A DNA stretch of 64,000 nt, taken from NCBI RefSeq assembly GCF_002844595.1, contig NZ_PJNW01000005.1, forward strand, positions 62,001 through 126,000, given 5' to 3'. The notes beneath the pieces are model-generated. The model had not been told where the DNA came from and ran no database searches. It worked only from the letters and a program-made list of their open reading frames with translations. Source of the DNA: Pleomorphomonas diazotrophica (GTDB lineage Bacteria; Pseudomonadota; Alphaproteobacteria; Rhizobiales; Pleomorphomonadaceae). The stretch's first letter is position 1. Each line of letters opens with the position of its first letter. This document shows positions 1-64,000 of this stretch, one piece after another. A program made the translations under genes and the position numbers.

Positions 1-2183
1 CCCATGGCGACCCCTTCGCGCTTCTGGGGCCGCATCGAGTATCGGGCGCGCGCACCGTCATCCGGACCTTCAAGCCGAACGCCCGCGCCATCGCGCTGAT
101 TGCCGCCGACGGACGCAAGCTTGCCGACTTCCAGCACGTGGAAGGCGGCCTATGGGTGGCCTTTGCCCAGGGTGACCCGGGCCTCTACCGGCTGCGTGTC
201 GAGTGGCCGAACGGCAGCCACGAAGCGGAGGATCCCTACTCCTTCGGCCCGTTGCTCGGCGAGATGGATGTCTACCTGCTGGCTGAGGGGCAGCATCGCC
301 AGCTCACCGAGACACTCGGCGCCGTGGTCACCGAGGTTGGCGGCGTGCCCGGCGTGCGTTTCGCCGTCTGGGCGCCCAATGCCCGGCGCGTGTCGGTGGT
401 CGGCAACTTCAACTCCTGGGATGGCCGCCGCCACCCGATGCGGCTCCGTCGCGAGTGCGGCGTCTGGGAACTGTTCATTCCCCGCCTTCCCATAGGCGAG
501 GCCTATAAATACGAGGTCATCGGCGTCCACGGCGAGCTTCTGCCCGACAAGGCGGATCCGGTCGCCCGTCAGTATGAGCTGGCCCCGGCCACGGCCTCCA
601 TCGTCGCCGATCCCAAGCCCTTCGAGTGGCACGACGCCACCTTCATGCGCAATCGCGCCGCCTTCCAGTCGAAGACCGCGCCCTTCTCGGTCTACGAGGT
701 GCATCCCGGCTCCTGGCAGCGGCCGGACGGCAAGCCCGTCACCTGGCGCTTCCTCGCCGAGCATCTGGTCGCCTATGTCAAGCATATGGGCTTCACCCAT
801 ATCGAGCTGTTGCCGATCATGGAGCATCCGTTCGGCGGTTCCTGGGGGTACCAGCCGCTCGGCCTGTTCGCGCCGACCGCCCGCTATGGTTCGCCGACCG
901 ACTTCGCCCGCTTCGTCGACGCCTGCCACGAGGCGGGCATCGGCGTGATCCTCGACTGGGTGCCAGCGCATTTCCCGACCGATGCCCACGGCCTCGCCCG
1001 CTTCGACGGCACGCCGCTCTACGAGCATCAGGATCCGCGCGAGGGTTTCCATCAGGACTGGAACACGCTGATCTACAACTTCGGCCGCACCGAGGTGATC
1101 GGCTTCCTGGTGGCGTCGGCGCTGGAATGGCTGAAGCGCTTCCATATCGACGGCCTTCGGGTCGATGCCGTGGCCTCGATGCTCTACCGCGACTACTCGC
1201 GCCAGCCCGGCGAGTGGATCCCCAACAAGTATGGCGGCCGGGAGAACCTGGAAGCGGTGTCCTTCATCAAGCATCTCAACGGCGTCATAGCCCACGAGGT
1301 GCCGGATGCGCTGATGATCGCCGAGGAATCCACCGCCTGGCCAGGCGTCACCGCCTCGCTTGCCGATGGAGGCCTCGGCTTCACCTACAAGTGGAACATG
1401 GGTTGGATGCACGACTCGCTCGACTATTTCTCGCTCGAGCCCGTCCATCGCAAGTACCACCACAATCAGCTGACCTTCGCGCTGATGTATGCCTATTCCG
1501 AGCGCTTCGTGCTGCCGCTCAGCCACGACGAGGTTGTGCACGGCAAGCGCTCGATCTTCGGCCGCATGCCCGGTGACGATTGGCAGCGGTTTGCCAACAT
1601 CCGTGCCTACTATGCCTTCATGTGGACCCATCCCGGCAAGAAGCTGTCCTTCATGGGCAACGAGATCGCCCAGGGGCGCGAGTGGAACCACGACGGCACC
1701 ATCGACCTCTGGCTGGAGAGCCGCGCCAGCAATCTTGGCGTCCAGCGCCTGATGCGCGACCTCAACACGCTCTATCGGGCCGAACCGGCGCTGCATGCCC
1801 GCGACTTCGATCCGGAGGGCTTCCAGTGGGTGGTGGTGGACGACAACGAGCAGTCGACGCTGGCCTACATGCGCTGGGGCTTCGAGAATGACGCGCCTTG
1901 CCTCGTGGTCGGCAACTTCACGCCGGTGCCGCGTTCAGGCTACCGGTTGGGCGTGCCGCGCGCCGGCCGGTGGCGCGAGGTGTTCAACTCCGACGCCGAG
2001 ATCTACGGCGGCTCCAACATGGGCAACAAGGGACGGCTCGCTGCCAACAATGCCCCGAGCCACGGCATGAACTTCTCGCTTGACCTCACCCTGCCGCCGC
2101 TCGCCGTCGTCATCCTGCGCTGGGACGGCGAAGCGCCCGCCGCCGAAGAAAAGCCGGCGAAGAAGGCCAAGGCGAAGAGCTGA
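1..2183 (+). CDS. glgB: 1,4-alpha-glucan branching enzyme GlgB (5' end cut by the window)
   Basis: Glycogen branching enzyme: it transfers alpha-1,4-glucan segments to 6-OH positions during cytosolic glycogen synthesis. The reading frame is open from base 3 and begins with [11 protein letters not shown], the conserved N-terminal GlgB motif, so only a few N-terminal residues plus the start codon are missing. An N-terminal CBM48-like beta domain ([20 protein letters not shown]) is followed by the GH13 barrel with [15 protein letters not shown] (nucleophile Asp), a Glu at IAEESTAW and [11 protein letters not shown]. The C-terminus ends in a short Lys/Ala-rich tail. It is convergent with dapE across a short hairpin. 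Family assignment is firm; the true start lies outside the window. Confidence 0.97.
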
Positions 2184-2196
2184 GGCTCGGCAAGAC

Positions 2197-2217
2197 GGGA
2201 GGCCTTCGAGGCCTCCC
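2197..2217. terminator. Hairpin between convergent glgB and dapE
   Basis: A perfect 8-bp stem (GGGAGGCC / GGCCTCCC) with a TTCGA loop lies 13 bases after the glgB stop and directly abuts the dapE stop codon on the other strand. Neither strand has a good T-run, so it may act as a bidirectional terminator or simply as a 3' stabilising hairpin. Confidence 0.6.
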
Positions 2218-3405
2218 TCATTCTGCGAAGTAGCGATCCAGGAAGGCGCGGTAGATCGCTTTCAGGCGATGAAGGTCATCAAGCGCCACGTGTTCGTCGA
2301 TCTTGTGCATGGTCTGGCCGACGAGGCCGAACTCGACGACCGGGCAGTAGTTCTTGATGAAGCGGGCGTCCGACGTGCCGCCGGTGGTGGAGAGTTCCGG
2401 CCGGCGGCCGGTGACCGCCTCGACGGCGTCCGACAGGCCACCGATCAGGGTGGCGTCGTGGGTCAGGAAGGACACCGCGTTGGTCGGTTCGAAGATCAGC
2501 TCATAGGCAAGCGGGGTCGGCCGCCCGGTGCGCAATGGAGCGGCTTCAACTGCCCGCCGGACCCTTCCCTTGATCTCCTCGTGCAGCGCTTCGACCGTCC
2601 AGATGTCGTTGAAGCGGATGTTGAAGGCGATCTCCACCTCGGCCGGGACGACGTTGGTGGCGCGGTTGCCGGTCTCGACCGAGGTGACCTCGAGGTTGGA
2701 CGGTTGGAAGCGCTCGTTGCCGGTGTCGAACGGCGGGTCCATCAGCGCGGCGATGACCGCTGGCGCCACACGCAACGGATTGTCGGCGAGGTGCGGATAG
2801 GCGACATGGCCCTGCACGCCCCGGAGCTTGACGAAACCGGACAGCGAGCCGCGACGGCCAACCTTGATCATGTCGCCGAGGGCGCCGGGATTGGTCGGTT
2901 CGCCGACGATGGCATGGCTGAAGCGTTCGCCGCGCTTTGACGCCCAGTCGAGGAGCTTCACGGTGCCATTGATCGACGGCCCCTCCTCATCGCCGGTGAT
3001 CAGGAAGGAGATGCGGCCACCGAAGTCGCGGCCATTGTCCTCGACGAAATCGAGGACGGCGGCGGCAAAGGCGGCGATGCCGCCCTTCATGTCGACGGCG
3101 CCACGACCGTAGAGCTTGCCATTCTCGATGTCACCGGCGAACGGGCCGTGGCTCCAGAGGTCAAGCTTGCCGGGCGGTACCACGTCGGTGTGGCCGGCGA
3201 AGGTGAGGTGACGGTTGCCGGCACCGATGCCGGCAAAGAGATTCTCGACATCGGGCGTGCCTTCGTCGCTGAAGACGGGGCGGTCCACCTGGAACCCGGC
3301 CGGCATCAGCAGACTTTCGAGGAAAGCGAGCGCCCCGCCCTCAGTTGGCGTCACCGACGGGCACATTAGGAGGTCGCGGGCAATGGCGACGGGATCGTGG
3401 GGCAT
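2218..3405 (-). CDS. dapE: Succinyl-diaminopimelate desuccinylase DapE
   Basis: Zinc-dependent M20 hydrolase that removes succinate from N-succinyl-LL-2,6-diaminopimelate in lysine and peptidoglycan precursor synthesis. Metal-ligand motifs are visible in order: AGHTDVVPPG, GRGAVDMKGG, TGDEEGPSING and, near the C-terminus, MHKIDEHV; the dimerisation domain contains GVQGHVAYPH. The start chosen (MPHDPVAIARDLL, 395 residues) has GAGGACAAGG just upstream. A longer in-frame opening exists, but its extra 19 residues do not resemble the family. It lies 72 bases downstream of dapD on the same strand, so the two consecutive lysine-pathway steps are probably co-transcribed. Confidence 0.95.
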   Translation of the reverse strand: MPHDPVAIARDLLMCPSVTPTEGGALAFLESLLMPAGFQVDRPVFSDEGTPDVENLFAGIGAGNRHLTFAGHTDVVPPGKLDLWSHGPFAGDIENGKLYGRGAVDMKGGIAAFAAAVLDFVEDNGRDFGGRISFLITGDEEGPSINGTVKLLDWASKRGERFSHAIVGEPTNPGALGDMIKVGRRGSLSGFVKLRGVQGHVAYPHLADNPLRVAPAVIAALMDPPFDTGNERFQPSNLEVTSVETGNRATNVVPAEVEIAFNIRFNDIWTVEALHEEIKGRVRRAVEAAPLRTGRPTPLAYELIFEPTNAVSFLTHDATLIGGLSDAVEAVTGRRPELSTTGGTSDARFIKNYCPVVEFGLVGQTMHKIDEHVALDDLHRLKAIYRAFLDRYFAE

Positions 3406-3477
3406 ATCCTTGTCCTCGAATGCAAACAGCCGGCAGTTTCCCGCCGGCCGTTCGGATAGCACGGATTGATCTTCAGG

Positions 3478-4341
<864 letters not shown>

Positions 4342-4664
4342 GTTGATCTCCGAATGGGCCATGCAGGATTGGCATCGGTTTCGTGCTTTAGGGGTTTTGC
4401 CCTGATCACGCAACAAAAGCAGCGGTTTTCCGGGACAGATCGTTTTCGGTCCGGGTAGTTGCCAGCCGGCGGAGAAGGTGAAGCAAGCCGGGCTAGCCAG
4501 ACTATGAAGATATCCGCCGATTCAATATCTTACGCCGAGCCCTGCACTTATCCGGAGGCGTGCGAAGGGCAGTGTTACTCAACGAGGGCAGGCGCTGCGA
4601 TCGCCGCAGGCCTGCCGAATAAGTAATATCACGCCACCGCGTCGGACTGGCGTTGCCCGGCCGG
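4342..4664. other. Intergenic region between dapD and the helicase, with one inverted repeat
   Basis: This stretch carries the promoter side of dapD and the 3' side of the helicase gene. No coding signal was seen. An imperfect hairpin is centred on 4587-4616 (outer arms GGCAGGC and GCCTGCC). It lies about 50 bases past the helicase stop but lacks a following T-run, so it is only a weak terminator candidate. Confidence 0.4.
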
Positions 4665-6476
4665 TCAATGGGCCTTTCGGTCCTTTTTCTTGGCCTTGTA
4701 GGGTGGCTTGCCGTCGCGCGGCGCCTCCTTGTAGGGCGGCTTGCCATCGCGCGAAGGCTCCTTATACGGCGGCTTCGCCTTGCCCTTGGGCCGATCATCG
4801 CCCTTGAACCGATCGTCGTTCCGCCGTGGCTTGTCCTTGCGCGGACCGGCAGGCGGCGCCACCGGAGGGCCATCGGCGCGGGAGATGCGCACATTCTCGT
4901 CATTGCCGGCAGCGGCGAGCCGTTCCATGGCAGCAATACCGCCGGGAGCCACCTCGGCAAATGTCTCGCCATCGGCGAGGCGGATGGCGCCGAAGTCGCG
5001 GCCCTTGAGGCCGGACTGGCGGCAGAGGAAGGCCAGAACGCGTTTCACCTCGGCGCCGTCGCGGCGGCCGACCGACAGGCGGAACCAGGCAGAACCGGTG
5101 AAGTCCACCGTCTCCCGCACCATCGGTCGGTCCGGGGCGTCGGTGCGGCGCGGCTTGCGCTCCACCGGATCGCTGATTTCTTCGGGCGCCGGCAGACGGG
5201 TACGCGCAAGGCGGACGAAGGCGGCGGCCAGTTCCTCCGCCGTCCGTCCTTCGGCGAGGCGGCTTGCAAAGGCGCGCTCGTCCTCGCCCATTTCCTCCGA
5301 GAGAAGCGGATCGGCAAGGAGGCGCTCCTCGTCGAGCCGCCGGATGGCGTCGGCCGACGGCGCCGCCTCGGAAAAGAGTTCGATGCCGGCCCCGGCGAGC
5401 AGGCTTTCCGCCCGCCGACGGCGGGTGGACGGCACGAGCAGGATGGAAACACCCTTTCGCCCGGCGCGGCCGGTCCGGCCGGAGCGGTGAAGCAGCACCT
5501 CGCTGTCGTGCGGCAGGTCGGCGTGAATGACGAGGCCGAGATCGGGCACGTCGATGCCGCGCGCGGCCACGTCGGTGGCGACGCAAACGCGGGCTCGTCC
5601 GTCGCGCAGGGCCGACAGCGCCTCGTTACGCTCGCCCTGCCCCATTTCGCCTGACAGCGCCACCACCGAGAAGCCGCGCTCCAGAAGTGCACCGGTGAGG
5701 CGCTTCACGCCCTCGCGCGTGCCGCAGAACACGATCGAGGTGGCCGCATCGTGGAATCGCAGCAGATTGACCACCGCCTTCTCGATCTCATGCGGAAAGA
5801 CCCGAACGGCGTGGTACTCAATGTCGGCGTGGACCTCGCCATCTTCGGCGACATCGACGCGCGCTGCGTCCTTGCGCATGAAGTCGCGGGCGAGGCGGAC
5901 GATGTCGGCTGGAAGCGTCGCCGAGAAGAGCAAGGTCTGGCGGTCGGCCGGGGCGGCGCCCAACAGCTTTTCGAGGTCTTCGCGGAAGCCAAGGTCGAGC
6001 ATTTCGTCGGCTTCGTCGAGCACCACGGCGACCGCGTCGGTCAGGTCGAGGTTGCCGCGGTCCAGATGGTCGCAAAGGCGACCGGGCGTGCCGACCACGA
6101 TATGGGCGCCCTGCGCGAGCTGGCGCTGCTCGCGGCGCGGGTCCATGCCGCCGACGCAGGAGACGAGGCGGGCACCGGTTTCGCCATAGAGCCAGGTGAG
6201 CTCACGCGTCACCTGCAGCGCCAGTTCGCGGGTCGGCGCGACGACGAGCGCGAGCGGCTTTCCGGCCGCCGCGAAAATCTCAGCCGGGCCGAGCAGGCGC
6301 TCGGCGAGGGCCATGCCGAAGGCAACGGTCTTGCCCGAGCCGGTTCGGGCGGACACCAGCATGTCGGCGCCGGCGAGTTCCGGCGCGGTGACGGCCAATT
6401 GGACGGCGGTCGGATCGGCATAGCCACGGGCGGCGAGCGCCCGTGCCAATGCGGGATGAGCTTGAGAAAAGGACAT
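4665..6476 (-). CDS. DEAD-box RNA helicase with DbpA-like RNA-binding domain
   Basis: ATP-dependent RNA helicase, probably acting in ribosome assembly or RNA turnover. Motifs in order: a Q-motif region (ADPTAVQLAV), Walker A SARTGSGKT, PTRELALQV, GTPGRLCDH, DEAD (VLDEADEMLD), SAT (LLFSATLP), ATDVAARGIDVP and HRSGRTGRAG. Residues near 450-530 (FRLSVGRRDGAEVKRVLAFL) match the DbpA RNA-binding fold that targets 23S rRNA hairpins in other species. The C-terminus is a basic low-complexity tail with three 11-residue repeats of the GKPPYKE type. The start MSFSQAHPALARAL (603 residues) replaces a longer, unconvincing opening. Helicase identity is sure; the exact RNA target is inferred. Confidence 0.9.
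   Translation of the reverse strand: MSFSQAHPALARALAARGYADPTAVQLAVTAPELAGADMLVSARTGSGKTVAFGMALAERLLGPAEIFAAAGKPLALVVAPTRELALQVTRELTWLYGETGARLVSCVGGMDPRREQRQLAQGAHIVVGTPGRLCDHLDRGNLDLTDAVAVVLDEADEMLDLGFREDLEKLLGAAPADRQTLLFSATLPADIVRLARDFMRKDAARVDVAEDGEVHADIEYHAVRVFPHEIEKAVVNLLRFHDAATSIVFCGTREGVKRLTGALLERGFSVVALSGEMGQGERNEALSALRDGRARVCVATDVAARGIDVPDLGLVIHADLPHDSEVLLHRSGRTGRAGRKGVSILLVPSTRRRRAESLLAGAGIELFSEAAPSADAIRRLDEERLLADPLLSEEMGEDERAFASRLAEGRTAEELAAAFVRLARTRLPAPEEISDPVERKPRRTDAPDRPMVRETVDFTGSAWFRLSVGRRDGAEVKRVLAFLCRQSGLKGRDFGAIRLADGETFAEVAPGGIAAMERLAAAGNDENVRISRADGPPVAPPAGPRKDKPRRNDDRFKGDDRPKGKAKPPYKEPSRDGKPPYKEAPRDGKPPYKAKKKDRKAH
4696..4778 (-). repeat. Tandem 33-bp repeat in the helicase C-terminal tail
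   Basis: Three copies of a 33-bp unit, in frame, encode an 11-residue motif close to KPPYKEPSRDG. The third copy has diverged at several wobble positions. This is a basic, proline/tyrosine-rich tail of the kind found on cold-adapted or ribosome-assembly helicases. Confidence 0.85.
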
Positions 6477-6527
6477 TAGCTTCCTGGGAGGAGCGCGCGA
6501 GCAGCGGCGGAGGCCGGCACAGCGCGG

Positions 6528-6560
6528 AAAAAGCGAAGCCTTGTCATACAGGCGAAGGCT
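6528..6560 (-). terminator. Rho-independent terminator downstream of the HAD gene
   Basis: Read on the minus strand: a 6-bp stem (AGCCTT / AAGGCT) with a 12-base loop, then TCGC and five T residues. It lies about 35 bases after the HAD phosphatase stop and would end the argB-HAD transcript before the helicase gene. Confidence 0.55.
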
Positions 6561-6592
6561 CGATTTCGCCACCCCTCGTGGCGCATGGCTCG

Positions 6593-7288
6593 TCAGCCGG
6601 AAAGCGCATCAATGATGCGGGAGAGGAAACCGGACAGGTCGGCGGTAATGAAGTCGGCATCCGGCGATGCCGGTGGCGGCGCTTGCCGCCCGGTCACCAG
6701 CACCGTGCGCATGCCGAGGGCCCGTGGCACGACGAGATTGCGCGGCGCATCCTCGAACATCGCCGCGGTGACCGGTTTGATGGCGAAGCGGTCGAGAAAG
6801 GCGGCATAGGTCGCCTCTGCCGGCTTCGGCAGATAGTCGGCGTCGGCAATGTCGAAGACGCCATCGAACCGGTCGGCGATGGCAAGGCAGGCGAGCGTTT
6901 CGCCGACATGGGCATGGGTGCCCGAGGTCAGGATGAACTTGCGGCCCGGCAGGCGCAACAGCGCCTCGGCGAGCCTCGCGTCCGGGACGAGCGCCGAACG
7001 ATCGATGGCATGGACGTCGGCAAGAAAATCGGCGGGGTCGACACCGTGCTCTTCCATGAGCCCCCGAAGCGTCGTGCCGTAACGGGCGGCGTATTCCTTC
7101 TGAAGGGCGGCAGCGTCCGCGGCAGTCAGGCCGGTCGCCCGTGCCGTGTAGGCACGGATGCGGCCCATCACGGCCGTGAAAACGCCGCTCTCCGGCGGAT
7201 AGAGCGTGTCGTCGAGGTCGAAGATCCAGTCCCGAACGCCAGCAAAGACCGAGAGATCGTCGCCGGCGGGCACCTTTCCGGTCGGCAT
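6593..7288 (-). CDS. HAD-family pyrimidine 5'-nucleotidase-like phosphatase
   Basis: Cytosolic haloacid-dehalogenase-fold phosphatase of 231 residues. Motif I is DWIFDLDDTLYPP (nucleophile and acid/base Asp pair), motif II is FILTSGT, the motif III Lys is in YLPKPAEATY, and motif IV is AMFEDAPRNL. The DLDDTLY form and helical cap are typical of the Sdt1/PpnN-like pyrimidine 5'-nucleotidase group often found next to argB in Rhizobiales; the substrate cannot be read from sequence. Its ATG overlaps the argB stop by one base (TGATG), so translation is probably coupled. Confidence 0.85.
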   Translation of the reverse strand: MPTGKVPAGDDLSVFAGVRDWIFDLDDTLYPPESGVFTAVMGRIRAYTARATGLTAADAAALQKEYAARYGTTLRGLMEEHGVDPADFLADVHAIDRSALVPDARLAEALLRLPGRKFILTSGTHAHVGETLACLAIADRFDGVFDIADADYLPKPAEATYAAFLDRFAIKPVTAAMFEDAPRNLVVPRALGMRTVLVTGRQAPPPASPDADFITADLSGFLSRIIDALSG

Positions 7289-8193
7289 CAGCGGCGGATC
7301 AGCGTACCGGCGCCGGTCTCGGTGAAGATCTCCAGGAGGACGGCATGCGCCGTCTTGCCGTTGACGATCACCGCCGCGTCGACGCCGCGCTTCAGCGCGT
7401 CGAAGCAGGTTTCCACCTTGGGGATCATGCCGCCGGAAATGGTGCCGTCGGCGATCAGCGCCTGCGCCTCGGCGCGCGTCAGCTGCTTGAGAAGGTGGCC
7501 GTCGCGATCGAGCACGCCCGGCACGTCGGTCAGGAACAGCAGGCGTGCGGCGTGCAGCGCACCGGCGATGGCGCCGGCGAAGGTGTCGGCGTTGACGTTG
7601 TAGGTCTCTCCGTCGACGCCGGGGGCGACGGGCGCCACCACGGGGATCAGATCCTCCTTGGCCACCATGTCGAGCACGGCCGGGTTCACCACCTTGGGCT
7701 CACCGACGAAGCCGAGGTCGATCACCTTTTCCATCTCGCTGTCCGGATCGCGCATGGTGCGCGTCGCCTTCTCGACGGTGACGAGATTGCCGTCCTTGCC
7801 GCAGAGGCCTATGGCCCTGCCGCCCTCGGCGTTGATCGCCGAGACGATCTGCTTGTTGATCGAACCGGCCAGCACCATCTCGACGATTTCCATGGTGGCG
7901 CGGTCGGTGACGCGCAGGCCGTTCTTGAACTCGCTCTTGATGCCGAGCTTGTCGAGCATCGAACCGATCTGCGGTCCGCCGCCATGCACGACGATCGGCT
8001 TCATGCCGGACTGCTTCAGCAGCACGATGTCGCGGGCGAAGGCGCGGGCGAGATCGGGATCGCCCATGGCGTGGCCGCCGTATTTGACCACGATGGTCTT
8101 GTCGTCATAGCGCTGCATGTAGGGCAGCGCCTCCGAGATGATGCGGGCGCGCGACAGCATCGCTTCGGCGGATTCGGTCGTGGATGTGGTCAT
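7288..8193 (-). CDS. argB: Acetylglutamate kinase ArgB
   Basis: Phosphorylates N-acetyl-L-glutamate, the second and usually feedback-regulated step of arginine synthesis. The protein has 301 residues. It shows the amino-acid-kinase motifs [21 protein letters not shown], a substrate loop around [18 protein letters not shown], and [11 protein letters not shown] for nucleotide binding. The N-terminal extension before [10 protein letters not shown] resembles the helix through which arginine-sensitive NAGKs form hexamers, so arginine control is plausible (inference). It lies downstream of yihA and overlaps the HAD gene. Confidence 0.96.
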
Positions 8194-8299
8194 GGCGGCC
8201 TCGCGTCGGTTGGATCGACAAGGCCTATAGCCGATCGGGGGGGCAGGCTCAACGCCTGAACCATGGGGCTTCCGACCCGGAACTGCCTAAAATGACGGC

Positions 8300-8950
8300 T
8301 CAGGCGCCGGCCAGCAGCCGGGAAATCGCCGCTCGCAGTTCCTCCACGCCGGCGCCCTTCTCGCTGGAGGTGGCGAGCACCTCAGGGAAGGCGGCCGGAC
8401 GCTTGCGGATGCGCTCGGCGGTGTCGGCGAGCACCTTGTCGATGCCGCCCGGCTTCAGCTTGTCGGCCTTGGTCAGCACGATCTGGTAGGAGACGGCCGC
8501 CTTGTCGAGCAGCGTCAGCACATCCTCGTCGTTCTTCTTGAGGCCATGGCGGGCGTCGATCAGCACGTAGACGCGGCGCAGATTCGGACGGCCGCGCAGA
8601 TAATCGCGGATCAGCGCGTTCCAGACGTCGACCTTCTCCTTCGGCGCCTCGGCATAGCCATAGCCGGGCATGTCGACGAGCAGGAGGCCGGCCTCGACTT
8701 CCGGCCGGAACAGGTTGAGTTCCTGCGTGCGGCCGGGCGTGTTGGAGGTGCGGGCCAAGCCTTGCTGGCCAGTCAGGGCGTTGATGAGGCTCGACTTGCC
8801 GACATTGGAACGGCCGGCGAAGGCCACCTCGATGGTTCCGGCGATCGGCGGCAGGTCGTTTGCCTGCGCCATGCCGCGGACGAAGGTCCAGGGACGGGCG
8901 AACAGGAGGCGCGTCGCTTCGGGATCGATCGCGGTGCGGGTCTCGTCCAT
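8300..8950 (-). CDS. engB: Ribosome biogenesis GTPase YihA/EngB (YsxC)
   Basis: Essential small GTPase for late large-subunit assembly. The protein of 216 residues carries G1 ([10 protein letters not shown]), a G2 region ([11 protein letters not shown]), G3 (VDMPGYGYA), G4 (VLTKADKLK) and G5 (ATSSEKGAG). The start [17 protein letters not shown] was chosen because the 75 residues upstream in frame look non-coding and span the terminator-like hairpin after yidC. It follows yidC in the conserved rpmH-rnpA-yidC-yihA-argB order. Confidence 0.94.
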
Positions 8951-8989
8951 CGTTGCGGTTCCTGAGCTGTCGGAAGCGGGCGATCCTCG

Positions 8990-9029
8990 CCCTGTAAAGG
9001 AAACGGACCGGCTGGGTATAGCCGGTCCG
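8990..9029 (-). terminator. Strong hairpin between yidC and engB
   Basis: A perfect 10-bp stem (CGGACCGGCT / AGCCGGTCCG, 9004-9029) with a 6-base loop, followed on the minus strand by TTTCCTTT. It sits 29 bases after the yidC stop. It could separate rpmH-rnpA-yidC from engB or only attenuate read-through. Confidence 0.65.
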
Positions 9030-9057
9030 CAGGATTTTACGAGCTTTGGCGGCGATT

Positions 9058-10869
9058 TCAGCCGGCTTTCGGCTTTCTGGCGAAGGTCGTCTTCAGATTG
9101 TCGAACAGCTCGATCTTGACGCCGTGCTTCTTCATGATCAGCGACTGCTGCAGGATCGACAGCAGGTTGTTCCACGACCAGTAGATGACAAGGCCGGCCG
9201 GGAAAGACGCCATCATGAAGGTGAAGACGATCGGCATCCAGGTGAACAGCATCGCCTGCGTCGGATCGGGTGGCGCCGGGTTGAGCTTCATCTGGACGAA
9301 CATGGTAATGCCCATGATGATCGGCCAGATGCCGAGCATCAGGAACTGCGGCGGCATCCAGGGGATCAGCCCGAACAGATTGAAGATGGTCGTCGGGTCG
9401 GCAGCCGACAGGTCATGGATCCAGCCGAAGAAGGGCGCGTGACGCATTTCGATGGTCACGTAGAGCACCTTGTAGAGCGAGAAGAACACCGGGATCTGCA
9501 CGAGGATCGGCAGGCAGCCGGCCAGCGGGTTGATCTTCTCCCGCTTGTAGAGCTCCATCGTCTCCTGCTGCTGCTTGACCTTGTCGTCCGGGTACTTGGC
9601 CTTGATGTCGGCCATGGCCGGCTGCAACAGCTTCATCTTGGTCATCGACGCGTAGGACTTGTTGGCGAGCGGGAAGAAGATCGCCTTGACGATCAGCGTC
9701 ACCAACAGGATGGCGATGCCGAAGTTGCCGACCAGATTGTAGAGATAATCGATCAGCAGGAACATCGGCTTGGTGATCCAGTAGAACCAGCCCCAGTCGA
9801 TCATGCGGTCGAACTTGACGATGCCGAGATCCCGCTCATAGGCGTCGACGCGCGCCACCGTCTTGGCGCCGGCGAACAGGCGCGTCTCGGTGGCTGCCGT
9901 GCCGCCGGCGGGAACCTCTAGGGGATCGCGAAGGTAGTTGGCCTGATAGGTATCGACGTCGCCGGCCAGCGCCCAGGAGAAGCGCGGCTGGAAGGAGACG
10001 CCGCCCTCGGGAATAAGCGCTGTCGCCCAATACTTGTCGGTGATGCCAAGCCAGCCGGAGGTGACCGGACCGGGCTTCACGCCTTCGCTGTCCTTCAGAT
10101 CCTTGTAGGTAGTCTCGGTGAGCCCTTCGTCGCCGAAGACGCCGAGCAGGCCCTCGTGCAACACCCAGGCGCCCGGCACCTGCGGCGTGCCATAGCGGGT
10201 GACGAGGCCATAGGGATAAACGGTAGCGGCAGTAGCCGACGTGTTGGCGACGCTGTCCTTCACCGTGAACATGGCGTGGGAGTCGACCGAGATCTCGCGG
10301 GTGAAGACGAAGCCGGCGCCATTGTCCCAGGTCAGGGTTACCGGCGTCGACGGCGTCAGGCGCGCGCCCTCCGGCGCGGTCCAGAGCGTATCGGCGCCCG
10401 GCAGCTTCACACCGGCCCCGGCCGGCGCCATGAAGCCGAACTCGGCATAGTAGGCATGGTTGGTGCCGAAGGGATTGAGCAGCTTCACCAGCGGCGAGTT
10501 GGGCTCGATGGTGTCGCGATAGAGCTTCAGCGACAGATCGTCGATGCGGGCGCCAGCAAGGCTGATCGAGCCGGTGAGCTCCGGCGTGTCGATCGCCACG
10601 CGGGGGCTGCGGGCGAGCGCTTCCTCGCGGGAAACGAAAGCCGCCGTGGTGTTGGTGCCAACCGTCGGCGCCGTGCCCTCGGCCGCCGAACCGCTGGCGG
10701 CGGTTCCGCCGGTCGGAGCGGTGGTCGTCGTCTGGCCCGCCTTCTGCTCGGCCGCCTGCTGGGCGACCTGGGCCTTTTCGAGCTGCGGGCCAGCGACGAA
10801 ATACTGCCAGCCGAGCAGCACGGCCAGCGACAGCGCAATGGCCAGGATCATGTTGCGGTTTTCGGTCAT
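9058..10869 (-). CDS. yidC: Membrane protein insertase YidC
   Basis: Inserts and folds inner-membrane proteins with or without SecYEG. The protein has 603 residues. An N-terminal transmembrane anchor ([19 protein letters not shown]) is followed by a Thr/Ala-rich linker, the large periplasmic P1 beta domain (about 80-340) and the conserved C-terminal membrane core (from about [18 protein letters not shown]), including [20 protein letters not shown] and the last helices near [15 protein letters not shown]. The ATG overlaps the rnpA stop (ATGA), which implies coupled translation. No yidD lies between rnpA and yidC. Confidence 0.97.
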
Positions 10870-11276
10870 GGACCTTTATCTTCCTCGCTCGGCGCCGGCT
10901 TCAGCGCCCCCTTGCCGCCGCGCGGCCCCGTCTTGTCGGAGGCCGCAGCGCGAACGGCGCCGACCACTTCGGCGACCAGATCGGTGAACGGCATGTCCAG
11001 CGCCGGGCGGCGGCCGACCAGCACGAAATCGCGCTTGGGGTCGGCGACCGCGGCGCCGGCGAGCCGCACCGCTTCCTTGAGGCGGCGCCGGATGCGGTTG
11101 CGCACCACGGCGTTGCCCATCTTCTTGGTCACCGTGAAACCAAAGCGGGCATCCGCCTCGGCGTCATCTTCCACCGCATCGGGGCGGCGGAGCGATTGCA
11201 GCAAAAAGCCGCGCCGGGGTGTACGGGCACCCCGGGCGACTTTTACGTAGTCATTTCGCTTTTTCAGCCGCTTCAT
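10866..11276 (-). CDS. rnpA: Ribonuclease P protein component RnpA
   Basis: Protein subunit of RNase P, which matures tRNA 5' ends together with the RNA subunit (not in this window). The protein has 136 residues. It begins MKRLKKRNDYVKVARG and contains FGFTVTKKMGNAVVRNRIRRRLKEAVR, with the signature RNR motif that contacts the RNA. The C-terminal 25 residues form a Gly/Lys-rich tail. The start matches the family; the longer frame adds 15 implausible residues. It lies between rpmH (52-base gap) and yidC (4-base overlap). Confidence 0.95.
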   Translation of the reverse strand: MKRLKKRNDYVKVARGARTPRRGFLLQSLRRPDAVEDDAEADARFGFTVTKKMGNAVVRNRIRRRLKEAVRLAGAAVADPKRDFVLVGRRPALDMPFTDLVAEVVGAVRAAASDKTGPRGGKGALKPAPSEEDKGP

Positions 11277-11328
11277 GTCTGGCGCCTCGCGAGCCGGATG
11301 GCCGGCGTCCGCCAAGAACAAGGGCCGA

Positions 11329-11463
11329 TCACGCCGACAGACGCTTGCGCCCCTGGGCCCGACGGCGGGCGATCACCTTGCGACCACCGGCGGTGGCCAT
11401 GCGCGCACGGAAGCCGTGACGGCGCTTGCGAATGAGCTTGGACGGCTGATAAGTCCGCTTCAT
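11329..11463 (-). CDS. rpmH: 50S ribosomal protein L34
   Basis: A 44-residue, very basic protein beginning [18 protein letters not shown], with [17 protein letters not shown], diagnostic of bL34 in the large ribosomal subunit. It is the first gene of the rpmH-rnpA-yidC cluster. The upstream 300 bases up to the histidine kinase gene must hold the divergent promoters of both. Confidence 0.97.
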
Positions 11464-11863
11464 GGTCGTTTGCCCGCCAGGCGGGCCCCTCGTGTCTGGC
11501 GGCGGCCCGGCCTCGGAACGCGTTGCGCTCCGCCTTCGGACAGCTCTCGTGTCTCAACTGGGAAATCGGCCACGTCATATACGGCCAAGCCGGCCGAAAA
11601 GACCGGTGGCGCCCTTCCGATCGGAGGGGCTTATACGGGACGGACGGGGGCTCGTCAACGCATCAATGCCATGCAAACCCGTGGAAGACCGCCCGCTTCC
11701 CGGCCTTTCCGGCGACTGCTGACATCCGTGGACACATCGTCGGGTTAGGAACGCGGCAAATATGGCAACGCGACAGAATTTTACCTTATTTCAGACGCGG
11801 GCCTCTTCCAATTTCTGCGCGAAGCGACAGATAGAGAGCATTCTTTTTTCGGAACCGCCCATA

Positions 11864-13312
11864 ATGGCCCAGACTGACACTTCCGGCGGCTTCACCAAGC
11901 CGCACTTCCCGACCAAGCACACCTTCAGTCTGTCCTTCAAGCTCCTGATCTTCACGATCCTTTTCGTGATGTTCGCGGAAGTGCTGCTGTTTGTGCCGGC
12001 CATCGCCAATTTCCAGCGCAACTATATCGAATCGAAGATTCATACCGCTGGGATTGTTGCGCATACGCTGACCACCTATCCGGAGACGGCGCTGCCGCGC
12101 ACGATCCAGGCCGATCTTCTCAACCGGCTGGATGCCTATGCCGTCGCCGTGCGCACGGAAGGCATGAAGCAGCTCGTTGCCATGGCGGATACACCGCCGA
12201 CCGTCACCCGGAGCATCGACTTCGACAGCCAGATGACCCACGGCATGGTCACGGAGGCGATGGACACCATGCTGTTCGGCGGTGACCGCACCATTCGCGT
12301 CACCGGCACCTATGACGGCGAGGGCCAGGTCGAGGTGGTATTCTCGGAGACCCATCTCCGGGACGAGCTCCTGCATTTCGCCGGCCGGCTGCTGCTGGTT
12401 TCCTTCCTGATCTCCGCCTTCGTCGGCGTGTTGGTGTTCTTTTCCATCCAGTATCTGATGGTCATCCCGATGCGGCGCCTGGGCAAGTCGATCTACAAAT
12501 GGTCGCAGGAGCCCGAGAGCGACGACTACCTGGTCCGCTATGGCGGCCGCACCGACGAGATCGGCCGCGCCGAGTTCGCCATAGCCACCATGCAGCAACG
12601 CATTCAGGAGCTGTTCAAGCAGCAGAAGCGGCTCGTCGAGCTGGGGCTCGCGGTGTCGAAGATCAACCATGACCTTCGCAATCTGCTCGCCTCGGCCCAG
12701 CTCATCTCCGACCGGCTGACGGCCATTCCCGATCCGTCGGTGCAGCGCTTTGCGCCCAAGCTGGTGTCGGCCATCGACCGGGCCATCAACTACTGCCAGT
12801 CGGTGCTGGCCTATGGCAAGGCGCAGGAAGCGCCGCCGTCGCGCCGGCTCCTGTCGCTATCGCGGCTCTGCACCGATGTGGCCGAGATGACCGGCATCGT
12901 TCATCACGCCAGCATCGAATGGGTGAACGAGGTGCCCGACGACCTGGAGGTCGACGCCGATTCGGACCAGTTGTTCCGGGTGTTGCTCAACCTCGTCCGC
13001 AACGCGGCGCAGGCGCTCGAGCAATGCAAGGACGATGCCCTCGTGCGGCGGCTCACCGTGTCGGCCGAGCGTGCCGGCGCCAAGGTCAGCATCCGCATCT
13101 CCGACACAGGCCCCGGCCTGTCGGAAAAGGCGAGGGAGTCGCTATTCAAGCCCTTCTCCGGCTCGGTGCGAACCGGCGGCACCGGCCTCGGCCTCGCCAT
13201 CGTCGCCGAACTCGTCAAGGCGCATGGCGGCACGATCGTCTGCCTCGACGGCGGCCCCGGTGCCACCTTCGTCATCGAGATCCCCGATCGACCGATTCGC
13301 GCCGCCGCATGA
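11864..13312 (+). CDS. Membrane sensor histidine kinase (orphan)
   Basis: Two-component sensor of 482 residues. Layout: a transmembrane helix near 25-45 (SLSFKLLIFTILFVMFAEVLLF), a roughly 140-residue periplasmic region, a second helix (LLLVSFLISAFVGVLVFF), a HAMP linker, a dimerisation/phosphoacceptor helix with VSKINHDLRNLL (phospho-His about 269), N-box NLVRNAAQAL, G1 SDTGPGLS, and G2 GTGLGLAIV. The catalytic elements look intact. No response regulator lies beside it, so partner and signal are unknown. The start MAQTDTSGGF was chosen over an upstream ATG 102 bases earlier because the extra residues do not look like a membrane-protein N-terminus; the choice is not certain. Confidence 0.88.
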   Translation: MAQTDTSGGFTKPHFPTKHTFSLSFKLLIFTILFVMFAEVLLFVPAIANFQRNYIESKIHTAGIVAHTLTTYPETALPRTIQADLLNRLDAYAVAVRTEGMKQLVAMADTPPTVTRSIDFDSQMTHGMVTEAMDTMLFGGDRTIRVTGTYDGEGQVEVVFSETHLRDELLHFAGRLLLVSFLISAFVGVLVFFSIQYLMVIPMRRLGKSIYKWSQEPESDDYLVRYGGRTDEIGRAEFAIATMQQRIQELFKQQKRLVELGLAVSKINHDLRNLLASAQLISDRLTAIPDPSVQRFAPKLVSAIDRAINYCQSVLAYGKAQEAPPSRRLLSLSRLCTDVAEMTGIVHHASIEWVNEVPDDLEVDADSDQLFRVLLNLVRNAAQALEQCKDDALVRRLTVSAERAGAKVSIRISDTGPGLSEKARESLFKPFSGSVRTGGTGLGLAIVAELVKAHGGTIVCLDGGPGATFVIEIPDRPIRAAA

Positions 13313-13320
13313 ACGGAAAT

Positions 13321-13347
13321 AGCGGCGGTGCCCACAGCGCCGCCGCT
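13321..13347 (+). terminator. Hairpin between the histidine kinase and nagB
   Basis: Eight-base perfect arms (AGCGGCGG / CCGCCGCT) with an 11-base loop, followed by CGCGTTTCG. The T-run is short. It lies 8 bases past the kinase stop between convergent genes. Confidence 0.5.
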
Positions 13348-13373
13348 CGCGTTTCGATACAGGTATTGAGAGC

Positions 13374-14120
13374 TTACTCTGCCGCCAGGCTCTCGCCGGC
13401 CACGTCGGCGCCGCTCTCGGCATCGAGCCACCAGCTGACATTGGCGTGACGGCGCAGCACGGTGGCCGGGCAGTCGGGCGTGACGGCACCGAGGAGCGCC
13501 GTCCGGACCGCGTCGCGCTTGGTGGCGCCGGTGGCCAGCACGATGATCTCCCGCGACTCCAGAATGGTGCCGATACCCATGGTCATGGCCTGGGTGGGCG
13601 GCAGCGCGCCATCGAAGAAGGCCGAGTTGGCCTCCAGCGTCGATTCTTCAAGATCGACGACGCGCGTGCGAGCGGCAAAGTCGGCGCCCGGCTCGTTGAA
13701 GCCGATATGGCCGTTTCGGCCGATGCCGAGAAGCTGCAGATCGATGCCGCCCGCCTCGCGGATCATCGCCTCGTAGCGGCTCGCGAAGGCGGCGGGGTCG
13801 GCGGCGAGGCCGTCCGGCACGAAGGTCCTGCTCTTGTCGATATCGACGAGATCGAACAACTGGCTGTCCATGGTTGCCCGGTAAGACCGAGGATCCTCGG
13901 GCGGCAGGCCGACATACTCATCGAGATTGAACGAGGTGACGCCGGCGAAGCTGATCTCACCGGCACGATGCAGCGCGACAAGCCGCTCGTAGACCGGCTC
14001 CATGGTGGCACCCGTCGCAAGGCCCAGAACGACGTTGGGCGTCGCCTTGAGGCGCTCGGCGATGCGATCGGCCACGGCGTTGGCCGCCGCGACGGTGGTG
14101 GGAAAGTGATTGATCCGCAT
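13374..14120 (-). CDS. nagB: Glucosamine-6-phosphate deaminase NagB
   Basis: Converts glucosamine-6-phosphate to fructose-6-phosphate and ammonia. The protein has 248 residues. Typical motifs: VVLGLATGATMEPVYERL (phosphate loop), TSFNLDEYVGLP (catalytic Asp), LLGIGRNGHIGFNEPG (catalytic His and ring-opening residues) and IVLATGATKRDAV. MRINHFPTT was taken as the start because a GGAG box lies at correct spacing; the ATG four codons upstream has none. It is the distal gene of a minus-strand series that begins with PTS genes. No nagA is present, so it may serve free glucosamine-6-phosphate rather than N-acetylglucosamine, or nagA lies elsewhere. Confidence 0.93.
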   Translation of the reverse strand: MRINHFPTTVAAANAVADRIAERLKATPNVVLGLATGATMEPVYERLVALHRAGEISFAGVTSFNLDEYVGLPPEDPRSYRATMDSQLFDLVDIDKSRTFVPDGLAADPAAFASRYEAMIREAGGIDLQLLGIGRNGHIGFNEPGADFAARTRVVDLEESTLEANSAFFDGALPPTQAMTMGIGTILESREIIVLATGATKRDAVRTALLGAVTPDCPATVLRRHANVSWWLDAESGADVAGESLAAE

Positions 14121-14228
14121 CTTGAGCTCCATCGACCGGTCGAGCACGAGCGACCGCCATCTCATAGAGAGATCATGGCGACAGATAATTAGTTCGTCAA
14201 GATGCCGAACATAAAATTTCGATGACGG

Positions 14229-15437
14229 TCAGCCATGCACGGCGGCGGGCAAACGCAGGGGCATCGGCAGATCAGCCGGGCTGAACAAGAGATTGTGGGC
14301 CTGATTGAGGGCCAGGGCGACGGCGCCGGTCAAGGCGGCGCGAGCGCCGAGCGACGACACCTCGACGGCGATCGACCGGCGGCTGACTCGCGGCAACTCG
14401 GCCCTGATCCAGTCCACCACGCCGGGCAGGCAGCCAACGATGCCCCCCACTACGACCTTGCGCGGTTCAAGCAGCGCGTGGACCGCCACCATGGCCAGCG
14501 CGGCGGTGCGGGCCGCGTCGCGGGCCGCGGTGACGGCGGCGGCGTCCTCGCCTTGCAAGGCGGCGGCAAAGATGTCGGCCGGACTCCGCGCCCTGTCGCC
14601 CCCAAGCGCCCGATAGCGCTCGCGGATGCCGCGCCCGCCGATGGTGCTTTCGAGGGCGCCCCGCTCCAGGCTGTCGGCGGCGGCCGGATCGGCGCCGATC
14701 GGCAGGAAGCCGATCTCGCCGGCCGCCCCGCTGGCGCCGCGGATCAAACGCCCGCCGGTGAGCGCGCCGAGACCGATGCCGGTGCCGAGCGACACGAAGG
14801 CCACCTCGTCCACGCCGACGGCGCAGCCGACCCAGGATTCGCCGATCACTGCCGCATTGATGTCATTTTCGATCACGACAGGGCAACCAAGCTCGGCGGA
14901 CAGCAGCGTACGGACGTCGACATCGCCCAGCCCTTCGAGGTTGGGCGACAGCGACAGGCGCCCGCTGACCGGCTCGACGACGCCGGGCATGGCCACCGCG
15001 GCGACGCGAACCTTCTGCCGGTCGATGCCCGCCTCGGCGATCAGTTCGCTCGAAAGCCGGCCGAGCGCCGACACCAGGGCCGTGCCGGCGAGGTCGCCTG
15101 AGGGCGCTTCAGCAGAAGCAAGGATATCGCCGACGATGTTGGCGAGCGACAGGCGCAACGACGTGGCGCCAAGCTCGGCGCCGATGACATAGCCAGCCGA
15201 TGGATCGACCTCGTAGATCACCGCCGCACGGCCGACCGTGCCCGAGGTGACGCCCTTGACGCGGACGAAGCCGCCGCTCTCGAGCACGCGGATCACTTCC
15301 GACATGGTCTGCTTGGAAAGGCCGGTGATCTTGGCGAGGGCGGCTCGCGAGGTGGCGCCGGAGTTGAGGAGCACGTCCATGACGGCGCGCACCGAGATCT
15401 GGCGCAGCACCGGCGTTGCGGTATCGTCTTGGATCAT
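14229..15437 (-). CDS. ROK-family transcriptional regulator (NagC/XylR type)
   Basis: Sugar-responsive regulator of about 402 residues. An N-terminal winged helix-turn-helix (TSRAALAKITGLSKQTMSEVIRVLE) is followed by a ROK sugar-kinase-like fold with AAVAMPGVVEP, VIENDINAAVIGESW and VSLGTGIGLGALTGGRL. The usual ROK zinc cluster (CxCGxxGCxE) is not evident; the region reads GFLPIGADPAAADSLERGALE instead. Being directly upstream of nagB on the same strand suggests amino-sugar control (inference). The start MIQDDTATP has an AGGGAGA box, though at long spacing; an alternative ATG lies 42 bases upstream. Confidence 0.85.
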   Translation of the reverse strand: MIQDDTATPVLRQISVRAVMDVLLNSGATSRAALAKITGLSKQTMSEVIRVLESGGFVRVKGVTSGTVGRAAVIYEVDPSAGYVIGAELGATSLRLSLANIVGDILASAEAPSGDLAGTALVSALGRLSSELIAEAGIDRQKVRVAAVAMPGVVEPVSGRLSLSPNLEGLGDVDVRTLLSAELGCPVVIENDINAAVIGESWVGCAVGVDEVAFVSLGTGIGLGALTGGRLIRGASGAAGEIGFLPIGADPAAADSLERGALESTIGGRGIRERYRALGGDRARSPADIFAAALQGEDAAAVTAARDAARTAALAMVAVHALLEPRKVVVGGIVGCLPGVVDWIRAELPRVSRRSIAVEVSSLGARAALTGAVALALNQAHNLLFSPADLPMPLRLPAAVHG

Positions 15438-15515
15438 CGGGCCGGAAGTCTCCCTGGGAGCATCACGGGATCGATCCATACACCCAAACGCGAGACTTCA
15501 CAGCCCTGCCAACAC

Positions 15516-16403
15516 TTACGCCTTAGCCGCTGCCCCGGCCTGCACCGAATTTCGGTATTCGGTGGGCGTGCGACCCACGACTTTCTTGAACACCTTGTAG
15601 AAATAGTTGAAGTCATTGAAGCCGCAGCGCTGGGCGATCTGGGACAATGGCAGGTCGTATTTCTCCAGCATGAACTTGGCCTTGCCGATCCTCACCTGCG
15701 TCAGGTAGTCGGAAAACGTCATGGCGCCCTGCTCGCGGAAGACGCGGGAGAAGTAATTGGGGCTGATACGCAGGTGGGCGGCCACCGTGTCGCGGGTGAT
15801 CAGCCGGTCGAAGTTCTCCTCGATATAGAGGCAGGCAGCGCGGAAGAAGGCCGAAGACTGCCGGTCCTCTTCCGGTACGGGGTTGGCGATCAGCCGGCGG
15901 GCGTATTCGAGGATGGACTGCGCCAAGAGGCGGGCGTCCAGGCTGGTGGGGCCCACGTCGTCGCGGTGGCTGGCCATGGCCTCGACCAGATGCTGCAAGG
16001 GGCCGTTGCCGGGGATCAGGCAGTTGCGTTTCTCGACCGAGACGAAACGCTGCTCGCCGGCACTCCAGCGCACCAGGCTGACGCCAAGATGGGTGGCGCC
16101 AAACAGAAGGCTCAGCACCTCGACGTCCTTGTCCCAAAGCGGCTGGTTCCAGCAGTTGCCGGGAACCACCAGCGCATCGCCCGGACCGAGTTCGCTCTCG
16201 ATGATCCGCGCGGCGCGGTCACACAGCACATTGGTATAGGTGCCGGCGATGACGAACTCGAAGCGGGCGAACTGCACCTGCAACGCGCCGAGCGGCGGCG
16301 CGGCGGCATCGAGGCCGAAGACGATGCGGTGTGGCCAGCCTGCCGCGGCGGCAAGCGCGTCCCCACGGGCAAAATCGTCGAGCGTCACGTTGGCTGTCAA
16401 CAT
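15516..16403 (-). CDS. AraC-family transcriptional regulator
   Basis: A 295-residue regulator with a cupin-like ligand-binding N-terminal half (about 1-150) and a C-terminal double helix-turn-helix: ITRDTVAAHLRISPNYFSRV and PLSQIAQRCGFNDFNYFYKV, ending in the typical GRTPTEYRNS. AAGGAG lies nine bases before the ATG. It is only 48 bases downstream of the EIIA-HPr-EI gene and in the same direction, so it probably controls the mannitol PTS genes as an autoregulated last gene of that operon (inference from position). Confidence 0.88.
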   Translation of the reverse strand: MLTANVTLDDFARGDALAAAAGWPHRIVFGLDAAAPPLGALQVQFARFEFVIAGTYTNVLCDRAARIIESELGPGDALVVPGNCWNQPLWDKDVEVLSLLFGATHLGVSLVRWSAGEQRFVSVEKRNCLIPGNGPLQHLVEAMASHRDDVGPTSLDARLLAQSILEYARRLIANPVPEEDRQSSAFFRAACLYIEENFDRLITRDTVAAHLRISPNYFSRVFREQGAMTFSDYLTQVRIGKAKFMLEKYDLPLSQIAQRCGFNDFNYFYKVFKKVVGRTPTEYRNSVQAGAAAKA

Positions 16404-16451
16404 GGTGCGTCTCCTTATTGCTTGGGGACTTGGGGTACTCGCAGAAAGCCG

Positions 16452-19001
16452 TCAGAGTCCCGGCCAGCGCCGCGCCACCATCGCCCGGACCTCGGCCGCC
16501 GAATCGAGCGACAGCGCCTCCTCCGCCACGGCGCGGCAGGTGCCCTTGTCGAGCGTGCGGATAAAGGCCTTGAGGTCGGGGATGCCGGATCGCGTCGCCG
16601 ACAGGCTGGTGACGCCGAGACCGATCAGGATGGGCGCCGCCGGCAGTTCCGACGCGAGACCGCCGCACACGCCCACCGGGCAGCCGTGGCGGGCGCCGGC
16701 CGCCGCCGCGTCGCCGATCGTCTTGAGGACGGCCGGATGCAGAGAGTCGATCTCAGGGGCGAGCTCGGTGTTGCCGCGATCCATGGCCAGCACATACTGG
16801 GTAAGGTCGTTGGTGCCGATCGAGAAGAAGTCGGCCTCCTGTGCCAGCTTGTCGGCCATGGCAACGGCAGCCGGCACCTCGATCATGATGCCGAGCGGCA
16901 CGTCGGCGGTGACGCCGAGCGCTGCCTTTTCCTCCTCGAAGATACCCTTGGCCCAGCGAAGCTCGCCGATATCGGCGATCATCGGCATCATGATGCGAAC
17001 GACCGAAACCGGCGTCACCTTGAGGATGGCACGGAACTGCTGGCGCAGGAGGTCGGGCCGCCGCCTGGAAACGCGAATGCCCCGCACGCCGAGGATGGGG
17101 TTCTCCTCCGCCGCCTGCTTGAGATAGGGCAGCGGCTTGTCGCCGCCGATATCGAGCGTGCGGATGGTCAGCGGCTTGCCGCGCAGCGCATCGGCGATCG
17201 CCTGATACTCGGCCTGCTGTTCGGCCTCGGTGGGGGCCGTCGGCCGATCGAGGAACAGGAACTCGGTCCGGAGCAGACCGGAGCCCTCGGCCCCGAAGGC
17301 AAGGCCACGCGCCGCGTCGGCCACCGAGCCGACATTGGCGTAGACAGGCAGACGCGTGCCGTCGGCCATCACGCAATCGATCGGCGCCGCCTCGCGGTTG
17401 GCGGCGCGGCGCGCCTCGCGCTCGGCCGCCGCCTTGCGGGTGGCCTCGATGGTCGCCTCGGTTGGGTTCACCTGGATTTCGCCGCGCTCGGCGTCGACGA
17501 TCAGCGGCGTTCCCTCGGGAATGCGGCGGGCGTCGGCGCCAACGGCAGCCAGCATCGGCACGCCGCTCGCCGCCGAGAGAATGGCCACATGCGACGTGCG
17601 GCCGCCCTTGGCGACCACGAAGGCGGCCGGCAGGCGCTCGCCGAAGGCCATGAACTGCGAGGGCAGAAGGTCGTCGGCAATGGCGATGGCGTCCTCGGGC
17701 AGCGCAAGACTCTCGGGCGAGCCGCCAGCCAGCACCGTCAGGACCTGCTGCTCGAGATCAACGAGGTCGGCGGCGCGCTCGGCGAGGCGAGCGTTGTCCA
17801 GCCCGCGCAGCAGGGCCGCCTGGGCCGAGATCGTATCGGAAAAGGCCCAGCCGGCGCTCTTGCCACGGGCGATGCGGTCGCGGGCGCCTTCGAGGAGCTC
17901 GGTGTCTTCGAGAAGCGCGGCATGCGCCGCCATGATCTCCCGCTGCTGCTGGGTACGGCCAGCGGTCGCCTGTTCGCTGAGGTGCTGGTGAACACGGGCG
18001 ATGGCGGCATCGAGCGCCTCGCTTTCGGCCACCATGTCGCCGCCTTGCTCGGCCGGACGGGCGACTTTCTCCTTGAGATGAACGGCGCGGCCAATGGCAA
18101 GGCCGGGCGCGGCGACCACGCCGGCGAGCTGCGGCCGATCGTCAGGGCCGAATGGCGTGAGGTCGACGGGCGCCTCTTCCTCGACAGAAACGGCATCGGA
18201 GACACCCGGCAAGGTGCCCTGCCCTGCGTCGACATAGGGCACGATCGGGTCGCCCAGACCGGAGGCGATCGCTTCGATCACGCCGTCGACCGCCGCTGCC
18301 GCATCGGCCCCTTCCGCCGAAACGGTCAGACGACTGCCCCAACGGCTACCGAGCGTCAGAAGTGACACGGGGCTCTTGGCGTTGGCCTTGCGCTCGCCGA
18401 GCGCGATTTCCACGGCGCTGGCATATTCCTTGGCCTTGGCGGCGAGCAGAGCCGCCGGACGGGCGTGCAGGCCCTCACTCATCTCCAGCACGACATCCCG
18501 CTCGAGCCGTTCCACCGGCGGCGGCGCTTCGACGCCGATCGGCATCACCGTCATCACCTCGTCGCCGAAACCGACCGCACCGCCCGATTTGCGCGCCGTG
18601 ACATGGAAGGCCTCCTCGTTGGTGACAAGGATGGGCGTCGTCACGATGCCGCAGCTCTCTACGAGCGCGGCGAGGTCGAAGCGGATGAGGAGGTCACCGG
18701 CGGCGACCCGGTCGCCCTCGGCCACCACGGCGCTGAGACCGGTGCCGCGTAGCGCCACGGCCTCAAGGCCGACATGGACAAGGAACTCCGCGCCCTCGAC
18801 TGTCATCACCTTCACGGCGTGGCCGCGGCGGTGCACCGAGGTCACCGTGCCGGCCACAGGCGCATGCACCTCGCCGACCTCCGGTTCGATGGCGACGCCG
18901 TCGCCCATCATGCCGAGCGCGAACATCGGGTCGGGAACGTCGCCGAGCGGCACGATCCGGCCCTTGAGCGGAGCGCGGACGGAGATGGAGGAGGTGGTCA
19001 T
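16452..19001 (-). CDS. Three-domain PTS phosphotransferase: EIIA(Glc-type)-HPr-Enzyme I fusion
   Basis: A single 849-residue cytoplasmic protein combining general and sugar-side PTS steps. Residues 1-150 resemble EIIA-Glc, with active-site His in GAEFLVHVGLEAV and a supporting His in RRGHAVKV. Residues about 165-255 are HPr, with phospho-His in MSEGLHARPAALLA and a Ser-containing NAKSPVSLLTLG. Residues about 285-849 are Enzyme I, with phospho-His in KGGRTSHVAILS, a PEP-binding barrel (LLRTEFLFLDR, TLDIGGDKPLPYL), and active-site Cys in PVGVCGGLAS. All phosphoryl-carrying residues appear present. It follows mtlA and mtlD. Since MtlA carries its own IIA, the Glc-type EIIA here presumably feeds another EIIBC (inference). 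MTTSSISV is the start: GGGAG nine bases upstream. Confidence 0.93.
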   Translation of the reverse strand: MTTSSISVRAPLKGRIVPLGDVPDPMFALGMMGDGVAIEPEVGEVHAPVAGTVTSVHRRGHAVKVMTVEGAEFLVHVGLEAVALRGTGLSAVVAEGDRVAAGDLLIRFDLAALVESCGIVTTPILVTNEEAFHVTARKSGGAVGFGDEVMTVMPIGVEAPPPVERLERDVVLEMSEGLHARPAALLAAKAKEYASAVEIALGERKANAKSPVSLLTLGSRWGSRLTVSAEGADAAAAVDGVIEAIASGLGDPIVPYVDAGQGTLPGVSDAVSVEEEAPVDLTPFGPDDRPQLAGVVAAPGLAIGRAVHLKEKVARPAEQGGDMVAESEALDAAIARVHQHLSEQATAGRTQQQREIMAAHAALLEDTELLEGARDRIARGKSAGWAFSDTISAQAALLRGLDNARLAERAADLVDLEQQVLTVLAGGSPESLALPEDAIAIADDLLPSQFMAFGERLPAAFVVAKGGRTSHVAILSAASGVPMLAAVGADARRIPEGTPLIVDAERGEIQVNPTEATIEATRKAAAEREARRAANREAAPIDCVMADGTRLPVYANVGSVADAARGLAFGAEGSGLLRTEFLFLDRPTAPTEAEQQAEYQAIADALRGKPLTIRTLDIGGDKPLPYLKQAAEENPILGVRGIRVSRRRPDLLRQQFRAILKVTPVSVVRIMMPMIADIGELRWAKGIFEEEKAALGVTADVPLGIMIEVPAAVAMADKLAQEADFFSIGTNDLTQYVLAMDRGNTELAPEIDSLHPAVLKTIGDAAAAGARHGCPVGVCGGLASELPAAPILIGLGVTSLSATRSGIPDLKAFIRTLDKGTCRAVAEEALSLDSAAEVRAMVARRWPGL

Positions 19002-19120
19002 GCGCTTGTCTCCCATACCTTGTGTCGAGGCAAAGCCTCACATCCGCCGCTGAGATCGGCGGCGACCGGCGATGCGAGGGGGAAGGACGCCTGTCGGCGG
19101 CCCATCTTGCCTCGTGGGAC

Positions 19121-20263
19121 CTAAATCTGGGCCGCCGCAGCGATCTCGGCAAGAACCTCGGCGGGAAGCGCGTTGCCGGAGAAGCGATCGACGGCGGCGG
19201 CAACGCCGACCTCGGTGATGGCCGCCTGCATTTCCACCGCCTGGGGATCGCCGTCGTTGCGATAGTGAAGGGCCGCCGCGATACCCTTGACGAGGTTCTC
19301 GTGCGGCAGACCGTATTCCAGCGTGCCGAGCAGCGGCCGGATCAGACGGTCGCCCTTGCCGAGCTTGCGCAGGGGTTCGCGGCCGACGCGCGCGACATCG
19401 TCGCGAATGAAGGGATTGGCAAAGCGGCCGAGGATCTTTTCGATATAGGCCGCGTGCTTGGCCGGATCGAAGCCATAACGGCGGATCAGGACGGCGCCGC
19501 TCTCCTCCATCGCCGCCTTGACGACGGCACGGATGCCCTCGTCCTCGATCGCGTCGCGGATGGTCGGCAGCCCCTTCTCGAAGCCGAGGTAGGCGGTGAT
19601 GGCGTGGCCGGTGTTGAGCGTGAACAGCTTGCGCTCGACGAAGGCCATCAGGTCGTCGGTGAGCTCCATGCCGGGGATGTCGTGCGTCCAACCCTTGAGC
19701 TGGGTACGGTCGACGATCCACTCGGAGAATTCCTCGACGGTGACCGCGAGCGGTTCGCCCTCGACCGGCGGCGCCGGCGGCACGATGCGGTCGACGGCGC
19801 TGTCGGCGAAACCGACTTCGATCTCCACCACGGCGGCGACGGCTGCCGGCAGATGACCGAAGATCGCGTCCTTGAGCTGCGTCGTGCCACGAATGGTGTT
19901 CTCGCAGGCGATGATGTTGAGCGGCGCATGCTTGCCGGCGGCAACGCGCGCCTCAAGGCCGCGGGCGATGGTCGGCGCGATCTTGGGCAGCACGGCCGGC
20001 CCGACAGCGGTGGTGACGAGATCGGCGGATGCGATGCGGGCGACGATTTCCTCGCCGATCGACGAGACGGCGGTGACGCCCGTCACCTCCTCGCGGCGGC
20101 TGCCCGAGCCGACGATGTCCACGGGATAGCGGCCATCCCTGGCGATCTGTCCGACCAGGGTCTCGTTGACGTCGGCGAAGGTGACCGACCAACCGGCATC
20201 GGCCAGGATCTTGCCGATGAACCCGCGGCCGATGTTGCCGGCGCCGAAGTGAATGGCTCGCAT
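19121..20263 (-). CDS. mtlD: Mannitol-1-phosphate 5-dehydrogenase MtlD
   Basis: Oxidises mannitol-1-phosphate to fructose-6-phosphate with NAD+. The protein has 380 residues. The N-terminus reads [17 protein letters not shown] (Rossmann nucleotide loop), then [18 protein letters not shown], and the catalytic-domain motif [23 protein letters not shown] box is well placed before the ATG. It is the second gene after mtlA, supplying the catabolic step for the product of the transporter. Confidence 0.95.
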
Positions 20264-20287
20264 GGTCGTCTCCGAAACTGTGCTCTA

Positions 20288-20336
20288 GCGCATCGGTTTG
20301 CCCGAAAACGGCTCCCGCTTTTCGGTCCGATGCTCG
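20288..20336. repeat. Intergenic palindromic element (nested inverted repeat)
   Basis: Outer arms GCATCGG / CCGATGC (20290-20296, 20327-20333) enclose inner arms CCGAAAA / TTTTCGG (20302-20308, 20319-20325). This nested design matches the short palindromic elements scattered between genes in Rhizobiales genomes. It lies in the mtlA-mtlD gap and would form a strong RNA hairpin in the polycistronic message. Confidence 0.7.
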
Positions 20337-20343
20337 GGAAGGA

Positions 20344-20361
20344 GGCCGCCCATGGGCGGCC
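20344..20361. terminator. Perfect 18-bp palindrome just after mtlA
   Basis: An uninterrupted palindrome (GGCCGCCCA and its complement) 20 bases past the mtlA stop. It has no T-run, so full termination is doubtful; it may protect the mtlA 3' end and lower expression of downstream mtlD. Confidence 0.45.
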
Positions 20362-20381
20362 CCGGTTGTCAGAAGCCGAGG

Positions 20382-22304
20382 TCAGCCGAGATCGAGGATG
20401 CGCAGCACGTCGGCCGGGTTCTTGGTCGTCGCAAGGTGGGCGACCACCTTGGGATTTTCGAGAACCCTGGCGAGGGCCGACATGACATCCATGTGCTCGT
20501 TGCCCTTGGCGGCGAGGCCAACGACGAGACGAGCCACATTCTCGGGTTCGGGACCGAAGAACACGCCGTCGGGATATTGGCAGACGACGATGCCGGTCTT
20601 CAGAACCTCGTTCTTCGCTTCGTTGGTGCCGTGCGGCATGGCCAGCGACTGGCCGAGGTAGGTCGACACGATGGTCTCGCGCTGGAGCATGGCGTCGATG
20701 TAGCTCGGGGTGATCGCGCCCATCTCCAGAAGCTTGGAGCCGGCGAAGCGAATGGCTTCCTCTTTGGTGGACGCGGTGAGGCCGAGGAAGATATTTTCCT
20801 CACCGAGATTAAAAGATGCGCCACCCTCGGGCTGGCCGGCGGCCGGAGCCGCGGCGGAGCCCGCCTTCGCCTTGATTTCGGCGACGATGCGGTCATAGGC
20901 CGCGCCATCGAGGAAGTTGGAGATGGAGACGTGCGTCGCACCCGGAGCGGCCCGGCGGGCACGCTCGGTCAGGTCCTTGTGGGTGATGACCACATCCACG
21001 TCGGACGGCAGCGCGTTGATCGCGACGTTGCCCGAGCGAATGGCACCGAGACCGGCCTGATCCAGCTTCTTGCGAAGCATGGAGGCCCCCATGGCGGACG
21101 AACCCATGCCAGCGTCACAGGCGACCATGATGGACCGCACCGGACCGGAGATGGCAGCCGAGGCAGCGGAAGCCGGAGCGGCCATGCCCTTCGATTCGGC
21201 CTTCATGGCCCGCATGCGAGCGGCGGCCGCTTCGAGGTCCTCGGCGGCTTCCTCGGTCTTGTCGGTCTTGAGCAGAACCGAAGCGACCAGGAAGGTCACG
21301 GCGGCAGCCAGGACGACCGACGAAATGACACCCACGAAACCATCGGCCGGGGTCATGCCGAGCACGGCGAAGATCGAACCCGGAGAAGCCGGAGCACGCA
21401 GGCCGCCGCCGAGCAGCATGTTGGCCGCGACGCCGGTGGCACCGCCAGCGATCATGGCGATGATCAGGCGCGGCTTCATCAGCACATAGGGGAAGTAGAT
21501 CTCATGGATGCCGCCGAAGAAGTGGATGATGGCGGCAGCCGGCGCCGATTCCTTGGCGTTGCCACGGCCGAAGACCATGTAGGCCAGCAGGAGGCCAAGG
21601 CCCGGACCCGGGTTGGCTTCGATCAGGAACACCAGCGACTTGCCCTGTTCGGCGGCCTGCTGGATACCGAGCGGGGTGAAGACGCCGTGGTTGATGGCGT
21701 TGTTGAGGAACAGCACCTTGGCCGGCTCGACCAGGACCGAGGCCAGCGGGATGACGCCGGTCTGGATCAAGGTGTTGACGGCGGCACCGAGCACGTTCGA
21801 CAGCGAAGCGACGATCGGGCCGACAATCGCGTAGGCGATCATGGCGAGGATCATGCCGATGATGCCGGACGAGAAGTTGTTGACCAGCATCTCGAAGCCG
21901 GGGCGGATCTTGCCGTCGACGAGCTTGTCGAACTGCTTGATCGCCCAGCCGCCGATCGGACCAACGATCATGGCGCCGAGGAACATCGGGATTTCGGCAC
22001 CGATGATGGCGCCGGCGGTGACGATGGCGCCAACGACCGCGCCGCGCTCACCATAAACCAGCTTGCCGCCGGTATAGCCAAGCAGAAGCGGCAGCAGATA
22101 CTTGATCATCGGGCCCACGAGCTGACCGAAATACTCGTTAGGCAGCCAGCCGGTCGGGATGAAGAGGGTGGTAATGATGCCCCAGGCGACGAATGCGCCG
22201 ATGTTGGGCATCACCATGCTGCTCAGGAAGCGGCCCACTTGCTGGACGCGCACCTTGAGATTGGAGGCCGATCCGTCGCCCCCTGCGGTTCCGGTATATG
22301 CCAT
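20382..22304 (-). CDS. mtlA: PTS mannitol transporter subunit IICBA (MtlA)
   Basis: Takes up and phosphorylates mannitol. The 640-residue protein contains all three domains. A membrane IIC runs to about 345, starting FLSSMVMPNIGAFVAWGI, with the conserved region NNAINHGVFTPLGIQQ and IHFFGGIHEIYFPYVLM. IIB follows at about 395-485, with phospho-Cys in VACDAGMGSSAMGASML. The C-terminal IIA has phospho-His in LAMPHGTNEAK. Length and order match the enterobacterial MtlA. It is the first gene of a likely mtlA-mtlD-(EIIA-HPr-EI)-araC operon. Confidence 0.96.
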   Translation of the reverse strand: MAYTGTAGGDGSASNLKVRVQQVGRFLSSMVMPNIGAFVAWGIITTLFIPTGWLPNEYFGQLVGPMIKYLLPLLLGYTGGKLVYGERGAVVGAIVTAGAIIGAEIPMFLGAMIVGPIGGWAIKQFDKLVDGKIRPGFEMLVNNFSSGIIGMILAMIAYAIVGPIVASLSNVLGAAVNTLIQTGVIPLASVLVEPAKVLFLNNAINHGVFTPLGIQQAAEQGKSLVFLIEANPGPGLGLLLAYMVFGRGNAKESAPAAAIIHFFGGIHEIYFPYVLMKPRLIIAMIAGGATGVAANMLLGGGLRAPASPGSIFAVLGMTPADGFVGVISSVVLAAAVTFLVASVLLKTDKTEEAAEDLEAAAARMRAMKAESKGMAAPASAASAAISGPVRSIMVACDAGMGSSAMGASMLRKKLDQAGLGAIRSGNVAINALPSDVDVVITHKDLTERARRAAPGATHVSISNFLDGAAYDRIVAEIKAKAGSAAAPAAGQPEGGASFNLGEENIFLGLTASTKEEAIRFAGSKLLEMGAITPSYIDAMLQRETIVSTYLGQSLAMPHGTNEAKNEVLKTGIVVCQYPDGVFFGPEPENVARLVVGLAAKGNEHMDVMSALARVLENPKVVAHLATTKNPADVLRILDLG

Positions 22305-22821
22305 GTCTTGGAAACTCCTCCACGAAGTCCTGTCACGCCCCAGAGGGAAGCCGACAGACCGCAGAATAAACGACCCCGTCGCCGCAACTACGTTGCGTCG
22401 AAGTAATACCGGCTCCCGGGGTGAGCCAGTCAGATCGTTTAACGTGCGAGCCTCTCCGCTCCTCCATCCCAGCCCCGTATTTCACGGTCCGGGAGATACG
22501 AAAACACCGCTCCGAACGCCTATCGACGCTCGGACTCCAGCACAGTTCAAATGTTGTTCTTACGGGTCCTCGTTCGATTGTGATGAAAACATGACATCAC
22601 TATGAGTTAAAGTGGAAAGATATAAACACGACTGTAAAAATGTATCCCACCTTGACGCAACGTCGCGACGCTTCTCGCTCCTCGCGGCGAAAAGCCCATG
22701 AAATCCATTGATTTGGAATGATATCCATGACTTGAAAATTGTATGATTGAGGCTTGCCTCAGGCCATACTTAAGTCGACATACGGAGCACCCTGGCTCCC
22801 CCGCTTATACTTTTTACTGAT
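22305..22821 (-). promoter_or_regulatory. AT-rich regulatory region upstream of mtlA
   Basis: No gene is visible in this 517-base stretch. From about 22545 to 22820 it is markedly richer in A and T than the surrounding DNA. It contains small palindromes: CGTCGCGACG at 22661-22670 and TGAGGC-TT-GCCTCA at 22748-22761. These are operator candidates for the AraC or ROK regulators encoded downstream. The promoter of the mannitol operon should lie here; no exact -10/-35 pair can be fixed by eye. Confidence 0.5.
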
Positions 22822-22858
22822 GGAAAAAGCAGCGCGCCGGCCTCGAAAGACCGGCGCA
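22822..22858 (-). terminator. Rho-independent terminator of glmS
   Basis: On the minus strand a 7-bp GC stem (GCGCCGG / CCGGCGC) with a 10-base loop is followed by GCTGC and five T residues, about 40 bases past the glmS stop. It is a classic intrinsic terminator that isolates glmS from the mannitol operon. Confidence 0.8.
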
Positions 22859-22895
22859 CCACCCTTGCTCGAACAGGAATCAGCCGATGCGGCGT

Positions 22896-24719
<1,824 letters not shown>

Positions 24720-24880
24720 TGACGAACTAACCCATTGTTGTCCCGGAGGCCGATCTATCAGACGAAACTCGCCTGGGCGATCGCGCCTTTCATGGGAGGC
24801 GACCGTGTCACGCCGAATAACTGGCGACAAGTCAACAATAGTTGCCAAATTTTACAGAAATCTTGCCGAACGGACCGATC

Positions 24881-25204
24881 CTACGGTCTAGGCAGCGCCA
24901 GGGCTTCGGCCAGCACCGCCTCGGGATCGGCGATGGCTCGCGCCGTACCGACGGTCAGCACCGGCACGCTCTGGAAGCGTTCGAGGCCGTCGATATCGAC
25001 GTCAGCGGCAATGATGGCGGCATGAGCGCGGCCGATGTCCTTGCGTGTCAGGACGTCCTCGCTGCCGAGAGCGCCCTGCGTCTCGACCTTGATGAGATAG
25101 CCGAGCCGCTGAGCGGCGGTCAGGAGGCGGGTAGCAGCCATGTAGGTGAGCGCGACACCGGTCGGACAGGCAGTGACGACGACGATCCTGGTGTCGTTCT
25201 CCAT
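24881..25204 (-). CDS. Stand-alone PTS fructose-type EIIB domain
   Basis: A 107-residue protein, consistent with a single fructose-family IIB domain: VVVTACPTGVALTYMAA holds the phospho-Cys (about residue 13). In the family the motif is usually CPTGxAHT; here the His is Leu. Further on, KVETQGALGSEDVLT matches the conserved core. GGAGG is ideally placed before the ATG. No IIA or IIC partner is adjacent: glmS is downstream and a Crp-like gene upstream. It could be a regulatory phospho-acceptor or a remnant of a lost fru transporter; its partner is unknown. Confidence 0.82.
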   Translation of the reverse strand: MENDTRIVVVTACPTGVALTYMAATRLLTAAQRLGYLIKVETQGALGSEDVLTRKDIGRAHAAIIAADVDIDGLERFQSVPVLTVGTARAIADPEAVLAEALALPRP

Positions 25205-25400
25205 GTCGCCTCCTTCCCCGCCATTGCCGCTTGCGATCGATCCGCAGCCGGCATCCCCCAACAACACGTCGCTCTGATACTGCAAATGCGCCGAAGCTGC
25301 AAACCGGGCGGCAGTAGGCGGGCATTGCCGAGATCAACCGCCAATTGTCCGGAACGGTACCGGCAGCCTCGGTCGCCCCCTTCGGACAGGTCACCCGACT

Positions 25401-25946
25401 TCAAGACCGCGAGATGCGGCGCCTGGAAAGCTCCCTGTAAAGCGCTTCGCGTGAGACACCGAGCTCCGCAGCAAGATCCTGCCACAACCCCTTGGCGGGC
25501 AACGTCCGCCCCTCTTCAAGCCAGGCGTCGAGACGCTCTGCGACCGTGCGGAGCGTTCGGATCTCCGCGCGTAACCTGGCGCTCTGGACAGCTTGCGCCA
25601 GATGCGCGGCCCAACCATCGGCAAGGGCGGGATCAGAGGCCAGCCGCGCCCGGAACGTCCCGACCGGGATAGCCCGGACCAGCGCGTCCTTCACGGCATG
25701 AGCATCGCAGTGATAAGTCCGCGAATAGGCCGACGCTTCCGCGAGTACCATGCCGGGTCGCGCTCTTTGCTGGACGACGGGCGCCCCCGCCCCGGTGACG
25801 CGGGTCAGATTCACCCCACCCGCCACGACAAGAAACATGTGCCTGACGGTATCGCCGCTGTGAAACAGACGGGTTCCCACCTCGACCAGGCGCTGTTCGG
25901 CGGCTTCAAAAAGAAGGGCGAGGGCATCCGACATGATCGCTATCAT
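25401..25946 (-). CDS. Crp/Fnr-family transcriptional regulator
   Basis: A 181-residue regulator, short for the family. The N-terminal cyclic-nucleotide-binding-like beta roll (LFHSGDTVRHMFLVVAGGVNL) is followed by a coiled dimer helix and a C-terminal helix-turn-helix, LWQDLAAELGVSREALYREL. No Fnr-type cysteine cluster is seen, so it is unlikely to sense oxygen by an iron-sulfur centre. It is divergent from a Spy/CpxP-like periplasmic gene with about 55 bases between, suggesting it controls that neighbour (inference). The start could be four codons later. Confidence 0.85.
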   Translation of the reverse strand: MIAIMSDALALLFEAAEQRLVEVGTRLFHSGDTVRHMFLVVAGGVNLTRVTGAGAPVVQQRARPGMVLAEASAYSRTYHCDAHAVKDALVRAIPVGTFRARLASDPALADGWAAHLAQAVQSARLRAEIRTLRTVAERLDAWLEEGRTLPAKGLWQDLAAELGVSREALYRELSRRRISRS

Positions 25947-26002
25947 ATGCTTCTTGCCGCATTTATGTCACTCTAGGCCGACCGTTGCGGAGATCTCGTC
26001 TC

Positions 26003-26596
26003 ATGATGTCCTTGCGCGCCCTGTCGATCGGCCTCGCCATCGCCTTCAATCCGGCCGGTGTTTCCGCTCAGGACCATATGGGCCATAGCTCGCCTTACGC
26101 GGGTCTTGAGACACGCGCGATCAAGAGCCTGTCCGAAAGCGACCTCAAGGAGCTGCGCCGGGGCGGCGGCTGGGGGCTTGCACTGCCCGCCGAGTTGAAC
26201 GGCGTTCCCGGCCCGGCGCACTTGCTGGACCTCAGCGACGAGATTCCGCTCTCTGCCGATCAGGTCGCTGCCATTCAGCGGATCTTCGATGCGATGCGAA
26301 GCGAGGCCATCGCCGCCGGGGCGCGGTTGATCGAAGCGGAGGATGCGATCGGGACTGCCTTCCAGTCAGGCGATCTCGACGAGTCCCGCCTGCGTGCGCT
26401 GATCGACGAGGCGGAAGCGGCGCGAGCGGACCTTCGCTTCATCCATCTATCCCGCCACCTCTCGACGCCGCCGCTGCTGAGTTCCGAGCAGATCGCGCGG
26501 TACAACATGCTGCGGGGCTATCGGCCAGATCCATGTGCCAACGTCCCAAAGGGTCACGACGCCGAGATGTGGAGACACCAGAACAACTGCGGTTGA
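26003..26596 (+). CDS. Periplasmic Spy/CpxP-like (LTxxQ) protein
   Basis: A secreted protein of about 197 residues. A signal peptide (LRALSIGLAIAFNPAGVSAQD) is followed by a His/Met stretch (DHMGHSSPYAGL) and a helical region with LSADQVAAIQRIFDAMR and LSSEQIARYNMLRGY, which resembles the LTxxQ repeats of Spy/CpxP periplasmic chaperones or metal-stress sensors. The N-terminal HMGH cluster hints at copper or other metal binding. Two adjacent ATG codons are possible starts. Family assignment is by resemblance only. Confidence 0.68.
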   Translation: MMSLRALSIGLAIAFNPAGVSAQDHMGHSSPYAGLETRAIKSLSESDLKELRRGGGWGLALPAELNGVPGPAHLLDLSDEIPLSADQVAAIQRIFDAMRSEAIAAGARLIEAEDAIGTAFQSGDLDESRLRALIDEAEAARADLRFIHLSRHLSTPPLLSSEQIARYNMLRGYRPDPCANVPKGHDAEMWRHQNNCG

Positions 26597-26869
26597 GACT
26601 GGGGACGCCACCTTCCTCCATCGGAGGTATCGGCGGGCGGTTGCCCCGCCGGTCTTCAGAGGCACGATGCAGGAGTTGGTTCAGCCGCTCTCCGGCCACC
26701 ACAGAGGACCTTGCTGCCACAACCTGCGGCGTCGCCAAGCATCGCAGGCAGCTACTTGGTTTTGCCAAGCAACAGCCGTCAGGTCCTCGTCGCTGCGATC
26801 TTCGCGACGAAGCACGATCCGCCATGGACCTGGCGGCCCAACTTACGGGCTTTCGACGTGGTGGGAAAA
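26597..26869. other. Intergenic region between the Spy-like gene and tRNA-Arg
   Basis: No convincing gene. A short GC hairpin (GGCGGG / CCCGCC) near 26631-26652 may end the Spy-like transcript. Open frames here, for instance one of 128 codons on each strand, have atypical composition and no ribosome binding site. Confidence 0.4.
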
Positions 26870-26946
26870 TGGCGCGCTCGAAGAGATTCGAACTCCTGAC
26901 CCTCAGATTCGTAGTCTGATGCTCTATCCAGCTGAGCTACGAGCGC
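26870..26946 (-). tRNA. tRNA-Arg (anticodon ACG)
   Basis: A 77-base cloverleaf on the minus strand: acceptor arms GCGCTCG / CGAGCGC, D-loop AGCTCAGCTGGATAGAGC, anticodon stem-loop around CTACGAA (anticodon ACG) and T-loop GTTCGAATC. G discriminator plus CCA is encoded. The A34 should be deaminated to inosine to read CGU, CGC and CGA. Confidence 0.97.
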
Positions 26947-27195
26947 AAGCCAATACGATATGAACACCGCCGCGATAAAATCGGCGGTCCCGATCGCTGG
27001 GGAGTGTCTAACCAACTGGCCGGACGAATGCAAGAGCTTTCTGCTCGGCTGCAGCGGCTTTTTATGAAACGGCCGATTTGCCGTCTTTTCAAGTAGTTAG
27101 TCTGAAGTGAGAGGGAGGGAAAACTTGGTCGGCACAATTTCCTTGCCGCCGACCAAGAGACACTTCGCCCAGAACAGCCGACGTCTCTGCGTTCG

Positions 27196-27483
27196 TCAGA
27201 CCCGACGGGCTGCCCTGCGGGTTGCACGACGCTCGGCAATGATGGCACCCGTCGAGGTGGCCGCGGCGGGAACCGGCGACTGGACCGGCCGGCGAGATGC
27301 GAGAAAGGCCGTCACGACGATGGCGAGCAACATCGGCAGCCAAAACAGGACGCCCGACCACGCCATGAGCCTGTTGAGAGGACCACTACGCCCATTGGTG
27401 GCCAGTTCGTGAAGCGACAGCATCGCGAAGCCAAGGCCGACAGCAAAATATGCCAAACTTGCAAAAACAACGAGAGTAAACAT
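27196..27483 (-). CDS. Small hypothetical membrane protein
   Basis: A possible 95-residue protein starting MFTLVVFASLAYFAVGLGF. Two hydrophobic segments (about 2-22 and 42-62, WSGVLFWLPMLLAIVVTAFL) are joined by a polar loop, and the C-terminus is Arg/Ala-rich and cytoplasmic-looking. No family was recognised. Composition fits a real inner-membrane protein, but no strong ribosome binding site is seen. Confidence 0.45.
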   Translation of the reverse strand: MFTLVVFASLAYFAVGLGFAMLSLHELATNGRSGPLNRLMAWSGVLFWLPMLLAIVVTAFLASRRPVQSPVPAAATSTGAIIAERRATRRAARRV

Positions 27484-27935
27484 TGGCGCCAACCCGAGTG
27501 CTACCGATCGAGAACCGATCGGAATGGAAAAGAACCCCTCCGAGCGGTGGCTCGTCGGGCGCTTTCCGGGTCTATCCAAACCCGCATGAACCTGTCGGAA
27601 CCCGCTTCGCTTGCGCGAATACGAATCCCTCCGGCATGGGTGAGGTGGCCGCCACGAAGCTGGCGCGCTCGCTGTTCACCCGACCCGCACCGAGACTGGA
27701 ACCCAGCCTCGCACGGAGAAGGTTAATGAAAGATGAGTCAATCGCACCGATCCGACGCATCAACTCGCTTTCATCGGATCGAAGTATACATCTTTTTCAC
27801 CAAGAGTCGCGCGAAAGTAGAGTTAACGCGCTCAGTTTCTACAGCAAAGACGTGCTCACTGGATCGGAACGCGACCGCAGCGTTTGATTTCACTCGTCAT
27901 TCTTCCGAAGACCGCCTGCTGCTTCGATCAGTCGA
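27484..27935. other. Gene-free stretch upstream of the RpiR regulator 3' end
   Basis: About 450 bases with lower GC than average (especially 27740-27900) and no open frame with family resemblance or a ribosome binding site. No terminator, tRNA or long repeat is visible. Confidence 0.4.
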
Positions 27936-28796
27936 TCATCTGCCCGGCGTATGCCGACCAGACAAAAAGGGCTCAAGACGGCGGTGCAGATCCTCGATGG
28001 TTGCCAGACGGCTTTCCGCCGACTTTCCGAGCGCCGCGCCGGTCGCCGACGCGAGATGGCTGATAAGGGACATCGGCGCCACATAGCTGTCGAACAGGCT
28101 GTCGCCCTTGTTGGGGCAACGTAGCGTCACATGCGCCAGATGGGCGGTTCTGGCCGCCGAGGCGTCGGTGACGAGCAGGATGCGAGCACCCGTGTCGCGG
28201 ACGGCGGCCATCACGTCGCGCAGCATTGGCGGACGGCGGCGGAAACCGAATACCAGGAGGACGTCGTCACCTCCGAGATCGGCAATATCCTCGGCCAGCG
28301 TCTGACCGGCCAGAGGCAGAAGCCGGACGTCGGGTTTCACATGCGCGAGCAGACCCCGCGCATAGGCGGCGAGTGCCGCGGAGTTGCGGAAGCCGATGAC
28401 GTGGAGGCGCCCTGCGGAAACGAGGATATCCACCGCCGCGGCAAGAGCGGTCGGCGGAAGTTCGACGGCAAGACGCTGGAGGTTTTCAACATCCTGGGCG
28501 ATGTGCCGGGCAAAATCCGCGGGCTGTTCCGCAGCGGACAGTTCATAAAGCGGCGAGCCCCAGGTGCGCGCGTCGCGGACGGAGCGGCGCAGGTCGCCAT
28601 AGCTTTCGTAGCCGAGCCGCCGGAAGAAACGAGCGGCTGTCGCCGCCGACACCTCGGCGCGGGCGGCCAGTTCGCCGGCCGTAAAGGCCGAGAGATCGCC
28701 GGCCGCCTCGAGCACGACTTCGGCGAGGCGCTTCTCGCTTTCAGTCAGGTCGTCGAACAGCGCGGCGATGCGAGCATCAACTCCGCCGGATGCCAT
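27936..28796 (-). CDS. RpiR/MurR-family transcriptional regulator
   Basis: A 286-residue regulator. The N-terminal helix-turn-helix domain (LTESEKRLAEVVLEAAGDLS, then SAATAARFFRRLGYESYGDL) is followed by a SIS domain (AAAVDILVSAGRLHVIGFRNSA and DVLLVFGFRRRPPMLRDV) that in relatives binds a phosphosugar or other small ligand. The start MASGGVDARIAAL is preceded by GGAGTGAC; an open frame continues 26 codons upstream but runs through the probable operator. It is divergent from the diaminopropionate/xanthine-dehydrogenase-like operon and is its likely local regulator (inference from position). Confidence 0.87.
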   Translation of the reverse strand: MASGGVDARIAALFDDLTESEKRLAEVVLEAAGDLSAFTAGELAARAEVSAATAARFFRRLGYESYGDLRRSVRDARTWGSPLYELSAAEQPADFARHIAQDVENLQRLAVELPPTALAAAVDILVSAGRLHVIGFRNSAALAAYARGLLAHVKPDVRLLPLAGQTLAEDIADLGGDDVLLVFGFRRRPPMLRDVMAAVRDTGARILLVTDASAARTAHLAHVTLRCPNKGDSLFDSYVAPMSLISHLASATGAALGKSAESRLATIEDLHRRLEPFLSGRHTPGR

Positions 28797-28846
28797 GTCA
28801 CTCCGCTCGTCTCGACTGCTTGCAGACTCTTTTTTCATTTTTTCCA

Positions 28847-28867
28847 TTTCATGAAAATTCTCTTTCA
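28847..28867. promoter_or_regulatory. Candidate RpiR operator in the divergent promoter region
   Basis: The AT-rich gap holds TTTCATGAAA (perfect palindrome, 28847-28856) overlapping TGAAA-N6-TTTCA (28852-28867), with two more TTTCAT-like words nearby. TGAAA-spacer-TTTCA inverted repeats are typical of RpiR-family operators. It lies between both start codons and could control both directions. Confidence 0.55.
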
Positions 28868-28901
28868 TATACACTTCACTGTCAAGCGGGAGGCCGACAA
28901 C

Positions 28902-28919
28902 ATGAAACTGGACCGATGA
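28902..28919 (+). CDS. Five-codon leader ORF overlapping the next start
   Basis: ATG at 28902 with a strong GGGAGG box 9 bases upstream encodes only MKLDR and then TGA. The TGA overlaps the ATG of the ammonia-lyase gene (ATGA), which itself has just a weak GGA box. This arrangement could feed ribosomes to the lyase by translational coupling. It is too short to prove from sequence. Confidence 0.4.
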   Translation: MKLDR

Positions 28920-30145
28920 CCGACCTTATCTCCAACCCAGCCTTCTCACCCGACAAAGCAGCCCTGCTTGTCAACACGGCTCGCAAAAACGGCCCCTATC
29001 CCGAGCCCCTCAAGGAGACGCTGTCGCACGCCGGCTATGTCACCGCCGCCGGGGTCATCACTTCCTGGCCCGGTTACGTGCCGACACCGCTCGCTTCTCT
29101 CACGACGCTGGCGGCGCGGCTCGGTGTGGCGAGCATCCGCTACAAGGACGAAAGCGGCCGCTTCGGCCTCGGCTCGTTCAAGGCGCTCGGCGGGGCCTAT
29201 GCGGTGTTCCGTCTGCTTGTCAAAGAACTCCGGCGACGTGTTGGCCATGTCGATGAGGCGGCACTGGCCGCCGGCCGGCTAAGAGAGGCGGCCAAGCATA
29301 TCACCGTCTGCTGCGCCACCGATGGCAATCATGGCCGTTCCGTTGCCTGGGGCGCACGGATGTTCGGCGCGCGGGCAGTGATCTTCATCCATGCCACCGT
29401 TTCAGAGCGACGCGCCGACGCCATCCGCCGCTATGGCGCCGAAGTCGTCCGCACGGAAGGAAACTACGACGATTCGGTGCGCGAGGCCGACCGGGCCGCC
29501 GCCGCCAACGGCTGGTTCGTCGTTTCCGACACCTCCTATCCCGGCTACACCGACATCCCCTGCGACGTCATGCAGGGCTACTCGGTGATGGTGGCCGAAG
29601 CTCTCGGCGCCTGTGACGTGCCCCCCACCCATGTCTTCACCCAGGCCGGCGTCGGCGGCCTCGCCGCCGCCGTCATCGCCCATCTCTGGGAAGCCTATGG
29701 CGCCAACATGCCCGCCGTCGTCGTGGTTGAGCCGGACAGGGCTGCCTGTCTTTATGAAAGCACCCGAGCCGGCCGGCCGACCGCCGTCACCGGTGATCTC
29801 AACACCATCATGGCCGGCATGGCCTGTGGCGAGCCGTCGGTGATCGCCTGGCCGATCGTCGAAGGCGGAGCATCCGCCTTCATGGTCATCCCCGACGAGG
29901 CGGCACTTGCCACAATGCAGCTCTTGGCGTCGGGCGCGGCGGGGGCCACCATCGTCGGCGGCGAATCGGGGGTTGCGGGTCTTGCCGGATTGATTGTTGC
30001 CGCCAGTCAGCCAGAGTGGCGACGGTCGCTTGGTCTCGACCGCGGCTCCCGTGTCCTGCTCATCGGGAGCGAGGGCGACACCGACCCGGATCTTTACGCC
30101 CGCATCGTCGGCCGCAGCGGCGACGCGGTTCGCGCTGGAGCATAG
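28916..30145 (+). CDS. Diaminopropionate ammonia-lyase (YgeX type)
   Basis: PLP-dependent fold-type II lyase that turns 2,3-diaminopropionate into pyruvate and two ammonia in characterised relatives. The protein has 409 residues. The PLP lysine is in FGLGSFKALGGAYAV (about K89). CCATDGNHGRSVAWGAR is the cofactor phosphate/substrate loop, and TQAGVGGLAAAV and GGESGVAGLAGL complete the family signature. E. coli YgeX is about 398 residues, similar throughout. It is the first full gene of the operon and sets its likely end product: pyruvate plus ammonia. The start overlaps a tiny leader ORF. Confidence 0.92.
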   Translation: MTDLISNPAFSPDKAALLVNTARKNGPYPEPLKETLSHAGYVTAAGVITSWPGYVPTPLASLTTLAARLGVASIRYKDESGRFGLGSFKALGGAYAVFRLLVKELRRRVGHVDEAALAAGRLREAAKHITVCCATDGNHGRSVAWGARMFGARAVIFIHATVSERRADAIRRYGAEVVRTEGNYDDSVREADRAAAANGWFVVSDTSYPGYTDIPCDVMQGYSVMVAEALGACDVPPTHVFTQAGVGGLAAAVIAHLWEAYGANMPAVVVVEPDRAACLYESTRAGRPTAVTGDLNTIMAGMACGEPSVIAWPIVEGGASAFMVIPDEAALATMQLLASGAAGATIVGGESGVAGLAGLIVAASQPEWRRSLGLDRGSRVLLIGSEGDTDPDLYARIVGRSGDAVRAGA

Positions 30146-30147
30146 TG

Positions 30148-31404
30148 ATGACAGATCTTTCCCCCGCCCTGCCCGTCAACGGCGATCGTCTCGTCGCGCG
30201 CCTCAAGGCGCTCGGGCAGATCGGCGCACTGCCGGAGGGTGGCGTCTGCCGGCTTGCCCTGACGCCGGAGGACGGGGCCGGCCGCGACCTCGTGGTCGGC
30301 TGGATGCGGGAGCAGGGTCTGGACGTGGCGATCGACCCGATCGGCAATATCTTCGGCACCCGCAGGGGCACGCAGGACGGCCCGTCGGTGATGATGGGCT
30401 CGCATATCGACACGGTGGCGACCGGCGGCCTCTATGACGGCAATCTCGGCGTGCTCGCCGGCCTCGAGGTGCTGCAAGCGCTTGATGACGCCGGCATCGC
30501 CACCGTCCATCCGGTGACTGTCGCCGCCTTCACCAACGAGGAAGGCGCCCGCTTCCAGCCGGACATGCTGGGCAGTCTCGTGCATGTCGGCGACCTGCCG
30601 CTGCAGGAGGCGCTCGACACCATTTCCATCGACGGTACGCGGCTCGGTGACGACCTCGCCGACATTGGCTATGCCGGCACCGCGGCGCTCGGCGGCATCA
30701 AGGCGGCCGCCTATCTCGAATATCATATCGAGCAGGGCCCGGTGCTGGAGGCCGAGGGCATCGACATCGGCGTCGTCGAGGGCGTGCAGGGCATTTCCTG
30801 GACCGAGATCACGCTGTCCGGCCGGTCGAGCCACGCCGGCGCAACGCCCATGCGCCTCCGGCGCGATGCCGGCCTTGCCGCCGCCCGCATCGCCCATGGC
30901 GTCGCCGACATCGCGAAATCGATCGGCGGTGACATGGTCGGCACGGTCGGTTCGCTACGTCTCCGTCCCAACCTCGTCAATGTCGTCGCCGAGATGGCAC
31001 AGATGACCGTCGACCTTCGCCATCCGCAGGAGAAAGTGCTGGCCGAGGCCGAGGCACGGCTCGCCGCCCTGGTGGCGAGGGTTGCCGAAGAGGAGCACGT
31101 CTCCTTCACCCGGCGCCAACTGGCCCGCTTCCAGCCGGTAGCCTTTGACCGCGATCTGGTCGGTCGCGTCGAGCACACGGCTAGGAGCCTTGGCCTTTCC
31201 ACCCGCCGCATGTTCTCCGGCGCCGGCCACGACGCCCAGATGCTGGCCCGCACCTGCCCGGCCGCCATGGTGTTCGTGCCGTCCATTGCCGGGCTCAGCC
31301 ACAACACCGCCGAATACACGGCGCCCGGCGACATCGCCAACGGCCTTGCCGTGCTCGGCACGCTGGCGCTGGAACTGGCCGGCCGCGCCAACTCACCCGC
31401 CTGA
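30148..31404 (+). CDS. Zn-dependent N-carbamoyl-L-amino-acid hydrolase / allantoate amidohydrolase family
   Basis: An M20-type amidohydrolase of 418 residues that hydrolyses N-carbamoyl (ureido) groups, releasing CO2 and ammonia, in this family. Metal-binding motifs: GSHIDTV (H86), YDGNLGV (D97), TNEEGARF (E131/E132), HIEQGPVLE and, at the C-terminus, SHNTAEYT. The substrate-binding insert has SGRSSHAGATPM, typical of AllC/AmaB/HyuC proteins. It starts two bases after the lyase stop, so translation is tightly linked. The exact substrate (allantoate, ureidoglycolate, an L-carbamoyl amino acid or 2,3-diureidopropionate) cannot be told; the operon favours a diaminopropionate precursor. Confidence 0.88.
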   Translation: MTDLSPALPVNGDRLVARLKALGQIGALPEGGVCRLALTPEDGAGRDLVVGWMREQGLDVAIDPIGNIFGTRRGTQDGPSVMMGSHIDTVATGGLYDGNLGVLAGLEVLQALDDAGIATVHPVTVAAFTNEEGARFQPDMLGSLVHVGDLPLQEALDTISIDGTRLGDDLADIGYAGTAALGGIKAAAYLEYHIEQGPVLEAEGIDIGVVEGVQGISWTEITLSGRSSHAGATPMRLRRDAGLAAARIAHGVADIAKSIGGDMVGTVGSLRLRPNLVNVVAEMAQMTVDLRHPQEKVLAEAEARLAALVARVAEEEHVSFTRRQLARFQPVAFDRDLVGRVEHTARSLGLSTRRMFSGAGHDAQMLARTCPAAMVFVPSIAGLSHNTAEYTAPGDIANGLAVLGTLALELAGRANSPA

Positions 31405-31418
31405 GGAGTACTGAAGAA

Positions 31419-32336
31419 ATGTCCCGCACCATCGTCGTCGGTGCCGCCCAGCTTGGCCCGATCGCCCGCGCCGACAGCCGCGAGGTGGTCGTTGCCAGGA
31501 TGATCGCTCTACTCGAAAAGGCCGCCCGGCGCGGCTGCGATCTCGTCGTCTATCCGGAACTGGCGCTGACCACCTTCTTCCCGCGCTGGTTCATGGAAGA
31601 CCAGGCCGAGGTCGACGCTTTCTTCGAGACCGAAATGCCCGGCCCGGCGACGGCGCCGCTGTTTGCCAAGGTCAAGGAACTCGGCGTCGCCATCAGCTTC
31701 GGCTATGCCGAGAAGACGGTGATCGACGGCCGTGTCAGGCGCTTCAACACCTCGATCATCGTCGACAAGACCGGCGCGATCGTCCATCGCTACCACAAGG
31801 TCCATCTACCTGGGCATACGGAGAACGAGCCCTGGCGGGCGTTCCAGCATCTCGAGAAGCGCTATTTCGAGCCGGGCGATACCTTCTTCGCGCCGGCCGA
31901 TTGCCTCGGCGGCAAGCTCGGCATGGCCATCTGCAACGATCGCCGCTGGCCGGAGACCTACCGCGAGCATGCCCTGCGCGGCACGGAAATGGTGCTGATC
32001 GGCTACAACACGCCCTATCACTATCCGCTCGCTCCCGAGCACGACCATCTCCAGTGCTTCCACAATCACCTGGCCATGCAGGCGGGCGCCTACGCCAACG
32101 GCATGTGGGTGGTGGGCGTCGGCAAGGCCGGCAACGAGGAGAACTGCGTGCTGATCGGCCAGAGCTGCATCATCGCGCCGACCGGCGAGATCGTCGCCAT
32201 GGCCTCGACGCTCGGCGACGAGCTGGTCACGCATGACTGCGACCTCGATCGCTGCACCGAGATCCGGGCCAATATCTTCAACTTCCAGAAGCACCGGCGG
32301 CCGGAAATGTATCCGCTCCTGTCGGCGCCGGTCTGA
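31419..32336 (+). CDS. N-carbamoyl-D-amino-acid hydrolase (nitrilase superfamily)
   Basis: A cytosolic carbon-nitrogen hydrolase of 305 residues, the same length as the Agrobacterium D-carbamoylase. The catalytic triad sits at the same positions: E47 (YPELALTTFF), K127 (HKVHLPGH) and C172 (AICNDRRWPE). Extended matches such as MPGP, FQHLEKRYFEPGD and SCIIAPTGEIVA make the subfamily call firm. In relatives it cleaves N-carbamoyl-D-amino acids to D-amino acid, CO2 and ammonia. It sits between the L-type carbamoylase and the YgfK-like gene. No hydantoinase is encoded in the operon, so its substrate is likely a ureido acid made by neighbouring enzymes (inference). Confidence 0.92.
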   Translation: MSRTIVVGAAQLGPIARADSREVVVARMIALLEKAARRGCDLVVYPELALTTFFPRWFMEDQAEVDAFFETEMPGPATAPLFAKVKELGVAISFGYAEKTVIDGRVRRFNTSIIVDKTGAIVHRYHKVHLPGHTENEPWRAFQHLEKRYFEPGDTFFAPADCLGGKLGMAICNDRRWPETYREHALRGTEMVLIGYNTPYHYPLAPEHDHLQCFHNHLAMQAGAYANGMWVVGVGKAGNEENCVLIGQSCIIAPTGEIVAMASTLGDELVTHDCDLDRCTEIRANIFNFQKHRRPEMYPLLSAPV

Positions 32337-32352
32337 TGCGGGATTGATTTGC

Positions 32353-34377
32353 ATGGCCGACCTGACGCCGATCCCATTGCCGGTGCTCATCAACCGGATG
32401 TTCCGCGAGCTTGAAGCGAAGAAGAGCGCCTTTCATCTGCCGCGCTTCAAGTTCGCCAAGGCGGCGGCCGGTCGCGATCTCTCCACCTCGATCTTCGGCC
32501 GCAGGGCGGCGACGCCCTTCGGGCCGGCAGCCGGGCCGCATACGCAGCTGGCGCAGAATATCGTCTTGAGCTGGCTGGCCGGTGGCCGGGTGATCGAGCT
32601 CAAGACGGTGCAGGTGCTCGATCACCTGGAGATCGCCCGCCCCTGCATCGACATGGAGACGGTGGGCTTCAACATCGAGTGGTCGCAGGAACTGTCCCTC
32701 CAACAATCGCTCGAGGAGTACGTCAAGGCGACGATGCTGATCGAGATGGCCAAGGCGGAGGGATTTGCCCCCGGCCTTGAGGACACCGTCATCGATATGA
32801 GCGTCGGCTACGATCTCGACGGCATTCGGTCGGATAAGGTGCGCGCCTTCATCGCCGGCATGAAGGACGCGAGTACTGTCATCGAGCGGCTGCGCCCGCA
32901 GATTCCCGAGGCCTACGCTCGCTTTCGCGATCTGGCGTTCCCGACCTGCATCTCCGACAGCGTCACCATCTCCACGTTCCACGGCTGTCCACCCAGCGAG
33001 ATCGAGGCGATTGCTGGTCATCTGATGGCCGAGGAAGGGCTCGACGTCGTCGTCAAGCTCAACCCGACGCTTCTCGGCAAAGCAGACCTCAACGCTCTCC
33101 TGCACAACAAGCTCGGCTACACCGACCTCGTGGTGCCCGACGCGACCTTCGAGAAGGACGCGAAATGGGGGGATGTAAAAGGTATCGTCTCCCGGCTGGG
33201 CGAGCTGGCCGACAAGCTCGGGCGCGGCTTCGGCGTCAAGTTCTCCAACACGCTGCTCGTTCATAACCACAAGCAGTTCTTCCCGGCCGGCACCGGCGAA
33301 ATGTATCTTTCCGGCCCACCGCTGCACGTGCTGGCCATCGAGTTGGTCGACCGCTTCCGCGCCGAGTTCGGCGACCGCTTCCCGATCTCCTTCTCCGCCG
33401 GCATCGACGTCGGCAACTTCGCCGACACGGTAGCGCTCGGCCTCAAGCCGGTCAGCGTCTGTACCGACCTCTTGAAGGGGGCGGGCTACGGCAAGGGCGC
33501 CGAGTATATTGCCGACCTCGCCGACCGCCTGGCCGAGGTGGAAGCATCCGACCTCGATACCTATGCCCTGAAAGCCTTCGGGCTTGCCGGAGCGGCGCTC
33601 GACGATCTCGATCTCCCAGCGGAGCGCAAGGCGAAGCTTGCCGCAGCGCTTGAGACGGGTGAAGATCTGCGAGAAGCCGCCGGCCCGGACTTCGACGCTT
33701 GGGTGTCGGCCGCCCGGCTTCGCAACACCGCCCATTATGCTGCCCGCGTGCGTGCCGACCGCCGCTACAGCCGGCCCGAGGTGGACAACCCGCCGCGCCG
33801 GACGGGCGTGGCACTGGCGCTTCTCGACTGCGAGACTTGCGGCAAGTGCGTCAACGTTTGTCCCAACGACGCAATCTTCCGCTATCCGCTGTCGCAGGAA
33901 CCGGTCGTTACGGCGGTGCTGCAACCGGGCCCTGGGATGGTGGTCGGCGAAACGCAGCCCGTGACGCGCGCCCAGCAGATCGGCATCTTCGCCGACGTCT
34001 GCAATCGCTGCGGCAACTGCGATGTCACCTGTCCGGAAACGGGCGGCCCGTTCGCCCGCAAAGCCAACCTGTTCGGTTCAGCCTCGAGCCTCGATGACGC
34101 GCCGGACCGCGATGGCCTCGCCATCGAACGGACGGCTATGGGACTACGTCTGCACGTGCGCGACGATGGCCGGCGCTTCACGATCGAAGATGACGGTACC
34201 CGCCTCACCTGCAACGGCGGCGGTTTCGACCTCTCGATCGACCCGGTCTCGCCGGAAGCGACCGTCGGCACCTCCGACAGCCCGGTCGATATCGGCCGCC
34301 TGATCCTCTTCGCCCGCATCGCCCGCGCCGTCACGGCGCCGACCATCGTCACCTATGCCAACGCCGCCTTCGACTGA
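32353..34377 (+). CDS. YgfK-like iron-sulfur oxidoreductase lacking the central flavin/NAD(P) domain
   Basis: A 674-residue protein. The first 440 residues match the N-terminal barrel of YgfK (the so-called putative selenate reductase subunit): AATPFGPAAGPHTQLAQNIV, GGRVIELKTVQVLD, STFHGCPPSEIEAI, VKLNPTLLG and GFGVKFSNTL. The C-terminal 190 residues match the YgfK ferredoxin end, with two 4Fe-4S motifs: CETCGKCVNVCP (C493-C503) and CNRCGNCDVTCP (C550-C560). The roughly 400-residue GltD-like FAD/NAD(P) domain that separates these in the 1030-residue E. coli protein is absent; the two halves join through a short linker near 430-490. A reductase role on a purine-derived ring is plausible but not shown by the sequence. 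Confidence 0.85.
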   Translation: MADLTPIPLPVLINRMFRELEAKKSAFHLPRFKFAKAAAGRDLSTSIFGRRAATPFGPAAGPHTQLAQNIVLSWLAGGRVIELKTVQVLDHLEIARPCIDMETVGFNIEWSQELSLQQSLEEYVKATMLIEMAKAEGFAPGLEDTVIDMSVGYDLDGIRSDKVRAFIAGMKDASTVIERLRPQIPEAYARFRDLAFPTCISDSVTISTFHGCPPSEIEAIAGHLMAEEGLDVVVKLNPTLLGKADLNALLHNKLGYTDLVVPDATFEKDAKWGDVKGIVSRLGELADKLGRGFGVKFSNTLLVHNHKQFFPAGTGEMYLSGPPLHVLAIELVDRFRAEFGDRFPISFSAGIDVGNFADTVALGLKPVSVCTDLLKGAGYGKGAEYIADLADRLAEVEASDLDTYALKAFGLAGAALDDLDLPAERKAKLAAALETGEDLREAAGPDFDAWVSAARLRNTAHYAARVRADRRYSRPEVDNPPRRTGVALALLDCETCGKCVNVCPNDAIFRYPLSQEPVVTAVLQPGPGMVVGETQPVTRAQQIGIFADVCNRCGNCDVTCPETGGPFARKANLFGSASSLDDAPDRDGLAIERTAMGLRLHVRDDGRRFTIEDDGTRLTCNGGGFDLSIDPVSPEATVGTSDSPVDIGRLILFARIARAVTAPTIVTYANAAFD

Positions 34378-34390
34378 ACGGACCCACCAG

Positions 34391-37033
34391 ATGCCCATGA
34401 TCACCCTCACCGTCAACGGTCGCGACCACCAACTTGAGGTCGAGGCGGACGAGACGCTGCTTTCCGTGTTGCGCGACCGCCTGAAGGTCACCTCGGTGAA
34501 GGACGCCTGCTCGGGTCAGGGACAGTGCGGCTGCTGTCTGGCGCTGATCGGCGGCAAGCCGAGCAAGACCTGCACCCTCAAGGCTGTAGCCGTGAAGGGC
34601 CGGCCGGTCGTCACGCTGGAAGGCGTCGATGCGGCGGAGCGCCAGCTCTACGCCGACGCTTTCCAGGCCGCTGCCGGTGTCCAGTGCGGCTTCTGCACCC
34701 CTGGTCTCGTGGTGCGGATCAAGGCGCTGACCGATGCCGGCGAGGCAACGGATCGGCAGGAGATCGCCGCCGCTCTTGACGGCCATCTCTGCCGCTGCAC
34801 CGGCTACAAGAAGGTGATCGACGCCGTCGAGCTGATCCGCGACGTCAAGGCGGGCGTGAAACCGCATCCGCAGCCGACAGCGGATGGCGGCGTCGGCCAG
34901 CCGGTCGAGCGTTTCCGGGGCGGCGACCTTGCGCTCGGCGATCGGCCGTTCCTGGCCGACATCGACGTGCCCGGCCTGCTGCATGGCGCATTCGTGCTGT
35001 CGCCGCACGCCCGGGCCCGCGTGAACTCCATCGACCTTTCGAAAGCCCTCGCCCATCCTGGCGTGGTGCGCATCGCCACCGCCGACGACGTGCCGGGCGA
35101 CCGCTGGGTCGGTCAGATCAAGAAGGACTGGCCGGTGTTCGTCGCGGTCGGAGAAGAGGTGCGTTATGTCGGCGACGTCATTGCCGCCGTTGCTGCCGAA
35201 ACGCCGCGTGCGGCCCGTGCCGCCGCCGCGCTCGTCGCCGTCGACTACACGGTGCTGGAACCGACGCTGTCGCCGGAGGAGGCGCTGAAGCCCGGCGCCC
35301 GGCAGGTCAACCCGCGCCAGCCCAACCTTCTGTCCGAGACGGTCATCGAGCGCGGCGACGCCGATGCGGCGCTCGCCGCCTCTGCCCATGTCGTTTCCGG
35401 CACATGGCAGACGCAGCGCATCGAGCATTTGTTCCTGGAGCCGGAAGCCTGTCTCGCCGTGCCGCTCGAAGACGGCCGCCTGCATCTCTATTCGCAGGGC
35501 CAGGGCGTGTTCGAGGACCGCAAGGCGGTGGCCGGCGTGCTGGGCGAGCCGGTGGACAATATCTTCGTCGAGCTGGTACCGACCGGCGGCGCCTTCGGCG
35601 GCAAGGAAGACATGACGGTGCAGGCACAGACGGCCGTGCTGGCCCGCCTGACCGGCCGGCCGGTGCGCCTGGTTCTCTCCCGCGAGGAGTCGGTGCGCGT
35701 CCATCCCAAGCGCCATCCGATGAAGATGGCCTACTCCGTCGGCTGCGACGCGGAGGGGCATATCACCGCCGCCAAGATCGACATTCTCGGCGACAGCGGC
35801 TGCTACGCCTCGGTGGGCGACAAGGTGCTGGAGCGCGCCGCCGGCCATGCTTGCGGGCCCTATCGGGTACCGGCGCTGTCCATCCATTCGATTGCCGCCT
35901 ACACCAACAATCCGCCCTGTGGCGCCATGCGCGGCTTCGGCGTCAACCAGACGTCGTTCGCCATGGAAGGCTGCCTCGACCTTCTAGCCGAGAAGGTCGG
36001 TATAGACGGCTGGGAAATGCGCTGGCGCAACGGCGTGCGGGTCGGCGACGTCTTCTCGTCGGGCCAGATCCTCGAAAAGTCGGTCGGCCTCGAAAAGTCG
36101 CTGCTTGCCGTCAAGGACGCCTATTACGCAGCGAAAGCCGAGGGCAAGGCGGTGGGCATCGCCTGCGCGGTGAAGAACTCCGGCATCGGCAACGGCGCGC
36201 TCGAATGGGGCAAGTGCCGCCTGGAAATCGAGGCGGAGGACCGCATCGGTCTCCATATTGGCTTCACCGAGATGGGACAGGGTCTGCTGACCATTTCCGC
36301 CCAGTCGGCAGCCGAGGTGACGGGCCTGCCGTCGTCGATCTTCGTGCCGCAGGTGAACAGCCGCTTCGATGTCGGTGTCGGCCAGACCACCGGGTCGCGC
36401 GGCACGCTCCTGGCCGGTAACGCGGTGATCAAGGCGGCGAAGGCGCTGCGCGCCGCGCTCGACGAAGGCAAGACGCTGAAGGATCTGGTCGGCGAGGTGT
36501 TCGCCGGCGACATCCTGATCGACGACACCACCGCGCCGGGGCAACTCAAGAACGGCAAGATCAAAACGCACACCGCCTTCGGCTGGGCGACGCAGGTGGC
36601 GATCCTCGACGACACCGGCCGCGTCGCCAAGGTGGTCGCCGCCCATGACGTCGGCAAGGCGCTCAACCCGAAGCTTGCCGAAGGACAGATCGAGGGCGCC
36701 GTGCACATGGGCCTTGGTTACGCGCTCACCGAACAGCTTCCCTGTGAGGATGGCATGCCGGTCACCGCCAACGTCCGCGAGATCGGCGTGCTCAGGGCCT
36801 CCGACATGCCGGAGGTGGAGGTGATCCTGATCGAGGAACACGAGCCGGAGGGGCCGTTCGGCGCCAAGGGTATCGGCGAGATCGGCCTCGTGCCGACGGC
36901 CGGTGCCGTCGCCGCGGCGCTGGCGGCTTTTGACGGCGTGCGGCGCACGGTGCTGCCGATGATCGACAGTCCGGCGGCGCGGGCGCTGTCGGTCGGCCTC
37001 GATCCCGCGCTCGATCGGAGCCAATGGCATTGA
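34391..37033 (+). CDS. Xanthine dehydrogenase-like molybdoenzyme, 2Fe-2S plus Mo-binding domains fused, no FAD domain
   Basis: An 880-residue hydroxylase of the xanthine oxidase family, closest in layout to the XdhD / selenium-dependent XDH group. Residues 1-80 form a plant-type 2Fe-2S domain (ACSGQGQCGCC, C40/C46/C49, then C61). Residues 85-155 form the second 2Fe-2S domain (GVQCGFCTPGL, LCRCTGYKKV). From about 185 comes the molybdopterin part with GGAFGGKEDM, AMRGFGVNQTS and the catalytic Glu in GAKGIGEIGLVPTAGAV. No FAD domain is fused and no FAD subunit gene is nearby. It overlaps the next gene by 10 bases. Likely substrate: a purine such as hypoxanthine, xanthine or urate (inference). 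Confidence 0.88.
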   Translation: MPMITLTVNGRDHQLEVEADETLLSVLRDRLKVTSVKDACSGQGQCGCCLALIGGKPSKTCTLKAVAVKGRPVVTLEGVDAAERQLYADAFQAAAGVQCGFCTPGLVVRIKALTDAGEATDRQEIAAALDGHLCRCTGYKKVIDAVELIRDVKAGVKPHPQPTADGGVGQPVERFRGGDLALGDRPFLADIDVPGLLHGAFVLSPHARARVNSIDLSKALAHPGVVRIATADDVPGDRWVGQIKKDWPVFVAVGEEVRYVGDVIAAVAAETPRAARAAAALVAVDYTVLEPTLSPEEALKPGARQVNPRQPNLLSETVIERGDADAALAASAHVVSGTWQTQRIEHLFLEPEACLAVPLEDGRLHLYSQGQGVFEDRKAVAGVLGEPVDNIFVELVPTGGAFGGKEDMTVQAQTAVLARLTGRPVRLVLSREESVRVHPKRHPMKMAYSVGCDAEGHITAAKIDILGDSGCYASVGDKVLERAAGHACGPYRVPALSIHSIAAYTNNPPCGAMRGFGVNQTSFAMEGCLDLLAEKVGIDGWEMRWRNGVRVGDVFSSGQILEKSVGLEKSLLAVKDAYYAAKAEGKAVGIACAVKNSGIGNGALEWGKCRLEIEAEDRIGLHIGFTEMGQGLLTISAQSAAEVTGLPSSIFVPQVNSRFDVGVGQTTGSRGTLLAGNAVIKAAKALRAALDEGKTLKDLVGEVFAGDILIDDTTAPGQLKNGKIKTHTAFGWATQVAILDDTGRVAKVVAAHDVGKALNPKLAEGQIEGAVHMGLGYALTEQLPCEDGMPVTANVREIGVLRASDMPEVEVILIEEHEPEGPFGAKGIGEIGLVPTAGAVAAALAAFDGVRRTVLPMIDSPAARALSVGLDPALDRSQWH

Positions 37034-38226
37034 CCCGTTCGATCACCAGTTCAGTCACCTTGGGGCCAGACCGGACGGGCCTCACCGTGGCGATCGTCGA
37101 TGGCGTGATCGCGGCGACAGCCGACCCGGCTGCTCCGGTGATCGCCTGTCCGGATGGCGAAATCGCGCCGGGCGCCGTCTGCGCCCATACCCATCTTTAC
37201 TCGGGCCTTGCGCCCTTCGGCATGCCGCCAGCCGAACCGGCGCCGGCCAGTTTCATCGAAATCCTGGAAAAGGTCTGGTGGCGGCTCGACCGGGCGCTTA
37301 ATGCAGAGGCGCTCAGGGCATCGGCCCGCGACTACATCGCCAAGGCATTGCTCGCCGGCACCACCAGCCTCGTCGATCATCACGAGTCGCCGCACTTCAT
37401 CAGCGGCTCGCTGCAGGTGCTGGCGAATGCCGCCGAAGACCTCGGCGTGCGGGCGCTTCTCGCCTTCGGCGCCACCGAGCGCAACTTCGGCCGTGCCGAA
37501 GCCGAGGCCGGTCTCGTCGAGTGCGGCAACGTCGAGGAGACGCCGCTCGTCCGTCGCCTGATCGGCCTGCACGCCAGCTTCACCGTGTCGGACGACACCA
37601 TTCGGGCAGCGGGCGAGCTTTGCCAAACGCTGGGCACCGTGATGCACGTCCATGTTGCCGAAGCTCTAGAGGATGTCGAGGACGCACGGGAGCGTGGCTA
37701 CGCCGGTCCGCTCGAACGGCTTGTTGCCCTTGATGCGCTGCCGGCCGGATCGATCCTGGCCCATGGCGTGCACCTTTCCGGCGACGAGGTGCGTGAGGCC
37801 GACAGACGCAGCCTCTGGCTGGTCCAGAACCCACGCTCCAACGAAGGCAACCGCGTCGGCTATGCCGTCAATCTCCGCCACTCGGACAAGGTCGCGCTCG
37901 GTTGCGACGGCTGGAACGCCGACATGGCGGTCGAGGAAGCCGCCCTTTTCCGCCTGGCCGAGACGCATGGTGACGATCGGGGGGCGACACGGCTTGAAGC
38001 GGGCCAACGGTTGATCGCCGAACGCTTCGGGTTTGCCGCCACGGGGCTCGCGGCCGGCGCGGCCGGCGACGTGGTGGTTCGGAAGGATGGCAAGGTAACG
38101 ACGGTGGTGGTCGGTGGGCGTGTCGTCGTTCGCGACGGTTCCCTCGTCGCAGCCGATGCCGGCGCGATCGAATCCGAGGCGCGAGCCGAGGCCGCACGTC
38201 TCTGGAGGAGAATGTCGGCGCTCTGA
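37024..38226 (+). CDS. SsnA-like amidohydrolase
   Basis: A metal-dependent amidohydrolase of the deaminase/chlorohydrolase group, 400 residues. Motifs: GAVCAHTHLYSGLAPFGM (HxH metal site; SsnA has a similar HTHFY form), HVHVAEALEDVED, a His in LAHGVHLS and the terminal Asp in LGCDGWNADM. The C-terminus returns to the small beta domain (GDVVVRKDGKVTTVVVGGRV). In E. coli ssnA sits with ygfK and xdhD, exactly as here. It overlaps the molybdoenzyme gene by 10 bases. The reaction is unknown; opening of a reduced purine ring or deamination are options (inference). Confidence 0.85.
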   Translation: MALTRSITSSVTLGPDRTGLTVAIVDGVIAATADPAAPVIACPDGEIAPGAVCAHTHLYSGLAPFGMPPAEPAPASFIEILEKVWWRLDRALNAEALRASARDYIAKALLAGTTSLVDHHESPHFISGSLQVLANAAEDLGVRALLAFGATERNFGRAEAEAGLVECGNVEETPLVRRLIGLHASFTVSDDTIRAAGELCQTLGTVMHVHVAEALEDVEDARERGYAGPLERLVALDALPAGSILAHGVHLSGDEVREADRRSLWLVQNPRSNEGNRVGYAVNLRHSDKVALGCDGWNADMAVEEAALFRLAETHGDDRGATRLEAGQRLIAERFGFAATGLAAGAAGDVVVRKDGKVTTVVVGGRVVVRDGSLVAADAGAIESEARAEAARLWRRMSAL

Positions 38227-38279
38227 TCCCCGGTGACGACGCGGTCGGCCAAGGCTATTGTCGTCGCAGGGAGAGCCAG

Positions 38280-38960
38280 ATGATCTATTTTCTCGACACC
38301 GCCGACACCGCCGCCATCGCCCGCCTTGCCGACCTCTATCCGATCGCCGGCGTCACCACCAATCCGACGCTGATCGCGCGCGAGAAGCGGCCGTTTGCCG
38401 ACATCATCAAGGATATCCGCGCTGTGATCGGCGACGGTGCCATGCTGCACGTCCAGGTGACGGGCAACGACGCCGACACCATGGTGGCCGAGGCGCGCAA
38501 GCTCGCCGACTTCGTCGGGGCCGGCTTCCATCCCAAGGTGCCGGTGACGGCGGAGGGCATCAAGGCGATCCGGCGGCTGTCCGGCCTCGGTTTCCGCGTG
38601 ACGGCGACGGCCATCGTCACGGCCCAGCAGGCGCTGATGGCGGCGGTGGCGGGCGCGGCCTTCACCGCGCCCTATGTCAACCGGCTCGACATGATCGGCG
38701 GCGACGGCGTCAGGGTCGTCGCCGACATCGTCCATCTCTTCCGCATCCACGCCCTGCCGACTCGGCTGCTGACCGCCTCATTCAAGAACGTCCAGCAGGT
38801 GCATGACATCGCCATGGCCGGCGCGCATTCGGCAACGCTGCCGCCCGACATACTGGAAGCGCTGATCCGCCACCCGCTGACCGATTCCGGCATCGCCGGC
38901 TTTGCCGCCGACTGGGCGGCCGCCTATGGCGAAGGCCGAACCACGGCCGACCTCATCTGA
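38280..38960 (+). CDS. Fructose-6-phosphate aldolase / transaldolase-like protein (TalC/FSA family)
   Basis: A class I aldolase of 226 residues, typical FSA size. MIYFLDTADTAAIARL is the family N-terminus, TTNPTLIAREKRPF the substrate loop, and the Schiff-base Lys lies in GFHPKVPVTAEG. TATAIVTAQQAL and YVNRLDMIGGDG complete the barrel. GGGAGAG lies before the ATG. It is 53 bases after the SsnA-like gene on the same strand, so it is probably the last gene of the operon. FSA proteins act on dihydroxyacetone or hydroxyacetone donors; how that links to ureido or purine chemistry is unclear. Confidence 0.9.
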   Translation: MIYFLDTADTAAIARLADLYPIAGVTTNPTLIAREKRPFADIIKDIRAVIGDGAMLHVQVTGNDADTMVAEARKLADFVGAGFHPKVPVTAEGIKAIRRLSGLGFRVTATAIVTAQQALMAAVAGAAFTAPYVNRLDMIGGDGVRVVADIVHLFRIHALPTRLLTASFKNVQQVHDIAMAGAHSATLPPDILEALIRHPLTDSGIAGFAADWAAAYGEGRTTADLI

Positions 38961-38969
38961 GGTCGACCA

Positions 38970-39122
38970 TCAAGCCGCCGATTTCTTCTTGCCGGCGTGA
39001 TGGGTGGCGTCGTCGGTCGCCTTGGCGAAGACCTCCGTCACCGACGCGGTCTTGGCACCGGCGGGCTTCGTCGCCTTGGGCTTGCGCACTTCCTTGGTCT
39101 TTCTCACCTGTCCCTTGGCCAT
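38970..39122 (-). CDS. Small basic protein of 50 residues (conserved hypothetical)
   Basis: Starts MAKGQVRKTKEVRKPK and ends KKKSAA. It is Lys- and Ala-rich with no hydrophobic segment. The MAKGQxRxxKExKKPK opening is shared by many small proteobacterial proteins of unknown function, as I recall. Convergent with the aldolase gene, only 9 bases apart. Probably nucleic-acid or ribosome associated from its charge, but no function is known. Confidence 0.65.
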   Translation of the reverse strand: MAKGQVRKTKEVRKPKATKPAGAKTASVTEVFAKATDDATHHAGKKKSAA

Positions 39123-39277
39123 GTCGCTCTCCTCAGCGAAAGCGCAGCCGACGCAACGGTCGCCGCGCGCCTTTCCTCCGTCGGGCCGGTCTTCCGGCTG
39201 GCCACCGACGTGAACATGATGAGCCGGCTTTCGGGGAGTTACAACCTGAGCTTAGGTCCAAGGGACGTGAGCAAGAC

Positions 39278-42200
39278 TCAGGCGCGTAGCGGTTCGGCCA
39301 CGTCGTCGGCCGACATGGCGCCATAGTCGCCGAGAACGGCGCTGAAATCGCGTGGCCGGCTGAAGAAGTAGCCTTGGCCGTAACGGACGCCGAGAGCAGC
39401 CAACTCCCTCAGCGTCGCCTCGTCCTCAATCCGTTCGGCGATCACGTCCACGCCGAGTTCGCAGCCGATTTCGTTGATCGCCCGCACGACGGTACGGTCA
39501 TAGGCGCTGCCGGCCATGTTGTGAACGAAGCTGCCGTCGATCTTGATGGCATCGACGTCGAAACTCTTGAGATAGGTGAAGGACGACAGACCGGAGCCGA
39601 AATCGTCGAGACTCACCCGGCAGCCGATGCCACGAGCGGCACGGATGAAGTCGCGCGCCACCTCGAAGGAGTTGATCACCGCCGTCTCGGTGATCTCGAG
39701 CGTCAGCCGCGACGGCGACAGAGGGCTGGCCTTGAAGAGGTCGGCGAGATAGCGCCAGAGCGTCGGGTCGTTGAGCGAGTTGGCCGACAGGTTGACGGCG
39801 ACGCCGAGATCGGGCACCGTCATGATTGACGGTCCGAAATCGCCGATGACCTTGGCGAGTACCCAGCGGTCGATGGCGCCCATCAGCTCGAAGCGCTCGG
39901 CGGCGGGAATGAAGCTATCGGGGGTCGACAGGCCGCCGTTCTCATCGAGCATGCGGATGAGGAGTTCGAGCGAGCGGCTCGTCGCCTCTGGAGCCGCAAT
40001 CGACCGGATCTCCTGGGCATAAAGCACGAAGCGGTCATTCTCGATTGTTTCGCGGATGCGGGCGGCCATGCGGAAGTCGCTCATGTGCCGTTGCGCTTCG
40101 CCGGTTTCCTGCAGGAACACCGAGACGCGACCTCGACCAGCCGCTTTGGCCGCGTAGCAGGCGACATCGGCCTCGGCGAGGACCGCCTCGGCGCTTGCCG
40201 TGGTCACGTCGACCTGGGAGACGCCGGCACTGGCGCCGATCTCATAGACCTTGCCCTCCCAGGTGAACCGGATGGCTTCGATGGCACCGATGAGCTTTTC
40301 GCCGACGAAGGCCGCGAACTGACGGTCACAATTCTCGATCAGCACGGCAAACTCGTCGCCGCCCAGCCGGGCCAGGCAATCGCTGATCGGCACGATCGCC
40401 CGCATGGTGCGCGCCACTTCCTGCAGAAGGGCATCGCCAGCCAGATGTCCGGCCGTGTCGTTGACGATCTTGAAGCGGTCGAGGTCGACGAACAGCAGAC
40501 CGTGCCGGCTGCCATCCTGACGAGCCGCGGCGATCATGCTCTGGATGCGCGTCTCGAAATGGCGGCGATTGGCAAGGCCGGTGAGGTCGTCGTGGGTGGC
40601 AGCATGGGCAAGCGACCGCTGCATGGCGCGTTCGGCCGACACGTCCTGGAAAACCAGGACGGCGCCAGCCCGACCATCGGCTCCGGCGGCAGCGACTGGT
40701 GCGGCCGCCTCGCGAATGTAGTGCACATCGCGGCCACGCACGTCGATGACCTGCGTTCCGACCCGTTCGACAGGGGCGCCTGTTTCCAACACCTGCCGCA
40801 CGCAGGAGGTGGCCGGCAGGCCGCTGTCGTCATGAACGGCCTGGAAGACTTCCTCGATCGGACGACCGCAGGCATCCGCCTCGGAGAAGCCGGTCATACG
40901 TCGGGCGGCGGGATTGATCAGCGCGACGCGACCATCGGCGTCGGTGGCGATCACGCCGTCGGAAATCGCGTGCAAGGTTGTCTTGAGGCGTTCCTTCTCG
41001 TCCCGCAACGCCTGAGCGGAGCTGACCTGCTCGCTGATATCCCAGGCCGTACCGAGCAGCAGCCTGTCGCCGTTGGACAGCGTCACCCGATCGGCAAGCA
41101 CGCGGATATGCACGACGCCGCGTGTCGGGCTCAGCAGACGGCAGGTGGTGTTGACCCGTGCCTCGGGATCGACCGCTGCCTGATGCAGCATGTCGGACAG
41201 GGCCGGCCGGTCTTCCGGATGAACGAAGCGCAGCCATTCCAGTGAGCGCTGTCCGGCGCCGTCACCTGTCATCTGACCGAAGGTCTCGCCATTCCAAGTC
41301 GCGGCACCGGTGGCGAGATCGATGCTCCAGAGGCCGATGCCGCCGGCTTCGACGGCGAGACGCACGCGCTCCTCGAGGAGCTGAATCTCCCGTTCTGCAG
41401 CCTTGTTGCGCGAAATGTCGGTGTGCGTGCCGATGATGCGAAGCGGTCGTCCCTCTTCGTCGCGGGCGATCGTCTTGCCACGGTCGAGGATCCATACCCA
41501 GTGACCGTCCTTGTGGCGAAGGCGGAACTCCGCCTCAAGCCATTCCGTCTCGCCGCGTTCATGAGCATCGTTGACAAGAAGAAACGCGTCGCGGTCGTCG
41601 GGATGCATCAATTGGAGCCAAGCGTCGCCGCCGTCGATCGACACGTCGTCGGGCTCGTAGCCAAGCATTCGCTTCCAGGTGGGCGAGGTGTAGAGGCGGC
41701 CGGCCGGCTTGTCGACGTCCCACACGCCCTGCTGGCCGTTCTCCAGCGCGAAGGCCCAGCGGCTCTCGCTCTCGGCTATGGCTTCGAGCGTCCGCTTCTT
41801 GAGATCGATGTCCTCAACCTGGGTGATCAACCGATCCGGCCGGCCTGTCGCGGGGTCAGTGAAGACGATGATGGACACTTCCACCCAGAAGACTTCGCCT
41901 GACTTGCGCACGTAGCGCTTCTCGGCCTTGAGGCTGCGAATCCTGCCTTCGGAGATTCCCTCGCAAAAACTGTCCAGCCGGTCGCGATCCTCCTCGTAGG
42001 TGATGTCCTTGAAGCTGCGTCCAATGAGCTCAGCCTCGCTATATCCCGTCATGGCGCAGAAGGCGGCGTTGACCTTTCGGTAGAGGCAGTCGGCATCGAT
42101 GATCGTCACGCCGATACTGGCGTCGTCCATCGAGCGGCGAAACAGGTTCTCGCTTTCGGCGAGATCGCGCTCACGCTGGCGCAGGCGTTCGAGCAACACG

Positions 42201-43093
42201 CAGGTGGCGATCGGCAACAGCGTGCCGACGGAGACGCCGAGCGGCATCAACACCGGCAACTGCAGGGCGTCGGCCTTGCCGTAGTTCGCCATCATGGTGA
42301 CGAACCAGACGGCACCTGAGAGGATGGCCATATCGACCGGTCGCAGGACAAAGCTCGCCAGCAGCAGGGGGACGGCGAAGAACACCACGGGCTCGGGCAG
42401 GGTCGAGGTCGCGGCCAGCGCACCAGCCGAGAACAGCGCCACCATCAGCGCGAACAGTCCCCCCGTCAGCCAAGCCGGTCTTTCGCCCAGGCGCCCGGCA
42501 TCCCGCTGAAGATAAAGCAGCGAGGGCAGGAAGATGGCAAAGCCGGAGGTCGCCCCGGCCCACCAGACGTCGATTGGCATCGGCAGGCTCGACAGGAAAC
42601 CAGTCGCCCTGAGCGACAGGACGACGACAAGACAGACCAGGGGCGGAATGAAGGTCGCGGCAAGCCCGGCGGCAACCTCGAACACTCCCTCGTTGCGCGA
42701 CCTCTCCGCCCACGTCCGAACGAGGTCGATCATCATCAGGCCGATACCCATCATCAGGCCGGTGACGAAAAAGAAGGAAAGCAGGAAGGACGGCTCGCCG
42801 CCGCTGAAGGAAGCAAACAGGAACCAGCCGACAAGAGCGCCGGCAAGGCCGGCAATGCGGTCTCCAGCGGTCCGGTTGGCCAGGAGAGCGACAATCACCG
42901 CGTCAGCCGGCCAGACGGGCGTTCGTATATCGGCCAGCGCGACGGTGGCGATGATCACCGTCGACAGCCCGGCGTACAGCAGACCGCAAGCTGCAAATAT
43001 GCCGAGCCGACCTCCGGGGAACACGCCTTTCAGCACCGCAGCTCCATGCCTTGGATGAGGATGCGGCAAGTTTGACAGGTCGACATGAAACAA
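39278..43093 (-). CDS. MASE1-PAS-GGDEF-EAL membrane signalling protein
   Basis: Cyclic-di-GMP turnover protein of 1271 residues. The N-terminal 300 residues form a multi-helix MASE1-like membrane sensor (FAACGLLYAGLSTVIIATVA, TPVWPADAVIVALL). Four PAS-type modules follow to about 830 (for instance FCAMTGYSEAELIGRSFKDI and MLGYEPDDV). The diguanylate cyclase domain has the intact motif LGGDEFAVL (about 910). The EAL phosphodiesterase domain has ELLIRML in place of EAL (about 1040) but keeps NLSANSL, EITETAVI, LDDFGSGLSS, KIDGSFV and AERIED. Both activities are therefore possible; which dominates is unknown. It stands alone as a single gene. Confidence 0.92.
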   Translation of the reverse strand: MFHVDLSNLPHPHPRHGAAVLKGVFPGGRLGIFAACGLLYAGLSTVIIATVALADIRTPVWPADAVIVALLANRTAGDRIAGLAGALVGWFLFASFSGGEPSFLLSFFFVTGLMMGIGLMMIDLVRTWAERSRNEGVFEVAAGLAATFIPPLVCLVVVLSLRATGFLSSLPMPIDVWWAGATSGFAIFLPSLLYLQRDAGRLGERPAWLTGGLFALMVALFSAGALAATSTLPEPVVFFAVPLLLASFVLRPVDMAILSGAVWFVTMMANYGKADALQLPVLMPLGVSVGTLLPIATCVLLERLRQRERDLAESENLFRRSMDDASIGVTIIDADCLYRKVNAAFCAMTGYSEAELIGRSFKDITYEEDRDRLDSFCEGISEGRIRSLKAEKRYVRKSGEVFWVEVSIIVFTDPATGRPDRLITQVEDIDLKKRTLEAIAESESRWAFALENGQQGVWDVDKPAGRLYTSPTWKRMLGYEPDDVSIDGGDAWLQLMHPDDRDAFLLVNDAHERGETEWLEAEFRLRHKDGHWVWILDRGKTIARDEEGRPLRIIGTHTDISRNKAAEREIQLLEERVRLAVEAGGIGLWSIDLATGAATWNGETFGQMTGDGAGQRSLEWLRFVHPEDRPALSDMLHQAAVDPEARVNTTCRLLSPTRGVVHIRVLADRVTLSNGDRLLLGTAWDISEQVSSAQALRDEKERLKTTLHAISDGVIATDADGRVALINPAARRMTGFSEADACGRPIEEVFQAVHDDSGLPATSCVRQVLETGAPVERVGTQVIDVRGRDVHYIREAAAPVAAAGADGRAGAVLVFQDVSAERAMQRSLAHAATHDDLTGLANRRHFETRIQSMIAAARQDGSRHGLLFVDLDRFKIVNDTAGHLAGDALLQEVARTMRAIVPISDCLARLGGDEFAVLIENCDRQFAAFVGEKLIGAIEAIRFTWEGKVYEIGASAGVSQVDVTTASAEAVLAEADVACYAAKAAGRGRVSVFLQETGEAQRHMSDFRMAARIRETIENDRFVLYAQEIRSIAAPEATSRSLELLIRMLDENGGLSTPDSFIPAAERFELMGAIDRWVLAKVIGDFGPSIMTVPDLGVAVNLSANSLNDPTLWRYLADLFKASPLSPSRLTLEITETAVINSFEVARDFIRAARGIGCRVSLDDFGSGLSSFTYLKSFDVDAIKIDGSFVHNMAGSAYDRTVVRAINEIGCELGVDVIAERIEDEATLRELAALGVRYGQGYFFSRPRDFSAVLGDYGAMSADDVAEPLRA

Positions 43094-43137
43094 CGCTTAA
43101 CGTCGTGCAAAACTTCAGCTTCCGGAAGGACGCGGCA

Positions 43138-43187
43138 AGAGCATTCGCTGGGCGACCAAATGTTTCAACTCGGTCGGCGAATGCTCT
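43138..43187. repeat. Intergenic palindromic element, 11-bp perfect arms
   Basis: Arms AGAGCATTCGC / GCGAATGCTCT (43138-43148, 43177-43187), with inner arms CGACC / GGTCG. This AGAGCATT...AATGCTCT architecture resembles palindromic repeats found between genes in many Alphaproteobacteria. It differs from the element at 20288-20336. It lies directly before the purU-like remnant. Confidence 0.7.
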
Positions 43188-43201
43188 AAGGAGAAGCGCC
43201 C

Positions 43202-43310
43202 TCAAGCAAGGACGATGGTCTTCTTGCCGCGGCCGACAGCGAGGAGATCCTCGGCAGACAGCGCATGGGTCGCAGGCCAGGTCTCCTGCTCGATGACTGG
43301 CCCGCTCCCC
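43202..43310 (-). pseudogene. Remnant of a purU-like gene (C-terminal fragment with internal deletion)
   Basis: Read on the minus strand, this fragment encodes GPVIEQETWPATHALSAEDL and ends GRGKKTIVLA followed by a stop. The genuine purU, 500 bases away, reads GPIIEQETSRVTHALSAEDL and ends GKKTIVFA. Between them the fragment lacks exactly 22 codons (matching 43840-43905). No start codon or upstream part of the gene survives. Amino-acid similarity with several silent and conservative changes suggests an old, decayed paralogue or duplication rather than a recent one. Confidence 0.8.
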
Positions 43311-43353
43311 TGACCGATCGTTGCTTTAGCTCCTCAGAAGCGTCGCCCCAGCT

Positions 43354-43686
43354 TCACTCCTCAAAAGAGAACCGCCCCACCTCACAGACATTGACGCCGG
43401 CCTTCGTGGTTTCCGTGGCGTCTTCAAACACGGCGCGAAAGTCATATTTGCAGTAGCCGGAGCCGTCATCGATGTTGATCGTTACCTCACCGCCCGGTGG
43501 AAGCGCACCTTCTCCAAAGATATCTTCCTGCCAATCATTCTGGCCGGTATTCGAGGCGTAAAACTCCTGGATCGTCGTGGAGGTATTGTTGACCACCACG
43601 ACGCGACGGTCATAGGCGCTGGCGTCGGCCACGCACATGACGAAAATGGCAGCGGCCAGCGCCGATGCCTGCATCTGAAAATTCAT
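43354..43686 (-). CDS. Small secreted protein of unknown function
   Basis: A 110-residue protein with a signal peptide (MNFQMQASALAAAIFVMCVADASA, cleavage likely before YDRR). The mature part (VVVVNNTSTTIQEFYASNTG, EEDIFGEGALPPGG-like region, NIDDGSGYCKYDF, two Cys) matches a family of small periplasmic proteins widespread in Rhizobiales and often misnamed in databases (from memory). The two cysteines could form a disulfide. The start MNFQMQ was preferred over an ATG eight codons earlier because it begins a proper signal peptide. Confidence 0.75.
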   Translation of the reverse strand: MNFQMQASALAAAIFVMCVADASAYDRRVVVVNNTSTTIQEFYASNTGQNDWQEDIFGEGALPPGGEVTINIDDGSGYCKYDFRAVFEDATETTKAGVNVCEVGRFSFEE

Positions 43687-43812
43687 GTCTCCCCCCGCTT
43701 TGTCTGCCACGGATCAATAAGATCTGCATCCAGAGACGCGCAGCAAAGCACGCCGGCAAACCAGGGTCACGAGCGACTTTGGGGGCTGTCGGGGAGGATC
43801 CGTGCGGGGGCG

Positions 43813-44682
43813 TCAGGCGAAGACGATGGTCTTCTTGCCGTGCATCAGAACGCGTGCCTCAAGATGCAGCTTCACCGCACGGGCAAGGACGCGCGACTCA
43901 TTGTCGCGGCCGACGGCGACCAGATCCTCGGCGGAGAGGGCGTGGGTGACGCGCGAGGTTTCCTGCTCGATGATCGGACCCTCGTCGAGGTCGGGCGTCA
44001 CGTAGTGAGCGGTGGCGCCGATCAGCTTGACGCCGCGCTCGTGCGCCTGGTGGTAGGGCCGGGCGCCCTTGAAGGACGGCAGGAAGGAGTGATGAATGTT
44101 GATGATCTTGCCGAACAGCGCCGACGACAGCTTGTCGGACAGAACCTGCATGTAGCGGGCAAGCACCACCAGTTCGGCGCCGGTCTCTTCGACGAGAGCC
44201 ATCACCTTGGCTTCCTGCTCTTCCTTGTTCGACTTGTCCTTGTCGACCGGCCAGTAATAGTAGGGAATGCCCTGCGCCTCGGCGAAGGCGCGGCTGTCCT
44301 CGTGATTGGAGACGATGGCGGCCACCTCCGCCTTCAGCCAGCCGACTCGGATCTGGTACATCAGGTGCTGCAGGCAGTGGTCGAACTTCGACACCATGAT
44401 GACGATCTTCGGCGTGCGGGCGGCGTCAACGAGATCGACGGTCATTCCGAAGGTCTCGATGGTGTCGGACAGTGCGGCGCGGATCGTCTCGGCGCTCAGG
44501 GCGGCCGGCGTCTCGAAGGCGATGCGCATGAAGAAGCGGTTGGTAACGCGGTCCCAGAACTGGGCGCTTTCGGCGATGTTGCCACCGAGACCGGCAAGGA
44601 TGGTGGTGACCGAGGCGACGATGCGCGGACGATCGGCGCAGGAGAGCGTGAGAATGTGGGTGCGCTTGTGAGCGTCGGCCAT
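43813..44682 (-). CDS. purU: Formyltetrahydrofolate deformylase PurU
   Basis: Hydrolyses 10-formyltetrahydrofolate to formate and tetrahydrofolate, balancing one-carbon pools and supplying formate for purine synthesis. The protein has 289 residues. An N-terminal ACT domain (ILTLSCADRPRIVASVTTIL) is followed by the formyltransferase-like domain with SNHEDSRAFA, NIHHSFLPSFKGARPYHQA (catalytic Asn and His) and TPDLDEGPIIEQE (catalytic Asp). Adjacent to a decayed copy of its own C-terminal part. Stand-alone gene. Confidence 0.95.
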   Translation of the reverse strand: MADAHKRTHILTLSCADRPRIVASVTTILAGLGGNIAESAQFWDRVTNRFFMRIAFETPAALSAETIRAALSDTIETFGMTVDLVDAARTPKIVIMVSKFDHCLQHLMYQIRVGWLKAEVAAIVSNHEDSRAFAEAQGIPYYYWPVDKDKSNKEEQEAKVMALVEETGAELVVLARYMQVLSDKLSSALFGKIINIHHSFLPSFKGARPYHQAHERGVKLIGATAHYVTPDLDEGPIIEQETSRVTHALSAEDLVAVGRDNESRVLARAVKLHLEARVLMHGKKTIVFA

Positions 44683-44780
44683 GGTCGGAAACCTCGTCGG
44701 CAGTTCAGTCGACGCTAGTTAGCTTGGCCGGCCCGGAGAAGAAAGAGGCTAAAGCATTCAGATGCCGCGCCGGCAGGATT

Positions 44781-45845
44781 TCACAGAGGCCGCTCGTCGA
44801 GTGCCACAGATTTGACCAAGGCGAAGACTTGTCGCCCCGGTTCAAGGCCAAGCTCGGCCACCGCCGCCCGCGTGACCGAGGCGGCGAGACGCGTGCCGCC
44901 TTGCAGCGCCACATCGACGGTGACGCTCGGACCGGACCCGTCGGGAATGTCGGCGACGGTGCCGGCCAACACGGTGCGGATGGTAACGCCCTCCGGGCGA
45001 CGGGTGGCCAGCGCCACGTCGGTTGCATGGACCAGCACGCGCACCGCTCGCCCGAGCGGCCGCACGAGGCCGTTCAGCCAGACGATGCCAGCGGGCGTTT
45101 CAATGGGGGTCAGGTGGAACGCATCATCCGGCGCACCGAGCCGTCCCTCGACCACCGACATGATCGCGAAGCGATCGGCGGCGATGCGAAACACGTCGGC
45201 GGGCGAGCCTTGGCGCGCGACCCTGCCCGCTTCGAGCACCACGATCTTGCCGGCAAGCCGCGCCACCTCTTCCACGGCATGGCTGACGTAGACGATGGGG
45301 ATGCCGAACTCGTCGCGCAGGGCCTCGATCAGCGGCAGGATTTCCAGGCGCCTCGCCACGTCGAGTGAGGCGAGCGGCTCGTCCATCAACAGCAGACGCG
45401 GCGAGGCAAGCATCGCGCGCCCCAGGGCAACGCGCTGCTGTTCGCCGCCGCTCAGCGTCGCCGGACGTCGGTCGAGAAGATGACCTATGCCGAGCGTTTC
45501 GATCACAGGCTCCTCGGCGACGCGCCGTTGGTCCCGCGGCGTGAACAGCCGTCCGTAACGGAGATTGTTCCGAACGGAGAGATGGGGGAAAAGCCGCGCC
45601 TCCTGGAACACCACGCCGATGCGTCGGCGGTACGGCGGCACGTGGCGTCCCTTGCCATCGGCCAGAACCGTGCCGTCGACCACGACCCGGCCGGAGGCAA
45701 GGCGCGTCAGGCCGGCGATGATCTTGATCACCGACGATTTGCCCGAGCCGGAAGGGCCGAACAAGGCGGTGACGCCGCCGTCGCCGGAAAAGCCGACGTC
45801 GAGTTGGAAGTCGCCGAGGCGTTGGTTGATCTCCACCTCGATCAA
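44781..45845 (-). CDS. modC: Molybdate ABC transporter ATP-binding protein ModC
   Basis: Cytosolic ATPase driving molybdate import. The protein has 354 residues. Walker A (FGPSGSGKSS), Q-loop (VVFQEARLFPHLSV), signature (LSGGEQQRVALGRA), Walker B (LLLMDEPLASLD) and H-loop (VYVSHAVEEV) are intact. The C-terminal 120 residues form a Mop/TOBE-like molybdate-binding domain (ARRPEGVTIRTVL region). Its ATG overlaps the modB stop (4 bases). Last gene of modABC. Confidence 0.94.
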   Translation of the reverse strand: MIEVEINQRLGDFQLDVGFSGDGGVTALFGPSGSGKSSVIKIIAGLTRLASGRVVVDGTVLADGKGRHVPPYRRRIGVVFQEARLFPHLSVRNNLRYGRLFTPRDQRRVAEEPVIETLGIGHLLDRRPATLSGGEQQRVALGRAMLASPRLLLMDEPLASLDVARRLEILPLIEALRDEFGIPIVYVSHAVEEVARLAGKIVVLEAGRVARQGSPADVFRIAADRFAIMSVVEGRLGAPDDAFHLTPIETPAGIVWLNGLVRPLGRAVRVLVHATDVALATRRPEGVTIRTVLAGTVADIPDGSGPSVTVDVALQGGTRLAASVTRAAVAELGLEPGRQVFALVKSVALDERPL

Positions 45846-46531
45846 GAGGAGGCCCTCCTGAACCGGCGGGCAATGACCTCCGAGGCGACGAGAGCGGCAA
45901 GGCCGATAACGGCGGCGATAACCGAGAGGAGAAGCGCCTCGGCGTCGCCCTCCGGACTCTGGCTTGCCGTGTAGATGGCCGAGGCGATGGTGCGCGTCTC
46001 ACCTGGAATGTTGGAGACGAAGGTGATGGTGGCGCCGAACTCGCCCAGCGCCTTGGCAAAACCCAGCGTCGCACCGACCAGAATGCCGGGCAGCGACAAT
46101 GGCAAGGTCACCAAAAAGAAGGTGGAGACCGGGCCGGCGCCCAGAGTGCCGGACGCCTGTTCCAACCGGGCGTCGACCGCCTCGATGGACAGTCGGATCG
46201 CGCGGACGATGATCGGCAGCGCCATGATCACGGCGGCGACCACGGCGCCGGTCCAGCGAAAGGCGAAGACGATGCCGAAATGCTGGTCGAGAAAGGCGCC
46301 GACCGGTCCCTTGCGGCCCAGGAGCAGCAGCAGCACATAGCCCGTCACCACCGGCGGCAGCACCAGGGGCAGATGAATGACTCCGTCGAACAGTGCCTTG
46401 CCGGGGAAGCGCCCGCGGGCCAGGACCAAGGCCAGCAGGGTGGACAGCGGGACGCCCCACAAGGTCGCCACGGCGGCGACCTTGAAGCTCAGGGCGATGG
46501 CGATCCAGGCGTCTGGGGAAAGTTCCGGCAT
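45842..46531 (-). CDS. modB: Molybdate ABC transporter permease ModB
   Basis: Inner-membrane permease of 229 residues with about five hydrophobic helices, for example AIALSFKVAAVATLWGVPLS and LPLVLPPVVTGYVLLLLLG. The cytoplasmic EAA-type loop that docks to ModC reads ASGTLGAGPVSTFFLVTLPL, followed by GFAKALGEFGATITF, a strong ModB signature. It sits 56 bases downstream of modA and overlaps modC by 4 bases. Confidence 0.94.
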   Translation of the reverse strand: MPELSPDAWIAIALSFKVAAVATLWGVPLSTLLALVLARGRFPGKALFDGVIHLPLVLPPVVTGYVLLLLLGRKGPVGAFLDQHFGIVFAFRWTGAVVAAVIMALPIIVRAIRLSIEAVDARLEQASGTLGAGPVSTFFLVTLPLSLPGILVGATLGFAKALGEFGATITFVSNIPGETRTIASAIYTASQSPEGDAEALLLSVIAAVIGLAALVASEVIARRFRRASS

Positions 46532-46587
46532 GGACTTACAGTGTTCGATCGGAACCGGGCCGGCAAGGGGTCATCGGCGGGGTCAGG

Positions 46588-47346
46588 TCATTCGGCCGGC
46601 TTGACGAAGCCGGCGGCCCCGAACACCGCGTTCGCTTCCGATCCCTTGAGATAGGCGAGGAAGTCGGCGGCGGCGGTTGCGGCGCCCTTGGTGAGACCGA
46701 CCGGATAAACGATCGGCTTGTGACTGCTTTCCGGGAAGGTGGCAACGACCGCCACGCCCGGTTCGGCGACGGCGTCGGTGCCGTAGACGATGCCGAGCTT
46801 GGCCTCGCCACGGGCGACCATCTGCAAGGCGACGCGCACATTCTCGGCCGGCGCAAAGCGCGGCGACAGCGCATCGTAGAGACCGAGCGACTTCAGCGCC
46901 TCCTCGGCATAGGCGCCGGCCGGAACGCTCTTGGCTTCGCCAACGGCGAGACGCTCCTGACCGAGAACGGCCGGCAGCGAGGCCTTGTCGGCGAAATCGA
47001 TGGCGACCTTGTCATCCTTGGCGGCCACCAGCACCAGCGAGTTGCCGAGAAGGTTGAAGCTACCGTCCTTCATCAGGCCCTTGTCGTTGACATAGGCCAT
47101 CCACTTGAGGTCGGCGGAGATGAAGATGTCGGCGGGAGCGCCGGCCTCGATCTGCTTGGCGAGCGCGCCGGACGCGGCCGGGGTGATCACCACCTCCACG
47201 TCTCGGTCGGCCTTGTAGCTGTCGGCGATCTTCTGGAGTGACGGCGCCACCGAAGCGGCGGCGAAGACCCGGATCTGATCGGCGGCGACGGCGGCCGAGG
47301 TCACGACACCGAGCGCCAGCGCGGCGGCAAGGGCAAGCATTCTCAT
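46588..47346 (-). CDS. modA: Molybdate-binding periplasmic protein ModA
   Basis: Periplasmic substrate-binding component of 252 residues. The signal peptide (MRMLALAAALALGVVTSAAVAA) is followed by DQIRVFAAASVAPSLQKIAD and PAASGALAKQIEAGAPADIF, whose Ser and Ala residues line the oxyanion site in ModA proteins. The later motif VARGEAKLGIVYGTDAV contains the typical Tyr. The much longer open frame upstream is an artefact: the signal peptide and a GGGAA box fix this start. First gene of modABC, directly after the ModE-type palindrome. Confidence 0.94.
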   Translation of the reverse strand: MRMLALAAALALGVVTSAAVAADQIRVFAAASVAPSLQKIADSYKADRDVEVVITPAASGALAKQIEAGAPADIFISADLKWMAYVNDKGLMKDGSFNLLGNSLVLVAAKDDKVAIDFADKASLPAVLGQERLAVGEAKSVPAGAYAEEALKSLGLYDALSPRFAPAENVRVALQMVARGEAKLGIVYGTDAVAEPGVAVVATFPESSHKPIVYPVGLTKGAATAAADFLAYLKGSEANAVFGAAGFVKPAE

Positions 47347-47365
47347 GGCGATAGGTTCCCGTCTG

Positions 47366-47393
47366 ATCGTTATACATTTTAGGTTATAACGAT
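47366..47393 (-). promoter_or_regulatory. ModE-type operator (Mo-box) upstream of modABC
   Basis: ATCGTTATA (47366-47374) and its exact complement TATAACGAT (47385-47393) are separated by 10 bases and lie 20 bases upstream of the modA ATG. This fits the ModE consensus (CGnTATA...TATAnCG), which represses molybdate uptake when molybdate is plentiful. No modE gene is present in this window. Confidence 0.85.
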
Positions 47394-47426
47394 AGGCGAG
47401 CGAAGGCAAGCGTCGGGCGGCGGTCT

Positions 47427-48443
47427 TCAGATCAGGCCATTGGCCGACAGTTCTTCCTTGACGTAGGCGTAGAAGACGGGGGCGGCGATCAACCCCGGCA
47501 CCCCGAAGGTCGCCTCCATGGCGAGCATCACCGTCAGCATTTCCCAGGCGCGGGAGTTGATCTGGGTGCCGATGATGCGGGCGTTGACGAAATATTCGAG
47601 CTTGTGGATGGCGATCAGGAATATGAGCGCGGCGATCGCCGCCGGCGCCGACACGCCGAGGCTGACGATGAAGATCACCGTGTTGGAAATGATATTGCCG
47701 ATGACCGGCAGCAGGCCGACGATGAAGGTGACCGCCACCATTGTTTTCAGAAACGGCAGTTGCACGCCGATCAGCGGATCGAGACCGTAGAGGAAGAGGG
47801 CGGTCAGCGTCGTGTTGAGGAGCGAAATGCGGATCTGCGCGAAAACCACGCGGCGGAAGGACAACGTCAGGCGGCGAACGCGCGTAATCAGCTCGACGGC
47901 CAGCGGCCCGTGCGGCTTCTCCGGCGGTTTGCGGAACAGGACCAGCGAGCCGATGATGATGCCGAAGAGGATATAGACGAGGATGCGTCCGACGTCCTGG
48001 CCGAAGCGCTGCAGCTCCCAGGCATTGTCTTGCAGGAACTTCACCGCCTGCCGCCTGAGCTCGTCGGTATTGACCGGCAGATAGTCGCCGATCCACGGCG
48101 GCAGATAGGTACGGCCGGTCTCCAGCACCTGGGCCATCTTGTGGATGAGGGCGAACAGCCCTTCCGAGCCATTGGTGAACAAAGAGCCGGCGGCAACGAC
48201 AGCAGCGGTAATGCCGAGCGAGATCACCGAGACGATGGCGATAAGCGCCACCGCCTTGCCCATTTGCTGCGTCCAGCCGGTACGATTGCGCAACCAGGGA
48301 GCGGCGCTGATCGCCGTCTCGTGGACGAGCAGACCGGCCAGCAGACCGGCGAGCAGACCCATTTCAAGGCAGAGCAACAGGGCGATGCCGACGATCAGAT
48401 ACGAAGCGATCTTCACCCAGTTGTACGAAGTCAGCTTGTCCAT
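47427..48443 (-). CDS. AI-2E family transporter (putative permease)
   Basis: An inner-membrane protein of 338 residues with roughly seven to eight hydrophobic helices, including YLIVGIALLLCLEMGLLAGL and a C-terminal EATFGVPGLIAAPVFYAYVK, the end motif of the AI-2E/PerM family. Members export autoinducer-2 in a few cases, or Na+/other solutes in others; the substrate here is unknown. It is upstream of modA on the same strand, but the Mo-box between shows that modABC has its own promoter. Confidence 0.85.
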   Translation of the reverse strand: MDKLTSYNWVKIASYLIVGIALLLCLEMGLLAGLLAGLLVHETAISAAPWLRNRTGWTQQMGKAVALIAIVSVISLGITAAVVAAGSLFTNGSEGLFALIHKMAQVLETGRTYLPPWIGDYLPVNTDELRRQAVKFLQDNAWELQRFGQDVGRILVYILFGIIIGSLVLFRKPPEKPHGPLAVELITRVRRLTLSFRRVVFAQIRISLLNTTLTALFLYGLDPLIGVQLPFLKTMVAVTFIVGLLPVIGNIISNTVIFIVSLGVSAPAAIAALIFLIAIHKLEYFVNARIIGTQINSRAWEMLTVMLAMEATFGVPGLIAAPVFYAYVKEELSANGLI

Positions 48444-48572
48444 CTGCCGCGGCCATCTCCATCAGTGATGCCCAAATACAGCCCATTCCTTATGAACGCA
48501 AAAAGAAACCGTGGGGGCTTCCGGGGTGAACCGATTCATGGCAATGCGTTGTGTCCGACGAGGAGGAACCCG

Positions 48573-49931
48573 ATGTCCAGCACTGCGCTTTCCAAGCGTT
48601 TTTCGCGCGATTTTGTGTTTGGTTACGCCACCGCCGCCTACCAGATCGAAGGCGCCCATGACGAGGATGGACGCAAGCCGAGCATATGGGACGCCTTTTC
48701 GCGCATACCGGGCCGCGTGAGGAATGGCGATACGGGCGACGTCGCCTGCGACCACTATCATCGCATGCCCGAGGATGTCCGGCTGCTGAGATCCTTATCG
48801 GCCGATGCCTATCGCTTCTCGATCGCCTGGCCACGCGTCATTCCCGACGGCCGCGGTCCGGTCAATGAAAAGGGCATCGATTTCTACGACCGGCTGATCG
48901 ACGAACTCTTGAAGGCCGAGATCAAGCCCTATGCCACGCTTTATCATTGGGATCTGCCGATCGAGCAGCATGGGCGTGGTGGCTGGTGCGCCCGCGACAC
49001 CGCCTATGCTTTCGCCGACTATACCGACGTGGTGATGGCTCGCCTCGGCGACCGCCTCTCCGGGATCATGACGCTGAACGAGCCCTGGTGCTCCGGTCAC
49101 CTCTCCTACCTCATCGGCGAGCACGCGCCGGGCGAGCGCAATCTGACGGCGGCGCTCGCCGCCATCCATACGCTGAACCTCGCCCATGGCCTTGCCATGC
49201 AGGCGATCAAGGCGCGCCGCGCCGACCTGCCGGCCGGCATCGTCTATAACGCCAAGGCGCTCTATTCCGCCAGCGAGCGCCCCGAGGACATCGCCGCCAC
49301 CGAACGCTACCGCGCCTTCCACGACGGCGTGTTCATGGATCCGGTGTTTCTGGGCCACTATCCGGCCGACGTTGTCGAGGCCTTCGGCCCCATCATGCCG
49401 AAGATCGAGGCGGACGATCTCAAGATCATCTCGACGCCGATCGATTTCCTGGGCCTCAACTTCTATGCGCCGGAACGCATCGCCGCCGACCCTGCCCTGC
49501 CGTTCCCGCGCGCCCGCTCTGTCCAGGCCGAGAACGTGCCGCGTTCGGCCATGGGCTGGGAGATCCATGCTCCCGCCCTCGACCGCCTGCTGACCGACCT
49601 CGACGCCCGCTACGAGCTGCCGCCGATCTACATCGCCGAGAACGGCTGCGCCCAATATGACGAGCTCGTCGACGGCAAATGCGACGATCCAGGCCGCATC
49701 GACTATCTCGAGAAGCACCTCACCGTGCTGGCCGACGCCCGCGACAAGGGCATCCGCGTCGACGGTTACTTCGTCTGGTCGCTGATGGACAATTTCGAAT
49801 GGTCGCACGGCTACGCCAAGCGTTTCGGCGTGGTCTACGTCGATTACGAGACGCAGAAGCGCATCCCCAAGTCGTCGGCCGTCTGGTACCGCGACCTGAT
49901 CGCCGGACGGGCTCAGGCGGCGTCGGTCTAG
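48573..49931 (+). CDS. GH1 beta-glucosidase
   Basis: Retaining glycoside hydrolase family 1 enzyme of 452 residues, likely cytosolic (no signal peptide). FVFGYATAAYQIEGAHDEDGR and PSIWDAFS form the N-terminal signature. The acid/base Glu lies in MTLNEPWCSGH and the nucleophile Glu in IYIAENGCAQYDE. DGYFVWSLMDNFEWSHGYAKRFG is the aglycone-side motif. The start MSSTALSKRFS has a textbook GAGGAGGAA box. The longer frame upstream is non-coding on this strand, running antisense through the AI-2E gene. Substrate specificity (beta-glucoside, beta-galactoside) is not resolved. Confidence 0.95.
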   Translation: MSSTALSKRFSRDFVFGYATAAYQIEGAHDEDGRKPSIWDAFSRIPGRVRNGDTGDVACDHYHRMPEDVRLLRSLSADAYRFSIAWPRVIPDGRGPVNEKGIDFYDRLIDELLKAEIKPYATLYHWDLPIEQHGRGGWCARDTAYAFADYTDVVMARLGDRLSGIMTLNEPWCSGHLSYLIGEHAPGERNLTAALAAIHTLNLAHGLAMQAIKARRADLPAGIVYNAKALYSASERPEDIAATERYRAFHDGVFMDPVFLGHYPADVVEAFGPIMPKIEADDLKIISTPIDFLGLNFYAPERIAADPALPFPRARSVQAENVPRSAMGWEIHAPALDRLLTDLDARYELPPIYIAENGCAQYDELVDGKCDDPGRIDYLEKHLTVLADARDKGIRVDGYFVWSLMDNFEWSHGYAKRFGVVYVDYETQKRIPKSSAVWYRDLIAGRAQAASV

Positions 49932-49946
49932 CCTGTCCCCTCAAGC

Positions 49947-49976
49947 AAAAAGCCCCGGGAGCGATGCTCCCGGGGC
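49947..49976. terminator. Bidirectional terminator between the GH1 gene and the small minus-strand gene
   Basis: An 11-bp perfect stem (GCCCCGGGAGC / GCTCCCGGGGC) with a GAT loop. Five A residues precede it on the plus strand, giving a five-T tail on the minus strand. On the plus strand it follows the glucosidase stop by 20 bases. Confidence 0.75.
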
Positions 49977-50084
49977 AGTTGATCGGCGCGCCTGGAAGGG
50001 AAACGGCCGAGAAGGACAACCAAGGAAAGACACTGGTGAAACAAAGGACTGAATGAAGACAGTCTGAAAAGGCCTGGACTAGGA

Positions 50085-50357
50085 TCAGGTGCTGAAAGCT
50101 TCGATCGCAGGCCGGCCCGTCAAGCCGAGGCCGTCGCGGAAAAGCGAGTATTGGCGGCGGCCACGCTGCGCCGGCTTGCCGGAACCTTGCCGCGCCAAGC
50201 GACGCACCGCCCGTTCGGCGGCAAAGCCATTGTCGAAAGTCGCCCCTTCAAGGGAACGGAAACGCGGATCGACCGCGTGGAACTCGTAGACACCACCCGC
50301 ACCCACCAACACACCGGCCGCCTCGCCGGCCAACTCAACAATATAACCACTATCCAT
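50085..50357 (-). CDS. Small hypothetical protein
   Basis: A probable 90-residue protein beginning MDSGYIVELAGEAAGVLVGA. The pattern YEFHAVDPRFRSLEGATFDN followed by AERAVRRL resembles a family of short cytoplasmic proteins in Rhizobiales in which a beta-rich N-terminus ends in an AERAVR helix (from memory; no function known). The C-terminal 25 residues are basic. The bidirectional terminator about 110 bases downstream supports a real transcript. The start could be one of two ATG codons upstream. Confidence 0.6.
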   Translation of the reverse strand: MDSGYIVELAGEAAGVLVGAGGVYEFHAVDPRFRSLEGATFDNGFAAERAVRRLARQGSGKPAQRGRRQYSLFRDGLGLTGRPAIEAFST

Positions 50358-50796
50358 TTTTGCCTCCGGGGCCGGCATGTACCGACCGACCTTCAAACCC
50401 GCTCAAGGGCATTTAGTTTCAGCGCACGTTCAAAAAAGTCGCCGACAACAGCAAGAGCGAAGCGGGGTGAGAGGCATCATCAGGTCACGGACGGTCATGG
50501 TCGCCTCCTGTAGGGACAAGGCACCACCATGCCCCGAGGCATGGCGCTTTAGCGTTTGATCGGCGGTCGCAAGCTACTGGTCAAATCCCGCCGCATCCGT
50601 CTTCGGATGCCCTTTCATTTGGCATTGAAGGGGGCGGTTCTTCGAGGAACCACCGTCCAAATATTCCCGAGAATGGAGATAAATCGTCCAGGTGACATCC
50701 AGGGCGGGCAATGATTCAAATTCTCGGCATTGCGGCAAGGGCGGCTTAGCATGTCCGACGGACAATGATCGGTCTCAAGCCTCCGGAGCCGTTCAG
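50358..50796. other. Gene-poor region with two compact hairpins (possible small RNA)
   Basis: No protein gene could be supported. Two short hairpins stand close together: GCATCCG-TCTT-CGGATGC (50593-50610, perfect 7-bp stem) and GGTTC-TTCGAG-GAACC (50636-50651). The first is followed on the plus strand by CCTTTCATTT. They may be parts of a small RNA or terminators. A 63-codon frame on the minus strand overlaps both. Confidence 0.35.
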
Positions 50797-51192
50797 ATGT
50801 CCATCTCGCCCATTTCCGTGTCAGGCATGCAGGCCGCCGCGACGCGGCTCGAAGCGGCGGCGCAGAACATCGCCAACGCGAGATCGTCAGGCCCGCTGCC
50901 GACCAGCTCCGGGGCCACCACCGCCTATGCGCCGGTGACCGTGAAACAGTCGGACGTCAAGGGCGGAGGCGTGTCCGCACGCATCGTCAACGCCGGCGGC
51001 GACCCCTATATCCCGACCTATGACCCATCGTCGCCGGATGCCGACGCCGAGGGCATGGTGGCCGCCCCCAACGTCGACATGGCCAGCGAACTGGTCAACG
51101 TCATGACCGCCCGCATGAGCTATGAAGCCTCCGCGAAGACCCTGAAGGTGGCCAACGACATGATGAAGACGACGCTCGACGCCTTCAGCTGA
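50797..51192 (+). CDS. Isolated FlgC-like flagellar rod-domain protein
   Basis: A 131-residue protein with both signature ends of rod/hook axial proteins: MSISPISVSGMQAAATRLEA with AAQNIANARSSG at the N-terminus, and PNVDMASELVNVMTARMSYE followed by AKTLKVANDMMKTTLDAF at the C-terminus. The whole resembles FlgC (about 135 residues) with a divergent centre. A CCGGAG box precedes the ATG. No flagellar genes flank it, so it is either a spare rod-like protein or a family member with another job; true flgC normally lies in a flgB-flgC-fliE cluster. Confidence 0.8.
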   Translation: MSISPISVSGMQAAATRLEAAAQNIANARSSGPLPTSSGATTAYAPVTVKQSDVKGGGVSARIVNAGGDPYIPTYDPSSPDADAEGMVAAPNVDMASELVNVMTARMSYEASAKTLKVANDMMKTTLDAFS

Positions 51193-51205
51193 ACGTTGCG
51201 TCCCC

Positions 51206-52324
51206 TTAGGCGCGCTGGCGCTTCACTGCCTCGATATGACGGGCCATGGCCTCCGTCTCCGCCGGCGTGAAGACGGCGGCGATGATCTCGGTCGTGAAAC
51301 TCTCCCCCTTGCCGAGCGGTGCGTGGTTGATCGGCTGACCATTCACGCGCGCCGCCTCGCCGGGCGACCGGACGGGGAAGGCCATGCCGACCGCCTCCTG
51401 GTCGCCGGTGCGGCAGATCCAGCGGGCAGCAGTGCCGGTATCCTCGGGCTTGAAGGAGGTGTAGTCGGCCGTCCCGTCCGGATGAACCTGCATGAAATGC
51501 GCCTTGCCCTCGTCGTCGGTCAGCGGATCGAAGGCGAACACCACTTCCGGCGCGAAAATCTTGTCCGACGTCAGGGTACCGGCCTTGCTGGGATCCTTCG
51601 CCAGCTCGGCGATCCACTCGACGTAGCCCGGTCCGGGTTGGATATGCGGCGGAATTTCCTGACGGACGCGCAGGCTCTCGGCCGTCTCGTGCAAGGTGCC
51701 GAGCAGACGGCCGCCCTCGCGAGCGCGCCAGTTGAGATGCCCCAGGTAATGGACCGTGAGCGGCGACGATTTCAGGTTGGTGACGGTGATGCCGATGGAG
51801 ATCCGCGGCCTGCCCTCGTAGAGCTTCAGGGTCGGCACCGCCTCGTAATTGGTGGCGAAGGCAACCGTGTGATTGTACCGGCCGGTGACGGCGATGTAAC
51901 GGCCGCTCGCATCCTCCCCGAGCAGGATGGCGGCATCGCGATAGGGAGCGTTCGGCAGTTCACCATGCTGCTCGCGGCGTTCCATGGGGCCTGGGGCGCC
52001 GATTGCCGTGACGCCGGCATGCTGGAAGTAACCGCCATAGGTCTCGAAGAACTTCTGCGTCGGACGCGGCATGTCGAACATCGACTTCATGCCGACATCG
52101 CGGCCACCGAGGCGGGCCGACCACACATGCTGGCCCTGGAACGGCAGAACCACCACCTCATCGGCCCCGTTCGACAGCCTGACGGCGTCGACACCGGAGG
52201 CAAAGCGAAAGGCTGCCGCCTTGAGCTGCCCAGCCCGGAAGATCACCCGCTCGGCCTCGGAAAACGCTACGCCGCGAAGATCGACGGCCGCCGTCGCTCC
52301 TTCGCCCAACCTCGACAACACCAT
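51206..52324 (-). CDS. DUF4432 / aldose-epimerase-like protein
   Basis: A 372-residue cytoplasmic protein of the galactose mutarotase-like fold. Segments LPFQGQHVWSARLGGRDVGM, GGYFQHAGVTAIGAPG, ISIGITVTNLKSSPLTVHYL and NWRAREGGRLL are typical of DUF4432 proteins, which are thought to bind or epimerise sugars but lack a settled function. The start MVLSRLGEGATAAVDL follows GGGAGGATGGC; an in-frame 35-codon extension is rejected. Convergent with the FlgC-like gene. Confidence 0.72.
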   Translation of the reverse strand: MVLSRLGEGATAAVDLRGVAFSEAERVIFRAGQLKAAAFRFASGVDAVRLSNGADEVVVLPFQGQHVWSARLGGRDVGMKSMFDMPRPTQKFFETYGGYFQHAGVTAIGAPGPMERREQHGELPNAPYRDAAILLGEDASGRYIAVTGRYNHTVAFATNYEAVPTLKLYEGRPRISIGITVTNLKSSPLTVHYLGHLNWRAREGGRLLGTLHETAESLRVRQEIPPHIQPGPGYVEWIAELAKDPSKAGTLTSDKIFAPEVVFAFDPLTDDEGKAHFMQVHPDGTADYTSFKPEDTGTAARWICRTGDQEAVGMAFPVRSPGEAARVNGQPINHAPLGKGESFTTEIIAAVFTPAETEAMARHIEAVKRQRA

Positions 52325-52448
52325 GCCATCCTCCCACAAACGGCGGCCGGGCTCCTCCCGAGTCGATGGCCGCCGGAGCGCCAGTCTGTCGCGTTTCCCG
52401 CGCCACTCCAAGGGGCGAGGACACCGCAATAAAGCGTACTGGCCGGAC

Positions 52449-53936
52449 TTATTCGGCAGCCGCCGCGGCCGTCGCCGAGCCCGGTGCCGTCTGCCAGCCG
52501 AGGTCGGGAAGCTGGATCAGCCGCTGGCCGCGCAGGTCGGAGGCGCAGACGAGGAAGCCCCGCTCTTCCATATAGGCGAGCAGCCGCCGTGCGCGGGACG
52601 GCGAGCGCGTGCCATAGGCACGGGCGATCTCGGCGTCGGAGGGGCATGGCGCCTTCAGGAGCGCCGCCTTGGCGACCAGCAGGAACACGCCGCGCATGTC
52701 TTCCGGCAGCGACGCCGAAATCAGCGTGGCCTGCTGCCAGGCGTCCTCGTCGACCGTCTCGGTTTCGACGCCGGCGCGTGCCAGCGACAGGCGCTGGCGG
52801 AAGGACTGGAGGTCGAGACTGTCGCCGGTCACCCGCTTGATGCGGCAGCGGACCAGGAAGTCCTGATAGAGCATCGAGACCGGCTGGAAGGCGGCGTCCG
52901 GCTCAGCCATCATCTCCACGAGGATTTCCTCGATCGCCTCGTCGCGGGCAAGACGGCCGAGCAGGTCGGCCTGCGGCGGGTTGTCCTCCGGTGCCGGCGC
53001 CAAGGCAGCGCGCGAACGCGACAGCTCGGACAGAATGTCGGCGGTGGACACCGGCGCGGCAGCAACGCGCGGCGCTTCCTCGCCAGCTGTCGGGCGGAAG
53101 ATCAGCTCGCGGGCTGCCTCGCCGCCCTGCTCGGGCAGCGGCGTCAGCTTGGGACCGCCACCGCGCCCGGTCGTTTCCACCGGCCCGATCCGGACCGGCT
53201 CCGGCCGGCGGCCGATGGCCGGGCCGAGCGACACGAACTCGCCGCGCTGAAGGTTGCGGAACATCTCGGCCTGCCGCCGCTCCATGCCGAGAAGGTCGGC
53301 GGCGCGGGCCATGTCGATGTCGAGGAAGGTGCGGCCCATCAGGAAGTTGGACGCCTCGGCGGCGACATTCTTGGCGAGCTTGGCAAGGCGCTGGGTGGCG
53401 ATGACGCCGGCAAGGCCACGCTTGCGGCCACGGCACATCAGGTTGGTCATGGCGCCGAGCGAGGCGCGGCGCGCTTCGCCGTCGGCCTCGCCGGAGGCAG
53501 CCGGCGCGAACAGCTGCGCCTCGTCGACCACCACCAGCATCGGGTACCAATGGTCGCGCTCGGCATCGAACAGGCCGTTCAGGAAGGCGGCGGCGGCGCG
53601 GACCTGGCCGTCGACGTCGAGCCCCTCGAGGTTGAGCACGACCGAAACGCGGTGCTTGCGGACGCGGGCGGCGATCAGTGCCAGGTCACGCTCGGAACAG
53701 TTGGCGTCCACCACGACGTGACCGAAACGATCGGCCAGCGTCACGAAGTCGCCTTCCGGATCGATGACCGCCTGCTGCACCCATTCGGCGCTCTGTTCCA
53801 AGAGGCGGCGCAGCAGATGCGACTTGCCGGAGCCTGAGTTGCCCTGGACCAGCAGACGGGTGGCCAGCAACTCCTCAAGGTCGAAGGCGGCGCGCGTGCC
53901 GTTCGCCCTGTTGCCGATGTCCACGCTGAAGGTCAT
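52449..53936 (-). CDS. HerA/FtsK-like P-loop ATPase
   Basis: A 495-residue ATPase. Walker A is VQGNSGSGKSHLLRRLL (about 30), Walker B is MLVVVDEAQLF (about 145), and a sensor-type region GVIATQRLAKLAKNVAAEA follows: the DUF87/HerA pattern. The middle (about 260-360) is low-complexity Ala/Pro-rich; the C-terminal 100 residues form a winged-helix-like domain (CPSDAEIARAYGTRSPSRAR). HerA relatives pump DNA or act with a nuclease, but no NurA or Sir2 partner is adjacent. The start MTFSVDIGNRANG was chosen; the 33 residues before it look non-coding. Confidence 0.82.
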   Translation of the reverse strand: MTFSVDIGNRANGTRAAFDLEELLATRLLVQGNSGSGKSHLLRRLLEQSAEWVQQAVIDPEGDFVTLADRFGHVVVDANCSERDLALIAARVRKHRVSVVLNLEGLDVDGQVRAAAAFLNGLFDAERDHWYPMLVVVDEAQLFAPAASGEADGEARRASLGAMTNLMCRGRKRGLAGVIATQRLAKLAKNVAAEASNFLMGRTFLDIDMARAADLLGMERRQAEMFRNLQRGEFVSLGPAIGRRPEPVRIGPVETTGRGGGPKLTPLPEQGGEAARELIFRPTAGEEAPRVAAAPVSTADILSELSRSRAALAPAPEDNPPQADLLGRLARDEAIEEILVEMMAEPDAAFQPVSMLYQDFLVRCRIKRVTGDSLDLQSFRQRLSLARAGVETETVDEDAWQQATLISASLPEDMRGVFLLVAKAALLKAPCPSDAEIARAYGTRSPSRARRLLAYMEERGFLVCASDLRGQRLIQLPDLGWQTAPGSATAAAAAE

Positions 53937-54083
53937 CCTGAGGTCTTCGTCCCACGCCACCGATAAACGCAGCGCGCATTCGCGCACCTGTTTCTCTGTC
54001 GACCGATTCGGCCGCCTTGGCCAAGGGCGAAGCAAGGTGCTAACGCTGTGTTCTCCCGTGATTCACAGGCTGGAGCTTCGCCA

Positions 54084-54605
54084 ATGGTCCGCATCGCCCT
54101 TCTCACCGTCTCCGATCGCGCCGCGCGCGGTGAGTATGAAGACCTCTCGGGGCCGGCGATCGCCGCCTGGCTCGGCCGGGCCGTCACCTCGCCGTATGAA
54201 GTGCTAACGCTGATCGTTCCCGACGGCGTGGACAGCGTTGGCGGCGAGTTGGTTCGGCTGTGCGACGAGGAGCGGGTCGACCTCATCCTCACCACCGGTG
54301 GCACAGGTCCAAGCCCACGCGATCTCACGACGGAAGCGATGAAGGTGGTGATGGAGAAGGAGTTGCCGGGCTTCGGCGAGCTGATGCGCCGCATAAGCCT
54401 CGAAAAGGTGCCGACCGCCATCCTGTCGCGCCAGACGGCCGGCACGCGCGGCTCGACGCTCATCGTCAATCTGCCCGGAAAGCCGTCGTCGATCGCCGTG
54501 TGTCTCGACGCGGTATTTCCGGCCATTCCCTATTGCCTCGACCTGATCGGGGCCGGGCGTATCGAAACCGATCCGGCCGTCTGCCAGGCATTCCGGCCGG
54601 CCTAG
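54084..54605 (+). CDS. mogA: Molybdopterin adenylyltransferase (MogA/MoaB family)
   Basis: Adenylylates molybdopterin ahead of molybdenum insertion. The protein has 173 residues. IALLTVSDRAARGEYEDLSG, LILTTGGTGPSPRDLTTEA (ATP/MPT-binding GGTG loop and DLT), and VNLPGKPSSIAVCLDAVFP are all diagnostic. TGGAG precedes the ATG. It provides the cofactor needed by the xanthine dehydrogenase-like enzyme at 34-37 kb, and fits the modABC operon 8 kb away. Confidence 0.92.
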   Translation: MVRIALLTVSDRAARGEYEDLSGPAIAAWLGRAVTSPYEVLTLIVPDGVDSVGGELVRLCDEERVDLILTTGGTGPSPRDLTTEAMKVVMEKELPGFGELMRRISLEKVPTAILSRQTAGTRGSTLIVNLPGKPSSIAVCLDAVFPAIPYCLDLIGAGRIETDPAVCQAFRPA

Positions 54606-54892
54606 TGAATCCATGGCTTTGGCGATGCCTCCGAGAACTAATGGTTGGATGGCTACGGGAAAATGCGAAGGCCGCCTTTCGGTCGCCCAGCACACAGCCA
54701 CAGGTTGCTTGCAAGCAGGATGCCTCTCGTAGTATGAGAGATCATCGATTTTGGCCAGACCATCGGCCCTGAACGCCTGGGGTCCATCCCCCGCGACGTG
54801 ACGACCTTTCCAAACTCGGTAACCACCTGTCACGCGCTCCGTGCGGGCGCGCGGCTTTCTATCAAGCGACTTTCTGAGGAAAGGATCTCATC
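54606..54892 (+). promoter_or_regulatory. Long leader and promoter region of the cold-shock gene
   Basis: 287 bases without a credible gene. A palindrome TGCTTGCAAGCA (54706-54717) and a small CTCTC/GAGAG hairpin (54724-54740) lie ahead of a GAGGAAAGGA ribosome binding site. Cold-shock genes typically have long structured leaders that open at low temperature; this region has the right length, but structure and start site are not proven. Confidence 0.45.
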
Positions 54893-55102
54893 ATGGCTCT
54901 AGGTACCGTCAAGTGGTTCAACGCCACCAAGGGCTACGGCTTCATCGCTCCGGACGCCGGTGGCCCGGACGTTTTCGTTCACATCTCCGCTGTTGAGCGC
55001 TCGGGTCTCGGCTCGCTCAACGACGGCCAGAAGGTGAACTTCGAAGTCGTGCAGGACCGCCGCTCCGGCAAGTCCTCGGCTGACAACCTGTCGGCCGCCT
55101 GA
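54893..55102 (+). CDS. Cold-shock protein (CspA family)
   Basis: A 69-residue single-stranded nucleic-acid chaperone. [20 protein letters not shown] contains RNP1 (KGYGFI) and [15 protein letters not shown] contains RNP2 (VFVHI). A GAGGAAAGG box precedes the ATG. A long untranslated leader and a strong terminator bracket it as a monocistronic gene. Confidence 0.96.
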
Positions 55103-55131
55103 TCTCACGATCATCCGGCTCAATGACAAAG

Positions 55132-55161
55132 CCCCGCGGGAGTCACTTCCCGCGGGGTTTT
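55132..55161 (+). terminator. Rho-independent terminator of the cold-shock gene
   Basis: A 10-bp stem (CCCCGCGGGA / TCCCGCGGGG) with a 6-base loop, followed by TTTTCATTT, 29 bases past the stop codon. Preceded by AAAG, so it may also work for the cytochrome gene on the other strand. Confidence 0.88.
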
Positions 55162-55180
55162 CATTTGGCAAAACCGGCCG

Positions 55181-55678
55181 TCAGTGGGTGCCCGGCACCA
55201 TCATCCGGCGCAAGGTGGCATCCTTCAGGACGAAGTGATGGTAGAGCGCTGCCGCCGCATGGATCAGGATCAGCAGAATGAAGATGGGCTTGCCGGCCTC
55301 GTGGACTTCGCCGAACGTGCGCATGTCGACATACTGAGCGAGAAGCCCGGTGATCGGGGTGACGATCAGCATCAGGTAGAAGAGGTAATGCAGCGCCTCG
55401 CCGGCCTTCACCTGCAGAGCCGGTCCCGGAACGGACGCCGGAACGCCAAGCCTGAAGCGCAGGCCGAGGCGAAAGAGCGTCAGCGCCAACACGGCAACTC
55501 CGACGCCGACGTGCAGATAATAGCCTGTCACGAGGGGAGCGACGTCCTGGCCGGAGCGCAAGACCTCGTTGTAATGCCCCATGTCTTCCCCGAAAATCAG
55601 CTGGAAGAACACGAGAAGCACGATCAGCCAGTGGAGCGAGAGCTGAAGAGCGGTGTAGCCAGTGGACTGCTTGGCCAT
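55181..55678 (-). CDS. Cytochrome b561-type membrane protein
   Basis: A di-heme inner-membrane cytochrome of 165 residues with four hydrophobic helices. Likely heme His residues lie in LQLSLHWLIVLLVF (helix 1), TGYYLHVGVGVAVL (helix 2) and, at the end, ILIHAAAALYHHFVLKD. Typical of the YodB/CybB family, which passes electrons between quinones and periplasmic acceptors. Start MAKQSTGYTALQ after a GGAGG-like box; the 22-residue extension is rejected. Its redox partner is unknown. Confidence 0.9.
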   Translation of the reverse strand: MAKQSTGYTALQLSLHWLIVLLVFFQLIFGEDMGHYNEVLRSGQDVAPLVTGYYLHVGVGVAVLALTLFRLGLRFRLGVPASVPGPALQVKAGEALHYLFYLMLIVTPITGLLAQYVDMRTFGEVHEAGKPIFILLILIHAAAALYHHFVLKDATLRRMMVPGTH

Positions 55679-55798
55679 GGCGGGCCTCCCACGACGATTA
55701 ACGGCGGGGAGCTTACACCAAATCCAACGACCCCCAATCGACAAGATGATGGCCGACCACTGTAAAGTGTAACGATCTGTCTCGGCACGAAGCGCCGG

Positions 55799-58096
55799 TC
55801 ACCGCCGCTTCATGGCGGCGGCCAGTGCGGCGGCCATGGCATTGTTGCCGGCCGGCGGCGGAGGAGGTCCGCGCCGGTCCGAACGACCGCCGCCCGGCCC
55901 CTTTGGAGCGCCGTCGTCGTCCTTGCGCATGGAAAGGGCGATGCGCTTGCGTTTCACATCCACCTCGACAACCCGAACCTTCACCACGTCGCCGGCCTTC
56001 ACCACGTCGCGCGGATCCTTGACGAAGCGATCTGCCAGTTGGCTGACGTGAACGAGACCGTCCTGGTGGACGCCGATGTCGACGAAGGCACCGAAGGCGG
56101 CAACGTTGGTCACCGTTCCCTCGAGAACCATGCCGGGCTTGAGATCGCCGATGTCCTCGACCCCCTCGGCGAAACTCGCCGTGCGGAACTCGGGGCGCGG
56201 ATCGCGGCCGGGCTTTTCCAGCTCGGCGAGGATGTCGCGCACCGTCGGCAGGCCGAAGCGCTCGTCGACGAACTTCTGCGGGTCGAGTGTCTTCAGCGCG
56301 GCGCTGTCGCCCATCAGCTGGCGAATGTCGCGACCACAGGCCGCGACGATGCGGCGGGCGACGCCATAGGCCTCTGGATGCACCGAGGAGGCGTCGAGCG
56401 GTTCTTCGCCGTCGCGGATGCGCAGGAAGCCGGCTGCCTGCTCGAAAGTCTTGGCGCCGAGCCGCGGCACCTCCATCAGGGCCCTGCGGCTGCGGAACGC
56501 GCCCGACGCGTCGCGGTGGGCGACGATCGCTTCGGCGAGCGACGGGCCGAGACCGGAGATGCGTGCAAGAAGGGGCGCCGAGGCGGTGTTGAGATCGACG
56601 CCGACGGCGTTCACTGCATCCTCGACGACGGCGTCGAGCGCCTTGGCGAGATGCCCCTGGTCGACGTCATGCTGATACTGCCCGACGCCGATGGACTTAG
56701 GCTCGATCTTGACCAGCTCCGCCAGCGGGTCCTGAAGACGACGGGCAATGGACACGGCGCCGCGCAGTGACACGTCGAGGCCAGGAAACTCGCGAGCAGC
56801 CAGCTCGGAGGCCGAGTAGACCGAGGCACCGGCTTCGCTGACCACCACCTTGGTGGGCTTCGGCGCCGGCAGATCCGATATCAGCGCCGCGGCGAGGCGG
56901 TCGGTCTCGCGGCTCGCGGTGCCATTGCCGATGGCGATCAGCTCCACCTTGTGCTTGCGGATGAGCGCCGACAGCGTGGCGAGCGCGCCCGCCACGTCGT
57001 TTCTCGGCTGGAAGGGGTAGACGGTCGCCGTGTCCAGAAGCTTGCCGGTGGCGTCGACCACCGCCACCTTGACGCCGGTGCGGATGCCGGGGTCGAGCCC
57101 CATGGTGGTGCGGGCACCGGCCGGCGCGGCGAGCAGCAGGTCCTTGAGATTGTCGGCGAAGACGCGGATCGCCTCGGCCTCTGCCTTTTCTCTGAGGGTA
57201 CCCATCAGGTCGAGGGACAGGGAGAGCTGAAGCTTCACCCGCCAGGTCCAACGGCAGACGTCGAACAGGAAGCCCTCGGCCGGCAGTTTCGCGGGAACGT
57301 TGATCGAGAAGGCCTCGGCCACCATGCGCTCCACCGGCTTGACCGGCGCCGGGTCGTCGGCGTCGATCTCCAGTTCCAGGGCGAGCACCTCCTCGTTGCG
57401 GCCGCGAAGCATGGCGAGCGCCCGGTGGCTCGGCACCGCCGCCCAACGCTCGCGGTGATCGAAATAGTCGGCGAACTTCTCGCCCGCCGCTTCCTTGCCG
57501 GCAATCACCGCCGAACGCAGAACGGCGCGGTCGCGCAGATAGCCACGCAGGCGGCCGACCAACTCCGGTGTCTCCGCGAAGCGCTCGGCGAGGATGTCGC
57601 GGGCGCCGTCGAGCGCCGCCTTGATATCGGGCACTGCCTCCGTGACATAGGCAGCGGCGGCCGCCGCCGGTTCCAGTGTCCGGTTGGTGAAGAGAGCGTC
57701 GGCCAGCGGTTCGAGCCCCTTCTCCTTGGCAATCTCGCCCTTGGTGCGGCGCTTCGGCTTGAAGGGCGCGTAGAGATCCTCGATCTCGGCCTTGGTGACG
57801 GCAGAGGCAATCTTTCCCGCAAGATCGGGCGTCAGCTTGCCCTGGCTGTCGATGGCCGCGAGCACCGCGGCGCGGCGGGTCTCCAGTTCACGGCGATAGG
57901 CAAGACGTTCCTCCAGCTTGCGAAGCTGGGTATCGTCGAGCCCTCCGGTGACTTCCTTGCGATAGCGGGCGACGAAAGGCACCGTCGCGCCCTCGTCGAG
58001 AAGGCCGACCGCCGCCGCCGCCTGCGCCGGCCGGCAGCCGATCTCGCTGGCGATGGCCTCGACGATGCGGGCTTCGACGGCGGCAGAAAGGGTCAT
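55799..58096 (-). CDS. tex: Tex family transcription accessory protein
   Basis: A 765-residue RNA-binding protein. Regions: N-terminal helical domain ([19 protein letters not shown]), a YqgF/RuvC-like nuclease fold ([29 protein letters not shown]), helix-hairpin-helix ([15 protein letters not shown]), and a C-terminal S1 domain ([20 protein letters not shown]). The Pro-rich end has [11 protein letters not shown]. In other species Tex affects transcription and toxin expression. Single gene. Confidence 0.95.
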
Positions 58097-58204
58097 GTCA
58101 CGGCTCCCATGAAAGAGGCCGCGACATTAGGCATCCCGTCCGAGCGGCGCAACGCCGCCGGCCGGCCTTGTCAACAAGCTGTCCGTTGCGACCGGGCGAA
58201 GACC

Positions 58205-58486
58205 TCAGCCGGAAACGACCTTGAGCGACGGCTTCTTGGTGGTTTCCTTCTTTACGGCCTCTTTCTTGGCGGCTGGCTTCTTGGCAGCCGGTGCGTTGGC
58301 TTCGGCCGGTTCTTTCTTGGCGGCAGCGGCGCGCGGCTTGCGGGCGGCCTTGGGCTTTGCCTCCGCTTCGGCGCGAACGATCGCCTCGGCTTCCAGCCAA
58401 TGCTGATCGGCGCGCCCTTCAGGCTGCCCCTCAGCCAGCCAGAGCTCGCGCGCTTTTTCCCGGATCTTGGCTTCGATATCGGACAT
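58205..58486 (-). CDS. DUF2934 protein with Lys/Ala-rich tail
   Basis: A 93-residue protein. Its first 40 residues (IREKARELWLAEGQPEGRAD, QHWLEAEAIV) are the DUF2934 motif, common in Rhizobiales. The remainder is an alanine/lysine-rich histone-like tail (KKPAAKKEAVKKET). Function unknown; DNA binding by the tail is plausible (inference). Confidence 0.88.
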   Translation of the reverse strand: MSDIEAKIREKARELWLAEGQPEGRADQHWLEAEAIVRAEAEAKPKAARKPRAAAAKKEPAEANAPAAKKPAAKKEAVKKETTKKPSLKVVSG

Positions 58487-58759
58487 GTCGAAATCCTCTT
58501 TTGTTCGGAACCCGGCCAGCGGACACTGGAGTGCAGCGTCCCCTCAGGGGCGTTCGGGACAAGAAACTGGACCCTTCGACCCGACGGTCTCATGACGAAA
58601 CCGCAGCGAGAGTAATGTAGCGCAGCACTCGCCATCTGAGAAGGCAACGGCCGGCCGAAAACCGCGCAGCGGCAAAGACTTTTGCCCCCGACCGCCGGGG
58701 AAAGAATGCTTATCGCAGCGAAGCGACGAATGGGCGCCGCGATTTCAGGCCCCGGCGAA
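58487..58759. other. Intergenic region upstream of the DUF2934 gene
   Basis: About 270 bases with no supported gene. Short frames seen here mirror neighbouring coding strands. It must hold the promoter for the DUF2934 gene and the 3' end of the amidohydrolase. Confidence 0.35.
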
Positions 58760-60073
58760 TCAGACAACCGACGCGGCAATGGCCGGGCGAAGAGCGTCTG
58801 CCGCCGCGACAAGTGCGCCGACGTCGGCGGTGAGAAGCCGACCGGCCTCGACGACACGCCGACCGCCGACGAAGACGTCGGTGACGTCACCCCGCCCGGC
58901 CGAGTAGACAAGATGGGTGACGGGATCGAACAGCGGCGCGGCGTGCGGCCGGCCGATATCGACGAGGATGAAGTCGGCCGCCTTGCCGGGCTCGATCGAT
59001 CCCAATCGGTCGGCGGCATTCAGGGCACGCGCGCCGTTCCGCGTCGCCATCGCCAGCGCCTCGGCCGTGGTGACGGCGGCGGCGTTGCCGGTCGCCGCCT
59101 TGTGAAGCGTGGCGGCAAGGCGGATGGCGAGCCACATGTCGAGATCGTTGCCGGAAATGGCGCCGTCGGTGCCGAGCGTCACGTTCACGCCCGCCGCCAG
59201 CAGGGCCGGCACCGGCGCAAAGCCGGAAGCGAGCTTCAGGTTGGACATTGGGTTGTGGACGACATGCGTGCCGGAGGCAGCGAGCAGATCAATCTCCGCC
59301 GTGTCGAGATGGACGCAGTGGGCGAGCACCACGTCGGGACCCAGCAGATCCAGCTCGGCAAGATGGGTGATGACGCGACGGCCGTAGCGCTCAATGATCG
59401 TCGCCTGTTCGGCCGCCGTTTCCGCCGCGTGGGTGCACCAGAATCCGCCGCGCGAGCGGGACAGACGGGCGGCGTTCTGAAGATGCTGCGGCGACACCGT
59501 ATAGGTGCCGTGGGGTAGGCAGCCGGCAAAGATCAGCGGTTCGTCCTCGACCGCGTCGAAGAAGGCCGTGGCGTCGGCAAGCCGCCGGTCGGCGAGATGA
59601 CCGTCCATGCCTGGCGGGTCGAAGAAAATGCCGCCGGTGGCGACACGAATCCCCAGCGCTTTTGCCGCCCGCACCGTTTCCTCGGGAAACCAGAACATGT
59701 CCATGACGGTCGTGACGCCCGAGAGCAGGAGTTCCGCGAGACCGAGCTCGGCGCCGAGCCGGCAGGTGGTTGGACGGAGGATCGCTCGCTCCGCCTTCCA
59801 CACCGTCTGCAACCACGGTTCGAGCGGCAGGTTCTCGACGAGGCCTCGAAACAGGCTGTCGCCGGCGTGGCAATGCATGTTGATCAGGCCGGGCATCAGG
59901 ATGCGGCCTTTCGCCTCGATGAGCTCGGCGCCGACAATCGGAATGGCTGCCGCCGGCCCGACGGCGACGATGCGACCGTCACGGGCCGCAACGGCACCAT
60001 TCTCGATGACGGTCATGGCATCGTCGCAGGTAACGACGTAAGGGGCGCGGATGACGAGATCGGAAGGGGACAT
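58760..60073 (-). CDS. Amidohydrolase of the MtaD/SsnA/guanine-deaminase group
   Basis: A 437-residue metal-dependent hydrolase. The HxH site is PGLINMHCHAGDSLFRG; further ligands are FWCTHAAETAAEQ, VLAHCVHLD and TLGTDGAISGNDLD. The N-terminal small beta domain starts LVIRAPYVVTCDD and resumes at the C-terminus (ADFILVDIGRPH, VTDVFVGGRRVVEAG). An N-terminal aminohydrolase form: adenosine/methylthioadenosine, guanine or 8-oxoguanine deaminase-like; substrate not resolved. The start follows AGGAGTGACC. It is divergent from a cupin gene with about 110 bases between them. Confidence 0.87.
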   Translation of the reverse strand: MSPSDLVIRAPYVVTCDDAMTVIENGAVAARDGRIVAVGPAAAIPIVGAELIEAKGRILMPGLINMHCHAGDSLFRGLVENLPLEPWLQTVWKAERAILRPTTCRLGAELGLAELLLSGVTTVMDMFWFPEETVRAAKALGIRVATGGIFFDPPGMDGHLADRRLADATAFFDAVEDEPLIFAGCLPHGTYTVSPQHLQNAARLSRSRGGFWCTHAAETAAEQATIIERYGRRVITHLAELDLLGPDVVLAHCVHLDTAEIDLLAASGTHVVHNPMSNLKLASGFAPVPALLAAGVNVTLGTDGAISGNDLDMWLAIRLAATLHKAATGNAAAVTTAEALAMATRNGARALNAADRLGSIEPGKAADFILVDIGRPHAAPLFDPVTHLVYSAGRGDVTDVFVGGRRVVEAGRLLTADVGALVAAADALRPAIAASVV

Positions 60074-60184
60074 GGTCACTCCTGAGTTTCCCATTGATCG
60101 CCGACGGGTCGTTCCTCGTAAAGGGAGGGTTGCCGATGCCTGACCGATGACCCAAACTCGCCCGCTGCAACAGGTAAGGCAAGC

Positions 60185-60568
60185 ATGACCCATCCTTTTC
60201 ATCTGGCCGGTGGAGGTCTCCGGGAGTTCGCGACCTCAGAACGCTGCTTCATCACCGAGCTTCTCAACCACCCGACGCGGCCGGAGGTCTCGCTGGCACG
60301 AGCCCGCGTCACACCCGGCGTGACAACCGAGTTGCACGCCCTTGACGTTGAAGAGACCTACGTGATCGAAGCAGGAAGCGGCGTGATGGAGGTGGGCGGC
60401 GAGCACTTTCGCGTCGGCCCTGGCGACAGCGTGCGCATTCCCGAGGGTACGCCCCAGCGCATCGAAAACGATGGCAGCGTCGATCTGGTCTTTCTGTGTC
60501 TCTGTCGGCCGCGCTTCCGTCCGGAGGGTTATGCCAGCCTCGAGGTCTCCACCACTCATCCACTCTAG
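60185..60568 (+). CDS. Small cupin-domain protein
   Basis: A 127-residue single-cupin protein. Motif 1 includes TTELHALDVEETYVIEAGSG and motif 2 PGDSVRIPEGTPQRIEN, with one or two metal-ligand residues (His, Glu) present. Such proteins bind metal or small ligands, or tune enzymes. Divergent from the amidohydrolase; possibly linked in function (inference). Confidence 0.82.
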   Translation: MTHPFHLAGGGLREFATSERCFITELLNHPTRPEVSLARARVTPGVTTELHALDVEETYVIEAGSGVMEVGGEHFRVGPGDSVRIPEGTPQRIENDGSVDLVFLCLCRPRFRPEGYASLEVSTTHPL

Positions 60569-60787
60569 TCGTACAGGCGGCAGAGTGACGCCTCGGCGTG
60601 TATAATATTGAGTGTGCCTGTCAGGAAAGCGAGTAACCTAGGTAGTATATCGAGGGGTGATCGGCGACAAGTTCTTTGAATGTCGACGGTTTTCCCAAAT
60701 CATTTACGAAGGGGTAACGTGTCCTGCCCGACATAGGTTGACGTCGGGCGCGTTCCTTGCGCCGGCCCGCATCATAAAGGAACCGGC

Positions 60788-62149
60788 ATGTCCGCTCCCT
60801 CGATCAATGCCTCAGACATGCGTCAGCGCCTCGGTTTTCACGCCATCGACGACAGTGTCTCCGCCACGCTCCGCGAACATCGCAGCTATATTTCCGGCAT
60901 CCTTGCCGAAGGCATCGACGCCTTCTACCGGCATGTGTCCGACTTTCCCGAGACCAGACGCTTCTTCCGCTCACCCGACCACATGACCCATGCCAGGGCG
61001 GCGCAACTCAAGCATTGGGAACGGGTGCTGGAGGCTCGTTTCGACGAGGCCTATTTCCAGTCGGTGTCCAAGATCGGCGAGACGCACTATCGGATCGGCC
61101 TGTCCCCCACCTGGTACATCGGGGGCTACGACTTCCTGCTCAACACGCTGATCGCCCGCGTCAACAAGGATTATTCCGGCGGTCTGATGAAGGGTGGTCG
61201 GGAGCAGACGCGGCTCAAGCTGCTGCAGGCGCTCAGCAAGGCCGTGATGGTCGACATGGATTTCGCCATCTCGGTTTACATCGACGCCGAACGCGCGGCG
61301 CGCCACAACCTGATCGACCGCGTCACCGAGGAGTTCGAGTCGTCGGTCGGCGCCATCGCCGACAAGGTTCTGTCGTCGGCCAAGGACATGGCGACCCTGA
61401 CGCGCGACCTCGACCAGGCGACCGACCGTGCCGCCGAGCGGGCCAGGAGCGTGGCGCGCGGCGCCGAAACGGCCTCGGCCAATGTCGCCACCGTCGCAGC
61501 AGCCACCGAGGAACTGACCGGTTCCGTCGCCGAGATCACCCGGCAGGTGGAGGAATCGAGCCGCGTCGCCGCCGAGGCTGCCGCCGACGCCGTCCGGACC
61601 TCGACGCAGATCAGGGACCTTTCCGAGGCCGCCAAGAAAATCGGCGACGTCGTGGACCTGATCGACAACATCGCGTCGCAGACCAACCTTCTCGCCCTCA
61701 ACGCCACCATCGAGGCGGCACGGGCCGGTGAAGCGGGCAAGGGCTTCGCGGTCGTCGCCGCCGAGGTGAAGCAGCTCGCCGACCAGACCGCCAAGGCGAC
61801 CTCGACCATCGCTGACCAGATCAACGGCATCCAGTCGTCGACCGAACAGTCGGTTGCGGCGATCAATGCCATTTCCGACGTCATCGGCCGGCTCAGCGAG
61901 ATCTCAAAAGCCATCGCCGCTTCAGTTGAGGAACAGGGTACAGCGACGCTCGACATCTCGCGCAACCTCAACCAGGCGTCGACCAGCACAGCCGAGGTGA
62001 CCGAACACATCGACGGCGTTTCGCAGGCCAATACGGCGGCCGTTACCGCCACCGAGCGGATGAAGAGCGGCACGGTCGAACTGGACGAAAGCTGCGCCCG
62101 TCTCAGGTCCGAGATCAGGGGCTTCCTTGCCAAGGTACGCGCTGCCTGA
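60788..62149 (+). CDS. Globin-coupled methyl-accepting chemotaxis receptor (HemAT-like)
   Basis: A soluble chemoreceptor of 453 residues. The N-terminal 175 residues form a protoglobin domain with the heme-binding region [20 protein letters not shown] (proximal His about 100). A linker leads to a cytoplasmic MCP signalling domain containing [20 protein letters not shown] and [19 protein letters not shown], the highly conserved kinase-control hairpin. No transmembrane helix is present, so oxygen or other gas ligands are sensed in the cytoplasm (known for HemAT). Confidence 0.95.
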
Positions 62150-62173
62150 CAGCGCTGCGGGACATCCAAGGGA

Positions 62174-62214
62174 CGGCGGCGAACGCTTTGCGCCGCCGCC
62201 GCCCTTGCTTTTTC
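62174..62214 (+). terminator. Terminator after the globin-coupled receptor
   Basis: An 8-bp GC stem (CGGCGGCG / CGCCGCCG, 62174-62198) with a 9-base loop, followed after ten bases by CTTTTTC. It lies 24 bases past the stop codon and before the ilvD start. Confidence 0.65.
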
Positions 62215-62269
62215 GGCAAAACGGTCCCATCCGTCAGGCAATACGCCTCCATCGAGATGGACCGAACCC

Positions 62270-64000
62270 ATGCCCGCCTATCGTTCCCGCACCTCCACCC
62301 ACGGCCGCAACATGGCCGGCGCCCGTGGCCTGTGGCGCGCCACCGGCGTCAAGGAAAGCGATTTCGGCAAGCCGATCATCGCCGTCGTCAACTCCTTCAC
62401 CCAGTTCGTGCCAGGTCACGTGCACCTCAAGGACCTGGGACAGCTCGTCGCCCGCGAAATCGAGAAGGCGGGCGGCCTCGCCAAGGAGTTCAACACCATC
62501 GCCGTCGATGACGGTATCGCCATGGGCCACGACGGCATGCTCTATTCGCTGCCCTCGCGTGATCTCATCGCCGATAGCGTCGAGTACATGGTCAACGCCC
62601 ATTGCGCCGACGCCATGGTGTGCATTTCCAACTGCGACAAGATCACGCCCGGCATGCTGCTGGCGGCACTACGCCTCAACATTCCCGCCGTCTTCGTGTC
62701 CGGCGGCCCGATGGAGGCCGGCAAGGTGCTGCTGTCGACGGGCGTCACCAAGTCCGTCGACCTGATCGACGCGATGGTCGCCGCCGCCGACGACAAGGTG
62801 TCGGACGCCGACGTGCGCTCCTACGAGCGGTCGGCCTGCCCGACCTGCGGCTCCTGCTCGGGCATGTTCACCGCCAACTCGATGAACTGCCTCACCGAGG
62901 CGCTTGGCCTCAGCCTGCCGGGCAACGGCTCGATGCTGGCGACGCACGCCGACCGCAAGGCGCTGTTCCTCAAGGCCGGCCAACTGATCGTCGATCTCTG
63001 CAAGCGCTATTACGAAGGCAACGACGAAAGCGTGCTGCCGCGTTCGATCGCCTCCTTCGCGGCCTTCGAGAACGCCATGACTCTCGACATCTCGATGGGC
63101 GGATCGACCAATACGGTGCTGCACCTCCTGGCAGCCGCCCAGGAAGCCGGCGTCGATTTCACCATGGCCGACATCGACCGCTTGAGCCGCCGCGTGCCCT
63201 GCCTGTCCAAGGTGGCGCCGGCCGTGGCCGACATCCACATGGAAGACGTGCACCGGGCCGGCGGCATCTTCGGCCTGCTTGGTGAACTCGACCGTGCCGG
63301 TCTTCTCAACACCGACGTTCCCACCGTGCATACGCCGACGTTGAAGGCGGCAATCCAGGAGTGGGATGTCGTTCAGTCCAACTCGATCGCCGTGCGCACC
63401 TTCTTCGCAGCGGCGCCGGGTGGCGTGCCGTCGCTGGAAGCATTCAGCCAGGATCGGCGCTGGGACGAACTCGACGTCGACCGCAAGAAGGGCGTGATCC
63501 GCTCGGTTGACAACGCCTATTCGAAGGATGGTGGCCTCGCCGTACTGTTCGGCAACATCGCCTTGGACGGCTGCATCGTGAAGACGGCCGGCGTCGACGA
63601 GTCGATCCTGGTCTTCGAGGGCGAGGTGAAGATCTTTGAAAGCCAGGAAGCGGCGGTCAAGGGTATTCTCAGCGGCGACGTCCAAGCCGGCGACGTGGTG
63701 GTTATCCGCTACGAAGGCCCCAAGGGCGGCCCCGGCATGCAGGAAATGCTCTATCCGACGAGCTATCTGAAGTCGAAGGGCCTCGGCAAGGCCTGCGCTC
63801 TGTTGACCGACGGCCGCTTCTCCGGCGGCACCTCGGGTCTCTCCATCGGCCACGTGTCGCCGGAAGCGGCCGAGGGCGGCGCCATCGGTCTCGTCGAGGC
63901 GGGTGACCGCATCCGCATCGATATTCCGAAACGCACCATCGACCTGCTGGTCTCGGATGAGGCACTCGCCGCCCGGCGCGCCGCCATGGAGGCCAAAGGC
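62270..64000 (+). CDS. ilvD: Dihydroxy-acid dehydratase IlvD (3' end cut by the window)
   Basis: Iron-sulfur dehydratase of branched-chain amino-acid synthesis (2,3-dihydroxy acids to 2-keto acids). 577 codons are present of an expected 610-615. The N-terminus reads [20 protein letters not shown]. Iron-sulfur ligands sit in [12 protein letters not shown] and [18 protein letters not shown]-terminal motifs [14 protein letters not shown] and [20 protein letters not shown] are intact. The frame is open to the last base of the window. The missing end is about 35 residues. Confidence 0.97.

Follow-up and report, generated by a model that had tools for sequence, protein, structure and literature searches.

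The window, by which we mean the whole 64,000-nucleotide stretch of Pleomorphomonas diazotrophica DNA analysed here, contains seven genes running on the same (+) strand from 28916 to 38960, each beginning with ATG and spaced, in order, by 2, 14, 16, 13, −10 and 53 bases (widest gap 53 bp). The initial annotation had described this run with gaps of at most 53 bases, had assigned all seven genes to families and had read them as a variant of the YgeX-YgfK-SsnA-Xdh cluster. All of this is borne out by NCBIfam and Pfam searches and by conserved gene order, with the YgfK, SsnA and aldolase-like proteins scoring below their family cut-offs (crude gene picking served solely to choose proteins for family searches). 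Two starts are amended, that of the YgfK gene being 32353 and that of the XdhD gene probably 34391, and the gene list, correct for the seven operon genes, had overlooked a divergent RpiR-family regulator (27936..28796, − strand; HTH_6 and SIS domains, Pfam PF01418 and PF01380).

Among 12 congeneric loci compared, two of which stop within the cluster and two of which have the nitrilase frame split, gene order is the same wherever contigs extend far enough. An N-terminal YgfK match was found in 13 of 14 Pleomorphomonas genomes and in 0 of 6 genomes from other genera of the family, which, together with the conserved order, argues that the cluster did not arise by chance.

The first gene (28916..30145, + strand) encodes a diaminopropionate ammonia-lyase of the YgeX type (409 aa; NF006058, 514 bits, cut-off 276; PDB 5ygr and 4d9g), which is 41% identical to E. 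coli YgeX and retains the equivalents of K77 and D120. The sixth (37024..38226, + strand) encodes a 400 aa amidohydrolase whose best NCBIfam families are the SsnA models NF005540 (265 bits, cut-off 444) and TIGR03314 (248 bits), both below cut-off; across 397 aligned columns it shares 38% identity with E. coli SsnA, and it keeps the HxH, HxHxxE, HG and DG motifs. An SsnA homologue is the cluster marker chosen by Li et al. (PMC12507026). The last gene (38280..38960, + strand) encodes a fructose-6-phosphate aldolase/transaldolase-like protein (TIGR00875, 222 bits, below the cut-off of 246; PDB FSA). Although it is the seventh gene of the operon, as annotated initially, and follows ssnA in nine of the 10 congeneric loci reaching that far (the exception being L031 of genome G018), it is present at none of 71 non-Pleomorphomonas loci and so lies outside the conserved core. 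On this ground we rejected an aldolase-centred sugar pathway, which the last gene and the RpiR regulator had suggested.

Two reductases without flavin modules

The YgfK homologue (32353..34377, + strand) is short, with 674 aa comprising an FMN-barrel reductase, whose fold was recovered by an AlphaFold model and Foldseek, and 4Fe-4S domains, whose motif Cys residues are invariant across 27 sequences. It scores 391 bits against TIGR03315 (cut-off 835), matching only positions 4–404 and 884–983 of 1012 and leaving the middle of the model unmatched; domain search and alignment agree that it lacks the FAD/NAD(P)H domain which the E. coli protein has. The XdhD-like molybdoenzyme (34391..37033, + strand; TIGR03311, 890 bits, cut-off 830), encoded next to the SsnA homologue, carries 2Fe-2S domains in one chain with the Mo subunit and has no FAD domain by Pfam, and the YgfM subunit is also absent. 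With the FAD/NAD(P)H module lost from both enzymes, ferredoxin is probably their electron source, and in a nitrogen-fixing genus it is a natural candidate donor. In C. difficile too, according to Li et al. (PMC12507026), the reductases lack FAD modules and ferredoxin is the proposed donor.

Alignment places a Ser in the window's XdhD at the position of Glu606 of E. coli XdhD, and an XDH-type Arg that the E. coli enzyme lacks. This Arg belongs to the Glu/Arg/Glu set of the purine site of XDH, which is retained in full. The role suggested for Glu606 is to position urate for conversion to yanthine (PMC12507026), and its replacement by Ser, along with the XDH-type Arg, makes an ordinary xanthine-type reaction possible. 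TIGR03311, matched above cut-off, is named for selenium-dependent molybdenum hydroxylases, of which the accessory protein YqeB (TIGR03309) is described as a genomic marker by Haft and Self (PMC2276186). None of 14 genus genomes had YqeB above cut-off, the single weak match being in G007 (E = 4.6e-4), and on this marker selenium dependence was rejected.

Two putative ureido hydrolases and their replacement pattern

Between the lyase and YgfK genes lie the two hydrolases that the initial annotation had placed in the stead of YgeW, YgeY and a dihydropyrimidinase; they are an AllC-like M20 enzyme and a D-carbamoylase. The M20-family amidohydrolase (30148..31404, + strand; allantoate amidohydrolase/beta-ureidopropionase/L-carbamoylase) scores 468.5 bits against NF006769 (cut-off 452), matches PDB 5i4m, 5thw, 4wjb and 8c46, and shares 43% identity with the M20 enzyme encoded in the pyrimidine locus of the same genome, compared with 23% for YgeY. 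Its neighbour (31419..32336, + strand; CN_hydrolase, nitrilase fold) matches the N-carbamoyl-D-amino-acid hydrolase structure 1erz at 417 bits versus 70 bits for N-carbamoylputrescine amidase. It has E47, K127 and C172, the Glu-Lys-Cys triad of such hydrolases, and RR175-176, the RR after the Cys. From the pattern in relatives described below, the M20 enzyme can be proposed as a 3-ureido hydrolase substituting for YgeY, and the nitrilase-fold enzyme as a 2-ureido (D) hydrolase substituting for YgeW or UacY. At E ≤ 1e-60, D-carbamoylases like this one turn up in 67 of 385 genomes of Alphaproteobacteria, too commonly to serve as a diagnostic marker; short YgfK, found in one of the same 385 genomes, that of the window, is the rare marker instead. 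No UacY match at E ≤ 1e-40 was obtained from five other Pleomorphomonas genomes.

Across loci, scanned at identity thresholds that we set (NIT 45, M20 50, YgeY 40, YgeW 35, XdhD 40, UacY 60, PALPb 40, DAL 38 and others 30%), the D-carbamoylase and a UacY-like D-aminoacylase tend to replace one another. The 23 loci with this M20 enzyme (≥ 50% identity) carry the D-carbamoylase in 14 cases, the UacY-like protein in six, both in none and neither in three (Fisher p = 0.0008); without Pleomorphomonas (n = 14) the counts are five, six, none and three (p = 0.03), and in 28 whole genomes they are 15, eight (strong UacY matches), one and six (p = 0.01). These values are too small, as the genomes are related, and the exclusion depends on the M20 subset: over all 80 loci (17, seven, none and 56) it is not significant (p = 0.34). 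The UacY-like protein of L074 matches structures of D-aminoacylase and N-acyl-D-glutamate deacylase, making both alternatives D-type by family. A counter-example is L111, where the D-carbamoylase lies beside YqeA-like and YgeW-like genes (the latter at 29%, under the 35% threshold), which would fit a YgeY-type role instead. That the D-carbamoylases of these clusters go back to one origin was not supported, as the tree requires four changes, with three forced by starred branches; those three could equal one gain and two losses, and L159 was taken as a cluster row though its contig differs from that of its cluster.

The RpiR regulator and a candidate operator

Between the regulator and the operon lies a putative RpiR operator, TGAAA-N6-TTTCA (28852..28867), whose half-sites are invariant in all 12 Pleomorphomonas sequences, the window included. 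The same palindrome occurs at cluster genes of other genera, in both Alpha- and Betaproteobacteria. Exact sites number five in the 71 non-Pleomorphomonas loci (seven when two Pleomorphomonas loci are counted), while 19 permuted half-sites gave 0–1 each (six in total). Taken alone, the window shows no statistical excess, and the pyrimidine locus (L126) has no site at ≤ 1 mismatch. RpiR homologues were found at 14 of 80 loci (nine of the 14 in Pleomorphomonas), and also at L128, L129 and L130; in other genera they adjoin the same cluster genes, and in Siculibacillus (L128) the regulator, a D-carbamoylase and a hydantoinase are grouped. It is thus likely, jointly with the pathway proposed below, that the RpiR-type protein controls the operon through putative binding to this palindrome, and the candidate operator offers a handle for locating more genes of the pathway.

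A proposed pathway, its alternatives and known systems

The reductive urate pathway, an oxygen-free route, was elucidated in 2025 (Li et al., PMC12507026), with XdhD, YgfK, SsnA, HyuA, YgeW or UacY, YgeY and YgeX homologues as its enzymes (PMC12507026; PMC12990295). The earlier suggestion that our cluster may be undescribed is therefore only partly right: the pathway is published, as is a version from C. difficile in which UacY acts by hydrolysis (PMC12507026), whereas this enzyme combination, its regulator and its environmental spread did not appear in the papers found.

From the gene content, conservation, families, domain losses, replacement pattern and conserved candidate operator, all directly observed, we infer that the operon probably encodes a hydrolytic, flavin-subunit-free variant of reductive purine degradation, with urate the most likely substrate. 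XdhD would strip urate of its 6-oxo group and so form 2,8-dioxopurine (yanthine), whose pyrimidine ring would be reduced by short YgfK and then opened by SsnA. A dihydropyrimidinase/D-hydantoinase, probably from the pyrimidine locus, would open the other ring, forming D-2,3-diureidopropionate; from this the D-carbamoylase would hydrolyse the 2-ureido group to leave D-albizziin, the M20 enzyme the 3-ureido group to leave D-2,3-diaminopropionate, and the lyase would yield pyruvate and ammonia. The usual ATP-linked step thus appears swapped for plain hydrolysis, in keeping with the hydrolytic carbamoyl removal first suggested, which is most likely correct. The initial annotation had also noted the lack of YgeW and YgeY types and of a dihydropyrimidinase; this holds for the operon, which has no HyuA/hydantoinase, but not for the genome, whose PreT/PreA pyrimidine locus encodes a dihydropyrimidinase (611 bits), an enzyme above cut-off in 28 of 28 genomes.

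Besides the absent hydantoinase, several observations speak against this reading: the operon has no UacT-like permease, Glu606 is not conserved, and all 14 genus genomes carry OHCU decarboxylase, which marks oxidative breakdown of urate. The genome has one NCS2 permease, a congener copy of which (G017) is RutG-like, i.e. pyrimidine-type, and no uricase by the Pfam Uricase model. Together with the intact XDH-type Glu/Arg/Glu set, the permease, Glu606 and decarboxylase findings could mean that the same reductive enzymes take another entry substrate (xanthine, hypoxanthine, a methylated purine or a related heterocycle), or that XdhD acts as an ordinary oxidising hydroxylase before YgfK. We regard this as unlikely. 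In Betaproteobacteria, three clusters with this type of genes (L063, L069 and L072), whose short YgfK is 54–57% identical to that of the window, carry HyuA and a UacT homologue (50–52% identical to E. coli UacT), and the downstream genes suit 2,3-diureidopropionate, which lies in the published pathway from urate via yanthine. That the operon merely scavenges hydantoin or N-carbamoyl amino acids, the YgfK and XdhD homologues being incidental, is very improbable: the frequency of similar D-carbamoylases noted above would suit it, but XdhD, YgfK and SsnA genes adjoin both hydrolase genes not only in the window but also in its congeners and at L054 and L056, the operon has no hydantoinase and the diaminopropionate lyase is conserved.

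Within the urate pathway, the two hydrolases could have exchanged roles, M20 acting on the 2-ureido and the nitrilase-fold enzyme on the 3-ureido group. The M20 family does include L-carbamoylases for alpha-ureido acids, the nitrilase at L111 accompanies YgeW-like and YqeA-like genes, and in one of the two studies from 2025 it is the 3-ureido group on which YgeW acts (review, PMC12990295), in which case the proposed roles would shift. We nonetheless doubt the exchange, as the nitrilase-fold enzyme is a D-carbamoylase by sequence and alternates with UacY while M20 stays constant; for UacY, Li et al. (PMC12507026) report albizziin as product, that is, cleavage of the 2-ureido group.

The proposed variant shares with the E. 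coli cluster (ygeW-ygeX-ygeY-hyuA-yqeA...ygfK-ssnA-ygfM-xdhD; PMC12507026) the clustering of XdhD, YgfK, SsnA and YgeX homologues and, presumably, the final conversion of diaminopropionate to pyruvate. Unlike that cluster, it lacks YgeW/YqeA (phosphorolysis), a YgeY type, HyuA, YgfM, UacT and the FAD domain of YgfK, there is no YqeB above cut-off in Pleomorphomonas, and its regulator is of the RpiR type, in contrast to the sigma-54 activator gene ygeV of the E. coli cluster. With the C. difficile UacX/UacY cluster (PMC12507026) it shares reductases without FAD modules and, as proposed here, hydrolytic 2-ureido cleavage, but it has YgfK rather than the PydA-type UacX, a D-carbamoylase rather than the D-aminoacylase UacY, and an AllC-like M20 rather than YgeY. 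Also related are loci of Telmatospirillum (L074), Sterolibacterium (L069) and Rhodovulum PH10 type (L130), which have the window's XdhD and M20 types, with RpiR at L074 and L130 and short YgfK at L074 and L069 (in Rhodovulum PH10 on a separate contig, L060). All three have a UacY-like D-aminoacylase where the window has the D-carbamoylase, and L069 and L130 have the PLP enzymes PALPa/PALPb and no YgeX type. Reductive degradation of uracil and thymine (PreT/PreA, dihydropyrimidinase, beta-ureidopropionase) shares the chemistry of FMN/Fe-S ring reduction, ring opening and M20 ureido hydrolysis, and has its own locus (L126) in the same genome, separate from the operon.

The review lists ureido cleavage order, intermediate stereochemistry, electron donor and gut origin as open (PMC12990295), and a natural version based on so well-known an enzyme family as the D-carbamoylases puts the first two within direct reach of testing. 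That two unrelated hydrolases, both D-type, occupy one slot suggests D (R) configuration for the chiral intermediates and loss of the 2-ureido group ahead of the other. This forms part of a wider picture that we advance tentatively, as a real possibility: an old, modular and environmentally widespread pathway rather than a gut adaptation, whose 2-ureido slot has been taken by three unrelated enzymes, the carbamoyltransferase YgeW, the D-aminoacylase UacY and a nitrilase-fold D-carbamoylase, with repeated recruitment of the last. By their record titles, genomes with these clusters come from soil, groundwater and bog, which argues against a purely gut origin.

Operon content and conservation in Pleomorphomonas

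The window operon is real and conserved. All seven genes described in the initial annotation were borne out on the plus strand (28916–38960), with intergenic gaps of 2, 14, 16, 13, −10 and 53 bases. By Pfam and NCBIfam the first three encode a diaminopropionate ammonia-lyase, an M20-type carbamoylase (allantoate amidohydrolase family) and a hydrolase of nitrilase fold (hereafter D-carbamoylase); the remaining four encode proteins resembling YgfK, the molybdoenzyme XdhD, the amidohydrolase SsnA and fructose-6-phosphate aldolase. A gene for an RpiR-family regulator (HTH_6 and SIS domains; 27936–28796, minus strand) is divergent from the operon, and one for a large PAS-GGDEF-EAL protein (39281–43093, minus strand) lies directly downstream. 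The minus-strand region 43816–48096, about 5 kb downstream, holds a formyltetrahydrofolate deformylase-like gene (ACT and Formyl_trans_N) and a binding-protein/permease/ATPase set (SBP_bac_11 and TOBE domains), possibly, as a guess from these domains, a molybdate transporter.

Regulator and operon keep their order in all 12 other loci as far as the contigs extend (two stop within the cluster, L025 in ssnA and L036 in ygfK), and the aldolase gene follows ssnA in the window and in nine of ten congeneric loci of sufficient reach, the exception being congener G018. The window YgfK is 78–89% identical to those of Pleomorphomonas loci and 68% to that of one uncultured member, while identity to the window across congeners is 93–99% for D-carbamoylase (G018 89%), 90–96% for XdhD (G018 82%) and 92–95% for M20 (G018 80%). 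The YgfK N-terminal domain was found in 13 of 14 Pleomorphomonas genomes (absent from G010) and in none of six genomes from other genera of the family. Among 385 evenly drawn Alphaproteobacteria, YgfK reached E ≤ 1e-60 in the own genome only, and D-carbamoylase occurred in 67. Two soil MAGs, CTSoil_107 (L046:4570–5467) and CTSoil_106 (L057:2876–3761), have a D-carbamoylase frame split near residue 225, which reflects either a genuine frameshift or faulty assembly.

Against PDB structures, D-carbamoylase scored 417 bits with N-carbamoyl-D-amino-acid hydrolases and 70 with N-carbamoylputrescine amidase, and it retains E47, K127, C172 and R175-R176, which we take to be the functional residues of the former. 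The best matches of M20 were enzymes of the hydantoinase/carbamoylase family and hydrolases acting on N-carbamoyl-beta-alanine or N-carbamoyl-L-amino acids; it shares 43% identity with the M20 enzyme of the own pyrimidine locus and 23% with YgeY. The lyase, 41% identical to E. coli YgeX, retains the equivalents of K77 and D120, which presumably act on the two isomers. YgfK, at 674 aa, matches model positions 4–404 and 884–983 of 1012; by profile match and alignment, the FAD/NAD(P)H domain present in the E. coli protein is missing. A structure model of this short YgfK from 27 aligned sequences (mean pLDDT 87, pTM 0.89; residues 88–105 below 50) resembles dihydroorotate and dihydropyrimidine dehydrogenases (E ~1e-9, TM ~0.35 of the query), and the predicted likeness is that of the FMN barrel. 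Long alignments to DPD mostly had rmsd >20 and are uninformative outside that barrel. XdhD has 2Fe-2S and Mo domains without an FAD domain, and the operon contains no YgfM homologue.

A probable variant of the reductive urate pathway

The initial annotation's suggestion of an undescribed system holds for the variant, which is new, and not for the pathway, which was published in 2025. In the available text of Li et al. (2025, PMC12507026), E. coli XdhD-YgfM converts urate to yanthine, YgfK reduction followed by SsnA ring opening gives ureidomethyl-hydantoin, and HyuA forms 2,3-diureidopropionate from it; the latter yields albizziin through phosphorolytic YgeW or the hydrolytic UacY of C. difficile, and YgeY and YgeX lead on to pyruvate. 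Ferredoxin was proposed there as donor for clostridial enzymes without FAD modules. According to a review, Liu et al. have YgeW cleave the 3-ureido group; the review names the order of cleavage, the stereochemistry, the electron donor and the origin of the pathway in evolution as open points, and suggests that the pathway originated in the gut (PMC12990295). Earlier comparative genomics had already described the E. coli-type cluster (PMC4016543; PMC2276186). The main text of PMC12507026 makes no mention of carbamoylase, nitrilase, PF00795, RpiR or Alphaproteobacteria, and a literature search, with most subscription papers and supplements outside it, found nothing on this operon variant and no paper on Pleomorphomonas with uric acid.

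Short YgfK also occurs in Propionivibrio dicarboxylicus, Roseiarcus fermentans, Telmatospirillum siberiense and Rhodovulum sp. PH10, in Rhodoplanes tepidamans (no other cluster genes seen within the 22 kb read), and in MAGs whose record titles name soil, groundwater and bog. This environmental spread bears on the suggested gut origin (PMC12990295). A bold but testable reading would have the environmental version decide both the stereochemistry and the order of cleavage. According to the portions available, the genes of one Pleomorphomonas isolate include those for nitrogenase, denitrification and hydrogenases (PMC13286885), and two members encode [FeFe]-hydrogenase with its maturases (PMC4967309), a complement that would fit a ferredoxin-rich, oxygen-poor life.

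Apparent alternation of D-carbamoylase and UacY

A YgfK-alignment scan with one genome per species gave 320 related loci, of which the best 80 were kept; known genes were mapped onto these, and ten chosen neighbours were scanned with Pfam. Within these best 80 of 320, most M20-containing clusters hold D-carbamoylase or else an Amidohydro_3 protein, whose structural matches in L074 are to D-aminoacylase and N-acyl-D-glutamate deacylase; the deacylase 3GIQ was the comparison chosen for UacY by Li et al. (PMC12507026, available text). The 23 M20 loci among them comprised 14 with D-carbamoylase, six with a UacY-like protein, none with both and three with neither (Fisher p = 0.0008). Without the nine Pleomorphomonas loci, the counts for the remaining 14 were five, six, none and three (p = 0.03). 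Over all of the best 80 of 320 loci the exclusion was not significant (D-carbamoylase 17, UacY 7, both 0; p = 0.34). Among 28 whole genomes, 15 had D-carbamoylase and eight a strong UacY match (76–100% identity to L074), with one having both and six neither (p = 0.01). The genome with both is that of Roseiarcus, whose D-carbamoylase lies at another locus, adjoining a 37%-identical M20. Three of the six 'neither' genomes have weak UacY matches (31–34%), and one, that of L068, a YgeW homologue (68%). As for 'neither' loci, the genome of L086 has two D-carbamoylases elsewhere, that of L085 only a weak UacY match, and that of L084 (Siculibacillus) a D-carbamoylase (79%) at L128, adjoining an RpiR gene and a hydantoinase.

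Taken together, the M20 loci and the genome pattern point to M20 as the constant partner and D-carbamoylase as alternating with UacY; from gene content, M20 looks like the occupant of the YgeY slot and D-carbamoylase that of the YgeW slot. The exception is L111 (MAG Ww197), where D-carbamoylase (49%) accompanies YgeW-like (29%) and YqeA-like (48%) genes, a set that fits D-carbamoylase in the YgeY slot instead. This D-carbamoylase groups in the tree with those of two actinobacterial loci, and its company suggests that the role of the enzyme may differ between lineages.

The gene row at L111:3385–11590 (YgeW-like, YqeA-like, D-carbamoylase, XdhD, SsnA, short YgfK) is, on its apparent gene content, a further mixture of phosphorolytic and hydrolytic parts. 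In Siculibacillus lacustris, 45 residues matching the C-terminus of D-carbamoylase lie between M20 and ygfK (L084:9851–9985), and a full-length gene with hydantoinase and RpiR stands separately at L128:7814–10154, as if the gene had moved.

Ring opening, candidate operator and substrate

The operon encodes no hydantoinase, and the dihydropyrimidinase reported as missing is indeed absent from it, but the genome encodes one above the family cut-off (611 bits) elsewhere, where PreT, PreA, RutR and a candidate beta-ureidopropionase of the M20 family share its locus. All 28 genomes have at least one above cut-off, and 13 of the best 80 of 320 loci have one near YgfK; in Pleomorphomonas the enzyme would be common to the pyrimidine and purine routes. 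Clusters without the YgeX type often hold one or two other PLP enzymes, the threonine-synthase-like PALPa and the distantly cysteine-synthase-like PALPb (L063:11735–14371, L069:2935–5765, L118:15085–16530 and L124:18319–19734, among others), in some cases alongside an L-serine dehydratase-like gene. Of the best 80 of 320 loci, 21 hold PALPb and 11 the YgeX type, never together (p = 0.06), and PALPb may be another kind of diaminopropionate lyase that has gone unrecognised.

The intergenic candidate operator TGAAA-N6-TTTCA (28852–28867) is kept in all 12 Pleomorphomonas sequences, window included. The palindrome recurs in Siculibacillus between the RpiR and D-carbamoylase genes (L128:7502), ahead of M20 or RpiR in L061, L063, L070 and L105, and in Propionivibrio (L072) between xdhD and ygfK. 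One-mismatch sites precede YgfK in L055, L058, L062 and L074, and one lies in L072 ~110 bp beyond the point where the uacT match ends; pairs spaced by 30 bp occur in L055, L061, L072, L074, L105 and L130. The 71 non-Pleomorphomonas loci hold five exact sites, against six in total for 19 permuted half-sites (at most one each). One-mismatch sites also fall away from cluster genes (e.g. L094, L103, L119), no palindrome was seen in L084, L054 or L056, and finding one site with at most one mismatch in the window by itself is unremarkable (39 of 100 shuffles).

Urate is probably the substrate. The gene set and the UacT homologues (50–52%) in L063, L069 and L072 count for it. Several features speak against urate or leave the matter open. 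Of the 14 genus genomes, 13 have a single NCS2 permease and G018 has a second, and the copy examined in congener G017 is RutG-like. E. coli XdhD Glu606 aligns to Ser in the window XdhD, which retains a Glu/Arg/Glu set, presumably the residues of ordinary XDH, where E. coli XdhD has Gln in place of Arg. OHCU decarboxylase is encoded in all 14 genus genomes, although no Pfam Uricase was found in the own genome; there the decarboxylase gene is flanked on one strand by a pair of M20 hydrolase genes and by a RibD-like gene (L125:7024–11357).
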